From assembly GCA_902776455.1 (NCBI GenBank), contig CACYQI010000040.1, positions 1-50,938 of the forward strand: 50,938 nucleotides of DNA, written 5' to 3'. Origin of the DNA: an uncultured Bacteroidales bacterium (GTDB lineage Bacteria; Bacteroidota; Bacteroidia; Bacteroidales; Bacteroidaceae). A model generated the notes under the pieces. It saw only the letters and a program-made list of their open reading frames with translations. It was not told where the DNA came from and made no database searches. The position numbers and the translations under genes are program-made. Positions 1 to 50,938 of the stretch are shown here, piece after piece; the stretch's first letter is position 1, and every line of letters starts with the position of its first letter.

Positions 1-574
1 TGGCAGTTTGTTCGCTGACTTCTATCACTTCGAAGTCGCCGTTCTCGTTGGTGACAAGCAAGGCATTCTCAGCTTGTGGCAAGGCATTGAACGTTGCTTC
101 TATGATGTAGTTGCGCGTTTGTTGCTTCTCTTGACGAATGGTGGCTTCGCACTCGCAAAGTATCTGCATGGCAATCCGCACATTCTCCTCCGACTCGAAG
201 ATGCTTTGCCCGAGCGTATCGGGAAGCTCTGCCTCGATGGGTCGCTTCTTAGGCGTAGCTGCTTTGGCGACCTTGACGGGTTTAATAGACCTGGTAGGTT
301 TGGCGTGTTCAATAGGTTCGTCGGAGATAGCAGGCACAGGCAGCATCACCTTTTCTGCTATGACAGGCGTCTGTTGCTCAGGCTTCGGCTTTTCTATATT
401 GAGCATGATGAGCAGTAGCACGCTGGCTGCGATGGAAAGAGCCGATGCAGGGAGCAGCCAGCGGCGCTTCTTTTGACTCATCATCCTGCTTGTGAAGTTA
501 GCCGGAAGCTGCGGCTCGCGGGCATATTTGCGTCGGAGTGCTTCGCGCAGGTCAGTATCTTTCGGTGTTTTCAT
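1..574 (-). CDS. Single-pass membrane protein (anti-sigma-like), partial at window edge
   Basis: The reading frame starts at ATG 574-572 and stays open to the left edge, so the C-terminus lies outside the window. The start overlaps the stop of the upstream sigma factor as ATGA, which implies translational coupling. A short basic cytoplasmic segment (about residues 1-38) precedes one hydrophobic helix (about 39-60), followed by a Pro/Lys/Glu-rich extracytoplasmic region. No zinc-binding anti-sigma motif is visible. The protein is a paralogue of the product at 3429-4004: both share a KRRWL segment, an AASVLLLI helix core and NIEKP directly after it. Position after an ECF sigma gene suggests a membrane regulator or anti-sigma factor, but that is inference. 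Confidence 0.8.
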   Translation of the reverse strand, partial: MKTPKDTDLREALRRKYAREPQLPANFTSRMMSQKKRRWLLPASALSIAASVLLLIMLNIEKPKPEQQTPVIAEKVMLPVPAISDEPIEHAKPTRSIKPVKVAKAATPKKRPIEAELPDTLGQSIFESEENVRIAMQILCECEATIRQEKQQTRNYIIEATFNALPQAENALLVTNENGDFEVIEVSEQTA

Positions 575-1119
575 AGTTGTTTGAGTTGCTTGTATAGTTT
601 CTTGCGTATTCGGTAGAGGCGGTTGGCCAGGGCATGAGGCGTGGCATCCATGATGAATGAACATTCCTCCAGGGTGCGGTTCTCGAAGTAATGGAGCGTG
701 AGCAGCAGGCGCTCGTCGGGTGGCAAGCTGTCAATCAGTAGTTCCAGCCTCTGTATGCGTTCTTCGTTCCCTGTTGAGAGTTCTGCCTCCAGTTGCTCGT
801 CCGTGATGTCTGTCTGCCATACCTCCGTGTCTTCTATCGAGACGGTGAACTGTCGGCGGCGCTTCAGGAAGTCGAGTGTCAGGCGGTAGGCGATGCGGCA
901 GAGCCATGTGCCGAGTGATGCACGCTGCGGGTCGTAGCTGTCGATGGCAGCGAAAGCCTTCAGGAAAGTGTCTTGCGTCAGTTCCTCGGCATCCATCGTG
1001 TCGGGTACCTGCCTCGCAATCATGGCGAAGACCTCCTGCCCGTAGCGGCCGACCATCAGGCCTTGTCCCTCGCGCCGACCGCTCTTCACGGCTTCTGCTA
1101 TCTGCTTGTATGTCTTCAC
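571..1119 (-). CDS. RNA polymerase sigma-70 family (ECF) sigma factor
   Basis: A 182-residue ECF sigma factor that would direct RNA polymerase to a specific promoter set. Region 2 is recognisable at about residues 40-90 (DAEELTQDTFLKAF, then a W-x-x-RIAYR helix followed by a basic KRRR cluster). Region 4 lies at about residues 128-178 (LPPDERLLLTLHYFENRTLEE, then a helix-turn-helix ending RLYRIRKKL). The start is GTG at 1119; no in-frame ATG lies just upstream. It overlaps the following membrane-protein gene by ATGA. It resembles the sigma factor at 3997-4551 in domain order and in its partner gene, suggesting cassette duplication. The regulon is unknown. Confidence 0.9.
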   Translation of the reverse strand: MKTYKQIAEAVKSGRREGQGLMVGRYGQEVFAMIARQVPDTMDAEELTQDTFLKAFAAIDSYDPQRASLGTWLCRIAYRLTLDFLKRRRQFTVSIEDTEVWQTDITDEQLEAELSTGNEERIQRLELLIDSLPPDERLLLTLHYFENRTLEECSFIMDATPHALANRLYRIRKKLYKQLKQL

Positions 1120-1266
1120 TTCCCAGCTTTCCTTATGGGTTCGTTCTACTTGTTATACGACAAAAAGCGGATAATATCCCGCTCCTTGTCTGACTTTTTT
1201 TCTTTTCTTTTTCTCTTTTTCTCGTCATTTTTCATTATTCATTTTTCATTATTCATTTAATTGTTG

Positions 1267-1274
1267 TACCTTTG
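1267..1274 (+). promoter_or_regulatory. Bacteroidetes -7 promoter element (TACCTTTG)
   Basis: TACCTTTG matches the TAnnTTTG consensus and lies 21 bases before the ATG at 1296, so it supports that start over the in-frame ATG at 1272, which overlaps the element. No convincing -33 TTTG is seen at the right distance in the AT-rich upstream stretch. Confidence 0.65.
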
Positions 1275-1295
1275 CGGTTGGAAACTAACAAAAAG

Positions 1296-1601
1296 ATGAC
1301 GGCTGGTACAGATATATCGCAGTTTACCGACAACCTGTTTTGGGATACGGATGTCTCGAAGCTGGACCCGCACGAGTTCCCTGCCTATGTGATTCAGCGT
1401 GTGCTGGAATATGGGGAGATGAAGGACTGGCGTCTCATCAACCACATCTATGGACTTCCCAAAATCGTGGAGGTCTGCAAGGGGCTTCGTACTCTCGATC
1501 CAGTCTGTCTTTCATTCATTTGTGCAATCTCTCATACCCGAAAAGAAGACTACAGATGCTATCGTATCAGACAATCCGACCCGACACTCTGGAACTCCTG
1601 A
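1296..1601 (+). CDS. DUF6922-like protein, partner of the AbiEii gene
   Basis: A 101-residue protein. The N-terminal half has the pattern LFWD(x)D...LD...FPAYVIQRVLEYG, followed by a W-R/K-L-I segment; the C-terminus reads RCYRIRQSDPTLWNS. I recall this overall pattern from small Bacteroidetes proteins (DUF6922) encoded directly before AbiEii-type nucleotidyltransferases. The start at 1296 was chosen because the promoter element ends at 1274. The 3' end overlaps the AbiEii gene by 46 nt, indicating tight coupling. A role as antitoxin or antitoxin-like regulator is an inference from gene order only; no winged-helix AbiEi domain is visible. Confidence 0.7.
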   Translation: MTAGTDISQFTDNLFWDTDVSKLDPHEFPAYVIQRVLEYGEMKDWRLINHIYGLPKIVEVCKGLRTLDPVCLSFICAISHTRKEDYRCYRIRQSDPTLWNS

Positions 1602-2194
1602 AACGGCTGATGGCTGAACCTCTGTTTGGTGGAACAAGGTTGGTCGGCGGGACAGCATTGGCCTTGCAGTTCGGACATCGCAGTTCCATAGACTTGGATT
1701 TGTTCGGAACTATCGAAGAAGATACAGACTTGACAACAGAGGTGCTGGAACGTATCGGCCCGACAATCCCTGGCAAGTGTTCTATGCACATCAAGACGTA
1801 CCGCGTTTGTGGCGTAAAGATAGACATTGTAGGCTACGACCGCTATCCGTGGATTGATTCTCCAGTTCTGGAGGATGGCTTGCGTCTGGCTTCATCTAAG
1901 GACATTGCAGCCATGAAAGTGAATGCCATCCAGGGACGGGGGACACGCAAGGACTTCGTAGATATATATTTCCTTATTCGTCAATATGGCCTTGATCAAG
2001 TCATGCAGTTCTACAAGACAAAGTATCCTGAGTATTCAGAATACCGTGCCATGTTGAGCCTCACCTGGTTCGAGGATGCCGAACAAAGCCCAATGCCGGA
2101 AATGTTCGTGGATGTATCTTGGGAGGAGATGAAAGAGGAGATACTAAGAGCAGTGGAGGCATACAACAATTCATTGTCATGCCATGGTGTGTGA
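1556..2194 (+). CDS. AbiEii/AbiGii-type nucleotidyltransferase toxin family protein
   Basis: A 212-residue nucleotidyltransferase-fold protein of the AbiEii/AbiGii family, the toxin half of type IV toxin-antitoxin and abortive-infection modules. The catalytic GG...DxD signature is seen as LVGGTALALQFGHRSSIDLD followed by LF (about residues 28-49). A second family motif, SSKDIAAMKVNAIQGRGTRK followed by DFVDIYFL, lies at about residues 116-144. Length is somewhat short for the family but typical of Bacteroidetes members. The ATG at 1556 lies inside the end of the upstream gene; the frame is open further upstream, but that part is out-of-frame DNA of the upstream gene. The pair sits between two sigma-factor cassettes on the opposite strand. 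Family call is firm; toxicity is inferred. Confidence 0.85.
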   Translation: MLSYQTIRPDTLELLKRLMAEPLFGGTRLVGGTALALQFGHRSSIDLDLFGTIEEDTDLTTEVLERIGPTIPGKCSMHIKTYRVCGVKIDIVGYDRYPWIDSPVLEDGLRLASSKDIAAMKVNAIQGRGTRKDFVDIYFLIRQYGLDQVMQFYKTKYPEYSEYRAMLSLTWFEDAEQSPMPEMFVDVSWEEMKEEILRAVEAYNNSLSCHGV

Positions 2195-2227
2195 AAAACA
2201 GCTCCCGCATCTCGCGACGCAGGAGCT
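2195..2227 (-). terminator. Probable terminator for the leftward operon ending at 2292
   Basis: A 10-bp inverted repeat (arms 2198-2207 and 2218-2227, CAGCTCCCGC against GCAGGAGCTG, one G-T pair) is followed on the minus strand by a run of five T. It begins directly after the abiEii stop codon, so it would separate the convergent transcripts. Confidence 0.45.
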
Positions 2228-2291
2228 GGTTGGCGCACCGATTTATTAACTTCTTCGCTCCGCTCGGGCGGAACTAAAAACCAAATTGTGT

Positions 2292-3416
2292 TTATTTCTT
2301 GTCTCCTTTGGGTTCCATACCTTTGAGATAGACCTTCTCTCCGTTGATGTAGCTCTTCAGGATGGCATAGTCGACGGGAACCCAATATACGCCTTTGCTG
2401 TTGAGGGTGAGGATGTGGTAATTGCCGTCTTGTTCGCGTTTGCAGCAGAGATAGAACTCGTCGCTGCCTTTATAGATGCTCCCTTTCACCATGTCGGGGA
2501 GTCCATGAATAATGTGGCTATCATCTGATCCTGCGAATTCAGTGGTGAATTTATAGGCGTAGGGCTGTTCGGGATGACTATTGACGTATTCGTGAGCCAG
2601 CGCATCCAGTTCCTTGTATAGCTCTTTTGCATCGGCTTCGTTTTGAGAGGGAATGATATAGTGCGTGCCAGTAACAAGGCCGGGATGCGTTTCGAACTCA
2701 TGCTTGTCACGGCCATATTTGGGTGTCATAAAGAAATCTCTGTCATTCTCAAATCCTTCGTCGTGCTGCCAATGCACAGGATAAGCCTTCGCTCCCTTCA
2801 GCTTCATGAACTTCTTCAGAACAGGCTGGATGTGTTCGCAGAAAGCCTTGCCGTCGAAGGGCTTCATGTCGTCCTCTTTGATGCCTGTGGAAACAGTATA
2901 AGAGTGATAGTAAGAGTAGTAATAGTCGCTATAGTCAATAATCCCATTGTCATTGTTTTTATAGGGCTTATTGTGGTATTCAAAGTTGGCAAATTCGTTG
3001 GAAGGCCCCATATAGGAATACTTGATGGTGTCCCAGCCGTTCTTGTGGAACTCATACAAGTAGCTTTCTGCAGCATCCTTGCCTAAGCTGGCGAAAGTTG
3101 TGCGGAAGTAATCAATGACTCCCTCCATTTTCTGACGCCCTTGAGTAATGCGGCTATTAACCGTAAGGACACGCTGTTGCCTTTCTTCTTCGCTCAGTTC
3201 CTTCTTGAAATAGGATTTCCATCCACCTGTGTTGTTGACGCCACCAGTCTCTATCCTGTAAGTGATTTTTCCTGCACTATTGTCCTGTCGCTTGTGGACA
3301 TTAATGTATTGCGTCGGCAGGTATTGTTCCAACTGAGTGAGGCGAACGTTTGGCTGCTGCCCATAAGTTGTTGCAGTAAGGGCTGCACAAAGCATAAAAG
3401 TAAGAATCTTTTTCAT
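2292..3416 (-). CDS. Secreted protein of unknown function, third gene of a sigma-factor operon
   Basis: A 374-residue protein with a signal peptide of about 19 residues (MKKILTFMLCAALTATTYGQ). I do not recognise a family. The mature part is hydrophilic, rich in Tyr and charged residues, with a Tyr-rich stretch near the middle and several conserved-looking aromatic blocks in the C-terminal third (for example HIIHGLPDMVKGSIYKG). No catalytic motif, lipobox or membrane helix was seen. It begins 12 bases after the membrane-protein gene at 3429-4004, so it is probably co-transcribed with that gene and the sigma factor, and may be an extracytoplasmic component of the same signalling unit; that function is inference. 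Confidence 0.8.
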   Translation of the reverse strand: MKKILTFMLCAALTATTYGQQPNVRLTQLEQYLPTQYINVHKRQDNSAGKITYRIETGGVNNTGGWKSYFKKELSEEERQQRVLTVNSRITQGRQKMEGVIDYFRTTFASLGKDAAESYLYEFHKNGWDTIKYSYMGPSNEFANFEYHNKPYKNNDNGIIDYSDYYYSYYHSYTVSTGIKEDDMKPFDGKAFCEHIQPVLKKFMKLKGAKAYPVHWQHDEGFENDRDFFMTPKYGRDKHEFETHPGLVTGTHYIIPSQNEADAKELYKELDALAHEYVNSHPEQPYAYKFTTEFAGSDDSHIIHGLPDMVKGSIYKGSDEFYLCCKREQDGNYHILTLNSKGVYWVPVDYAILKSYINGEKVYLKGMEPKGDKK

Positions 3417-3428
3417 CTTTCTATATTA

Positions 3429-4004
3429 TTAATGGTTTTTCATCAGTTGAGCTACTTCTTGGTAAAGGCGTTCGCCTCGAGAGCGGATGTCCTGAGCATC
3501 TGCTATTGCCATCAGGTACAAGTCGGGTTGTTGAGGCAGGTATTCATTCTCTCGCTCTGGCTCTACCTGCGCAGGCTCTGCTTCTTGTGGTACAGGTTCT
3601 TCGAAGATAGGCTTGTGGACTTTCCTGCGTTTCTTAGCTGGCTGAGGCTTCTCTGCTTGTGCCACGACAGGTTGCTCTATAGCTTCCGTCGGAATTGTCG
3701 CTTGTGTTTCCTCAGCGATGTGCTGCGGCACCGTCACTACTTCTGCTATGACAGGAGGCTGTTGCTCAGGCTGAGGCTTCTCTATATTAAATATGATGAG
3801 CAGTAGCACGCTGGCAGCGATGGCAAGAGCCGAGAGGGGATAGAGCCAGCGGCGCTTGGTGGCTTTGGGTTTGAGGCTTTTCATCACCCTTTGCTCCATG
3901 TCGTCGGGCATCTTCATGCCTGCTGCTCTTTCGTTTTGTCGCTGCAGGGCTTGGCGGAAAAGGTTCTTTGCTTCGCTCAGGCGCAGGCGGTTGTCGTTAT
4001 TCAT
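3429..4004 (-). CDS. Single-pass membrane protein (anti-sigma-like), paralogue of the gene at 1-574
   Basis: A 191-residue protein. The cytoplasmic N-terminus (about 1-53) carries a DDMEQRVMKSL-type helix, as in many Bacteroidales membrane proteins encoded after ECF sigma genes. One membrane helix (about 54-73, with AASVLLLI) is followed by a long Pro/Glu/Lys-rich extracytoplasmic region reminiscent of TonB-like spacers, and a helical C-terminus. Its start lies 8 bases inside the sigma-factor gene. DNA around the membrane helix is nearly identical to the same part of the gene at 1-574, while the flanks diverge. Anti-sigma activity is a guess from context; no zinc-finger motif is present. Confidence 0.85.
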   Translation of the reverse strand: MNNDNRLRLSEAKNLFRQALQRQNERAAGMKMPDDMEQRVMKSLKPKATKRRWLYPLSALAIAASVLLLIIFNIEKPQPEQQPPVIAEVVTVPQHIAEETQATIPTEAIEQPVVAQAEKPQPAKKRRKVHKPIFEEPVPQEAEPAQVEPERENEYLPQQPDLYLMAIADAQDIRSRGERLYQEVAQLMKNH

Positions 4005-4551
4005 GGTTTCGTATGTGTGTTAAGATGATTCTGAGTCTTTGGCGGATGCGGTGAAGCTGGCTGCTGAGGCGCGACACCTCGCGAGCTGTGGCTTCGCCCG
4101 CCTGGTTGGTGATGTAGGCAATCTCCTTGAGCGAGCGCCCGTCGTAGTAGAAGAGTTGCAGGAGCATCTGGTCCTCGGGCGAGAGCTGCTGTATGGCTTC
4201 GTCGAGTTGCTGTGCTGTCGTGTCTTCTGGCAGCTCGTCGGGAACGTCATCACTTATATTAAGCGGCAGCATGACTTGCCGTTTTCGTTTCCGCAGATGG
4301 TAGAGCGCTTCGTGATAGGCAATGCGTTGAAGCCACGTTGAGACAGATGCCTTCTGCGAGTCGAAGTCCTTCATGTGCTGATAGGCAGCAACGAAAGTGT
4401 TCTGCACTACGTCCTCCGTGTCCTCCTGCACCCCCACGATGCGTCCGACGAACACCATGAGCGATGGGCCGTAACGCTTCACGAGCTGGCTGAACTCACT
4501 TGTCTCGCCGCTTCGTATGCGCTCTATGATGATGTTGTCGTCGTTTGTCAT
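3997..4551 (-). CDS. RNA polymerase sigma-70 family (ECF) sigma factor
   Basis: A 184-residue ECF sigma factor. Region 2 spans about residues 12-85 (FSQLVKRYGPSLMVFVGRIV, EDTEDVVQNTFVAAYQHM, STWLQRIAYHEALYHLRKRK). Region 4 spans about 115-175 (LSPEDQMLLQLFYYDGRSLK, then EIAYIT and a helix-turn-helix ending RIRQRLR). It is the first gene of a three-gene leftward operon with a membrane protein and a secreted protein. A TACCTTTG element on the minus strand at 4650-4643 lies about 90 bases upstream. It has the same gene order as the cassette at 1-1119. Confidence 0.92.
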   Translation of the reverse strand: MTNDDNIIIERIRSGETSEFSQLVKRYGPSLMVFVGRIVGVQEDTEDVVQNTFVAAYQHMKDFDSQKASVSTWLQRIAYHEALYHLRKRKRQVMLPLNISDDVPDELPEDTTAQQLDEAIQQLSPEDQMLLQLFYYDGRSLKEIAYITNQAGEATAREVSRLSSQLHRIRQRLRIILTHIRNHE

Positions 4552-4642
4552 TATACCCTATATAGACGCAAATGGACGAAATGTCACGCCGGAAGATAAT
4601 AAAAAAGTTGAAAAATTAAAAAGTTGAAAAGGTAAAGCTCTG

Positions 4643-4650
4643 CAAAGGTA
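4643..4650 (-). promoter_or_regulatory. -7 promoter element of the leftward sigma operon
   Basis: TACCTTTG on the minus strand fits TAnnTTTG and lies about 90 bases upstream of the sigma-factor ATG at 4551. It would give a leader of roughly 85 nt. Confidence 0.6.
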
Positions 4651-4983
4651 CAACTATTTAGGCGAAGTTCGGCTCTTCGCGCGCGTTTTTCATATAATGT
4701 ATAGTGGGGAAAGTCCAATTCACAATTAATAATTCAAGTTTCGCATAACGTTTCGCGCATGCGCGCACGTACACTAGGGTTTTTCTCTGAAAAATCTGCC
4801 AATCTGCCACAGACATGCATTATCACTATGATATACAGACGGATATATGTGTTGCAGATTTGTTGCAGATTGTGGAAAATGTGGCAGATTCGTGGCAGAT
4901 TTCGGGTAAAGTCTCTGGAGTTTGGCCTGTGCATAGACAGAGTTCCATCCAATAGCCACACGTCGCTTCCTTTTTTCTTACCT

Positions 4984-5059
4984 GTGATAAATTGATTTCT
5001 CATGCGTGATAAATTAATTTCTCACAAGTGATAAATCGATTTCTCACACGTGAGAAAAC
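4984..5059. repeat. 22-bp tandem array (GTGATAAAT-type), three full units
   Basis: Units start at 4984, 5006 and 5028, exactly 22 bp apart, and a partial fourth starts at 5050. Each carries a near-palindrome of the form GATAAATyrATTTCTC. The sequence is unrelated to the CTCC-GGAG arrays elsewhere in the window, yet has the same period. Confidence 0.9.
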
Positions 5060-5129
5060 ATGATTGCTTATGCGAAGTAAAAGCATGCGAAACTTGAGTT
5101 AAGAGTTCACTTGAAAAAGTCCAGTTGTC

Positions 5130-5222
5130 TGCTTTTGCTCTTACAGAGCGAACATAACTGCTTGATTACTACCCAGGGCGATGCCCTGGGCTAAGGGCTT
5201 TAGTCCTTACAGGACTTTTTCA
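5130..5222. repeat. Palindromic REP-like element with CCCAGGGC/GCCCTGGG stem
   Basis: The segment contains CCCAGGGC-GAT-GCCCTGGG followed by GGCTTTAGTCCTTACAGGAC. I recall similar elements dispersed in Bacteroidetes and other phyla, where they resemble REP sequences mobilised by Y1 transposases; no transposase lies nearby. The assignment is by resemblance only. Confidence 0.45.
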
Positions 5223-5378
5223 AGTGGACTCAATTAATAAATTCAAAATAAAAACCTCTCCATGGAGAGGGGTCAGGGCCGAGGGTCTTTTCATCTTCAA
5301 TCGCGAATTATGAACACTCTTTCGCGCGTTTTTGTCACTTTTATGGTTAAATATGCTCCGTATTCCAAAAATAATTCG

Positions 5379-5386
5379 TAACTTTG
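5379..5386 (+). promoter_or_regulatory. Possible -7 promoter element for the antiporter gene
   Basis: TAACTTTG fits TAnnTTTG but lies about 207 bases before the ATG at 5593 and lacks a clear -33 box. The implied leader is long and full of GTTGAAAG repeats and a CTCCCC/GGGGAG palindrome. Confidence 0.45.
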
Positions 5387-5592
5387 CCTCAACTTCCTTA
5401 AATCTCCATCGGAGGGGAGAGGCTTTATAAAGTTGAAAATGGAAAGTTGAAAGTGTAAAGTTGAAAGTTGAAAGCCCCCCCTCCATCTCCCCCGAGGGGG
5501 TGAGTTTTCGCGGCAGCAAGTCTCCCCTCGGGGAGATTTAGGGGGGTAGAGCTCTTAATCTAACCATAAAAAACAACAAAAAGAACAAGCAA

Positions 5593-7332
5593 ATGTCACA
5601 ATTAGAACCACTTATTGCCGACCTTGCGCTGATACTCATCTTCGCAGGTGCGATGACTTTAATCTTCAAGGCTCTCAAACAGCCTATTGTGCTCGGTTAC
5701 ATCGTAGCAGGATTCCTTGCTTCGCCCAACATGCCTTACATGCCCAGCGTGACGGATGGCCACAGCGTCCATGTCTGGAGCGAGATTGGTGTTATCTTCC
5801 TCCTCTTCTCGCTCGGGCTGGAGTTCTCGTTCAAGAAGATTCTGAAAATGGGTGCCGCGCCGATTATTGCAGCTCTTGCCATCATCTTTTGCATGATGTA
5901 TGTCGGTGCTTGCACGGGCGAGCTGTTCGGCTGGGGCAAGATGGACTGCATCTATCTTGGCGGAATGCTCGCCATGTCATCGACCACTATCATCTTCAAG
6001 GCTTTTGATGACATGGGTCTTCGCCGCGAGCGTTTCAGCGGCCTTGTGCTGAGCGTGCTCATCATCGAGGACATTCTTGCCATCGTGCTGATGGTGATGC
6101 TTTCTACCCTGGCTGTCAGCAAGGAGTTTGAAGGCTCTCAGATGGTCAACTCTATCTTGACGCTTGGCCTCTACCTTGTGCTTTGGTTCACGGTGGGCCT
6201 CTATTTCATCCCTATGGCGCTGCGCAAGCTAAAGCCTCTGATGAACGACGAGACCCTTCTCATCGTTGCCCTCGCCCTCTGCTTCGGCATGGTGGTGGCA
6301 GCTTCTGCAGCAGGTTTCTCTGCTGCCTTTGGCGCCTTCGTCATGGGCAGCATCCTTGCCGAAACGGTTGAAGCTCAGAAGATAGAACACCTTGTTGCTC
6401 CCGTCAAGAACCTTTTCGGTGCCATCTTCTTCGTGTCGGTCGGCATGATGGTGGATGTACACCTCATCGTTGAATACATCGTACCTATTGTGAGCATCAT
6501 AGCAGCCGTCATGCTGGGTCAGACGATACTGAGCACTTGCGGCTTCCTGCTGGCAGGCCAGTCGCTGAAGACCTCCATGCAATGTTCCTTCTCGCTGACG
6601 CAGATTGGTGAGTTCGCCTTTATCCTCGCCACGCTGGGCACGTCGTTGCATGTCACCAGCGACTTCCTGTATCCTATCGTCGTGGCCGTTTCGGTGTTCA
6701 CCACTTTCACCACGCCTTATATGATTCGCTTTGCCGAACCAGCGTACAATGTGGTGGCGCGTATGTTGCCTGCCAAGTTGATAGCCAGGCTGGAGCGTCA
6801 CGAGAACGAGGGTGAAGAAAAGGCTACGGATGAGTTGCAGGAGATATACAAAGGCTACGTCAAGCGTTACTTCGTCATTATGCTCATCAACAGCGTGTTG
6901 TGCATCGCCATTATGTCCGTCATGCTTTACTTTGGCCAGCCGATTATAGCCAATATGGTTCCTAAGTCGTGGGTTCGTCCTGTTACGGCTCTGGTTGCAC
7001 TCATCTTGTGCTCTCCTTACCTTTGGATGCTGTTGCGCAGAGGTGCCGACGGTCCGGATGCCGAGAGGTTGTGGACGAGCGGTCCCCGTTGGCGTGTAAG
7101 GCTGACGGCATACGGAGTGCTGCGTCTCGTTGTCACCATATTCTTTGTCAGTTGCTTCATAGACTATGCTGTACCCTGGACCAGTTTGCTTGGCATGTTC
7201 GGAATAGTGGCTGTCCTCTTCGGCCTCTATTACTCAACTACCCTGAAGAAGCAAAGCGACAGGCTGGTGCACAACTTCACAGAGAATCTAACGGCACGCG
7301 AAAGGATGCAGAAAAGTGAAAATGGTGGTTAG
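5593..7332 (+). CDS. CPA2-family cation:proton antiporter, C-terminus apparently truncated
   Basis: A 579-residue inner-membrane antiporter of the monovalent cation:proton antiporter-2 family (KefB-like), expected to exchange K+ or Na+ for H+. The first about 390 residues are the Na/H-exchanger membrane domain, with typical blocks (PIVLGYIVAGFLASPNMPYM near 31-50, IGVIFLLFSLGLEFSF near 66-81, SMQCSFSLTQIGEFAFILAT near 330). A charged linker (about 395-420) leads to four further membrane helices (about 425-546). The protein then ends shortly after NLTARERMQ with KSENGG, where the DNA turns into GAAAAGTGAAAATGG-type spacer sequence. Relatives I recall continue for well over 100 residues with a TrkA-C-like regulatory domain, so loss of that domain is suspected. 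The gene is monocistronic. Confidence 0.88.
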   Translation: MSQLEPLIADLALILIFAGAMTLIFKALKQPIVLGYIVAGFLASPNMPYMPSVTDGHSVHVWSEIGVIFLLFSLGLEFSFKKILKMGAAPIIAALAIIFCMMYVGACTGELFGWGKMDCIYLGGMLAMSSTTIIFKAFDDMGLRRERFSGLVLSVLIIEDILAIVLMVMLSTLAVSKEFEGSQMVNSILTLGLYLVLWFTVGLYFIPMALRKLKPLMNDETLLIVALALCFGMVVAASAAGFSAAFGAFVMGSILAETVEAQKIEHLVAPVKNLFGAIFFVSVGMMVDVHLIVEYIVPIVSIIAAVMLGQTILSTCGFLLAGQSLKTSMQCSFSLTQIGEFAFILATLGTSLHVTSDFLYPIVVAVSVFTTFTTPYMIRFAEPAYNVVARMLPAKLIARLERHENEGEEKATDELQEIYKGYVKRYFVIMLINSVLCIAIMSVMLYFGQPIIANMVPKSWVRPVTALVALILCSPYLWMLLRRGADGPDAERLWTSGPRWRVRLTAYGVLRLVVTIFFVSCFIDYAVPWTSLLGMFGIVAVLFGLYYSTTLKKQSDRLVHNFTENLTARERMQKSENGG

Positions 7333-7427
7333 AGTTTAGTGGTTAGAGGTTAGAGGATACCTTGGGATGCTGGCTTCCGGGCCAAAAGTATTCTCTAACC
7401 TCTAACCCCTAACCTCTAACCCCAAGA
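7319..7427. repeat. Inverted repeat of 7-bp TTAGAGG / CCTCTAA units, possible terminator
   Basis: GGTTAGAG-type repeats right after the antiporter stop face CTAACCT/CTAACCC repeats at about 7393-7422 in the opposite sense, so the transcript could form a long imperfect stem between the two genes. No strong T run follows. Confidence 0.55.
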
Positions 7428-7492
7428 AATTCCTCGCGAAGTTTGGGGCGTAGCCATAATTATGAATTACGAATTGAAAAAAAATCATAACC

Positions 7493-9127
7493 ATGAAACA
7501 AACTCTTATTCTCGGCAACATCATCACAATGGATCAAAAGAGGCCCTTTGCCAAGGCTATTGTAGTGAAGGATGGCGTATTTGCTTATATCGGTAGCCCC
7601 GCGGAAGCCAAAAGACTCGCCGGTGCCGATGCTAAGGTGCTGGACTACGGGGAGAACTATATCTACCCGGGCTTCCTGGAGTCGCACTGTCACGGCCACC
7701 TGGCTGGCTATCGAGCCATTGGTCAGGCAGACCTGATGCAGGCAGGCTTCACCAACTACCCTAAGTACCGCGAGATTATCAAGGAGTTCATCGCAAAGAA
7801 CCCAAAGAGCGAGCTCTATCTGGCTTCCGGTTGGGTGGAGAATGAAGAATACGTCAACAAGTCGTATCTCGACGAGATTTGTTCCGATAAGCCGCTCATC
7901 ATGCAAACGGGTGGCGGCCACTCCATGCTGCTCAACACCAAGGCGTTGGAGTGGGCAGGCATCGATGCTGCATACGCTAAGAAGTGGGGCTACAACCTCG
8001 TGCATGTTGATAAGGACGGCGAACCCGACGGCTACGTCTGCGAAGGTCCTGTGTTCGAGATTGCCCCGAAGCTTCCTACTTCCCTTGAGGAAATCAAAGA
8101 GTATCTGCTTGCCTGGCAGGACATAGCCTTCAAGGGTGGCTTTACCGCTGTGTCCGATGCAGGTGCTGAGATTGTACACCGCCTTGCTCCCAAGGCATAC
8201 TACGAGTTGGAGCAGGAAGGTAAGCTGAAGCTGCGCACTTACGCCTATATGTATGTCACCGACAACATCGCCGACCCGAAGGCAGAGATAGCCCGCATCG
8301 CGGCAGAACGTGCAGAGATGAGCGGCGAGTATTTCCATATTGTTGGTGCCAAAGCTTTCCTCGACGGCGTGACAGAGGCACATACGGGTTGGCAGAATCA
8401 GGACTATCTCGACCAGCCCGGCTATCACGGAGCTGAGCGTTTCAACGACCACGACAAGATGGTGCAGCTGATTGTCGAGGCCAACAAGGAAGGGATGTCG
8501 GTACACGTCCATTCGGAGGGCGGCGGAGCTACGCACTTCATGCTGGGATGCATCGAGGATGCAGAGAAGATTACCGGCAACAAGGATCAGCGCAACGTGC
8601 TGGCACACTTGCACTTCGTGACCGATGAGGATGTCCGTCGCATGGCAGAGACGGGTTCTATACCCGCTGTTCCGCCACTTTGGACGACGAAGGCTCCAGG
8701 TTTATACGAGCAGGAGGTGGCATATATGGGAAAGGAGTTGGCAGACCAAGCATATCCCATCAAGTCGTTCTATGATGCAGGAGCAAATGTGGTGTTCCAC
8801 TCCGACTTTCCTGTTTCGCCGATGATGGACATCAAGCTCAGCATCTACACGGCCGAGAAGCGCGACTATCCGAAGGAAGTGACCGGCGGCGCGACTTCCC
8901 CGCGCAACATGAAGGAAGCCATCACCCGCGAGCAGTCGCTGCGTGCCATGACCATCAACGTGGCTCGTCAGTGGCATCAAGAGCATCGCTTAGGCTCCAT
9001 CGAGTTTGGCAAGATAGCCAACATGACGGTGTTCGACTGCGATTTCCTGCACGACGACATCGAGAAGGTAGGACAGGCCAACATCATTGCCACCATCGTT
9101 GACGGCGAGGAGGTTTATAAAGCATGA
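7493..9127 (+). CDS. Amidohydrolase family protein (YtcJ-like metal-dependent hydrolase)
   Basis: A 544-residue member of the amidohydrolase superfamily (Amidohydro_3/YtcJ branch). The N-terminal beta-sandwich segment (KQTLILGNIITMDQKRPFAK) is typical. The metal-binding HxH motif appears as SHCHGH at about residues 64-69 after YPGFLESHCH. Further metal or substrate residues lie in HVHSEGGGATH (about 338-348), AHLHFVTDED (about 369-378) and FHSDFPVSPM (about 435-444, with the conserved Asp). The C-terminus shows the usual GSIEFGKIANMTVFDCDF return to the sandwich. No signal peptide is seen, so it is likely cytoplasmic. The substrate cannot be told from sequence; homologues act on formamides and other amide or cyclic amide substrates. 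Confidence 0.9.
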   Translation: MKQTLILGNIITMDQKRPFAKAIVVKDGVFAYIGSPAEAKRLAGADAKVLDYGENYIYPGFLESHCHGHLAGYRAIGQADLMQAGFTNYPKYREIIKEFIAKNPKSELYLASGWVENEEYVNKSYLDEICSDKPLIMQTGGGHSMLLNTKALEWAGIDAAYAKKWGYNLVHVDKDGEPDGYVCEGPVFEIAPKLPTSLEEIKEYLLAWQDIAFKGGFTAVSDAGAEIVHRLAPKAYYELEQEGKLKLRTYAYMYVTDNIADPKAEIARIAAERAEMSGEYFHIVGAKAFLDGVTEAHTGWQNQDYLDQPGYHGAERFNDHDKMVQLIVEANKEGMSVHVHSEGGGATHFMLGCIEDAEKITGNKDQRNVLAHLHFVTDEDVRRMAETGSIPAVPPLWTTKAPGLYEQEVAYMGKELADQAYPIKSFYDAGANVVFHSDFPVSPMMDIKLSIYTAEKRDYPKEVTGGATSPRNMKEAITREQSLRAMTINVARQWHQEHRLGSIEFGKIANMTVFDCDFLHDDIEKVGQANIIATIVDGEEVYKA

Positions 9128-9132
9128 TGAAG

Positions 9133-9195
9133 CTTCTATAGTCTCTATAGATTCTATAGCTTCTATAGTTACTATAGTTTCTATAGCTTCTATAG
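9133..9195. repeat. Seven tandem 9-bp repeats with palindromic CTATAG core
   Basis: Seven units of nnnCTATAG follow each other without gaps (starts 9133, 9142, 9151, 9160, 9169, 9178, 9187). They fill the space between the convergent amidohydrolase and GH66 genes. Confidence 0.95.
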
Positions 9196-9196
9196 T

Positions 9197-11801
9197 TTAG
9201 CGGAGGACTTTCTTGTCCTTGCTGATGAGGATGCCGCGAGGCAATCTGCTATTTACGACTGGGCGTCCGCTGAGGTCGTAGAGAAACCCGTCGGTCTCCT
9301 TTAGGGGTAGGACAAGAATCCCATCGTCGTTGTCTCTGAACAGCGTTAGCGTGCCGGATGGGATGTCGGCATGGGCTTGATAAACGTCTTCGTCGAGTTG
9401 GAGAGTCCAAGAACGTGTGGAAGATGTCGTTGAGGCGAGCGACGAAGGGATGTCGGGGACGAGCGATTCGCCGTTGGTCGTCGGGGCGAAATAGGTGTTG
9501 TCCTTCGTTGTGGCAGTCTCCGGCTCGATGACAATCATCGTCCAGAACTGCAAGGAGGGCAAGGTGAGGGTAATCGAGCCGGAAGCAGACGAGTACTTGT
9601 AGTCCGTCAGCTCCTGCATGGCGCCGCCGCAATAGTCGGGCGAAGCCACCCAGATGCGACGCACCTTGCCCATGCCCGACAGTCCGGTCAACTTGATGGA
9701 GAGTGCTTCGAAGCGTTTCGGCCAAGGTCGTGTGGCCTGATTGTCGTGCCAGCAGAGGAGGTAATCATCCGTGACATCGGTCGCGGTGTTGTCTTGTGTG
9801 AAATTAAGCAGATGGAGAACTTGCCTGCCGTTGACTTCGCGGGCGAGCAAAGTCACTTGGTTGGCGACCGGTTCCCACGTGTTAATCGTCACGTCGGAGC
9901 ATGTTGCCTTGACGTTTGTCCGCTCCGTCCATGGGTCGCGCAGCAGGTTCTCGTAGGCCGTGAGGAAGTCGTAGTAGCGCGTCATCCAGTCCTCCAGTTG
10001 GCTGTGCCACTTCATGCCGTCATAGGGGAAGTACTCTCGGCAGAGCATGTGATCGCCCCCAAGTTCGAGATGCGACCCGCCGAGGGCGAACATCACGGCA
10101 TCTGCCATGACGATGCCGGGCGTGTTGAAGTTCTTGCCGTTCGTGGTGTAGTTCATGTAGGCGGCAAGGACGGAGCGCAGGGCAGGGTTGAGGCTGAGGT
10201 TTTCGTCGATGACGTTCTTGATGTTCGCGAAGCGTCCGTCGCCGCTCGCAAGACTGCTTCCGGCCTGATTGCCCCAGACTTCCGAGTAGAGGAAGTCCAT
10301 CTTTCCTGTCCCTGCAATCTGTTGTGCGCCCCATTGTCCTACAGCGTTCATTATGAGCCGCTTGTCGGGGTGACGGTTCTTCATGTGGTTGATGAAGGTG
10401 GAGAAAGCGTCGCAGAGGTTGACAGGGTTGCCGTCGTAGTCATAGACGTTGCCTCGCCAGCCGAGTTGGTCTATCTGATAGCCGTCGAATTCGAGCATCG
10501 AATAGACCTCGTCGTTACGTTCTGCCAGGTAGTTCAGCCAGCCTTCGTTGGCTGGATTGACTACATAGATGTCGCTCTTCCACGTGCTGGACAAGTCGTG
10601 AGAGTCGATTGTCGAGTGGTTTCTGTCTTTGAAGATGAACCATTCGGGCTGTACGCCTCGCTCCTGCCAGCCGTCGAGGGCGCCGTAGCAGAGGTTGTAG
10701 AAGATGCTTTTCATGCCGCGGTCGTGTTGAGCGCGGATGTAGTTCTTGATGGCGGAGGTGTAGATGGTGCGGTTCGCCACGTCCGCCCAGCGGCCAGTCG
10801 TGGCAGTAGTGCCAGTCCTGGAACTGCACGCCGTTGATGTGGCAGCGGTTCAGCCACTTCATCTCGGTCCTTGTTTTAGTAAGTGTCTTGTCGTTGCCGA
10901 AGGTAGCCACGAAGCCGTAGCGCGGGAAGCGTGTCCAGTCGCTGCTGACGTCGATGGCGATGGTGGCAAGGATGTTGTCCGCTTCCTTGTCGGGACGATA
11001 GACCTCCACCATGTAGCCGCGGAAGTCTTCGGGCGGTGTCGTCCAAGTCCATGTGCGCGAAGAGAGTAGGGTATCCGCGACGATGTCGCCTAAGTAGCGA
11101 TAGCGAACCCTCGTCCCCGACAGGGGGACGGACGACAGGGTCAGCGTTACCGTTTCGCCCGGACTGTAGCTGCACTTGTCGGTCTCCATGCTGCTGCGGA
11201 GTTTGGGCAGTTTGACGGATGCTCCCGAAGCGAGCGTCGGCGCGATGGGACGTGCTTCGACCGACTTCTTGTAGGGTTTCGAATGGAGCGCCATCGTGCC
11301 GGACGAGAGGGTGAGCGTGCCGCTGTAGGTGCCGGCATCGGGTGCATCTTCGTGGAGGGCGAAGTCGTTAGCGTCGGAGAAAGACGTGCCGACGGCCGTT
11401 CCGATGGGGTAGAGGCAGAGCGGATAGACGCGCTTTGGCGGCAGGTTCCCCTCGGCGTCGGCAATCTGAATCTGCTTCGTGTTCGTGTTGACCTGCAGCT
11501 GACAAAGTCCGATGTTATCGACGCGGAACTTGTAGTCGCCGCTGGTGTGGAGGCTGATGGCTTGTGTGCCTCGTGCGAGCGGTGCGAAAGCGACGGACGG
11601 CCCCCAATGGTCGCCCCAGTCGGAAGCGCTCGTCATGAACTTCAGCTCCCCGCCGTGGTAGAGCCATCCCTCCCAGGTATATACTCCCTGACGTGTCCAG
11701 TTCGTACTGATGGCTGTGCCTACGATGTAGAGCGCGGCCTGCGAAGCCGACGAGAGCATCAGCAGCAGGGAGGCGAGGAAGAGAGGAATGTGTCGTTTCA
11801 T
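9197..11801 (-). pseudogene. GH66 dextranase-like glycoside hydrolase, frameshifted
   Basis: Two overlapping minus-strand frames together encode one secreted protein of about 865 residues. The first (from ATG 11801) has a signal peptide (about 1-22), an N-terminal carbohydrate-binding-like region and the start of the GH66 fold (RYGFVATFGND, HINGVQFQDWHY). The second continues from WADVANRTIY to the stop at 9197. It carries the expected GH66 residues: the Asp of GYQIDQLGWRG (near 10470; nucleophile by homology) and the Glu of FLYSEVWGNQ (near 10281; acid/base by homology). The frames would join if one extra base near 10785-10800 (for example C at 10790) were removed. The C-terminus has the tail YDLSGRPVVNSRLPRGILIS. 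Expected substrates are alpha-1,6-glucans. The frameshift may be real or a sequence error. Confidence 0.8.
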
Positions 11802-11833
11802 AATATATAAATATATAATGTATAATGCTTCTG

Positions 11834-11841
11834 CAAAGTTA
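11834..11841 (-). promoter_or_regulatory. -7 promoter element of the GH66 gene
   Basis: TAACTTTG on the minus strand lies about 32 bases upstream of the ATG at 11801 and matches TAnnTTTG. The -33 position has only a weak CTTTCG-like match. Confidence 0.6.
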
Positions 11842-11954
11842 CGAAGAAATTGTGAAATACGAAAGTTCTAAGGGAGTTTTTTTCGATTTTGAGCGGAAAA
11901 AAGTGGCACGAAGCAGCAGGTGTTGACTTGCCCCTTGAGAGGGGTGGTTCTACA

Positions 11955-12042
11955 CAACGTGGAGCATCGGCCGATTCTCCATGGAGAGTAAGCCGATTCT
12001 CCGTGGAGTGTAAGCCAATTCTCCATGGAGTGTAAAACCACC
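11955..12042. repeat. 22-bp palindromic-core array (copy 1), four units
   Basis: Cores start at 11955 (CAACGTGGAG), 11977 (CTCCATGGAG), 11999 (CTCCGTGGAG) and 12021 (CTCCATGGAG), exactly 22 bp apart. The inter-core sequence resembles AGTAAGCCGATT. The array fills much of the 385-bp divergent spacer between the GH66 and PH-domain genes; nothing else but promoters is seen in that spacer. Confidence 0.93.
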
Positions 12043-12134
12043 CCTCGCAGAGGAGCCAACGGAGCGGGGCGGAGAAGCGTCGAGAACCGACTGAAACAAA
12101 ATGGCGAAAAAGCCGAAACTTTCTGCCGCGTTTC

Positions 12135-12165
12135 TTGTTTCGTAAGGAAAAAGACAGTATCTTTG
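12135..12165 (+). promoter_or_regulatory. Promoter of the PH-acyltransferase-hrpB operon
   Basis: TTG at 12135-12137, a 20-bp spacer and TATCTTTG at 12158-12165 fit the Bacteroidetes -33/-7 consensus. The ATG follows 21 bases later, which decides the start at 12187 although the frame is open further upstream. Confidence 0.75.
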
Positions 12166-12186
12166 CAGTTGAAAACTTACAGAACT

Positions 12187-12765
12187 ATGGCGAATTACAT
12201 TAAGCAAAGCCTCGAGGAAGGCGAAACAATCATCTTCAAGGGACGGCTCCACTGGTCGTACATCTTCCGTTACCTCTTCTTCTCCCTGCTGTTTGTGCTG
12301 GGAGGAGCGACTTGCATCTTTCTGGCCTACTACAGGCAACCCGAGAAACAGCAGACGCTCTTCTACGTCGGCATCGCCTTGCTGGTGCTGGCTTTCATCA
12401 TTTGGATAGTGGGCCGCATCGTCAGGACTCGCAGCGAGTTTGCCGTCACCGACACCCGCTTCGTGCAGAAGGACGGCATCTTCAACATCAAGATGACCGA
12501 GATTCCACTGGCTCGCATCGAGACCGTTAACTTCTACCAGTCGCTCTGGCAAAGGATTCTCGGCACCGGATGCGTAGAGATGGTGGGCAGCGGAGGCACG
12601 TCGCATCAGGTGCATTGCATCGAGCAGCCCATGAAAGTGCGCAAGATCATCTGCGCCTCCATCAAGAAGCCCCAGCCTACTAATAGCGCTAGTAACACTA
12701 GTTCTACTAGTTCCACTAGTTCAACTAGCACTCCCAATAATCCTTCTTTGACTGAACAGCCATGA
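12187..12765 (+). CDS. PH domain-containing membrane protein (bPH2/YdbT-like)
   Basis: A 192-residue inner-membrane protein. Two membrane helices (about 26-48 and 55-78) are followed by a bacterial PH-like domain (about 80-160) with the usual SEFAVTDTRFVQKDGIF and ARIETVNFYQSLWQRILGTG blocks. Such proteins are widespread; a precise function is not known. The last about 30 residues are low-complexity Ser/Thr/Asn, encoded by 9-bp ACTAGTTCx repeats (12688-12732) that look like captured repeat DNA. The stop overlaps the ATG of the acyltransferase gene as ATGA, so the two are translationally coupled. The start is fixed by the promoter 21 bases upstream. Confidence 0.85.
   Translation: MANYIKQSLEEGETIIFKGRLHWSYIFRYLFFSLLFVLGGATCIFLAYYRQPEKQQTLFYVGIALLVLAFIIWIVGRIVRTRSEFAVTDTRFVQKDGIFNIKMTEIPLARIETVNFYQSLWQRILGTGCVEMVGSGGTSHQVHCIEQPMKVRKIICASIKKPQPTNSASNTSSTSSTSSTSTPNNPSLTEQP
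12688..12732. repeat. 9-bp repeats with ACTAGT core inside a coding region
   Basis: Five 9-bp units (starts 12688, 12697, 12706, 12715, 12724), mostly ACTAGTTCx, encode the Ser/Thr tail of the PH-domain protein. The period and the palindromic hexamer recall the CTATAG array at 9133-9195. Confidence 0.85.
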
Positions 12766-13877
12766 AACAGCAAGCTGAACAGCGCATCGCATTCGTCGAT
12801 TGGATTCGCGTCATCGCGTGCTTCCTGGTCATGCTCGTCCATGCCAGCGAGAACTTCTACGGTGCCGACGACAGCGGACTGGCAGGCAACATGTCGAAGC
12901 TTGCCACGGAAGCCAACCGCTTCTGGGTAGCCTTCTACGACGGAGCACTTGGCCGCGTCTCCGTACCCCTCTTTATGACCATCAGCGCCTTCCTGCTTGT
13001 GCCGATGAAGCCGGGCATGAGCATGACCGACTTCTACCGCCGGCGCTTCCTCCGCATCCTGCCGCCGATGATTGTCTTCATGTTGCTCTACTGCTTCCTG
13101 CCCCTGGCATGGGGCGGTATGACGTGGGAGACGTCGATGAACGACCTGTGCCGTCTGCCTTGGAACTTCCCGTCGATGGCCGGACATCTCTGGTTCATGT
13201 ACCCCCTCATCAGCCTCTATCTCATCATCCCCGTCGTGTCGCCTTGGCTCGAGAAGGCTTCCGCAAAGGACGAACGCCTGTTCCTCTACATCTTTGTCTT
13301 CTCGACGACCATGCCTTGGCTGCATCGCTTCGTGAGCGACGAACTGTGGGGCGAATGCTTCTGGAACGGCTTCCATGCCCTCTGGTACTGCTCCGGCTAC
13401 CTCGGCTACCTTGTCTTGGCGCACTACATCCGCTACCATCTCCGCTGGACAGACCGTAAGCGTATTGCTGTCGGCCTTGTCTGCTTCATCATCGGCGCCG
13501 CGTTCACGGGCTGGAGCTTCTGGCTGAAAGGCGTGCCCGGCGTTGCCATCGAGACCCCGATGCTCGAGTGGAGCTGGGAGTTCTGCACGCTCAACGTGCT
13601 CGTGGCGACCTACGGACTCTTCCTCCTCTTCTCGACGATTCATAGTCCGGCGCCTAAGCTCGTCACCTCTTTGGCTAAGCTCAGCTTCGGCATGTACTTG
13701 ATGCATCTGTTCTTCCTTGCTCCCATCGCCGTCTATTTCGTGAACGGCAACCAGGCTGAACCCCTGATTCCCGTTTGGGCAGCCATACCAGCGATAGCCG
13801 TCCTCAGCTTCATCTGCTGCGCCATCACCACGAAGATTGTCTCCATGCTGCCCAGCAGCAAGTGGATTGTAGGGTAA
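12762..13877 (+). CDS. Acyltransferase family 3 membrane protein
   Basis: A 371-residue integral membrane acyltransferase of the OafA/WecH type (Acyl_transf_3), which transfers acetyl or similar groups to cell-surface carbohydrates. The N-terminus has the family signature FVDWIRVIACFLVMLVHASE (about 8-27), including the conserved His. An R-R-F-L-R-I-L-P-P motif (YRRRFLRILPP, about 93-103) follows the second helix, and roughly ten hydrophobic helices cover the protein. A middle block, GHLWFMYPLISLYLIIPVVS, is also typical. It is translationally coupled to the PH-domain gene and lies 44 bases before hrpB. The acceptor is unknown. Confidence 0.9.
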   Translation: MKQQAEQRIAFVDWIRVIACFLVMLVHASENFYGADDSGLAGNMSKLATEANRFWVAFYDGALGRVSVPLFMTISAFLLVPMKPGMSMTDFYRRRFLRILPPMIVFMLLYCFLPLAWGGMTWETSMNDLCRLPWNFPSMAGHLWFMYPLISLYLIIPVVSPWLEKASAKDERLFLYIFVFSTTMPWLHRFVSDELWGECFWNGFHALWYCSGYLGYLVLAHYIRYHLRWTDRKRIAVGLVCFIIGAAFTGWSFWLKGVPGVAIETPMLEWSWEFCTLNVLVATYGLFLLFSTIHSPAPKLVTSLAKLSFGMYLMHLFFLAPIAVYFVNGNQAEPLIPVWAAIPAIAVLSFICCAITTKIVSMLPSSKWIVG

Positions 13878-13879
13878 GC

Positions 13880-13912
13880 CTCTCCTAAATCCTCCCCTAA
13901 AGGGAAGGACTT
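13880..13912. repeat. CCTCCCC/GGGGAGG-type palindromic repeat before hrpB
   Basis: TCCTCCCCTAAAGGGAAGGA and its flank belong to the same palindromic family as copies at about 5405-5420 and 5476-5550 and, inside hrpB, at 15466-15500 and 15671-15702. Confidence 0.6.
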
Positions 13913-13921
13913 GAAGTGTAG

Positions 13922-16480
13922 ATGGATAAGAAACTTCTCCTTGACCGCTCAGGTGAATTGCCTGCTTGGTCGATTGCCGATGTTGTGAGCCGGACGCTTC
14001 GAGAGCAGCAGGCTGTGGTCATTACAGCACCTCCGGGTGCCGGCAAATCGACCTTGCTTCCGCTCACCCTCATGCTTGATGCACCCGTGGAGGGTAAGAT
14101 TCTGATGCTCGAACCGCGCCGACTGGCCGCCCGACAAATTGCGGAGCGCATGGCGGAACTGCTCGGCGAACCTGTCGGAAAGACGATCGGCTACCGCATC
14201 CGCTTTGACACGTGCGTCAGCAAGGACACTAAGATTGAGGTCCTCACCGAAGGCATCCTGACGCGCATGCTGGAGAACGACCCGACGCTCGATGGCATCG
14301 GCATCGTCATCTTCGACGAGTTCCACGAGCGCAGCCTGCACTCCGACCTCGCTCTCGCACTCTCCCGACGCGCTCAGCAACTCCTTCGCCCCGACCTTCG
14401 CCTTCTCATCATGTCCGCCACCATCGACGCTTCGGCCATCTGTCAGGCGTTGCAGGCTCCGCTCATCGAGAGCCAAGGACGGATGTTTCCCGTCGAGGTT
14501 CGTTATGCAAAGGAGGATTCCGACCCTCGCGACATGCCGCAAGTGGCGGCACATGCCGTCCGTCAAGCCTTGAAGGAACAGGAAGGTGACATCCTCGTCT
14601 TCCTGCCCGGACAGGCAGACATCGTGAAGTGCGCCGAGTTGCTGCAAGGGAGTGCGGCCACCATCATGCCCCTCTACGGCAACCTCTTGCCCGCGGAACA
14701 GCGAAGAGCCATCTTGCCTTCGAGAAACGGCGAACGGAAAGTCGTGATTGCCACGCCTATTGCCGAGACTTCGCTGACCATCGAGGGCGTCCGCACCGTC
14801 ATCGACAGCGGACTATGCCGTATGCTCGTTTTCGACGGACGCAGCGGTTTGAGCCATCTCGAAACGGTGACAATCAGCATGGACATGGCGAAACAGCGCA
14901 TGGGCCGTGCAGGTCGTCTGGCACCCGGCACTTGCTATCGTCTGTGGACGAAGGCTGCGGAGCATCGCATGGCAGACGGACGTAAGCCGGAAATCGAGTA
15001 TGCCGACTTGGCGCCGCTGCTGCTCGACGTCGCTGCCTTTGGCGAAGCGGATGCTGCAGCCTTGCCTTGGCTCACGAAGCCGCCCGTAAAGAGTCTTGTC
15101 GAAGCACGTCATCTCCTTCTCTCCCTCGGGGCAATCGACGAGAAAGGCATCACGCCGCTCGGCAAAAGAATGGCTGCCTTGCCGTGCCATCCCCGCATCT
15201 CCCGAATGATACTCCGTGCCGCATCTCTTGGCACGACAAGTCTTGCCTGCGACATCGCCGCTTTGCTCGAAGAGAAAGACCCGCTTGCGCAGAACGAAAA
15301 CGAAGCAGACATCGGCTTGCGTATCAGTCAGTTGCAGCGTGCCAGACAGTACAAAAGCCTTGGCCCATGGCAGCGTATCGCCCAGGTTGCCGAAGCTTAT
15401 AGAAAGATGATGAAGGTTTCATCGTCCACCCCTCCCTTGCATACATCCAAGGCTGAGGAGCCGTTCCCCCCTCCTTTGGAGAGGACGGGGGAGGCCGGCC
15501 CTTTGCTTGCCTACGCCTACCCCGAGCGTATTGCGATGCAAATGGACAAGGCTGGACGCTATCGGCTTGCCAGTGGCGACGAGGTACGCCTCGACCGCAG
15601 CGACCCGCTGTCGTCTTATCCCTGGCTTGTCTTTGCGAAAACCCAGTCTATTGGCGTTGCAAGCAAAGAAGCCTCCCTTTTAAGGGGAGGTTTGGTGGGG
15701 TCTCCTGTCGAGCAGTCGGACATTGAGGAACTGGCTTCGCAACGCGACCTTGTAGCTTGGGACAGCAACAGAGAAGGACTTGTCATGCAGCACGAATGGC
15801 GCATCGGACGCCTGTTGCTACGTTCCAAACCCATCCACGATGCACCGCGCGACATGCTGGAACAGGTGCTTTTCGATGCCGTGAAGAAGGAAGGACTCAG
15901 CATGTTGTCGTGGAGCGACGAAGTCGGTGCCTTGCAGCGACGCGTGGCGCAAGTGGCCGCATGGCATCCCGAACTGAACATCCCCGACCTCTCTACCAAG
16001 CATCTCCTTGCTACGGCTCACGAATGGCTACCTTATTATATGTATGAAGCCGACGGTCGCTTGCGCTCCACTGGTGCGTCACTCCGCAAAATCGACTTGT
16101 GCGAAGTGCTGTGGGCACTCGTTCCTTTCGAACTTCAGCAGCAGATAGACCGCCTTGCACCTTCGCATATACAGGTTCCTACGGGCAGTCGCATCCGTGT
16201 GGACTACCGTGCTGGTGCCGCGGCCCCCATATTGAGTGTGCGCCTTCAGGAGTGCTTCGGCATGAAGGAGACACCGTGTGTGAACGATGGGAAGGTGCCT
16301 GTGCTTATGGAACTGCTCTCGCCGGGCTACAAACCTGTGCAGCTCACGAGCAACCTGAAAAGCTTCTGGCAGAACGTTTACTTCGAAGTGCGAGGCGAAT
16401 TGCGCCGTCGCTATCCTAAGCACTATTGGCCTGACAACCCCTTGGAGGCAGAAGCTGTCAGAGGAACGAAGAAAAGGTGA
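13922..16480 (+). CDS. hrpB: ATP-dependent helicase HrpB
   Basis: An 852-residue DExH-box helicase of the HrpB family; its cellular role is poorly defined. Walker A is PPGAGKST (about 37-44), the DEFH box is at about 132-135 and SAT at about 165-167. The helicase C-terminal domain has QRMGRAGRLAPGTCYRLW (about 323-340), and the HA2 and HrpB C-terminal regions follow. Two in-frame insertions look foreign: about residues 500-522 (SSSTPPLHTSKAEEPFPPPL and on) and about 581-592 (KEASLLRGGLVG). Both are encoded by CTCC..GGAG palindromic DNA like that in intergenic regions. It lies 44 bases after the acyltransferase gene and is probably the last gene of that operon. Confidence 0.9.
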   Translation: MDKKLLLDRSGELPAWSIADVVSRTLREQQAVVITAPPGAGKSTLLPLTLMLDAPVEGKILMLEPRRLAARQIAERMAELLGEPVGKTIGYRIRFDTCVSKDTKIEVLTEGILTRMLENDPTLDGIGIVIFDEFHERSLHSDLALALSRRAQQLLRPDLRLLIMSATIDASAICQALQAPLIESQGRMFPVEVRYAKEDSDPRDMPQVAAHAVRQALKEQEGDILVFLPGQADIVKCAELLQGSAATIMPLYGNLLPAEQRRAILPSRNGERKVVIATPIAETSLTIEGVRTVIDSGLCRMLVFDGRSGLSHLETVTISMDMAKQRMGRAGRLAPGTCYRLWTKAAEHRMADGRKPEIEYADLAPLLLDVAAFGEADAAALPWLTKPPVKSLVEARHLLLSLGAIDEKGITPLGKRMAALPCHPRISRMILRAASLGTTSLACDIAALLEEKDPLAQNENEADIGLRISQLQRARQYKSLGPWQRIAQVAEAYRKMMKVSSSTPPLHTSKAEEPFPPPLERTGEAGPLLAYAYPERIAMQMDKAGRYRLASGDEVRLDRSDPLSSYPWLVFAKTQSIGVASKEASLLRGGLVGSPVEQSDIEELASQRDLVAWDSNREGLVMQHEWRIGRLLLRSKPIHDAPRDMLEQVLFDAVKKEGLSMLSWSDEVGALQRRVAQVAAWHPELNIPDLSTKHLLATAHEWLPYYMYEADGRLRSTGASLRKIDLCEVLWALVPFELQQQIDRLAPSHIQVPTGSRIRVDYRAGAAAPILSVRLQECFGMKETPCVNDGKVPVLMELLSPGYKPVQLTSNLKSFWQNVYFEVRGELRRRYPKHYWPDNPLEAEAVRGTKKR

Positions 16481-16510
16481 AAAGTTGAAAGAGTAAATAG
16501 ATGAAAAAGA

Positions 16511-16571
16511 GAAAAGGTGAAAGAGTGAAGCCCTTGATTATGATTTGTCACTCTTTCACCTTTTCACTTTT
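16511..16571. terminator. Bidirectional terminator between hrpB and the fasciclin gene
   Basis: A perfect 18-bp inverted repeat (arms 16511-16528 and 16548-16565, GAAAAGGTGAAAGAGTGA and its complement) with a 19-nt loop. A run of T follows on the plus strand, and A-rich sequence precedes it for the minus strand. It lies between two convergent genes. Confidence 0.75.
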
Positions 16572-16583
16572 TTCAGCTTTCCT

Positions 16584-18722
16584 TTACCAGATGTCCTCCG
16601 GCTTTTCGGGATTGTCGTAAATCTCCTTTGCGACGTATTCGATGAAGTCCATGTAGAACTCTTTGCGGTCGGAGTCGAGGACGGATTTCAGCTTGATGTA
16701 GTAGGTTTCGTTGGGGTCAAGCGTCTGGCGCACAAAGATGTGTCGTATGTTCTCGCGGTCGTTCTTGCCGCGCTCTGTGCCGTCGTTTGAGTTGATGGAC
16801 TGCGGTCCCTTCATGTAACCGTTGTTGCGCATGCGCTTGTCAATCTCGGCAGTGTAGTCGTCGTCGCCTGGGTTGTCGTCTTCCCATCCTACTTTCTTGG
16901 CATCCAATTCATTTCTGCAGTCCATCGTCAAGTCCATGGGAATGCCGGTGACGGGCAGTTTCTCGGGGTCGGAACCGAAGTAGATCTGTGCCACGCCTCG
17001 ATTGGCGTTGGCCAGCACCTTGTAGCGCACTTCGTAGGTTCCCCTGCGAGGAACGGGCGGCAACTTGAACATAACCTCGAAGCGACCTACCGCCTTCATC
17101 TCGTCGCGATGGAGGTTGCACCAGTCGTCGTTCCATGCATTGTAATAGACAAAGTTCATGTCGGAGTTCTGCTGCATGTTCTCGAAGTAGTTGTAGGAGC
17201 GCACGGTGTTGGGAATTAAGACATGCTTGTAGCGTTCCTCGCTGGCTTTCTTGAGGCGGATGTCGTTGTTCATGGCTTCGGGGAAGAGGCTCATGCCGTC
17301 GAAGCGGATGCGGTTCTTCTGGAAGTTGTCGCGTGTCTTATCATCATAGGAAATGGGCGCGCTGATGGGATACACGTTGCAGTTGGTCATATCGTTGAGG
17401 ATGGCCAACGAGGATTCCACTTCGATGCGGCTGCCCACCTTGTCGGGGTCGCAGCCGATTTCTTCGCCCGAGCCGTGACGCCCGTTGTCCGTTATGGGGA
17501 AGCGGTTGATATAGACGCCATTGCTTGCCCCGCTTTCGATGAGTTTGAAGAGGCGGCGCTTGCCCATCGTCGTGTAGAACTCATAGACGGGGATGGAATA
17601 GACCTCGGGTCTTGTCAGGTTGTAGCCGTACTCGTTGACGTGGAACACGAGCTTGCCTTTTGGTATGCGCATGGGCAGTATGTGGTATGTAATCCACTGA
17701 TAAAGCAGATTGTCCTCGCTGTCGTATTTTTCGTCGGTGGTAAACTTGTCCTCGTCGCTGTACTGATGATTGGTGATTATCCACTGCATGAGTTTCTTGA
17801 GGAGGTCGGGGGCTTGTGGGTCGATGCCGACACTGCGCCAGTAGTCGTCGGGTTCGGCAAAGATGGTGAATCCGTAAAGGCGGTGCTTGGGCGCAGAGGC
17901 TATATTGCCTTCAGCAAAGCCGTAGCTTGTCATGCCTTCTAGGTCTTTTATTTGGCCCGTCTGATATAGTTCCTCGTACTTCTCGTCGCGCACCTTTCCC
18001 AACGTGTCGAGCAAGCCGCAAGCCTGAATGACACGGAAGCATGCCAGGAAGCCGTCCTTCTTTGCGTCGAGGCATTCCTGGATGTAGCTGGCGGCCGTAA
18101 CGTCCTTCGGCGCTATGACCTTCTCCACTTGGTGTATGATGCCGTTGATGACGAGGATGTCGCGTTCTTTCACACTGACGGGGCAGTCGTCGTTGATGTA
18201 GATGCTGTCGGGCTGATTGATGGGCTTCCTAACGGAGAGCTTCTTGTCGTTCAGCGTGCCAAGGATGAATTCGTCCTTGTCTTTTGGGAAGTTGGCTGTG
18301 TAGAAGACGGCATCGACCTCGTCTCCGCCATCGATGATGCTGTTATAGACGATGACCTTGCGGATGGAGTCGAGCTTATGCTCATTGGTGAATGAGTCCC
18401 ACGAAGGCTCCGTGATGAGTCCCTCCTCCACAAGGCTCTCCAAGTACTCCTGAATGGCTTTGTTGTTAGGGGCAAAGACGGTATAGACGCCGCGAGCGCT
18501 CAACAGCTGGCTGACCTTCGAGTCGCTGAGCACGCTGATGTTCACATGGCGCAAAACATCAACATAGCTGCTGTAGGCTTCGTGCTTTTCCAGATAACTT
18601 AGGACGGTGTTTTCGCTAAACACATAACGGGCGGAAGTGTCAACGCTTTCCTTGCAGTTCCACAAGCAAGCAAGGGACAATACTGCAAAACACAGTTTAA
18701 TCGAATTTGAGAGGCGTGTCAT
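16584..18722 (-). CDS. Fasciclin (FAS1) domain-containing surface protein
   Basis: A 712-residue exported protein. The N-terminal hydrophobic segment (about 7-20) ends in LACLWNC, a weak lipobox, so a lipoprotein is likely. A FAS1 domain is recognisable at about 35-190 (YVDVLRHVNISVLSDSKVSQ, GVYTVFAPNNKAIQEYL, ILVINGIIHQVEKVI). A second, more diverged FAS1-like region covers about 200-400. The C-terminal about 300 residues contain a beta-rich module with YEVRYKVLANANRGVAQIYF. Bacteroidetes FAS1 lipoproteins often accompany SusC/SusD systems, but none is adjacent here. Ligand unknown. A TATCTTTG box sits 26 bases upstream, so the leader is very short. Confidence 0.85.
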   Translation of the reverse strand: MTRLSNSIKLCFAVLSLACLWNCKESVDTSARYVFSENTVLSYLEKHEAYSSYVDVLRHVNISVLSDSKVSQLLSARGVYTVFAPNNKAIQEYLESLVEEGLITEPSWDSFTNEHKLDSIRKVIVYNSIIDGGDEVDAVFYTANFPKDKDEFILGTLNDKKLSVRKPINQPDSIYINDDCPVSVKERDILVINGIIHQVEKVIAPKDVTAASYIQECLDAKKDGFLACFRVIQACGLLDTLGKVRDEKYEELYQTGQIKDLEGMTSYGFAEGNIASAPKHRLYGFTIFAEPDDYWRSVGIDPQAPDLLKKLMQWIITNHQYSDEDKFTTDEKYDSEDNLLYQWITYHILPMRIPKGKLVFHVNEYGYNLTRPEVYSIPVYEFYTTMGKRRLFKLIESGASNGVYINRFPITDNGRHGSGEEIGCDPDKVGSRIEVESSLAILNDMTNCNVYPISAPISYDDKTRDNFQKNRIRFDGMSLFPEAMNNDIRLKKASEERYKHVLIPNTVRSYNYFENMQQNSDMNFVYYNAWNDDWCNLHRDEMKAVGRFEVMFKLPPVPRRGTYEVRYKVLANANRGVAQIYFGSDPEKLPVTGIPMDLTMDCRNELDAKKVGWEDDNPGDDDYTAEIDKRMRNNGYMKGPQSINSNDGTERGKNDRENIRHIFVRQTLDPNETYYIKLKSVLDSDRKEFYMDFIEYVAKEIYDNPEKPEDIW

Positions 18723-18747
18723 AATCTCTTTTTGTCATATTTGGGTA

Positions 18748-18778
18748 CAAAGATAGCGTATTTTTCGATACTAAGCAA
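18748..18778 (-). promoter_or_regulatory. Promoter of the fasciclin-domain gene
   Basis: On the minus strand TTG (18778-18776), a 20-bp spacer and TATCTTTG (18755-18748) lie just before the ATG at 18722. It is divergent from the galM promoter. Confidence 0.65.
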
Positions 18779-18795
18779 CATTTTGTCTTAAATCT

Positions 18796-18826
18796 TTTGC
18801 AATTTGCCTGCATAATCGTAACTTTG
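18796..18826 (+). promoter_or_regulatory. Promoter of the aldose epimerase gene
   Basis: TTTG (18796-18799), a 19-bp spacer and TAACTTTG (18819-18826) match the consensus. The chosen ATG at 18887 lies about 60 bases downstream. Confidence 0.75.
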
Positions 18827-18886
18827 CTTGCGAAAAGTATGGATATAATAGTATTAATTAATAATAAAACTAAAACAAATCAAGGT

Positions 18887-20050
18887 ATGAAGAAGAATTT
18901 TTTCTTTCAGGGTCTTGTGCTGATTGCTGCAGGACTCTTTATGACAGCTTGCACGGGCAAGACGGCAGGCAACACTGAAAGTGGTGACAGCCTCACGCTC
19001 TCCGGACTCAACCCCGCTTTCTTTGCCACCGACTCCACTGCACTCTATGCCCTTACCAACCCGAACGGCATGGAAGTGTGCTTCACCAACTTCGGCGGCC
19101 GCATCGTCAGCATCATGGTGCCCGACAAGAACGGCAACATGACGGACGTCTGCCTCGGCCATGACGACATCGACGACTATATGCAGTACGGCGCAGAGGG
19201 TTGCAACTTCGGTGCCCTCATCGGTCGCTACGGCAACCGCATCGCTAAGGGTCAGTTCACGCTCGACGGCGAGTCGTATCAGCTGCCCATCAACAATGGT
19301 CCCAACAGCCTGCACGGCGGCGGCCCGATTGCTTTCCACAACCGCATCTGGGATGCCAAGCAGATTGACGCCCAGACGTTGGAGTTCACTACGTTCAGCG
19401 CTGATGGCGAAGACGGCTATCCCGGCAACATCAACGTAAAGGTGACTTACACCCTCACGGACGACAACGCCCTGCAGATTACCTATCAGGCCACCACGGA
19501 CAAGGCAACCGTGCTGAACCTGACCAACCATTGCTACTTCAACCTCAGCGGCGACGGCTCGAAGGACTGCCTCGACGAGGTGCTCTGGCTCGATGCCGAC
19601 AAGTTCACCGCCGTTGATGCCGACGTTGCCGTTACAGGCGAAGTGCTCGACGTGGAAGGCACTCCCTTCGACTTCCGCACTCCCACAGCCATTGGCGAGC
19701 GCATCGACGACGAGAGCAATGAGCAGATTGTGAACGGCCACGGCTACGACCACAACTGGATACTCAATGCCAGCGACATCAACAAGGCCTTCGCTTCTCT
19801 CTACGACCCCAATACAGGTATCTTCATGGAGATGTTCACCGACCAGCCCGGTGTGCAGTTCTATGCAGGCAACTTCCTCGACGGCAGCTTTGTCGGCAAG
19901 AAAGGCGTGAAGTATCCTCGCCGCAGTGCCTTCTGCTTCGAGACACAGCACTATCCCGACAGCCCCAACCATCCCGAATGGCCCAGCACAACGCTCCGTC
20001 CCGGCGAAGAGTACCTGACGACCACCATCTACAAGTTCAGCACGAAGTAA
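18887..20050 (+). CDS. galM: Aldose 1-epimerase (mutarotase), lipoprotein
   Basis: A 387-residue galactose mutarotase-type enzyme interconverting alpha and beta anomers of aldoses. The N-terminal signal with lipobox LFMTAC (Cys at about 23) indicates a lipoprotein, as is common for extracytoplasmic Bacteroidetes mutarotases. Family landmarks are the GRYGNRIAKGQFTLDG block, NNGPNSLHGG with His, NLTNHCYFNL with the catalytic His at about 215, HGYDHNW, and the catalytic Glu at about 352 in CFETQHYPDSPNHP. The ATG at 18887 gives a normal signal peptide; an in-frame start further upstream would put about 15 extra polar residues ahead of it. Confidence 0.92.
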   Translation: MKKNFFFQGLVLIAAGLFMTACTGKTAGNTESGDSLTLSGLNPAFFATDSTALYALTNPNGMEVCFTNFGGRIVSIMVPDKNGNMTDVCLGHDDIDDYMQYGAEGCNFGALIGRYGNRIAKGQFTLDGESYQLPINNGPNSLHGGGPIAFHNRIWDAKQIDAQTLEFTTFSADGEDGYPGNINVKVTYTLTDDNALQITYQATTDKATVLNLTNHCYFNLSGDGSKDCLDEVLWLDADKFTAVDADVAVTGEVLDVEGTPFDFRTPTAIGERIDDESNEQIVNGHGYDHNWILNASDINKAFASLYDPNTGIFMEMFTDQPGVQFYAGNFLDGSFVGKKGVKYPRRSAFCFETQHYPDSPNHPEWPSTTLRPGEEYLTTTIYKFSTK

Positions 20051-20068
20051 GATTGTTGATATAGAAAT

Positions 20069-20112
20069 AAAGCAGCGAGCTTGGTCTTGTCACCGGGTTC
20101 GCTGCTTTTGCT
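20069..20112 (+). terminator. Rho-independent terminator after galM
   Basis: Arms AAAGCAGCGA (20069-20078) and TCGCTGCTTT (20099-20108) can pair, followed by a T-rich stretch. Confidence 0.65.
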
Positions 20113-20322
20113 TTGTGCCGCAACGATAGGAAAGTGTCCTCCTGCTACCATATATATAATACAGCGAGACCCTCTATTTGTTAACCCCTGAGACGGAGTT
20201 TTTTCCTTTGTTTGCGTGGTTTGTAATCAGGAGTTGGCAATATGTAAGACAGACTACTATGGCAAGCCTCTCCTCAAAAACAACAATCCCCGCAAGTTGC
20301 TTGACTTGCGAGGACTTCCGAG

Positions 20323-20397
20323 GGTGCCTAGTCGGACTCGAACCGACGACATTCAGAACCACAATCTGACGCTCTAACCAACTGAACTATAGGCACC
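20323..20397 (-). tRNA. tRNA-His (GTG)
   Basis: On the minus strand a complete cloverleaf is seen. The anticodon loop is TTGTGGT within a TCAGA/TCTGA stem, and the T loop is GTTCGAGTC. An eighth acceptor pair, G(-1):C73, which is specific to tRNA-His, can form. CCA is not encoded. A TACCTTTG box lies about 108 bases upstream (20512-20505). Confidence 0.95.
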
Positions 20398-20504
20398 ATG
20401 TTCTGGAAAATAAGAAAATATGAAATGAAGAAATGTAGAAATACAGGATAGCATCCTTTTCTTATTATCTAAATCTCTTATTTTCACATTTTCCTTTGGC
20501 GGTG

Positions 20505-20512
20505 CAAAGGTA
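20505..20512 (-). promoter_or_regulatory. Possible -7 element for tRNA-His
   Basis: TACCTTTG on the minus strand upstream of tRNA-His; the 390-bp stretch from 20398 to the glycohydrolase stop at 20661 otherwise holds AT-rich GAAAAGTG-type repeats and no gene. Confidence 0.5.
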
Positions 20513-20660
20513 CGACAAAAAAGTGAAAAGTGAAAAGTGAAAGGTGAAAAATTATTTCCCAATGCCTGCATTTTAACATTTCTTTACAGAGAGAAGGCTC
20601 TTGCCATCCCTTTTATTCTTTCGCCTTTCCCCTTTTTTGACTTTTTACTTTTTCACCTTT

Positions 20661-22184
20661 TTACTTTTTCACCTTTTTATATTGTATTACGCGCCATGCT
20701 TTGATGTTGGCGTCTTCGCGTGGGTTGAGCAGGCGGAACTCGATGCGATGGGGGCCGTCCTTGAGGTCGTAGTGCCAATAGAGGCAGTCGGCGGTGCGAC
20801 GCAGGAAGTCGGAGGTGAAGGTCATCACGCGGTCTGTCTTGCCGTCGATGCTGACCTCGAGCTGTGCCTCGTAGGTCTTGTCGGGGCAGTCGATGTTGCC
20901 ATAGAGGGTGATGCCTGTGCCATCGAACTCGATGACGTTCTGCTTGTTACCGGTGTCGCCGAGGTGTTCGATGCCTTCTGCCAGCAGCATAGGCGTCATG
21001 CCTGCGAAGCCTTGTTCCAGGCGGACGGCCTTTGGCTGCTGCACCTTGATGATGACTTTGTCGTCGAGGACCTTGCCGCCGTTCCTTTCGATGTTCTTCA
21101 GGGCGAGGTTGAGGCTTTGCTCATAGACGTCGAGGAGCGACATGGTGGTGTAGGAGAACTTGCGGTCCTCCACTTCGCGAAGGTTGGGCATCCACTTCTC
21201 GGGAATGCCGGAGTAGCCCAGCATGGTGGCGAGGATGCCTGCTGCCGTGGAGGGGTTGCAGTCGGAGTCTTGTCCGCAACGGGTTGCTATCTCCATTGTC
21301 CTGCCGAAGTCGCCGCCGCCGAAGAGGAGTCCCATCGCTACGTAGGCCGAGTTCATGGTGGCGTCGATGTTGCCGGGAGCGAGGATGAGTTCGGGGCAGC
21401 CAACGTCTTCGCCGTACTTCTCGTTGTAGAGCGTCCACGCCCGATGCCAGTCCGTCGGGTCTTCGCCATACCATTTCAGCACGTCGGCGAGGCAACGGTG
21501 GAATTTGCTCTTTCGGGGTATCGTCTGTAAGGCTTTGCTGACGATAGTTGGGATGTCGCTTTCGACGAAAGCCAGCGTGTACATGGCGCCGACGAAGACG
21601 CCGCCGTACCAGCCGTCGCCGTAGTTCATGAGGTGTCCCACCTTGTCGGAGATGCGCGATGCCGTATTGGGCATTCCGGGCGACATGAGGCCGGCGAAGT
21701 CGCTCTCTATCTGATAGTCGATGCAGTCGGCATGGGGGTTGTTCTTCCAGAAGCCAGACTTTGGGGGCATGATGCCGCGGAGGATGTTGTAGCGCGCCTG
21801 TTGGTTGGCATGCCAGAGCGGGTAGGGGGCGTAGGCAAAGGCTTTTGCCATCGACGAAGCAGGAGCGTCGAGACCTTCCTCAGAGAACACTTTGACGAAG
21901 GTCAGATCCATATAAACGTCGTCGAAGAGGCCGGGGGAGTGGTCGTAGAACCACTGGAGGTGATGTTCGGGGTACTTTATCTCGACGTCATCGGGAATGG
22001 TGACGCCCCGGTAGCAGAACTCTGTAGGGCCGCCATAGGCACAGCCAATGGTCTGCCCTGCCCAGCCGCCTTTGATCTTGTCGAGCAGCAGGGCGCGGCT
22101 CATCGTCAGCTGTTGGCGTGCAGCGAGTTGCAGGGGCTGGGCTGACAGGATGGCAGAGAGGAGCAGGAGTGTAAGTCTTTTCAT
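20661..22184 (-). CDS. Secreted ADP-ribosylglycohydrolase family protein
   Basis: About 507 residues from the chosen ATG at 22184, which gives a clean signal peptide (MKRLTLLLLSAILSAQPLQL). Starting further upstream would translate a terminator hairpin. The body is an ADP-ribosylglycohydrolase (DraG/ARH) fold, with KIKGGWAGQTIGCAYGGPTE near the N-terminus, the metal-site acidic cluster in LFDDVYMDLTFV, and the late CGQDSDCNPSTAAGI motif that holds the second Asp pair. The last about 100 residues form a beta-rich domain. Family members remove ADP-ribose from proteins, but many secreted Bacteroidetes members have no known substrate. The stop lies in AT-rich repeat DNA. Confidence 0.85.
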   Translation of the reverse strand: MKRLTLLLLSAILSAQPLQLAARQQLTMSRALLLDKIKGGWAGQTIGCAYGGPTEFCYRGVTIPDDVEIKYPEHHLQWFYDHSPGLFDDVYMDLTFVKVFSEEGLDAPASSMAKAFAYAPYPLWHANQQARYNILRGIMPPKSGFWKNNPHADCIDYQIESDFAGLMSPGMPNTASRISDKVGHLMNYGDGWYGGVFVGAMYTLAFVESDIPTIVSKALQTIPRKSKFHRCLADVLKWYGEDPTDWHRAWTLYNEKYGEDVGCPELILAPGNIDATMNSAYVAMGLLFGGGDFGRTMEIATRCGQDSDCNPSTAAGILATMLGYSGIPEKWMPNLREVEDRKFSYTTMSLLDVYEQSLNLALKNIERNGGKVLDDKVIIKVQQPKAVRLEQGFAGMTPMLLAEGIEHLGDTGNKQNVIEFDGTGITLYGNIDCPDKTYEAQLEVSIDGKTDRVMTFTSDFLRRTADCLYWHYDLKDGPHRIEFRLLNPREDANIKAWRVIQYKKVKK

Positions 22185-22190
22185 GGCCAT

Positions 22191-22224
22191 AAAAAGGCAG
22201 CCCCTCCCGGACAGGAGGGGCTGC
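22191..22224 (-). terminator. Intrinsic terminator after the GlsB gene, at the glycohydrolase start
   Basis: A perfect 11-bp stem (22197-22207 and 22214-22224, GCAGCCCCTCC) with a 6-nt loop is followed on the minus strand by five T. It ends only 7 bases before the ATG of the downstream gene, so it could also act as an attenuator. Confidence 0.8.
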
Positions 22225-22236
22225 ATGAGGGGTTTG

Positions 22237-22476
22237 TTACTTCATCTTCGAAACGACCCAGAGGATGATGACGGCGCCAACCACTGCACAGATGAGTTCT
22301 CCAATCCATCCTGCAACGCTGATGCCCAGCAGGCTGAACAGCCAGCCGCCGAACATGCCGCCGATGATGCCCAGGAAGAGGTCGATGAGCAGACCTTTGC
22401 CTGTGCCGCTCTGCAGTTTGCTTGCGATGAAACCGGCCAGAATGCCGGTGATGATACCAATGATGAGTCCTTCCAT
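22237..22476 (-). CDS. GlsB/YeaQ/YmgE-family membrane protein
   Basis: A 79-residue, very hydrophobic protein with three membrane helices separated by Gly-rich turns (IIGIITGILAGFIASKLQSG, then LIDLFLGIIGGMFGGWLFSL, then ICAVVGAVIILWVV). This is the transglycosylase-associated (GlsB/YeaQ/YmgE) pattern, associated with general stress responses in other bacteria. Length is normal for the family. It is followed by a strong terminator and then by the glycohydrolase gene on the same strand. Confidence 0.9.
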   Translation of the reverse strand: MEGLIIGIITGILAGFIASKLQSGTGKGLLIDLFLGIIGGMFGGWLFSLLGISVAGWIGELICAVVGAVIILWVVSKMK

Positions 22477-22496
22477 AGTTTAATGTTTTTAGTAGG

Positions 22497-22634
22497 GAGT
22501 TAAAGGAGTTAAGGGAGTTGCCGCTCGCTGTGCTCGCTGGGAAGTTAAAGACGTTTGCAATGGATGCAGCTATTGTCTTTAACTCCTTTAACTCCTTTAA
22601 CTTCCTTAACTCCTTTGATTCCTTTAACTTCTGT
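22497..22634. repeat. Opposed arrays of 9-bp repeats (GAGTTAAAG / AACTCCTTT)
   Basis: GAGTTAAAG-type units at 22497-22521 face five to six AACTCCTTT-type units with exact 9-bp spacing (starts 22581, 22590, 22599, 22608, 22617, 22626). The two arrays are complementary and could form a stem in the 164-bp gap after nagB. Confidence 0.85.
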
Positions 22635-22640
22635 GTGGTT

Positions 22641-23432
22641 TTACAGATTGTTCTTCTCGATGTCCTTGAAGTACTTGTATGTGCCGTGCTTCAGTTCGTC
22701 GGTGGCTGCTTCGTCGCAGACGATGATGGCGTGGGGGTGCATCTGCAGGGCGCTGATGGTCCATTCCTGGCTTACGGCGCACTCGATGGCGTGCTGCAGG
22801 GCGCGAGCCTTGTTGTGGCCGTTCACCACGATGAGCACTTCCTTGGCGTCCATCACTGTGCCTACGCCGACGGTCAGGGCTGTCTTGGGCACCTTGTTCA
22901 CGTCGTTGTCGAAGAAACGGCTGTTGGCAATGATGGTGTCCGTGGTGAGACTCTTGACGCGGGTGCGGCTCTGCAAGGAGCTGAAAGGCTCGTTGAAGGC
23001 GATGTGTCCGTCGGGGCCGATGCCGCCCATGAAGAGGTCGATGCCGCCGGCAGCCTGGATGGCAGCCTCGTACTGAGCGCATTCGGCAGCCAGGTCCTTC
23101 GCGTTGCCGTTCAGGATATGCACGTTCTCCTTCTTGATGTCGATGTGGGAGAAGAAGTTGGTCCACATGAAGCTGTGGTAGCTCTCGGGGTGTTCCTCGG
23201 GCAGACCCACGTATTCGTCCATGTTGAAGGTGACGACGTTCTGGAAAGAAACCTTGCCGGCCTTGTACATCTCAATGAGGTGCTTGTAGAGGCCGAGCGG
23301 AGAAGAACCAGTGGGACAGCCCAGTTTGAAAGGTTTCTCCGGTGTCGGCTTGGCTGCGTTAATCTTGGCAGCAACATACTCGGCAGCCCAGCGGCTCAGG
23401 TTCTCGTAGTCGGGTTCGATGATTACTCTCAT
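22641..23432 (-). CDS. nagB: Glucosamine-6-phosphate deaminase
   Basis: A 263-residue cytoplasmic enzyme that converts glucosamine-6-phosphate to fructose-6-phosphate and ammonia in amino-sugar catabolism. Family motifs are all present: [16 protein letters not shown] (about 38-53), [20 protein letters not shown] (about 69-88, with the catalytic Asp), [16 protein letters not shown] (about 130-145) and the lid-region [19 protein letters not shown]. Length fits the family. A consensus promoter lies about 70 bases upstream. No nagA is adjacent. Confidence 0.95.
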
Positions 23433-23500
23433 AGCTTTAATGCGTTTTGAATGTTTGTAAAAATGTTAGACTGTTATCCCTTTACAATCCTTTTATAGTG

Positions 23501-23532
23501 CAAAATTACGTCTTTCTCGCGTTTTGTGCAAA
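23501..23532 (-). promoter_or_regulatory. Promoter of nagB
   Basis: On the minus strand TTTG (23532-23529), a 20-bp spacer and TAATTTTG (23508-23501) match the Bacteroidetes consensus. Confidence 0.75.
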
Positions 23533-24076
23533 TTTATGACATAAAAAGTGCCGTTAAAGTGGCATTTTGTTCCTTCCGAGGCCCTTTTTGTGCCCTAAAC
23601 CCATGTTGACAAAATGTAAGCAAGATGGCGTTTTTGCTGACACACCCCTTTCGGGGAAACCCTCCAGAATCGCTTCAAATCCTCTTTGTGGCACTTTTGA
23701 ACCCTTGAGCCAAGAAAAGGGCTTAAATCGAAAGCAATTCCGCAACCCGTTGAGGCTCAGTATGTAAATTCTGCCGCCTCACTTTCTTTGTTCAATAGCA
23801 GAATGACACTTTGTAAACTCCGCTTAGCAAAAAGGGCCGTTTTTGCCTGTTTTTGCACACTTTTTTCCGAAGAGAAACTCCGAAAACTCCGTGGAGGAAA
23901 ATCCGATGCTCCGTGGAGAGTAAGCCGACAAAGCACGCTCTTTCGGCCGAAGCCCCGTGGAGCATCAGCAAAAAGAGCGTGTTTTGCGCTTCTGCGAGCC
24001 ATTATTTGCAGTGTGCAATTTCTGACAGAATGCAATCATTCCCCCTTAGATAGCTTGCAAAATGGCAGGCTGAACC
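23533..24076. other. Intergenic region without a credible gene
   Basis: Upstream of the nagB promoter there is no supported gene. Open frames here consist of repeat DNA. The only clear structure is the 22-bp palindromic-core array at 23887-23974. Confidence 0.7.
23887..23974. repeat. 22-bp palindromic-core array (copy 2)
   Basis: Cores start at 23887 (CTCCGTGGAG), 23909 (CTCCGTGGAG) and 23953 (CCCCGTGGAG). The last is 44 bp from the second, so the 22-bp phase is kept although the intermediate unit has diverged. Confidence 0.85.
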
Positions 24077-24253
24077 TTACCATTCCTCGTCCCAGATGGA
24101 CTTGTTCTCGTTGGTCAGGATTTGGCTGCCTTCAGTAATCTGCGGCTCCCCAGAGCCAGTGCTTCTGTAAATCTTCAAGGAACCTTGCAGCATGTGGGCA
24201 TCCGTGCCCAGCTCTACGGCCAGAGCCGCGGGTGTGATATATGTCTTTTTCAT
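24077..24253 (-). CDS. Short peptide gene (58 residues), function unknown
   Basis: A 58-residue frame from ATG 24253 to TAA 24077. It begins MKKTYITPAALAVELG and ends NENKSIWDEEW. I recall short Bacteroidetes proteins of the same build: an MKKxYxxP start, a hydrophobic beta-strand-like segment, a Gly/Ser-rich middle and an acidic Trp-containing end. That makes this more likely a gene than a chance frame. It lies about 100 bases downstream of the large GLUG protein gene on the same strand and may be transcribed with it. No signal peptide or known domain is present. Confidence 0.65.
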   Translation of the reverse strand: MKKTYITPAALAVELGTDAHMLQGSLKIYRSTGSGEPQITEGSQILTNENKSIWDEEW

Positions 24254-24351
24254 AATTTGAAATTTAGATATTAAGAGAATTAGAAAATAAGAAAAGGATG
24301 CTCACAAGCTGCATACGCAGCCCTTTCTTATTATCTTATTTTCTACATTTC

Positions 24352-27300
24352 TTATTTTACCATTATCTTCTTTCCGTTCACAATGTTGATGCCCTTCTGC
24401 ATCTTGCCCAAGCGTTGGCCGGCAACATTGTAAATGACCTCTGAAGATTCTTCATTCTTCATTCTTAATTCTTCATTTATTCCAGTTGCATCGTCGAAGA
24501 CGAAGGTCAGGAACTCTTTGACAGCGGTGTCGGTCAAATCGAGATAGGCCTTGCCTGCGGGAATGTTGACGCCGCCAACTACGGGGTAGAAGCCCACGAC
24601 GTTGTTGGCAATACCCAGAGCAAAGATGTCTCTGTCAGCGGGAACCGTGTAGCCGGTAGAGCCGATGAGGATGTTGCCGGTTGCGTCGGCAGTTGCCGTA
24701 GTGCTTACCTTATTATAATATGTACCACAGATTACGACAGCTGTCTTGGCAGGAATGTCGCCGATTTCCTCGAGATGCAGGGCGCCTCCGCTGGGCGTAA
24801 GCGTCCCGATGAATGCCTTCGCATCGCCGTTGTACGAGCTAAGTGCCCAGTCTTTGTCAGCATCGTAGAAAGTAGAGTACCCAGCCGCCCCGACATAGAG
24901 CACCTTCTCCCTGCTGCTGTCGAGGACAGGGTTAGCATCCGTTCCGATAGTCTGGTACCAAGCAGAGCCAAGCTTGTAGGCAACCTCGCCGCTGGCAAGC
25001 TCCTCTGCGGATTTTTCTGTTGTGCTGACCATTGTTGAGTTTTTTCCTGCACCAGCAATAGAGCCACTCAAGTAGTAATTGTTCTTGACACAATCTGTTT
25101 TGTCTGTTGTGCTATTATAGATTCCAATGATTGTACCATAGACGCCACCTGTTCCTGAGATATCGCCAACACTTAGGCAGTTCTGTATGCCTTCTATATA
25201 TTGCCTTGTATAACCGACGATGCCACCAAAGCCCTTTCCGGAAGCGTTGCCTGATACGGTGCCGCAGAAGAGGCAATTCGTTATGGTTGCAGAGGCAGTA
25301 TAGCCTACGATGCCGCCAAACTGATCGGCAGTCACTCCGTTGTCAATGTTCAGCTTTCCACTGAATGAACAACAATCGATGAACAACTTATCACTTGTAG
25401 AGTCACTGCCACCACTTCCCAAAACGCCACCGGCATCACTGTCGCAGTGTACTGTAATGTTCAGGGAACTGAGAATGCCGCTAATATGAGAAATGTTCTC
25501 AGAAAATCCTATAACACCTATGTAGTTCCTCGTACCCGAGGTTAAGGTTTCTATGTCACCGTTAATATTGAAGTCCTTAACCGTTGCTCCGTTGATGTAA
25601 CCAAACAAACCATTGTACACACATGGTTCTGTTGTGAGGTTAGAAATAGTATATCCACATCCGTCGAAGGTGCCTGTGTACTTGTTGCTGGCATTGCCGA
25701 TAGGTGTCCATGTGACATTATTTAGGTTAATGTTGGCGGTAAGCTTGGCATTGACGTTGGGATTAATACAATTAACATAAGCAGCAAACCACTTGAATTG
25801 AGTTGGAGTGGCAATCTCATAGTAACCTTCGTTAACTGAGATGTAGTCCTCTTTGGGGTATCCACAATAGGAGCATATTCCTTCATACCAGTCGTGATCG
25901 CCCGTGACTACCTCGTCTGCGTTGCCATAAGAGTAAACGCCTTGGGGAAAGTTAGTGTCGCGGCAGAATGTGCCATTCTTATAAACCTGTCCATGACCGC
26001 TGCTGTAAGGATAGGGATTATTGTCCGTTCCGATAGTTTGATACCAGTCTGTACCTCCGTTTGTGTTTCCATTCAGCATATAGCAGAGTTCGCCGCTGGT
26101 GAGTTGCTCATTTGAAATAGTGTTGGAGAATGTAGGTTGAGTACCCTTCTTGCTGTAGCAGTTGGTAAAAGTGGAAGCAGAAGTATTGGTAGCACCATTA
26201 TCGTAAACATATTTGGCATCGCTTGTTGCGCCTGACACTTCTGCTATGGTCCAACAGTTTTCCATAACCATTGTGGCACTGTTAAACCAGGCAATGATGG
26301 CTGCGGCACCACCTGCGTTTACCGCTCCACCTGTGATAGTACCGGTAGTCCAGCAGTTCTTGATGGTAATGGTTTGGTCTCCTCCCCATGCTGCACCAAT
26401 TATTCCGCCGTCGCGCCGCTTGGAACCTGTCACGTTGCCACAGTTCCCTAGGCCCTCAAAGCTGCCACCACCGCCGGAATGCCGGCCTACGAGACCTACC
26501 TCTTCAGTTCCCTGAATGGCACAACTGCTATCGAGCCAGAAATTCTTGAGCGTCACGTTGGCACCTGTGTTGAACATGCCGTAAGATGTCGGAGCCGAGA
26601 CGTTAATCAGCTGTAGGTTACTGATTTTGTGTCCTTGCCCGTCGAAAGTGCCTATGTATGGATTTGCCTGTGTTCCGATGGGAAAGTGGCTGAGGTCTGC
26701 GCCGTCCATATCAATGTCATCTGTTAGTTCTGCGTTTAGGTCAACGCCGCCAGCATTGACTATGGTTGCGAATGTCACCATGTCGTTCTTATCGTCTATT
26801 GACATTTTATTGTCGGCAAAGTTACGATAATTAGAGGTGTCGTAATAGACTTCTTGGCTTGTAGAAGAAGGTAAGAGGAAATGGACGGGGGTGTCGTCTG
26901 TCTCTATTGTTTGACGGAAACTGCCATTACTTTTACCTCCATTTAGAATGTTATAGCATATTTCGCCGCTGGCCAACTGTTCTTCTGTCGCTGCATAAGG
27001 GGCTTCGCAGTTTGACGTGTTACCGCCAATAGCGCGAGTGATATTAGAACCCTCTTTAAGGCGGTAGTAATTGTTCTTTACGTTTGATGTCGTGCCGCCG
27101 TTCCATGTTCCGATGATGGCACCTTTGTTATTGCTGTCAGAAGAGACGGTAATCTTTCCGATGGACAGGCAGTTCTGCACACCGCCAAAACTGGGTTGCT
27201 TGCAATAGCCTAAGATGCCTCCGTATCTGGAGGTCTCACCGTTGATCGTTCCGCTGAAAATACAGTTGAGGACGGAGCCGTAGCCAGTATAACCCAAAAT

Positions 27301-27867
27301 GCCTGCCTGGTTGTCGCCAGTACCGCTATGGTTCAGCGTGCCGCTGTATTCGCAGTTCTTGACAACGGTCTTGTCATCGGTGCCGCCGGTGTCTCCGCCA
27401 ACAATGCCGCCGGTGTGGGCATTCTTGTTAGAAACGTTTATTGTAAGCGAACTATGAATGCCGCTGACTTCTGTTGAAGCACTGGCAGAGCCAACAACGC
27501 CGTTCTTGGTGTAGCCATTCGATGTCAGTGTGCCGCTGATGCTGAAGTTCCTGATCTTTGCGCCGCTGGTGCAACCAAACAGACCGTTGTTGTCGCTTGT
27601 GGCTGTGTACTCGAAGTTCGTGATGGCGTAGCCTTGGCCGTCAAATGTGCCTGCATACTTGTTTGTGCTGTTGCCGATGGGCGTCCATGTTTGTCCTGTC
27701 AAGTCGATGTCGTCTGTCAGTGTGGCGTTGAGGCTTGTTTCGCCGGCGTTGACGCGGGAGGCGAAGGCCACAAGTTCTGTGGCTGAGGAGATGGTTACGT
27801 CCTCTGCCCGGGTGTTGCTTGCCAGGCCTAAGGCTAAGGCAAGGAGAATAAGTAGTTTGTGTTTCAT
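24352..27867 (-). CDS. Large secreted GLUG-repeat surface protein
   Basis: A 1171-residue protein with a signal peptide (about 1-21, ending TRAE). At least three long blocks repeat the GLUG-type pattern: a DIDL/DIDM/NINL strand, WTPIGN..NKYxGTFDGQGY, GLFG or GMFN, and runs of xGGIVGxxxG with Cys-containing linkers. Blocks start near residues 30, 350 and 690. Such repeats form beta-solenoids in adhesins and IgA-protease-like proteins. A terminal part follows, with a tail reading YNVAGQRLGKMQKGINIVNG then KKIMVK. Just before the tail, INEELRMKNEESS is encoded by GAAGAATGAAGAAT-type DNA that looks like captured intergenic repeat. Adhesion is the likely role (inference). Confidence 0.85.
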   Translation of the reverse strand: MKHKLLILLALALGLASNTRAEDVTISSATELVAFASRVNAGETSLNATLTDDIDLTGQTWTPIGNSTNKYAGTFDGQGYAITNFEYTATSDNNGLFGCTSGAKIRNFSISGTLTSNGYTKNGVVGSASASTEVSGIHSSLTINVSNKNAHTGGIVGGDTGGTDDKTVVKNCEYSGTLNHSGTGDNQAGILGYTGYGSVLNCIFSGTINGETSRYGGILGYCKQPSFGGVQNCLSIGKITVSSDSNNKGAIIGTWNGGTTSNVKNNYYRLKEGSNITRAIGGNTSNCEAPYAATEEQLASGEICYNILNGGKSNGSFRQTIETDDTPVHFLLPSSTSQEVYYDTSNYRNFADNKMSIDDKNDMVTFATIVNAGGVDLNAELTDDIDMDGADLSHFPIGTQANPYIGTFDGQGHKISNLQLINVSAPTSYGMFNTGANVTLKNFWLDSSCAIQGTEEVGLVGRHSGGGGSFEGLGNCGNVTGSKRRDGGIIGAAWGGDQTITIKNCWTTGTITGGAVNAGGAAAIIAWFNSATMVMENCWTIAEVSGATSDAKYVYDNGATNTSASTFTNCYSKKGTQPTFSNTISNEQLTSGELCYMLNGNTNGGTDWYQTIGTDNNPYPYSSGHGQVYKNGTFCRDTNFPQGVYSYGNADEVVTGDHDWYEGICSYCGYPKEDYISVNEGYYEIATPTQFKWFAAYVNCINPNVNAKLTANINLNNVTWTPIGNASNKYTGTFDGCGYTISNLTTEPCVYNGLFGYINGATVKDFNINGDIETLTSGTRNYIGVIGFSENISHISGILSSLNITVHCDSDAGGVLGSGGSDSTSDKLFIDCCSFSGKLNIDNGVTADQFGGIVGYTASATITNCLFCGTVSGNASGKGFGGIVGYTRQYIEGIQNCLSVGDISGTGGVYGTIIGIYNSTTDKTDCVKNNYYLSGSIAGAGKNSTMVSTTEKSAEELASGEVAYKLGSAWYQTIGTDANPVLDSSREKVLYVGAAGYSTFYDADKDWALSSYNGDAKAFIGTLTPSGGALHLEEIGDIPAKTAVVICGTYYNKVSTTATADATGNILIGSTGYTVPADRDIFALGIANNVVGFYPVVGGVNIPAGKAYLDLTDTAVKEFLTFVFDDATGINEELRMKNEESSEVIYNVAGQRLGKMQKGINIVNGKKIMVK

Positions 27868-27911
27868 GTTGCTTGTTTCAGTTTATGTAATACGTTTGTG
27901 TTAGTCTGTCA

Positions 27912-27919
27912 CAAAAATA
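27912..27919 (-). promoter_or_regulatory. -7 promoter element of the GLUG protein gene
   Basis: TATTTTTG on the minus strand lies about 45 bases upstream of the ATG at 27867 and fits TAnnTTTG; the -33 box is not clear. Confidence 0.5.
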
Positions 27920-28474
27920 CACTTTTTTACTGAAACGCCATAGAAACGGCACAAAAAAATGCAGGAAATGCTGCATTATGTCATTTCAGGCCTTGTGTTG
28001 GCCTTCAAAACAGTCCCTCCACTCCTTTTTAGAAGGTGTTTATGGGGGAGAGGAGCGATGAGCAAGGAGGATTGCCGAGTTTGAGGTGAATATAAAACAG
28101 CTTCCCTGAAGAGAAGGACTTCTCCCTCTCCAAGTAGAGGCTTTTCTGTGGTTTGACCTTTCCCTGTGGGCTGTCGTTCTCAGTTCTTTGGCTGTTGCCT
28201 CAGAAGCAGGCGGAACTGTGCTTGTCGTGTGAAATAACATTGGTTTTGTCAAAAGTTTTCGCAATGAGGCGCGTTCTGGCGGCGTTTTTTAGCTTCTGTG
28301 GCACTTTGGGTCGGAAAGAGCAGGAAATGGGCTTATTTTGAATCGCTGCTGATAACCAATGGGTTGCAAAGGAGGGTTTTATGGAGGCGGGTTAAGAAAG
28401 TGTTAGGACGGCATGGCATTCCGTCATACAGAACAAAGAATGAGGGGGAAAATTGAAAGTGGAAAGGGGAAATT

Positions 28475-28540
28475 CTACATGGAGGAAAAAGCGATGCAAC
28501 GTGGAGTATCGGTCGTTGCAACATGGAGCGTCGGAAAGGA
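28475..28540. repeat. 22-bp array (copy 3), diverged cores
   Basis: Cores start at 28475 (CTACATGGAG), 28497 (CAACGTGGAG) and 28519 (CAACATGGAG), exactly 22 bp apart, with TATCGG or GTCGG after the core as in the large array at 33476. The left half of the palindrome has changed from CTCC to CAAC. Confidence 0.8.
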
Positions 28541-28655
28541 TGGCGAGCGGGGGAGGGGTTTGCCCTATGGAGAGGAAGGGAATCATGTCAAGGATTTTCG
28601 GACGCTCGGCCTTTTGTTCTCGGGGGAGGCCTACGCCGAGCCGCCAGATTAGGCC

Positions 28656-28818
28656 TTAGGCGGCGAAGCTGGAGGGCGGGAGCTTGGTAATGTTGCGTTG
28701 GCAACGCAACATACGGGACGGCGGGAGAAGGTAATTTTGCTTTGGCAACGCAACATACGAGACAGCGGGAGAAGGTAATTTTGCTTTGGCAACGCAACAT
28801 ACGGGACGGCGGGAGAGA
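28656..28818. repeat. 44-bp tandem repeat, three copies
   Basis: The segment starting GGCAACGCAACATACG recurs at 28700, 28744 and 28788, exactly 44 bp apart. It contains GGCGGGAGAAGGTAATTTTG. In the first copy the junction reads TGTTGCGTT-GGC-AACGCAACA, a perfect palindrome, which is degenerate in the next two. Confidence 0.95.
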
Positions 28819-29062
28819 TAAACCTTAAGCCCTTGATGAAGCGCAAGGATATGCTGGTCATGAAGCTAACAGAGGCATTTGTAGTACCGACTTCAGGGCT
28901 ATGGCGCACAACAGACAGCGCTTCGCTCAAACTCACTTCATGGCTTGCAGAACTTGAACAGGGTAATAGAAAAACGGATAGTAAGAAAGGCCAACCTTCG
29001 CTGCTGTATTTCGCTTCCTTTGAGTTAAGTATGTGGCAAGTGCTTTTTTTTATGCAAAAAGC

Positions 29063-29093
29063 TTTGAAGCTTAAGAAAAAAAGTGTATCTTTG
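29063..29093 (+). promoter_or_regulatory. Promoter of mdh
   Basis: TTTG (29063-29066), a 19-bp spacer and TATCTTTG (29086-29093) match the consensus; the ATG lies 37 bases downstream. Confidence 0.8.
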
Positions 29094-29130
29094 CAGTCTG
29101 AATTATGTTTAACCTTAATTAGTAACAAAC

Positions 29131-30123
29131 ATGAAATTCCTGACAGAAGAGAAACTTGTTATCGTTGGTGCCGGCGGTATGATCGGTTCCAACATGGTGC
29201 AGAGCGTGCTGATGCTCGGCCTTACTCCCAACATTTGCCTTTATGACATCTATGAACCCGGTGTACACGGCGTCTATGATGAGATGTGCCATTGTGCCTT
29301 CCCTGGCGCTAACCTCTCCTACACGGTCGATGCAAAGGAGGCTTTCACCGGTGCTAAGTACATCATTTCCAGCGGCGGCGCTCCTCGTAAGGAGGGCATG
29401 ACCCGCGAGGACTTGCTGAAGGGCAACTGCCAGATTGCAGCCGACTTTGGCGAGAACATCAAGAAGTACTGTCCCGACGTGAAGCACGTGGTCGTTATCT
29501 TCAACCCTGCCGACGTGACAGCCCTCACAGCCCTCATTCATTCCGGCCTGAAGCCCAACCAGCTCACTTCCCTTGCAGCCCTCGACTCAACCCGCCTCCA
29601 GCAGCAGCTTGCTCAGGAGTTCGGCGTACAGCAGGACAAGGTGACGGACGCTTACACCTACGGCGGCCATGGCGAACAGATGGCAGTCTTCGCTTCGAAG
29701 GCTAAGATCGACGGCAAGCCCCTCAGCGAACTTCCTCTCTCGGCAGAGCGTTGGGCTGAGATTAAGCACATGACCACTCAGGGCGGCAGCAACATCATCA
29801 AGCTGCGTGGCCGTTCTTCCTTCCAAAGTCCTGCTTATCAGGCTGTAAAGATGATAGAAGGCGCTATGGGCGGCGAACCCTTCAAGTGGCCTGCCGGCTG
29901 CTACGTGAACTGCGACAAGTGCGGCTTCAAGAACGTGATGATGGCCATGCCTTCCGTAATCGACAAGGACGGCGTACACTTCACCGCTCCCGAAGGCACA
30001 GCAGAGGAAATGGCTGCCCTCCAGGCTTCCTACGAGCACCTGCAGAAGATGCGCGACGAAATCATCGGTCTCGGCATCATCCCGCCCGTAGCAAACTGGA
30101 AGGACGACAACGCCAACCTCTAA
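29131..30123 (+). CDS. mdh: Malate dehydrogenase
   Basis: A 330-residue NAD-dependent enzyme of the lactate/malate dehydrogenase superfamily, interconverting malate and oxaloacetate in the cytoplasm. The dinucleotide-binding motif is GAGGMIGSN (about 13-21). The substrate loop with Arg is GGAPRKEGMTREDLL (about 81-95), and the catalytic His is in YTYGGHGEQMAVF (His at about 180). Length is normal for the Bacteroidetes form. The start is supported by a consensus promoter. The family includes lactate dehydrogenases; the malate call follows the usual Bacteroidales annotation of this sequence type. Confidence 0.9.
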   Translation: MKFLTEEKLVIVGAGGMIGSNMVQSVLMLGLTPNICLYDIYEPGVHGVYDEMCHCAFPGANLSYTVDAKEAFTGAKYIISSGGAPRKEGMTREDLLKGNCQIAADFGENIKKYCPDVKHVVVIFNPADVTALTALIHSGLKPNQLTSLAALDSTRLQQQLAQEFGVQQDKVTDAYTYGGHGEQMAVFASKAKIDGKPLSELPLSAERWAEIKHMTTQGGSNIIKLRGRSSFQSPAYQAVKMIEGAMGGEPFKWPAGCYVNCDKCGFKNVMMAMPSVIDKDGVHFTAPEGTAEEMAALQASYEHLQKMRDEIIGLGIIPPVANWKDDNANL

Positions 30124-30180
30124 TACGCGCGTACATTATATATTATATATATAGGGACAACAGAAAAATATATTTGTAAT

Positions 30181-30271
30181 AAAACAACGGATTTCACGGA
30201 TTTCACGGATTAAAGCATTTTGAAGATGTGCAGTTTAAGCAGTCCGTATAATCTGTGAAATCCGTTGTTTT
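30181..30271. repeat. 21-bp inverted repeat between mdh and the glycosidase gene
   Basis: Arms 30181-30201 and 30251-30271 (AAAACAACGGATTTCAC plus GGAT, against its complement, one mismatch) enclose about 49 bases, and a T run follows. It may terminate mdh transcripts. It also sits 15 bases before the next ATG. Confidence 0.7.
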
Positions 30272-30286
30272 TAATACATTAGTACC

Positions 30287-33200
30287 ATGAAGCAACAGAC
30301 ATTACTTCTTGTGTTTGCCCTGGCTTTGTCGCTGCACGTCTCAGCACAAAAGGTTATCTTTCCGCAGGAGCAGCAGGCTGGCACAGCAACCTCGGCGGTT
30401 GTGGGCGATACTTACACGCTGAGCAACGACTTGCTTTCGGCTTCGTTTGTGTTGAACGATGGCAAGCTCACCTTCGGCGGCTGCGAGGCGATGGGCTTGA
30501 AGCCAAGCGACGACCTCTTCAGCATCCGCCTTGGGAGCGGCACAGAAGTGGCATCGTCGGCAATGACGCTGGAAGGCGTTGAGGCAGAAGAACTTTCAGC
30601 CGATGCCTCCGCCGCGAAGGGGGCGCTGAAGCTCCCCGGTAAGAGCATCAAGGCAACCTACACCTATGGCGACCTCTCGCTGACGTGGCGGGCCGTGCTG
30701 CGCGACGGTTCCCATTATCTGCGCACCGAGCTGGAGCTGACAGCCGTGAGGGATGTGGCCATGAATGCCGTCATCCCCATGCACTACACCGTCGATAACA
30801 GCAGCAGCGAGCAGGCTCCTGCCGTCGTCGGCAACACGCGGGGAGCCGTCATAGCCAGCAACAAGATCTTCGCTGGCCTTGAGACTCCGATGGGCAAGAA
30901 CAGCATCGTGGGAGCCATGAATGCAGCTCCTTTTGTCTATGACCGATGGTCCGGCACGACCTTCAGCTGGCTGCCCGGCTCAGAGACGCCGCAGGGCATC
31001 CTCAGTCTTGGCTTGGCTGCAAGCGCCGTCTGCGGCACGCAGGGCTATCTCGGCCTCTTGGAGAGCGGCAGGCAGACCGTCACCTTCCAGTACACCAGCG
31101 GCAGCCATCGCCTCGACATCGCTGGCGTTGACATCATCGACCTCGATGGGAACGTCGTGGCTCACGACTATCATAAAGGCTATACGGGAGGGGCGAAGTC
31201 GAGAAACGTCTATACACTCAACATCCCTGCCGCAGGCTACTACCTCGTCCGCTACTTCCGCGACACGCAGACAGACGCCATCAGCAGCACGTGGAACAGC
31301 AATGGCAGCATCACGTGGAGTTGCGAAGTCATCGCTCCGGAACTGGTCTTCGACGGCAACACCGAAGCCAACGTCCTGCCAGAGAGCAGCGGCTCGGCCT
31401 CGTCCCTGCCCTCGCTGCTTGCCGTTGGCGGCACGCGTACCGACTCGTGGAACACCGCTTCGTGGAGTGCTCCATCCCTTGTTCCTGCCCGCATCAGCGA
31501 GCTTGGCTACACGTCCGACAGGATAAAGATGATGTCGAAGCCCGTCAGCTTTGCCCGAAGCGGCGGCCTCTTTTCCGCGCAGTTCATGTATGCTTCCGGC
31601 TATCACGGCCTTACCATCGCCGGCGTAGAGTTGGCTGATGCCGATGGCAACGTGGCGGCTTCCGACTACCACAAGGGCTTCTCCGGCTCGGCCAAGACGG
31701 ACAACGTCTATAGCTTCACCGTTCCGGCAGCAGGCTCCTACGACCTTCGCTATTATGTCGTGCTCAATCCCGACGGCAGCGACAACACTTCCTCCGGCAA
31801 CATCAACCTCAACTACGTCAAGAACGAGTACCTGCACCTCGCCGCGCCTACAGAGACGGAAATCCTGGGCGAATGGAGCAGGCAAACCATGCTGGCAAAA
31901 GGCAAGACATGGAAGGTGGGCGCCGTGGTCGGCCTCATTGCTCCCGGTCAGGCACGCCGTTCCTTCCTCTGCTACAGCGAGCGCGAAAGGGCCGTGCCTT
32001 GGCGTCCTTTCCCTATGTACAACTCATGGTTCGAGCTGAACATCGACCGCAACAACGACCCGAACTACACCACGAACTTCAACGAAGCACAGTGCCTTGA
32101 AGTCCTCGAGCAATGGAAGCTGCACCTCTTCGACAAGTATGGCGTAGGCATCAGCACCTTCATGTGGGACGACGGCTGGGACGAGTATGGAACTTGGCAG
32201 TTCAACCCGAACTTCCCCGATGGCTTCCAGAAACTCAGCGACAAGGCATGGAGCATGGACTCACAGATTGGTGCATGGCTCGGCCCGGTGGGCGGCTACG
32301 GACAGAGCGGCAACTACCGTCGCAACTACTGGAGCGGCAAGGGCGGTATGCAGCTCTCCAATCCGGCCTACTACAACGTCTTCCTCGACCGCACGAGCTT
32401 CATGCTCAACAACTACCACTTCAATTACTTCAAGTTCGACGGCATCAGCGGCCAGTTCAGCGCAGTCGGGCCGGATGCCGGCGCGACGGGCGAAGAGAAT
32501 GCCGAGGGCATCATCGACATCGAACTGAAGCTGCGCGAAGTGAAGCCCGACGTGTTCTTCAACACGAGCGTCGGCACGTGGGCGTCGCCCTTCTGGTTCC
32601 AAGTGACCGATGCCGTCTGGCGGCAGGAGAACGACTGGGGCACAGTGGGCAACCAGGGCAACAGCCGCGAACAATGGATTACCTACCGCGACCGCCTCGT
32701 CTATCAGAACTTCGTGCAGAACTCGCCTCTCTGTCCCATCAACACCCTGATGACGCACGGCTTTATGCTCTCGAAGTACGGCGGTGGCGTGGCCAACATG
32801 AGCCGCAACTACGCCGACATCGTGCGCGAGCTGCGTTGTGCCTTTGCCTGTGGCAGCGGCATGGTGGAGGTCTATGCCGACTTCTCGCTGATGAACAGCA
32901 TCAATGCCGGCAAGCTCTGGGGCGACCTCGCCGAGTGCATCCGCTGGCAGAAGGCGCAGGAGGACGTTCTGCCCGACGTGCATTGGGTGGGCGGCAATCC
33001 GTGGGACGGCAGCAAGGCTAACGTCTATGGCTGGGCAGCCTGGAACGGCGAACGCGCAACCCTCGCCCTCCGCAACCCCTCGGCTTCGGCACAGACCTTC
33101 ACGACAACCCTCCGCGAGGCACTCGACATTCCTGCTTACATCCACACAAGCATTACCCTAAGCGATGCCTTCAGTCAAAGCCCTCTCAGCGGACTTGCCA

Positions 33201-33445
33201 CGGACACGCCCCTCGACATCGACACGCCCTTGACGCTCCGCCTCGCCGCCTCGTCCGTATATATATATAATGGTATAGACGATAATGCCACCGGCATCGG
33301 CACCGTCCATCCCGCTTCCGACGAAGAAGTGGTAAATGGTACAAGGCTAAATGGTGAATGCTACGACCTCTCCGGCCGCAAGGTGTACAAACCGCTGAGA
33401 AACAGCGTCAACATCGTTGAAGGGAAGAAGATATTGAAGCAATAA
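30287..33445 (+). CDS. Secreted clan GH-D-like glycosidase (alpha-galactosidase-like)
   Basis: A 1052-residue secreted protein with a signal peptide (about 1-21, ending VSAQ). The catalytic barrel (about residues 560-950) shows WDDGWDEYG (about 627), a YFKFDGISG strand with the likely nucleophile Asp at about 718, and GTWASPFWFQVTDAVWRQEN further on, as in melibiase-like clan GH-D enzymes. Two related modules of about 80-90 residues (about 265-350 and 440-525) share LxIAGVxxxDxDGNVxAxDY then HKG, suggesting an internal duplication of a carbohydrate-binding-like domain. The C-terminus has the tail YDLSGRKVYKPLRNSVNIVE then GKKILKQ. Alpha-galactosidase activity is a guess at family level; other glycan substrates are possible. 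Confidence 0.75.
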   Translation: MKQQTLLLVFALALSLHVSAQKVIFPQEQQAGTATSAVVGDTYTLSNDLLSASFVLNDGKLTFGGCEAMGLKPSDDLFSIRLGSGTEVASSAMTLEGVEAEELSADASAAKGALKLPGKSIKATYTYGDLSLTWRAVLRDGSHYLRTELELTAVRDVAMNAVIPMHYTVDNSSSEQAPAVVGNTRGAVIASNKIFAGLETPMGKNSIVGAMNAAPFVYDRWSGTTFSWLPGSETPQGILSLGLAASAVCGTQGYLGLLESGRQTVTFQYTSGSHRLDIAGVDIIDLDGNVVAHDYHKGYTGGAKSRNVYTLNIPAAGYYLVRYFRDTQTDAISSTWNSNGSITWSCEVIAPELVFDGNTEANVLPESSGSASSLPSLLAVGGTRTDSWNTASWSAPSLVPARISELGYTSDRIKMMSKPVSFARSGGLFSAQFMYASGYHGLTIAGVELADADGNVAASDYHKGFSGSAKTDNVYSFTVPAAGSYDLRYYVVLNPDGSDNTSSGNINLNYVKNEYLHLAAPTETEILGEWSRQTMLAKGKTWKVGAVVGLIAPGQARRSFLCYSERERAVPWRPFPMYNSWFELNIDRNNDPNYTTNFNEAQCLEVLEQWKLHLFDKYGVGISTFMWDDGWDEYGTWQFNPNFPDGFQKLSDKAWSMDSQIGAWLGPVGGYGQSGNYRRNYWSGKGGMQLSNPAYYNVFLDRTSFMLNNYHFNYFKFDGISGQFSAVGPDAGATGEENAEGIIDIELKLREVKPDVFFNTSVGTWASPFWFQVTDAVWRQENDWGTVGNQGNSREQWITYRDRLVYQNFVQNSPLCPINTLMTHGFMLSKYGGGVANMSRNYADIVRELRCAFACGSGMVEVYADFSLMNSINAGKLWGDLAECIRWQKAQEDVLPDVHWVGGNPWDGSKANVYGWAAWNGERATLALRNPSASAQTFTTTLREALDIPAYIHTSITLSDAFSQSPLSGLATDTPLDIDTPLTLRLAASSVYIYNGIDDNATGIGTVHPASDEEVVNGTRLNGECYDLSGRKVYKPLRNSVNIVEGKKILKQ

Positions 33446-33475
33446 ACAGTTAATCGGCAGGGGGGCAGTCTCACG

Positions 33476-33651
33476 CTCCACGGAGTATCGGCCTACACTC
33501 CACGGAGCATCGGCTCACGCTCCACGGAGTATCGGCCTACACTCCACGGAGCATCGGCTCACGCTCCACGGAGCATCGGCCTACACTCCACGGAGCATCG
33601 GCTTACGCTCCACGGAGCATCGGCTCACACTCCACGGAGTGTTGACTTATA
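33476..33651. repeat. 22-bp palindromic-core array (copy 4), eight units
   Basis: Eight cores CTCCACGGAG start at 33476, 33498, 33520, 33542, 33564, 33586, 33608 and 33630. Units read core plus y-r-TCGGC-yy-ACr and show only a few transitions between copies. There are no variable spacers. Confidence 0.97.
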
Positions 33652-33839
33652 CATCGGGCTGGGTTAGACTTTACCTGCTCTAAGATACTAAGAAACTACG
33701 AGTTACGTCGGAAATGGAAGCACAAGGATTGCTCACGATCCTATGTGTCTTTTGCGGAGGGGTTAATGCTTCGTGTCTTTGCGCCTTAGTGTTCGATTAT
33801 ATCACACTTTTGCTGTCCACTAAATAAGCACCAAAGGTT

Positions 33840-34023
33840 CGAAAGACCACAGACGGGGGTGTAAACCCCCGTTTTTGGTGCAACGAAAGAGAAAGCCCCG
33901 AGGGGACGACAGAGATAGATGCAAGTTGAAATTAAACAAGTTAGATATTCTGCCGCCCCTTTATGGCTTAGTTTTGTTGATGCACTTGCCCCGGGGGTTT
34001 ACACCCCCGTCTGTGGTCTTTCG
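33840..34023. repeat. MITE/REP-like element bounded by a perfect 32-bp inverted repeat
   Basis: Arms 33840-33871 and 33992-34023 are exact reverse complements. Each arm carries its own small hairpin (CGGGGGT-GTAA-ACCCCCG). The 120-bp interior includes GCCCCGAGGGGACGACAGAG and encodes nothing evident. Confidence 0.9.
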
Positions 34024-34032
34024 TCTCTTCGA

Positions 34033-34123
34033 GACTTTAGAGTAAGCCCCCGTTGACTGCTTTTCGTCAAGGAAGCCGAAGGATAGGCACATAAATAGAT
34101 GTGCTCATGTTTTTCCCCGGACA
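34033..34123. repeat. Dispersed ~90-bp element, copy A
   Basis: It runs from GACTTTAGAGTAAGCCCC to TTTTTCCCCGGACA and matches the reverse complement of 50850-50938 over its whole length at roughly 80 percent identity by eye, with two or three small gaps. Confidence 0.85.
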
Positions 34124-34316
34124 GCTGTAATCACTCACCAACTTGTTCTTCGAGATCACCTTGGTCTTTCTTGGGCAAAGGTGCATTAAGCATCAGATTC
34201 TACCCCGAGGCATGCTTTTCCCCATCCGAAGGAGGCTAAATCGGTTCGAACTGATTGCAAATCACCCCCTGCAAGTACACTATGCAGCCAGTTAGTGTAT
34301 TTTTTTGTGAAAAAGC

Positions 34317-34347
34317 TTTGTCATTTCAAAAAGTATGTGTAATTTTG
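34317..34347 (+). promoter_or_regulatory. Promoter of rpsU
   Basis: TTTG (34317-34320), a 19-bp spacer and TAATTTTG (34340-34347) match the consensus. Confidence 0.8.
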
Positions 34348-34406
34348 CGCCGCAAATTTAACTGCACAAACAAAATAACCTATTAAAAACAACAAAAAGA
34401 GAAACA

Positions 34407-34598
34407 ATGATTGTAGTATCCGTAAAAGAAGGTGAAAACATCGAGAGAGCCTTGAAGAAGTTCAAGCGTAAGTTTGAGAAGACCGGTGTGGTGAAGGAAC
34501 TCCGCGCCCGTCAGCAGTTCGACAAGCCCTCTGTTCTGAAGCGTCTTGCTATGGAACATGCTGTCTATGTACAGAAGCTCCACCGCGTAGAAGATTAA
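34407..34598 (+). CDS. rpsU: 30S ribosomal protein S21
   Basis: A 63-residue basic protein of the small ribosomal subunit. It begins MIVVSVKEGENIERALKKFK and has the family's conserved KRKFEKTGVVKELRARQ region and Lys/Arg-rich character; length is typical for Bacteroidetes S21. It is followed 82 bases later by a tyrosine recombinase and hpf. Confidence 0.95.
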   Translation: MIVVSVKEGENIERALKKFKRKFEKTGVVKELRARQQFDKPSVLKRLAMEHAVYVQKLHRVED

Positions 34599-34680
34599 AA
34601 GTCCTTAAATTTTTGACCAATCTCTTGGATTTGTCAGAAAAAACAGCTACCTTCGCAGAAGAAATCAGTATGCGAAGTGT

Positions 34681-35625
34681 GTGAATTGGATTGAAAGCTT
34701 CATAGAATACCTTCAGTACGAGCGGAATTACTCCCGCAGGACAACCGAAGGATATCAAGCCGACTTGGAAGCGTTCGAGCGGTTCTATGAGGCGACAGAC
34801 AGCAGTCTGAGCTGGGCAGAAATGCCTGCCGACATCGTGCGGCAATGGGTGGTGGAGATGATGGACAAAGGCAACGCAGCCACAAGCGTACGCCGTCGCC
34901 TCAGTTCCCTCCGCTCCTTCTACAAGTTCCTGCTGCGGCGAGGACTGGTCGCCAAAGACCCCGTCCACAACATCCCAGGGCCTAAGGTCGAGAAGAAACT
35001 CCCGACCTACGTCCGCGAGACCGAAATGGACAGACTCTTCGACGGCGACTTCTTCGGCGAAGACTATCAGGGATGGCGCGACCGCATGATACTCCTCACG
35101 TTCTATTCCACAGGCATACGCCTCTCGGAACTCGTGGGGATGAACGGCAAGGATGTGGACTTGGACCAAATGCAACTCAAAGTCACGGGCAAACGCAACA
35201 AACAGCGCATCATCCCCTATGGCGACGAGTACGGCGACAGCCTCCGGCAATACCTCACTGTGCGTGAGGCATTCGCCCGACAGAAAGCCGCCGGCGATGC
35301 AAGTCTCTTCCTCGACGAAAGGAGCGGACGGCGGATGAACCCCGCCAAAGTGCGCGACATCGTCAAGAAATACCTGTCGATGGTCACGACACAGCGGCGC
35401 AACAGCCCCCACGTCCTGAGGCATACGTTCGCCACAGCAATGCTCAACCATCAGGCTGACCTGCAGTCGGTCAAGGAACTCCTCGGGCACGAAAGGCTGT
35501 CAACAACAGAAATCTACACGCACACAACTTTCGAACAACTGAAAGAAATGTATAACCAAGCCCACCCTCGGGCAAAAACAAAAGGAGGTAACTATGGAAA
35601 TCAAAATTCAGGCAATCCACTTTGA
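34681..35625 (+). CDS. Tyrosine recombinase (XerC/XerD-like)
   Basis: A 314-residue integrase-family recombinase, probably a chromosomal Xer protein that resolves dimers. The N-terminal SAM-like core-binding domain (about 1-90) starts WIESFIEYLQYERNYSRRTT. The catalytic residues are all present: Arg at about 147 (TGIRLSEL), Lys at about 172 (VTGKRNKQR), His 244 and Arg 247 (HVLRH), His 270 (LGHERL) and Tyr 279 (EIYTHTT). The frame starts at GTG 34681. Its C-terminus runs 32 bases into hpf, about 15 residues beyond the usual HPRA end. Placement between rpsU and hpf and the full catalytic set argue for a housekeeping Xer rather than a mobile-element integrase. Confidence 0.9.
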   Translation: MNWIESFIEYLQYERNYSRRTTEGYQADLEAFERFYEATDSSLSWAEMPADIVRQWVVEMMDKGNAATSVRRRLSSLRSFYKFLLRRGLVAKDPVHNIPGPKVEKKLPTYVRETEMDRLFDGDFFGEDYQGWRDRMILLTFYSTGIRLSELVGMNGKDVDLDQMQLKVTGKRNKQRIIPYGDEYGDSLRQYLTVREAFARQKAAGDASLFLDERSGRRMNPAKVRDIVKKYLSMVTTQRRNSPHVLRHTFATAMLNHQADLQSVKELLGHERLSTTEIYTHTTFEQLKEMYNQAHPRAKTKGGNYGNQNSGNPL

Positions 35626-35893
35626 GGCAACAGAGAAACTGGAGAAGTTCATCGAAAAGAAACTCTCCAAACTTGCTAAGTTCAACGACGAAATCGGAAG
35701 GGTAGAGGTGTCACTGAAGGTTGTAAAGCCTGAGACCGCTCTGAACAAGGAAGCCGCCCTGAGAGTCATACTGCCAGGCACCGAATTGTTCGCTCAGGAA
35801 ACATGCAACACATTCGAAGAAGCAATCGATAAAACTGTGGAATCTTTGCTGCGGCAAGCCACTAAATATAAAGAAAAGCAAAAAAATCGTTAA
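35594..35893 (+). CDS. hpf: Ribosome hibernation-promoting factor (HPF/YfiA/RaiA family)
   Basis: A 99-residue short-form hibernation factor that binds the 30S decoding region in stationary phase. It begins MEIKIQAIHFEATEKLEKFI and has the beta-alpha-beta-beta-beta-alpha layout of the family, ending in a basic LLRQATKYKEKQKNR helix. Its start lies inside the recombinase gene, preceded by AAAGGAGGT, an unusually good Shine-Dalgarno for this phylum, suggesting coupled translation. It lacks the C-terminal dimerisation domain of long HPFs. Confidence 0.9.
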   Translation: MEIKIQAIHFEATEKLEKFIEKKLSKLAKFNDEIGRVEVSLKVVKPETALNKEAALRVILPGTELFAQETCNTFEEAIDKTVESLLRQATKYKEKQKNR

Positions 35894-35909
35894 AAAAACG
35901 ACCAAACGC

Positions 35910-35940
35910 TTTGTCAGTTCAGAAATAATTTGTAATTTTG
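35910..35940 (+). promoter_or_regulatory. Promoter of the tRNA-tuf cluster
   Basis: TTTG (35910-35913), a 19-bp spacer and TAATTTTG (35933-35940) match the consensus; tRNA-Thr begins 43 bases downstream. Confidence 0.8.
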
Positions 35941-35982
35941 CAGCCGATTAGACGTGTTCGCATGTCAATACGGCTGTATTTC

Positions 35983-36056
35983 GCCTCTTTAGCTCAGTTG
36001 GCCAGAGCACGTGATTTGTAATCTCGGGGTCGTTGGTTCGAATCCGACAAGAGGCT
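35983..36056 (+). tRNA. tRNA-Thr (TGT)
   Basis: A full cloverleaf with acceptor GCCTCTT/AAGAGGC, anticodon loop TTTGTAA and T loop GTTCGAATC. First gene of the tRNA-tuf cluster. Confidence 0.97.
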
Positions 36057-36100
36057 CAGCAGGCAAGCGTGTCCGCTGATAAGGAAACACAAACAGGAAT

Positions 36101-36183
36101 GGGTGGTTACCAGAGTGGCCAAATGGGGCAGACTGTAAATCTGCTGGCTTTCGCCTTCGGTGGTTCGAATCCATCACCACCCA
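36101..36183 (+). tRNA. tRNA-Tyr (GTA)
   Basis: An 83-nt class II tRNA with a long variable arm. Acceptor GGGTGGT/ACCACCC, anticodon loop CTGTAAA. Confidence 0.97.
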
Positions 36184-36292
36184 CATCTTGCAAACGAACA
36201 TGCCGAACTTTCGCGCTGGCAGAACGCACAGACAGGCTTGCCTGAAAGTGCACATCGGCAATCGCGAAAGAAACGGGTTCTCAAAGAGAAAT

Positions 36293-36365
36293 GCGGAAGT
36301 AGCTCAGTCGATAGAGCACTAGCCTTCCAAGCTGGGGGTCGCGGGTTTGAGCCCCGTCTTCCGCT
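36293..36365 (+). tRNA. tRNA-Gly (TCC)
   Basis: Acceptor GCGGAAG/CTTCCGC, anticodon loop CTTCCAA, T arm GCGGGTTTGAGCCCCG. Confidence 0.97.
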
Positions 36366-36398
36366 CTGTTCGAGACAAGATGGTTAATAATTGATGTT

Positions 36399-36470
<72 letters not shown>

Positions 36471-36526
36471 CTAAAGAGAAACGATTCACATACATTATTT
36501 ATATATTATATAAACAAAACAACGTT

Positions 36527-37686
36527 ATGGCAAAAGAAAAATTCGAACGTACCAAACCGCATGTAAACATTGGTACTATTGGTCATGTCGACCACGGTAA
36601 GACTACTTTGACCGCTGCAATTTCTAAGGTTCTCCACGAGCGTCTGGGTACAGGCGAGGAGGTTAAGTCTTTCGATCAGATTGACAATGCACCCGAGGAG
36701 AAGGAGCGTGGTATTACTATTAATACTGCACACATTGAGTATGAGACCGCTAAGCGTCACTACGCTCACGTTGACTGCCCGGGTCACGCCGACTATGTGA
36801 AGAACATGGTAACTGGTGCTGCTCAGATGGACGGCGCTATCATCGTAGTTCATCCTGCTCGCTCGTCAGGTGAACGTTCCCCGTCTGGTTGTGTTCCTGA
36901 ACAAGTGTGACATGGTCGAGGACGAGGAAATGCTCGAACTCGTTGAGATGGAAATGCAGGAACTTCTCGCTCAGTATGAGTTCGAGGAGGATACTCCATT
37001 CATCCGCGGCTCTGCTCTTGGTGCCTTGAATGGTGTTAAGGAGTGGGAAGACAAGGTTATGGAGCTGATGGATGCTTGCGACAACTGGATTCAGGAGCCC
37101 GTACGCGACAAGGATAAGGCATTCTTGATGCCCGTCGAGGACGTCTTCTCTATCACAGGTCGTGGTACCGTTGCTACCGGTCGTATCGAGACTGGTGTCG
37201 TTAAGGTAGGTGACGAAGTTCAGATCCTTGGTCTCGGTGAAGACAAGAAGTCTGTCATCACTGGTGTCGAGATGTTCCGTAAGATCCTTGACGAAGGTGA
37301 AGCTGGCGATAACGTAGGTCTGCTCCTCCGTGGTATCGACAAGAACGAGGTGAAGCGTGGTATGGTTATCACTCACCCCGGAGCTATCACTCCTCACAAG
37401 GGCTTCAAGGCTTCTATCTATGTCCTGAAGAAGGAAGAAGAAGGAAGAAGGTGGCCGTCACACTCCGTTCGGCAACAAGTATCGTCCTCAGTTCTACCTC
37501 CGCACCATGGACTGCACCGGTGAGATCCACCTTCCCGATGGAATCGAAATGGTAATGCCCGGTGATAACGTAGAGATCAAGGTTGAGCTTATCTACGCAG
37601 TGGCTCTGAACGTAGGTCTGCGCTTCGCTATCCGCGAAGGCGGTCGCACCGTAGGTTCTGGCCAGATTACAGAGGTATTCGACTAA
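36527..37686 (+). pseudogene. tuf: Elongation factor Tu, broken by a 38-nt deletion and a 10-nt duplication
   Basis: EF-Tu is the GTPase that delivers aminoacyl-tRNA to the ribosome and is essential. The N-terminus is normal ([20 protein letters not shown], then the [12 protein letters not shown] region). After MDGAIIVV the frame breaks at 36850/36851, where 13 near-invariant residues (AATDGPMPQTREH in homologues) are missing apart from one base, and the next frame resumes with [13 protein letters not shown] second break follows YVLKKEE, where AAGAAGGAAG occurs twice in tandem (37428-37437 and 37438-37447); the third frame then runs to the normal end GQITEVFD. Undoing both lesions gives exactly 395 codons, the size expected for EF-Tu. 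So these are discrete lesions in an otherwise perfect gene, most likely assembly or sequencing errors. Confidence 0.95.
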
Positions 37687-37758
37687 TAGACAACCTTCGA
37701 GGCCTTGCCTCATAGATGATAATTGGGTGGGTAGAAACGCTTCTGCCCACCCAAATAT

Positions 37759-37831
37759 ACGGGAATAGCTCAGTTGGTAGAGCATCGGTCTCCAAAACCG
37801 AGGGTCGTGAGTTCGAGTCTTACTTCCCGTG
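37759..37831 (+). tRNA. tRNA-Trp (CCA)
   Basis: Acceptor ACGGGAA/TTCCCGT, anticodon loop CTCCAAA. CCA follows the discriminator G in the DNA. It lies between tuf and secE, as is usual in Bacteroidetes. Confidence 0.97.
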
Positions 37832-37847
37832 CCAAATAGCAAATGAT

Positions 37848-38045
37848 ATGTTTGATAGTTTTAAGAAATATTGTAAGGAATCATACGAAGAACTGGTAAA
37901 CCAAACTACTTGGCCTACACGTTCAGAACTTATGAACAGTGCTGTTGTAGTATTAACTGCTTCCCTATGCATAGCACTGGTAGTTTTCGTTATGGACTTC
38001 GTGTTCCAGTCCGGAATGGAAGTCATCTATGGTTTGCTGCGATAA
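37848..38045 (+). CDS. secE: Preprotein translocase subunit SecE
   Basis: A 65-residue subunit of the SecYEG channel. An amphipathic N-terminal helix (FKKYCKESYEELVNQTTWPT) with the conserved E-L-x-x-x-T/V-W-P motif precedes one membrane helix (about 34-55). The start chosen is the ATG at 37848, directly after tRNA-Trp. Confidence 0.95.
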   Translation: MFDSFKKYCKESYEELVNQTTWPTRSELMNSAVVVLTASLCIALVVFVMDFVFQSGMEVIYGLLR

Positions 38046-38061
38046 ATAATTCTCTCAGGAA

Positions 38062-38616
38062 ATGGCAGACGCTGGAATGAAGTGGTATGTTTTACGTGCC
38101 ATCAGTGGTAAAGAGGGTAAGGTTAAGGAGGTTATCGATGCGCTGATTAACAATCAGCCCGATTTCGCCAAGCATGTCTCTCAAGTGCTGATTCCTACTG
38201 AGAAGGTAGTCACAGTCTCCGCGGGCAAACGCAAGATAAAGGAGAAGAACCGTTACCCCGGTTATGTCTTTGTCGAGGCAGAATTGGTGGGTGAGACTCA
38301 AGCTCGCTTGCGCAATGTGTCCAACGTGATGGGCTTCCTAAGTGACTCTCGCACAAGTAATGTCCCCATGCCTCTGCGTCCCTCCGAAGTGAGCCAGATG
38401 CTGGGAACCATCGACGAATTGGCAGAGATACCCGAAGATGTAGTCATCCCCTTCGAGGTGGGTGAGAGCATCAAGGTGTCCGACGGACCGTTCAGCGGAT
38501 TCGATGCTGTCGTCGAAGAAGTGAATAACGAAAAGAAGAAGCTGAAGGTAATGGTCAAGATCTTCGGTCGCAAAACGCCCGTCGAACTTGGTTTCACACA
38601 GGTTGAGAAGCTTTAA
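38062..38616 (+). CDS. nusG: Transcription termination/antitermination protein NusG
   Basis: A 184-residue transcription elongation factor that binds RNA polymerase and couples it to Rho or the ribosome. The NGN domain (about 5-115) starts [20 protein letters not shown] and contains [13 protein letters not shown]. The KOW domain (about 130-184) contains [20 protein letters not shown]. It lies 16 bases after secE. Confidence 0.96.
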
Positions 38617-38674
38617 GGCAGTCTGTTACATGCCTTGGGGTTTCAAATAAACAACAATAATAAAGTATAATCAA

Positions 38675-39076
38675 ATGGCTAAAGAAGTTGCTGGATTAAT
38701 CAAATTACAGATTAAAGGAGGCGCTGCAAATCCATCTCCCCCAGTAGGCCCTGCTTTGGGTTCCGCCAGAACGCAGGATCGTGCCGGCAAGGTGCTGCCT
38801 GTGGTCATCACTTACTACACGGACAAGTCTTACGATTTCATTGTCAAGACTCCTCCTGTGGCAGTACAGTTGATTGAGGCTGCCAAGGTCAAGGGTGGTA
38901 GCGCAGAGCCCAACCGTAAGAAGGTTGCCGAGATAACTTGGGATCAGGTTCGCACTATTGCTCAGGATAAGATGCCTGACTTGAACTGCTTTACTGTAGA
39001 GTCTGCAATGACTTTGGTAGCAGGTACTGCAAGAAGTATGGGTATCACTGTCAAGGGTGAGTTCCCTGGTAAATAA
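38675..39076 (+). CDS. rplK: 50S ribosomal protein L11 with an in-frame internal deletion
   Basis: A 133-residue L11, 13-14 short of the usual about 146-147. The N-terminal [20 protein letters not shown] and [10 protein letters not shown] are normal. The sequence then jumps directly to ARTQDRAGK, missing the near-invariant KGINIMEFCKQFN (13 codons, 39 nt) that contributes a helix of the N-terminal domain near the thiostrepton and release-factor contact region. The RNA-binding C-terminal domain (about 60-133) is intact. The reading frame is maintained. Because the lost block is among the most conserved parts of L11, this deletion is suspicious in the same way as those in tuf. Confidence 0.93.
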
Positions 39077-39094
39077 CTTTAACTTCAATTGAAA

Positions 39095-39793
39095 ATGAGT
39101 AAACTGACAAAGAACCAGAAGTTGGTAGCTGATAAGATTGAAGCAGGGAAGGCATACACCTTGAAGGAGGCTGCCGGCTTGGTGAAGGAGATAACGACCA
39201 CCAAGTTCGACGCTTCTGTTGATATCGATGTGCGTCTGGGCGTTGACCCCAGAAAGGCAAACCAGATGGTTCGCGGCGTTGTGTCGCTGCCTAACGGAAC
39301 GGGTAAGGTTACTCGTGTCCTTTGCCTCTGCACACCTGATGCCGAAGCTGCTGCAAAGGAAGCAGGTGCTGACTATGTAGGTCTCGATGAGTACATCGAG
39401 AAGATTAAAGGTGGTTGGACTGACGTTGATGTTATCATCACGATGCCCTCCATCATGGGTAAGATTGGTGCTCTGGGCCGTGTGCTCGGTCCCCGTGGCC
39501 TGATGCCTAACCCCAAGAGTGGAACTGTAACTATGGATGTAGCCAAGGCTGTCCGTGAAGTGAAGCAGGGTAAGATTGACTTCAAGGTCGATAAGACTGG
39601 TATCGTGCATACCTCTATCGGCAAGGTGTCTTTCACTGCCGACATGATTGCACAGAATGCGAAGGAGTTCATCTCGACGATTATCAAGTTGAAGCCCGCT
39701 GCCGCCAAGGGTACATACATCAAGAGTATTTATCTTTCAAGTACTATGAGCCGTGGCATCAAGGTTGATCCTAAGGCTACTGAGGAAATCTAA
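39095..39793 (+). CDS. rplA: 50S ribosomal protein L1
   Basis: A 232-residue protein of the L1 stalk. The start at ATG 39095 is preferred over an in-frame TTG six bases upstream. Typical blocks are [39 protein letters not shown] (about 127-145) and the closing [11 protein letters not shown]. Length and composition are normal. Confidence 0.97.
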
Positions 39794-39808
39794 TAAAGCT
39801 GTAACATC

Positions 39809-40315
39809 ATGAGAAAGGAAGATAAAATTGCAATCATTGCGCAGCTTGGCGAATTGCTCAAGCAGTATCCCCACTTCTACTTGGTAGATGTTGAGGGTAT
39901 GGATGCAGCCAGCACGAGCAGCCTGCGCCGTAAGTGTTTTGAGAAGGACCTCAAGATGGTCGTTGTCAAGAACACTTTGATGACAAAGGCTCTTGAAGCT
40001 GCAGAAGGGAACTTCGATGAACTGAAGCCGGCATTGGTTGGCACTACAGCCTTGATTCTGACTGAGACTGCCAATGTTCCTGCCAAGCTCATCAAGGAGC
40101 TGAACAGCAAGAAGCAGGAGAAGCCTGCCTTCAAGGCTGCTTATGCCGAAGGTGCTCTCTATGTGGGTGCTGACCAGCTGATGACTCTCGTTGCTCTGAA
40201 GAGCAAGAACGAACTGATAGCAGACGTGATTGCCGCTCTCGAATCTCCGATTATGAACGTACTGAGTGCGTTGGAAAATCGCGAGGAGAAGGCTGCCGAG
40301 GCTGCTGCAGAGTAA
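39809..40315 (+). CDS. rplJ: 50S ribosomal protein L10
   Basis: A 168-residue stalk-base protein. It begins MRKEDKIAIIAQLGELLKQY and contains FYLVDVEGMDAASTSSLRRK and VVVKNTLMTKALE; the C-terminal helix that binds L7/L12 dimers is Ala/Glu-rich. It lies 15 bases after rplA, so there is no room for the classical L10 leader between them. Confidence 0.96.
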   Translation: MRKEDKIAIIAQLGELLKQYPHFYLVDVEGMDAASTSSLRRKCFEKDLKMVVVKNTLMTKALEAAEGNFDELKPALVGTTALILTETANVPAKLIKELNSKKQEKPAFKAAYAEGALYVGADQLMTLVALKSKNELIADVIAALESPIMNVLSALENREEKAAEAAAE

Positions 40316-40355
40316 TTAACCCAAGTATAATAACAACTTAAATACATTAAAAGAA

Positions 40356-40730
40356 ATGGCTGATATAAAGGCTCTTGCTGCTGAGCTCGTAGCGCTCACA
40401 GTACAGGAAGTAATTGATCTTAAGAACGAACTTAAGGAAACTTATGGCATCGAGCCCGCTGCTGCTGCTGTCGTAGTTGCTGCCGGTGGTGAAGGTGCAG
40501 GCGCTGCTGCCGAGGAAAAGACCGACTTCGATGTTGTCCTCAAGAGTGCAGGTGCTGCCAAGCTGCAGGTTGTTAAGGCTGTCAAGGAAGCTTGCGGTCT
40601 TGGCCTGAAGGAAGCAAAGGAAATGGTTGACGGCGCTCCCAGCGTGCTGAAGGAAGGCATGCCTAAGGCTGACGCAGAGGCTCTGAAGAAGACTCTCGAG
40701 GAAGCTGGCGCTGAGGTTGAACTCAAGTAA
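40356..40730 (+). CDS. rplL: 50S ribosomal protein L7/L12
   Basis: A 124-residue acidic stalk protein. The N-terminal dimerisation domain (about 1-35) and an Ala/Gly hinge (about 36-52) precede the C-terminal domain with [20 protein letters not shown] and [15 protein letters not shown]. Length is normal. Confidence 0.97.
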
Positions 40731-40760
40731 TACTTCCCTTCCCCAAAAGGGACTAACGGT

Positions 40761-40795
40761 AAAGGATCCTCTGGTAGAGGGTTCTTTGCCTTTTT
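40761..40795 (+). terminator. Terminator or attenuator between rplL and rpoB
   Basis: A 12-bp stem (AAAGGATCCTCT at 40761-40772 with AGAGGGTTCTTT at 40776-40787, two wobble pairs) with a GGT loop, followed by GCC and a run of five T. Partial termination here would lower rpoBC relative to the ribosomal protein genes, as known in other bacteria. Confidence 0.7.
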
Positions 40796-40860
40796 GTGTC
40801 TATAAACTTTATAACCATTTGCAGCCTTCTGAAGCTGCCCGAAGGGGGGGGCGATTTACG

Positions 40861-40948
40861 CTCCGTGCTGTGTAGGCCGATGCTCCGTGGAGCGTAAGCC
40901 GATGCTCCGTGCTGTGTAAGCCGATGCTCCGTGGAGCGTGTATCGAAT
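40861..40948. repeat. 22-bp palindromic-core array (copy 5) in the rplL-rpoB spacer
   Basis: Cores start at 40861 (CTCCGTGCTG), 40883 (CTCCGTGGAG), 40905 (CTCCGTGCTG) and 40927 (CTCCGTGGAG), exactly 22 bp apart. Two cores have lost the right half of the palindrome. The 329-bp spacer holds only this array and the terminator. Confidence 0.93.
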
Positions 40949-41059
40949 CCCTTAGGGTTTGTCTGCGAGAATGCTGTGTTTCGGACCGCGATGCGGGGGC
41001 AAACGAATGGTTGAGAGACGTTTATAAATAATTTCACGAGAAAGCAATATCAAGTTTAG

Positions 41060-44000
41060 ATGGCTAAGAAAAAAATTCAGAGAGTAAATTTCGCTTCCGT
41101 TAAAAGTCCGTTGGCATACCCCGACTTTCTGGAAGTGCAGCTGAAGTCGTTCAAGGACTTCCTCCAACTGGATACTCCTCCTGAGCTGAGGAAGTATGAC
41201 GGTTTGTACAAGGTCTTCTCTGAGAATTTCCCGATTAACGACACGCGCAACAACTTTAATCTGGAGTTTCTCGACTACTTTATTGACCCTCCGCGCTACT
41301 CCATCGAGGAGTGCTTGGAGCGCGACCTCACCTATAGCGTGCCCTTGAAGGCAAAGCTGAAGCTGAGCTGCGACGACCCCGACCATGAGGATTTCGACAC
41401 GGTGGTTCAGGATGTGTTCCTGGGCTTCATCCCCTACATGACGGACAATGGCACGTTCATCATCAACGGTGCCGAGCGCGTTGTCGTTTCGCAGTTGCAC
41501 CGCTCTCCCGGTGTCTTCTTCGGCAGCAGTGTACATGCTAATGGCTCGTTGCTCTACTCTGCCCGCATCATTCCCTTCAAGGGTAGCTGGATAGAGTTCG
41601 CTACGGACATAAATAATGTAATGTACGCGTACATCGACCGTAAGAAGAAGTTACCTGTCACGACTCTGCTCCGTGCCATCGGATTTGAGAACGACAAGGA
41701 CATCCTGCAGATTTTCGACTTGGCAGAGGAAGTCAAGGCTACGCGCGAGAACTTGAAGGCTCACCTTGGCCAGAAGCTTGCAGCACGTGTGCTTAACAGC
41801 TGGATTGAGGACTTTGTCGATGAGGACACGGGCGAGGTTGTATCCATCGAGCGTAACAAGATTATTCTGGAGCGCGAGAGCGTGCTCGACGATGATGCCA
41901 TCGAACAGATTCTCTCCAGCAATGTTCCTTCTGTTCTTGTTCACAAGGATGATGCCCAGTCCTCTGACTACAGCATCATCTTCAACACCTTCCAGAAGGA
42001 TGCCACCAACAGCGAAAAAGAAGCCATCAGCTATATCTATAAGCAGTTGCGCAATGCCGACCCTGTGGACGACGCCAGTGCCAAGGAAGTCATCCTCAAC
42101 CTCTTCTTCAGCGAGAAGCGCTATGACTTGGGAGAGGTGGGCCGCTATCGTATCAACCACAAGCTTGGCCTGGACACCGACCCAAGTGTGCGTGTGCTGA
42201 CCAAGGAAGACATCATCGAGATTATCAAGTATCTGATTGAGCTTGTCAACTCTAAGGCACAGGTCGATGATATCGACCACCTGAGCAACCGCCGCGTCCG
42301 CACCGTCGGCGAGCAGTTGGCCAATCAGTTCGCCATTGGCTTGGCCCGCATGATTCGCACCATTCGCGAGCGTATGAATGTCCGCGACAACGAGGTGTTC
42401 ACGCCTACCGACCTGCTGACCAGCAAGAGCCTGGGCGGTGTCATCAACAGCTTCTTCGGCACCAACGCCCTGAGCCAGTTCATGGACCAGACCAACCCCT
42501 TGGCAGAGGTGACGCACAAGCGCCGTCTGTCAGCCCTCGGCCCCGGCGGCCTTTCTCGTGAGCGTGCCGGCTTCGAGGTGCGCGACGTACACTATACCCA
42601 CTACGGCCGTCTTTGTCCCATCGAGTCGCCCGAAGGTCCCAACATCGGTCTGATTTCCTCACTTTGCGTCTATGCCAAGATTAACGACCTCGGTTTCATC
42701 GAGACACCTTACCGCAAGGTGGAGAACGCCAAGGTTGACCTCACTCCCAGTGGCGTCCGCTATATGACGGCGGAGGAGGAGAAGGGCCTCATCATCGGTC
42801 AGGGTAATGCGCCGCTCAACGACGACGGAACCTTCATCCGCACAAAGGTGAAGTGCCGTCAGGACGACGACTATCCCGTTGTTCCTCCCTCGGAGGTCAA
42901 CCTTATGGACGTAGCTCCTCAGCAGATTGCGTCTATCGCTGCTGCCCTGATACCCTTCCTGGAGCACGACGATGCCCACCGTGCACTGATGGGATCGAAC
43001 ATGATGCGCCAGGCAGTGCCCTTGATGCGCACCGAAGCACCTATCGTCGGCACAGGCATCGAGCGTCAGGTCTGCGAAGACTCCCGCACGATGATTACCG
43101 CCGAGGGCGATGGCGTTGTCGAATATGTTGACGCCACCACCATCCGCATCCTCTACGACCGTACAGAGGAAGAGGAGTTCGTCAGCTTCGAGCCTGCTCT
43201 GAAGGAGTACCGCATACCTAAGTTCCGCCGCACCAACCAGAACATGACCATCGACCTTCGTCCCATCTGCGATAAGGGCGACCGTGTAGTCAAGGGCCAG
43301 ATACTGACCGAAGGCTATTCCACAGAGGACGGCGAACTGGCACTCGGCAAGAACCTTCTGGTGGCTTACATGCCTTGGAAGGGTTACAACTACGAGGATG
43401 CCATCGTGCTCAACGAGCGTGTTGTCCGCGAAGATATCCTCACGAGCGTCCACGTCGAAGAGTTCTCTCTCGAAGTGCGCGAGACAAAGCGCGGCATGGA
43501 GGAACTTACGGCCGACATCCCCAACGTCAGCGAGGAAGCAACAAAGGATCTCGACGAGAACGGTATCATCCGTATCGGTGCCCGTGTAGCTCCCGGCGAC
43601 ATCATGATAGGTAAGATTACGCCCAAGGGCGAGAGCGACCCCAGCCCCGAAGAGAAACTGCTTCGTGCCATCTTCGGTGACAAGGCAGGCGACGTGAAGG
43701 ACGCTTCGCTCAAGGCAAGCCCGTCGCTCAACGGCGTTGTCATCGACAAGAAGCTCTTCACCAAAGCCTCCAAGACAGGCAAGGTGAAACTGCAGGACAA
43801 GCCCCGCCTGGCTGCTATCGACGAAGAGTTCAACAGCAAGGCTGACGACCTCAAGGCTATCCTTGTCGATAAGCTCCTGGAGCTTACGAAGAACAAGAAG
43901 AGCCAGGGCATCGTGGACAACGTCGGCGTAGAGCTTGTTCCAAAGAACAGCACCATTACTGCCAACCTGCTTAACACAATCGATTTCACTACTGTGCAGC

Positions 44001-44869
44001 TCATTGGCTGGACAAACGATGCCCACATCAACGAACTCATTGGCAAGCTCATCATCAATTACCTCAAGAAGTTCAAACTGCTTGAGACTGAGATGAAGCG
44101 TAAGAAGTTTGCCATCAGCCTTGGCGACGAGCTGCCCAACGGCATCATCCAGCTGGCAAAGGTCTATATAGCCAAGAAGCGTAAGATTGGTGTCGGCGAC
44201 AAGATGGCAGGCCGTCATGGCAACAAGGGCATTGTCAGCAAGGTCGTTCGCCAGGAGGATATGCCTTTCCTGGCCGACGGCACACCCGTCGACATCGTGC
44301 TCAACCCGCTGGGTGTGCCTTCGCGTATGAACATCGGACAGATATTCGAGACCGTGCTCGGCGCTGCCGGACAGAAGCTTGGAGTGAAGTTTGCAACGCC
44401 CATCTTCGACGGTGCTTCGCTCGACGACCTCTGCGAATGGACAGACAAGGCAGGCTTGCCACGCTACTGCTCTACACAGCTCTACGACGGAGCTACTGGC
44501 GAACCCTTCGACCAGCTTGCAACAGTCGGTGTGGCCTATATGCTCAAGCTCGGCCACATGGTCGAGGACAAGATGCACGCCCGCAGCATCGGTCCGTACT
44601 CCCTCATCACCCAGCAGCCTCTCGGCGGTAAGGCACAGTTCGGCGGCCAGCGTTTCGGTGAGATGGAAGTCTGGGCTATCGAGGCCTTCGGTGCTTCGCA
44701 TGTGCTGCAAGAGATACTTACCATCAAGAGTGACGATGTAGTGGGTCGCAGCAAGGCCTACGAAGCTATCGTCAAGGGTGAACACATGCCCACGCCGGGC
44801 ATCCCAGAGTCTCTCAACGTGCTCCTCCACGAGTTGCGCGGATTGGGATTGCGTGTAAGTTTGGAATAA
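41060..44869 (+). CDS. rpoB: DNA-directed RNA polymerase subunit beta
   Basis: A 1269-residue beta subunit, normal for Bacteroidetes. Recognisable regions include the N-terminal protrusion ([20 protein letters not shown]), the rifampicin-binding cluster ([20 protein letters not shown] near 470-490, then [19 protein letters not shown]), the active-site [19 protein letters not shown] and the C-terminal [19 protein letters not shown]. In the rifampicin region the usual sensitive-type residues Q, D, H, R and S are present. It lies 31 bases before rpoC. Confidence 0.98.
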
Positions 44870-44900
44870 ATGAATCGCTTTTCAGAAAGGATATCAAAAC

Positions 44901-47900
44901 ATGGCTTTTAAGAAAGAAAATAAGGTAAAGACAAACTTTACCAAGATAACAATCGGTCTGGCATCCCCCGAGGAGATTCTTGCAAACTCTTATGGAGAGG
45001 TGCTCAAGCCCGAGACCATCAACTACCGAACCTACAAGCCCGAGCGTGACGGACTCTTCTGCGAGCGCATCTTCGGTCCCACGAAGGACTACGAGTGCCA
45101 TTGCGGTAAGTACAAGCGTATTCGCTACAAGGGCAACGTCTGCGACCGTTGTGGCGTAGAGGTGACGGAGAAGAAAGTGCGTCGAGAGCGTAGCGGACAC
45201 ATCCAGCTTGTGGTGCCCGTAGCTCACATCTGGTACTTCCGTTCCTTGCCCAATAAGATAGGCTACTTGCTTGGCATTCCCACCAAGAAGCTCGATGCCG
45301 TCATCTACTACGAGCGCTACATCGTGATTCAGCCCGGTGTGATGGCCAAGAACAAGGACATACCCGTTCAGAAGCTCGACCTTCTCTCCGAGGAGGAATA
45401 CGAAGCCATCATGGACCGCCTGCCGCAAGGCAATGAGTACCTTGAGGACAAGGACCCCAACAAGTTCATTGCCAAGATGGGTGCCGAGGCCATCTACGAC
45501 CTGCTCGTAGAGCTTGACCTCGATTCCCTCTCCAACCAGCTGCGTGATGAAGCCAGCAAGGAGACGGCAGCCCAGCACAAGAACGACGTCCTGAAGCGTC
45601 TTCAGGTTGTGGAAAGCTTCCGCTTGAGTGCAAAGATAAACAAACCCGAGTGGATGATAATGCGCACCTTGCCCGTTATTCCGCCAGAACTTCGTCCGTT
45701 GGTACCATTGGATGGTGGCCGCTTTGCTACGAGCGACCTCAACGACCTCTATCGTCGCGTCATCATCCGCAACAACCGACTCAAGCGCCTTATTGAGATT
45801 AAGGCTCCCGAAGTCATCCTTCGCAACGAGAAGCGCATGCTGCAGGAGGCCGTCGACAGCCTCTTCGACAACAGCCGCAAGAGTAGCGCAGTCAAGACAG
45901 AAAGCAACCGTCCCCTCAAGTCTCTCTCCGACTCGCTCAAGGGTAAGCAGGGCCGCTTCCGTCAGAACCTGTTGGGTAAGCGCGTTGACTATTCGGCTCG
46001 TTCCGTCATCGTGGTCGGTCCTGAACTGAAGATGGGCGAGTGCGGCATTCCCAAACTCATGGCAGCAGAACTCTACAAGCCTTTCATCATCCGCAAACTC
46101 ATTGAGCGCGGCATCGTGAAGACCGTGAAGAGTGCCAAGAAGATAGTGGACCGCAAGGACCCTGTTATCTGGGACATCCTGGAATATGTAATGAAAGGTC
46201 ATCCCGTCCTGTTGAACCGTGCCCCGACGCTTCACCGTCTCGGCATTCAGGCCTTCCAGCCCAAGATGATTGAAGGCAAGGCTATTCAGCTGCATCCCCT
46301 GGCATGTACGGCATTCAATGCCGACTTCGACGGCGACCAGATGGCTGTGCATCTTCCTTTGAGCAACGAGGCTATTCTCGAGGCACAGATACTGATGCTC
46401 CAGTCGCACAACATCCTGAACCCTGCCAACGGCACACCTATCACCGTGCCTTCGCAGGACATGGTGCTTGGTCTGTACTACATCACCAAGCTGCGTCCCG
46501 GTGCTAAGGGCGCAGGCCTGAAGTTCTACGGTCCCGAGGAGGCTATCATTGCCTACAACGAGAAGCGCGTCGATGTTCATGCTCCTGTCTTCGTGATGGT
46601 TGACGATAAACTCGAGGACGGCACCTTCGGCAAACATATCGTCGAGACCTCTGTCGGCCGTGTCATTGCCAACGAGATTATCCCTGCTGAGGTGGGCTTC
46701 TTCAACGACGTCATCTCCAAGAAGACCTTGCGTGGTATCATCACTGATGTCATCAAGACCGTCGGTGTGGCTCGTGCCTGCGAGTTTCTCGACGGCATCA
46801 AGAACCTCGGCTATCGTCTGGCCTACGAAGGCGGCCTGTCCTTCAACTTGGGTGACATCATCATCCCCGAAGAGAAGGAAGAACTCATCCGCAAGGGTAA
46901 CGAAGAGGTTGAACGCATCAGCGGTGAGTACGGCATGGGCTTCATCACCGACAAGGAGCGCCACAATCAGGTCATCGATATCTGGACGCACGTCAACAAC
47001 GACCTCTCAAAGGCTCTGCTGAAGACCATGAAGGAGGCCGACCAGGGCTTCAATGCCGTCTATATGATGCTTGATTCCGGTGCTCGTGGTAGTGCAGGAC
47101 AGATCAGCCAGCTCTCTGGTATGCGTGGCCTTATGGCAAAGCCTCAGAAGGCAGGTGCTGAGCCGGACACCATCGAGAACCCCATCCTTTCCAACTTTAA
47201 GGAAGGCATGAGTGTGCTGGAGTACTTCATCTCTACTCACGGTGCTCGTAAGGGTCTTGCCGATACCGCCTTGAAGACGGCCGACGCCGGTTACCTGACC
47301 CGTCGTCTTGTCGATGTCAGCCACGACGTCATCATCAACGAGGAGGACTGCGGTACGCTTCGCGGTCTCGTATGCTCTGCCTTGAAGAATGGCGACGAAG
47401 TCATCAGCAGCCTCTACGACCGTATCCTTGGCCGTGTGTCAGTACACGACATCATCCATCCGCTCACAGGCAAACTCATCTGTGCTTCCGGCGACGAGAT
47501 TACCGAAGCCAAGGCTCAGGAGATTGAGGACAGCCCCATCGAGAGCGTCGAGATACGTTCCGTGCTCACTTGCGAAAGCAAGAAGGGCGTCTGCATGAAG
47601 TGTTACGGCCGCAACCTTGCCACCAGTCGCATGGTGCAGAAGGGCGAGGCCGTGGGCGTCATCGCAGCACAGTCCATCGGTGAGCCTGGTACACAGCTGA
47701 CACTGCGAACCTTCCACGCCGGCGGTGTGGCTGGCAATGCAGCCGCCAATGCCCGTATCGTGGCTAAGTACGACGCCCGCCTTGAGTTCGAGGAACTGCG
47801 TACCGTCGATGTCGTCGATGAGACAGGCAAGGAAGCCAAGGTAGTGGTAGGTCGTCTGACCGAAGTTCGCTTTGTTGACCCCACCACAGAAATCGTTCTG

Positions 47901-49202
47901 CTCACGGCCAACGTGCCTTATGGCAGCACCCTCTACAAGAACGAGGGCGAACTGGTTCAGAAGGACGAAATCGTAGCCAAGTGGGATCCCTTCAACGCTG
48001 TTGTCGTGACGGAAATGGCTGGTAAGGTGAAGTTCGAGGACGTCATTGAAGGTGTGAACTACAAGGTTGAGACCGACGAACAGACGGGCCTTCAGGAACT
48101 TATCGTCATTGAGTCGCACGACAGGATGCGCGTGCCTACCGTTCATATCTTGGACGAGAACGGCGACATCCTGCGCCACTACAACCTGCCCATCGGCGGC
48201 CACATCGCCATCGAGGATGGTCAGGAGGTCAAGGCTGGTGACGTACTCGTCAAGATACCTCGCGTCATCGGTGGCGGCGGCGACATCACGGGCGGTCTGC
48301 CTCGTGTGACGGAGCTTTTCGAGGCCCGCAACCCGAGCAACCCTGCCACGGTGGCCGAAATCGACGGCGAAGTGACGATGGGCAAGCTCAAGCGTGGCAA
48401 TCGCGAAGTCATCATCACTCCGCGTCTGGGCGGCGAAGAGGCTGTGAAGAAGTATCTCATTCCTGCCAACCGTCAGATACTGGTTCAGGAGAACGACTAT
48501 GTTCGTGCTGGTACACCCCTTTCCGACGGTGCCATCACGCCGGCCGACATCCTTGCCATCAAAGGCCCCACGGCTGTTCAGGAATACATTGTCAACGAGA
48601 TACAGGACGTCTATCGTCTGCAAGGCGTGAAGATTAACGACAAGCACTTCGAGGTCATCGTGCGTCAGATGATGCGCAAGGTGCAGATTGACGATGCCGG
48701 TGACACCCGCTTCCTCTCGCAGCAGATTGTCGATAAGCTCGACTTTGCCGAGGAGAACGACAACATCTGGGGCAAGAAGGTGGTCGTTGACTGTGGCGAC
48801 TCTGAGAACATGCAGAACGGACAGATTGTTACTGCCCGCCGCCTGCGCGACGAGAACTCGTTGCTCAAGCGTCAGGATAGGAAGATTGTCCAGGTGCGCG
48901 ATGCCCGTCCTGCTACGTCGAAGCAGATACTGCAGGGCATCACCCGTGCAGCATTGCAGACCAGCAGCTTCATCTCTGCCGCCTCTTTCCAGGAGACCAC
49001 CAAGGTGCTCAACGAGGCAGCCATCAACGGCCGCTGCGACCACCTGGAGGGCATGAAGGAGAACGTCATCTGCGGACACCTCATCCCTGCCGGCACCGGC
49101 TTGCGCGAGTTCGACAAGATTGTGGTCACCAACCGTGAGGACTACGACCGCACCCTTGCCAGCCGCAAGACGCTGCTCGACTACGTTGAAGGCATCTATT
49201 AG
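44901..49202 (+). CDS. rpoC: DNA-directed RNA polymerase subunit beta'
   Basis: A 1433-residue beta' subunit. The N-terminal zinc site ([20 protein letters not shown]) lies at about residues 68-87. The catalytic Mg-binding loop [16 protein letters not shown] is at about 471-486. The trigger-loop and bridge-helix region is around MRGLMAKPQ and [20 protein letters not shown] (about 740-800). The second zinc site, [15 protein letters not shown], is at about 891-905. The C-terminus ([14 protein letters not shown]) is normal. A terminator follows 46 bases after the stop. Confidence 0.98.
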
Positions 49203-49247
49203 CCTCTCCCCATCCCTCTCCCGTGGGAGTGGGGGTATGATAAGAAG

Positions 49248-49278
49248 ACCGCAAGGCGAAAGCCCTGCGGTTTTTTTT
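49248..49278 (+). terminator. Intrinsic terminator after rpoC
   Basis: Stem ACCGCAAGGC (49248-49257) and GCCCTGCGGT (49262-49271) with a GAAA tetraloop and one internal mismatch, followed by a run of eight or more T. Confidence 0.85.
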
Positions 49279-49297
49279 GTGGAAAAGAGCAAGATTG

Positions 49298-49329
49298 TTT
49301 GGCAGGTAAGGGAAAAAGTCGTATCTTTG
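49298..49329 (+). promoter_or_regulatory. Promoter of the FISUMP-type gene
   Basis: TTTG (49298-49301), a 20-bp spacer and TATCTTTG (49322-49329) match the consensus. Confidence 0.75.
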
Positions 49330-49445
49330 TTGCAGGAAAAGGCAAAAAGTTGAAAAGCAGCATTCAATCAATGCGGCTTCGTGCCGTTGTGTTGCTATAA
49401 CGTGATAACCCAATAACGATATAACGAATAAATCAAAAAGCAAAA

Positions 49446-50661
49446 ATGAAGGCGAAAAGTATTATTGCAGCCTTGCTGCTATTGGTGGCAGGTGTGCAGA
49501 CGGCGATGGCACAGAAGATGCTGGTCAAGACGACGGACAACGGGCTTGTCAGGTTCGACGTCTCGAAAGTGGAATATGTGAAGTTTATAAAGGACGACTT
49601 TGTTGACCTCGGCCTGCCGAGCGGTACGCTGTGGTCATCATGCAACATCGGTGCCAGCAGCCCTGAACAGTACGGCTTCTACTTCGCCTGGGGCGAGACG
49701 GAGGAGAAGAACGACTATTCCTGGCTGACCTATCGGTATTGCAGAGGCACATACGACTCCTTGACAAAGTACTGCACAGCCGAATACTATGGGACATTCG
49801 ATGGGCTGGATGCGCTCGAAGACGTAGATGATGCAGCCGCAATGACATGGGGCAGTCCGTGGAAAGTGCCAAGCATGGAGCAGTTCGATGAGCTGATGAA
49901 CCCGGAAAACACTACGGTGAAGAAGACTTTTCAGGACGATGTCTGAAGGCTCAAGGGCATACTACTGGTCGCGCGACGTTGTCAGGGTCGATAACTTCCT
50001 GGCTCGCGACTTCAGTTTCACCACGACCAGCAACACTCCCAACGACACGAAGAATCGCTGCTATGGTCTTAGCATCCGCCCCGTGCAGGAGCACGAATTT
50101 GTTGACCTCGGCTTGCCGAGTGGCACGCTGTGGGCGACGTGCAACGTGGGCGCCAACTTCCCCGAGGAGTATGGCGACTATTTTGCCTGGGGCGAGACGA
50201 CGCCAAAGAGCATGTACGGTTGGAGCACATACTTTGATACTGATGATGGTGGCAGCACATTCAAGAAGTACAACAACAATGGCGGCTTGACCGAGCTTCA
50301 GTCCGAGGACGATGCAGCGACTGCGAACTGGGGCAGTGGCTGGCAGATGCCGAGCCTCGCCCAAATCCAAGAGCTGAACAACAGCAGCTACACGACGACG
50401 GTGTGGACACAGATGAATGGCGTTAGCGGTCGCAAGATAACGAGCAAGAGCAACGGCAATTCAATTTTCCTGCCCGCTGCTGGCTACCGCTGGCGCGGCG
50501 AGCTCTACTACGCAGTCAGCTACGGCTACTACTGGTCGAGTTCTCTCTACCCGTACGGCGGCGACTACGCGTACTACCTCCAATTCCTTTCGGGCGACTG
50601 GCATTGGTACGACAACGGCCGCTACTACGGGCAATCTGTGCGAGCCGTGCGTGTTCCTTGA
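49446..50661 (+). pseudogene. Secreted FISUMP-domain protein, frameshifted with probable internal loss
   Basis: The first frame (49446-49946) has a signal peptide (about 1-22, ending AMAQ), a short KMLVKTTDNGLVRFDVSKVE strand segment, and the start of a FISUMP-type domain (FVDLGLPSGTLWSSCNIGAS, FYFAWGETE). It ends abruptly after PSMEQFDELMNPENTTVKKT. The second frame (49939-50661) has no signal peptide. It begins with the expected end of that same domain (YYWSRDV ... LARDFSFTT ... LSIRPV), then a complete second domain (FVDLGLPSGTLWATCNVGAN ... IFLPAAGYRWRGELYYAV ... YYGQSVRAVRVP). The middle of domain 1 (the NG..VTG..IFLPAAG part, about 20-30 residues) is missing, so this looks like one two-domain gene with a deletion plus frameshift near 49915-49945. 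Function unknown; such domains occur in Bacteroidetes surface proteins. Confidence 0.75.
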
Positions 50662-50748
50662 TGCTTTAGCACAAGGGCGCGCTTTTAATGCGCGGAACAG
50701 AATTAAGTCCCTCAGCCGAACAAAACAAGGCAGGAGCCGAAACCAAAT

Positions 50749-50840
50749 ACTTTTCATGCACGGAGTGCTTCGAGGGCGGGGGGAACAGCGTGCCCTCAAG
50801 GCACGCACCCGCCCCCGAAGCACTCCAGAGCATGAAAAGT
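50749..50840. repeat. Large hairpin with nested inner stem
   Basis: The outer arms, ACTTTTCATGC..GGAGTGCTTCG..GGGCG (from 50749) and its near-complement ending CATGAAAAGT at 50840, pair over about 30 bases with a few mismatches. Inside lies GCGTGCC-CTCAA-GGCACGC. It may terminate the FISUMP transcript or be a small mobile palindromic element. Confidence 0.75.
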
Positions 50841-50849
50841 AATTATTGG

Positions 50850-50938
50850 TGTCCGGGGAAAAGCATGCGCACCTCAATTGATGCTCCTATCCATCGGCTT
50901 CCCTGACGAAAAGCAGCTCATGGGGCTTATCTAAAGTC
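50850..50938. repeat. Dispersed ~90-bp element, copy B (inverted, at window edge)
   Basis: The reverse complement matches 34033-34123, sharing CTGCTTTTCGTCA, GGAAGCCGA, GGATAGG and CTTTTCCCCGGACA blocks. It may extend past the right edge. Confidence 0.85.

Follow-up and report, generated by a model that had tools for sequence, protein, structure and literature searches.

The BOX element of Streptococcus pneumoniae is an intergenic repeat of modular make-up, with modules at its ends and, between them, middle modules of about 45 bp whose number varies; to our knowledge, the middle module is one sequence family, and we know of no phased palindromes of changing sequence in it. The ERIC/IRU and REP/BIME repeats of enterobacteria are intergenic, palindromic and present in many copies, with REP accompanying genes of the REP-associated tyrosine transposases (RAYT), and we know of neither a fixed 22-bp lattice nor a change of core at a fixed period in them. 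The DNA uptake sequence dialects of the Neisseriaceae are short genome-wide motifs with species-specific versions, which change along with a known reader protein. The nearest described element found here is the BrickBuilt MITE of Porphyromonas gingivalis, for which the parts of the report that we draw on give a 23-nt tandem unit at 19 loci and a leader and tail with 12-nt ends like those of IS5-family elements (PMC4596501); P. gingivalis repeats are also treated in PMC5771137.

The arrays presented below matched no catalogued family, in line with an earlier note on this DNA, which knew of no named element that fits. Rfam returned only tRNAs in the window at the gathering score, and nothing up to E 1 at 40700-41100, which sets aside a catalogued RNA. 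The exact tandem unit had no match in GTDB 220 species (records very near the window's genome possibly being left out), and the exact tandem pattern had none among viral contigs, the ground on which a viral origin was rejected. A literature search, with preprints outside its scope and few subscription papers within it, turned up no account of 22-bp arrays whose sequence changes.

The arrays of the window and its genome

The window is the whole stretch of 50,938 bp that was analyzed, in which the earlier note had reported five arrays of one 22-bp unit. All five were found again at the same places, and all are intergenic (5/5, by a simple gene caller). The features are as follows:

11955..12042, - strand: array of four core slots, between two + strand genes (11283-11810 and 12187-12765)
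23887..23974, - strand: array with intact cores at 23887 and 23909, one slot lost and one CCCCGTGGAG, between two - strand genes
28240..28605, + strand: part of a dispersed repeat of about 350 bp (class B), containing the array at 28475..28540
28475..28540, + strand: array inside the class B repeat, with CTACATGGAG, CAACGTGGAG and CAACATGGAG over 28475-28528
33476..33651, + strand: largest array in the window, with eight perfect CTCCACGGAG cores over 33476-33639, 22 bp apart
40356..40730, + strand: rplL, ribosomal protein L7/L12, upstream of the array at 40861..40948 (NCBIfam TIGR00855, 117.9 bits, cut-off 84.4)
40861..40948, - strand: array in the rplL-rpoB intergenic gap, four slots, with CTCCGTGCTG and CTCCGTGGAG alternating over 40861-40936
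41060..44869, + strand: rpoB, RNA polymerase subunit beta, downstream of that array (NCBIfam TIGR02013, 1822 bits, cut-off 801)

Each array consists of 10-bp cores, mostly CTCCRYGGAG, and 12-bp spacers related to CATCGGCCTACA, with a period of exactly 22 bp. Some core slots are altered on one half (e.g., CAACGTGGAG and CTCCGTGCTG) and some are lost, and these slots are still in phase, as the earlier note had claimed for decayed cores. The largest array starts 30 bp past the stop of a 1052-aa gene (30287-33445), and its spacer reaching 33651 is degenerate. The array at 11955..12042 has outer arms (GGTGGTTTTACA and TGTAGAACCACC) and end cores (CTCTGCGAGG and CCTCTCAAGG) in phase with the rest. 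CTCCnnGGAG also occurs at 5258 and 45386, solitary in both cases.

Other repeats of the window include a separate 44-bp tandem repeat at 28671-28816 (3.3 copies, 90% matches; 44 being 2 × 22) and 7-9-bp tandem tracts of the types AAAGTTG, CTTTAACTC and TTTTTCAAC (4598-4636, 5429-5474, 16471-16580, 20519-20679, 22577-22631 and 24324-24373), with runs of AAAGTTG found within class B repeats too. By a fragment of rpoB, the nearest named records, 95% identical, are the metagenome assemblies RUI392 and RGIG9745 (Bacteroidaceae) and the assembly RUG11599 (Bacteroidales); going by sequence, the window's host is not plainly a Prevotella.

The arrays exceed chance expectation in the window's genome (G000; 3.39 Mb, 94 contigs, 87% complete). 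A relaxed unit with up to three mismatches gave 738 and 720 matches on the two strands of the whole genome, where the reversed control gave 30 and 58, and exact pairs of cores 22 bp apart number 353 per strand with none in the control. Our sample of this genome comprises 496,938 bp in 24 stretches, namely the window, 20 stretches each 20 kb long, and three that were picked for Y1_Tnp matches. A first weight-matrix listing gave 57 clusters over 450,938 bp, of which 12 were single matches; with an array defined by at least two in-phase cores, these reduce to 41 arrays in the same DNA, and 44 with stretch L061, from which about 300 are extrapolated for the whole genome. All 44 lie in gene-free DNA (simple gene caller), and every pair of cores up to 200 bp apart is spaced by a multiple of 22 (256/256, with 0/256 off phase). 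Four core slots are commonest (19/44), followed by two (14/44) and five (7/44), and most two-core arrays reside in class B repeats. The samples cover 15-20% of the two best studied genomes, which are incomplete. The earlier observation is confirmed in its period and its intergenic placement, and its extent is larger than first stated.

Unit change at a constant period

We used a sequence-free lag test that counts 40-bp segments matching themselves at a given lag, with short-period DNA masked. For G000 (490,938 bp), the cluster counts are 53 at lag 22, 47 at lag 44 and 26 at lag 66, with 9 at lag 18, 8 at lag 21 and 1 at lag 23. Across 681,400 bp from 20 further genomes of the genus, there are 44 clusters at lag 22, 25 at lag 44 and 8 at lag 66, the next being lag 24 (6 clusters), lags 21, 48 and 54 (4 each) and lag 23 (3). 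At least one lag-22 cluster is found in 12/20 of these genomes, the eight without one being sampled by 20 kb each, and the 10 genomes sampled from other families (378,477 bp in all, just 1,258 bp for one of them) yield none. The 22-bp units differ among genomes, and often inside one genome too. Of the proposal in the earlier note that related genomes be searched for the unit, the period held in other species of the genus and the unit itself did not, as these mostly have other units.

The second well-sampled case, G050 (536,922 bp), carries 28 arrays of three or more cores of the form G[GC]TTAA[GC]C, among which 16 have four slots, and the core distances in this family up to 150 bp are all multiples of 22 (139/139). 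Exact 22-bp pairs were counted for four tested cores in 139 genomes. CTCCRYGGAG has 353 pairs in G000 and at most 2 in any other genome; GSTTAASC has 278 in G050, 256 in G024, 32 in G124, 17 in G034, 8 in G047 and at most 2 elsewhere; CGCRYGCG has 367 in G091, 342 in G016, 233 in G128 and at most 6 elsewhere; and CCCTATAG, on the forward strand, has 137 in G085, 23 in G088, 15 in G027, 7 in G112 and at most 4 elsewhere. The seven genomes with more than 130 pairs of one core (rich-core level 137-367) show no more than 2 pairs for any other tested core. Reversed controls were mostly 0, with a maximum of 8 (G031), and 102/139 genomes are without any of the four tested cores (union of the four lists), the presence of further cores having been checked solely in the lag-test genomes. 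G128 also holds one window-like array of CAACGTGGAG units (L128:9132). The spacing thus persists while the core changes between species, a pattern that suggests reading of the spacing itself and not of any single sequence.

The gap between rplL and rpoB, selected because the window has an array there, displays the same behavior at one place. The rpoB search gave no match in 5/24 genomes, and 2/19 matches (G136 and G081) were excluded for a missing gene start; the comparison has 23 rows, 18 of which form a clade (support 99/100) of 16 distinct species, two rows being duplicates. A 22-bp array occupies the gap in 14 of the 16 species (the window's and 13 others), with a lag-22 match of 25-36 of 36 and at most 19 at other lags from 18 to 26; the array of G128 is just at the threshold (25 of 36). 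It is absent in G037 and G076 (gap 106-107 bp) and in the five rows outside the clade, and of 79 named records that carry both genes, only RUG11599 and RGIG9745, both of this clade, show lag 22. At least six clearly different units occur there among the related species, which include:

Window's genome: its own unit, CTCCGTGCTG / CTCCGTGGAG
G091: CCGCGTGCGG with GGCGTTTGACATTT
G085: CCCCTAGCAAGCGTTGACAATT
G031, with G007 alike: GGCTCTTCGGAAATAAGCGTTA
G087: CGTGAGTCG unit
G088, G050, G024, G027, G112 and RGIG9745: ACGTG...TTGGCAAAC group

The species with different units in this gap at the same 22-bp spacing have rpoB fragments 93-97% identical to the window's, and such a swap is what would be expected if a reader measures spacing and shifts its specificity. 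In G000 and G091, the unit in the gap is the core in which the respective genome is rich, and in G085 it is a relative of that core; it differs from the rich core in G050, G024, G088, G027 and G112, which speaks against one reader per genome. Directly after rplL, a hairpin with a T-tract (GGTAAAGGATCCTCTGGTAGAGGGTTCTTTGCCTTTTT and near variants) is found at about 40750-40800 of the window and in L077-L090 (rows of the genus that were read), and is perhaps a terminator or attenuator before rpoB.

A second shared place is offered by the class B repeat, which has at least four further copies in G000 at 81-83% identity, among the best five places per genome (C2:210008, C2:155090, C34:12916 and C30:32057), and partial homologues in a further 15 genomes of the genus, the alignments listed being 70-84% identical. 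Class B homologues from 11 other species were collected through the conserved parts. Where the array should lie, lag 22 ranks first among lags 15-30 in 10/11, of which G124, G091 and G037 reach just 19-20 of 36; G088 fails (18 vs. 19). Other units stand at that place, except in G076, which has a window-type unit. In 28 pairs from eight copies, the arrays have 287 substitutions and 1 gap and the remainder 1683 and 58, counts that come from non-independent pairs under BLAST gap costs, with few gaps across class B as a whole too. Near either end, class B copies carry similar GAAAA..TTGACA stretches, which are directly oriented.

The lattice extends to the symmetry of the arrays. The palindrome profile of G000 peaks at the core and, more weakly, at +11 (2.51 of 5 pairs), and in the GSTTAASC family of G050, a second dyad likewise lies at +11 (2.45). 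The G000 flanks have a further peak 22 bp outside the end cores (1.91 vs. base 1.13), a degenerate dyad one slot out; in the G050 flanks, offset 22 ranks second (1.84, base 1.15) behind offset 5 (2.05). Taken per array on the raw consensus, the palindrome test is weak (shuffle p ≤ 0.05 in 6/53 arrays of G000 and 8/44 of other species), and a full 5-of-5 dyad is found in 7/53 and 10/44, respectively, vs. 2.3% of random 22-mers. Arrays of at least four cores in G000 often have outer arms (GGNGGTTTTACR ... YGTAAAACCNCC) and are often flanked, in the same phase, by end cores like CCYCTNNGRGG; the outer arms are inverted in many of them.

Copying, placement and folding

The 118 spacers between core slots in G000 (59 distinct, 293 departures from consensus) are mostly variants of one consensus and not unrelated unique sequences, for which reason a CRISPR array was rejected; the spacer chains were built in phase, so length change is judged by the off-phase count given above. 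The order CATCGGCTTACR / GAAAGGCTCACR / CATCGGGCTACR is common to L036:15244 and L037:1449 and recurs, with changes, at L044:6104, L036:11666 and L037:965. That arrays at separate loci share one succession of three unlike spacers shows that copying between loci has involved whole arrays, and for the same reason, slippage alone, as in a simple minisatellite, is a poor account. The spacer motif TGGCAA, found in 31/107 distinct arrays and 9/12 other species, hints at a common ancestor of the units, with the halfway dyad perhaps the better conserved half. As a separate case, a long 22-bp array of G102 (L143:4120-4324) combines the CTCCACGGAG core with a spacer, ACAACTCTCCCT, unlike the window's, so one core can stand with a different spacer.

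These data bear on the main alternative to a protein reader, namely a selfish or neutral, non-autonomous element like BrickBuilt, in which a 22-bp minisatellite, ancestral and contained in a small mobile repeat, would have spread into intergenic DNA and been homogenized within species by copying, its period being inherited and held by the amplification mechanism. We consider it a serious possibility, if on balance a doubtful one. The recurring spacer order, the near-identical flanks of about 25-35 bp on each side of the neighboring elements L037:965 and L037:1449, the multi-copy class B repeat, the several unit kinds per genome and the TGGCAA motif all fit it. It is less at ease with a period that survives when the entire unit is replaced (lags 22, 21 and 23 giving 44, 4 and 3 clusters in the 20 other genomes, and 53, 8 and 1 in G000), with different units in the same place within homologous surroundings (rplL-rpoB and class B) and with pair counts that are alike for unrelated cores in six genomes (353, 278, 256, 367, 342 and 233), yet only 137 in G085. 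A reader-free copied repeat explains most of the facts and must add a reason why other periods are so rare.

Position is a further point in its favor. We compared orthologous flanks of 18 array-bearing and 18 control genes of G000 in G050, G085, G087 and G128, the control gaps being hand-picked from 37, with usable matches for 18/18 array genes and 16/18 control genes; matches below 58% identity were excluded, 3 of the 107 best matches were dropped for flanks under 500 bp, and part of the orthologous places was fetched. Arrays are present at 19/54 flanks of array genes and 12/50 of control genes (Fisher p 0.28), counts in which one G128 array serves two array genes and one G087 array serves an array gene and a control gene. 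G128 alone differs (10/16 vs. 2/12, p 0.02, with its one array double-counted), and G050, G085 and G087 together do not (9/38 vs. 10/38); the other lags from 18 to 26 total 3 for array genes and 0 for control genes. Conservation of the sites in position, which the earlier note had proposed to check, is accordingly unsupported overall, and it was set aside as a proof of function: arrays are common, and their places turn over except at some loci. Between tandem genes, the array lies closer to the upstream stop in 52/75 cases (p 0.001), and divergent gaps hold 14/114 arrays vs. 21-23% expected by space (p 0.01 vs. 22%), both of which also suit the mobile element.

The 3′-side placement is equally a point for structure in RNA or single-stranded DNA, with 3′-end hairpins that would stabilize or end transcripts, as in ERIC or REP-type repeats, which we deem improbable. 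In its support, the mean folding z-scores of arrays (-4.08 for G000, n = 53; -3.08 for other species, n = 72) are lower than those of array-free gaps (-1.35, n = 58; -1.22, n = 93), though inverted repeats must fold so, and elements of G050 are often A-rich at the left end and T-rich at the right. The segment 11930-12060 (131 bases), around the first array of the window, is predicted to fold into a single long hairpin (-78.6 kcal/mol). On the given strand, however, 12/53 and 26/72 arrays fall short of z -2, and hairpins do not require exact spacing. One half of a core is often changed in G000 and G050, both halves almost never (0 AA/AA of 162 in G000; 1 C/C at ±3 of 147 in G050), and symmetric core positions match less than expected (45/147 vs. 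58.8 at ±5 in G050; 8/162 vs. 53.9 at ±1 in G000), although both patterns may only reflect an asymmetric unit present in two orientations. One-half changes without covariation argue for sites in DNA rather than core hairpins, which were rejected as the selected feature; we take the constrained property to be the fixed spacing, not pairing. The array of five identical asymmetric cores (CTCCACGTTG) at L040:15954 also tells against structure as the function, as does an array between rplL and rpoB, which usually share one operon.

Mobilization of REP elements by a RAYT is a very remote prospect. A 179-aa frame like a Y1 transposase (RAYT-like; L061:9594-10133) has an array 290 bp downstream, a juxtaposition seen in one case only, and no Y1_Tnp match at E 0.001 is found in G050 and G085 (both incomplete) despite their 278 and 137 exact pairs, on which ground REP/BIME with RAYT was rejected. 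Further frames resembling Y1, but more weakly (448 and 339 aa), are found in L062 and L063.

A candidate reader of the lattice and the nearest known systems

The reading that we favor, while holding it at slightly less than an even chance, is that the arrays are dyads in DNA read at two-turn spacing by a co-changing dimeric protein, itself hypothetical. Such readers would best account, taken together, for the two-turn spacing, the 11-bp lattice of dyads, the free core, the one rich core in each of seven genomes and the swaps of unit within one gap or repeat. The arrays themselves form a class, at genus level, of intergenic DNA elements on an 11/22-bp lattice, often with about four quasi-palindromic cores two helical turns apart, a weaker halfway dyad and degenerate in-phase end cores. 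The protein would read the array in double-stranded form, with its own copies lined up on one helix face and presumably cooperating; its specificity and the sites would change together, the latter through whole-array copying between loci, by gene conversion or transposition.

Several observations weigh against the dimeric reader: the several unit kinds per genome mean that a single co-changing protein leaves some arrays unexplained, GCTTAAGC with both halves changed exists in G024 and G047, the orthologous flanks show no significant excess of arrays, and dispersal with species restriction suits a parasite equally well. The earlier note had offered phased protein binding and a selfish tandem repeat as an open pair. 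The former is raised by the 22-bp phase kept in the G000 sample and in unrelated units elsewhere; the latter stays alive as a mobile repeat, dispersed, species-restricted and mostly unfixed in position, but without its mechanism of slippage alone.

More speculatively, and with doubt prevailing, we propose a "phase code" of hundreds of intergenic sites on a fixed 11/22-bp lattice of dyads, with fast-changing (hypothetical) DNA-binding readers and cores replaced between close species, a turnover that may be likened to those of satellite DNA, recombination-hotspot readers and uptake-sequence dialects. If true, it may organize the chromosome or mark self DNA. Bacterial dispersed repeats are usually defined by sequence, whereas here the sequence is free and the geometry fixed, and the arrays give a direct test of how genome-wide sets of sites get rewritten. 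Should there be no reader, copying would need some mechanism with a 22-bp ruler of its own, and that would be equally new. Searching for repeats by period and not by sequence is applicable to any genome.

Among known systems, BrickBuilt shares with these arrays the order Bacteroidales and a tandem unit of about two turns in a dispersed intergenic element, with imperfect repeats, a variable number of units and restriction to one or two species; it has 23 nt and 19 loci to the 22 nt and about 300 loci here, and a change of unit between species at constant period, as seen here, is not described for it in the parts of the report that we draw on (PMC4596501). Its terminal inverted repeats, GAGACCTTTGCA and GAGACCTTCGCA, occur within 400 bp, at up to one mismatch, of 0/44 and 1/44 arrays, respectively, and its description as always intergenic holds for the 44 arrays of G000, while 4/72 arrays of other species overlap a called gene. 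BOX resembles the arrays in being modular and intergenic with end modules and a variable middle count, but its middle module is about 45 bp and of one family, unlike phased palindromes of changing sequence. The ERIC/IRU and REP/BIME repeats are similarly intergenic, palindromic and multi-copy, with no fixed 22-bp lattice known in them. The closest analogy for species-specific cores is provided by the uptake dialects, which are single motifs with a known reader, whereas the arrays are tandem at 22 bp and their reader is hypothetical.
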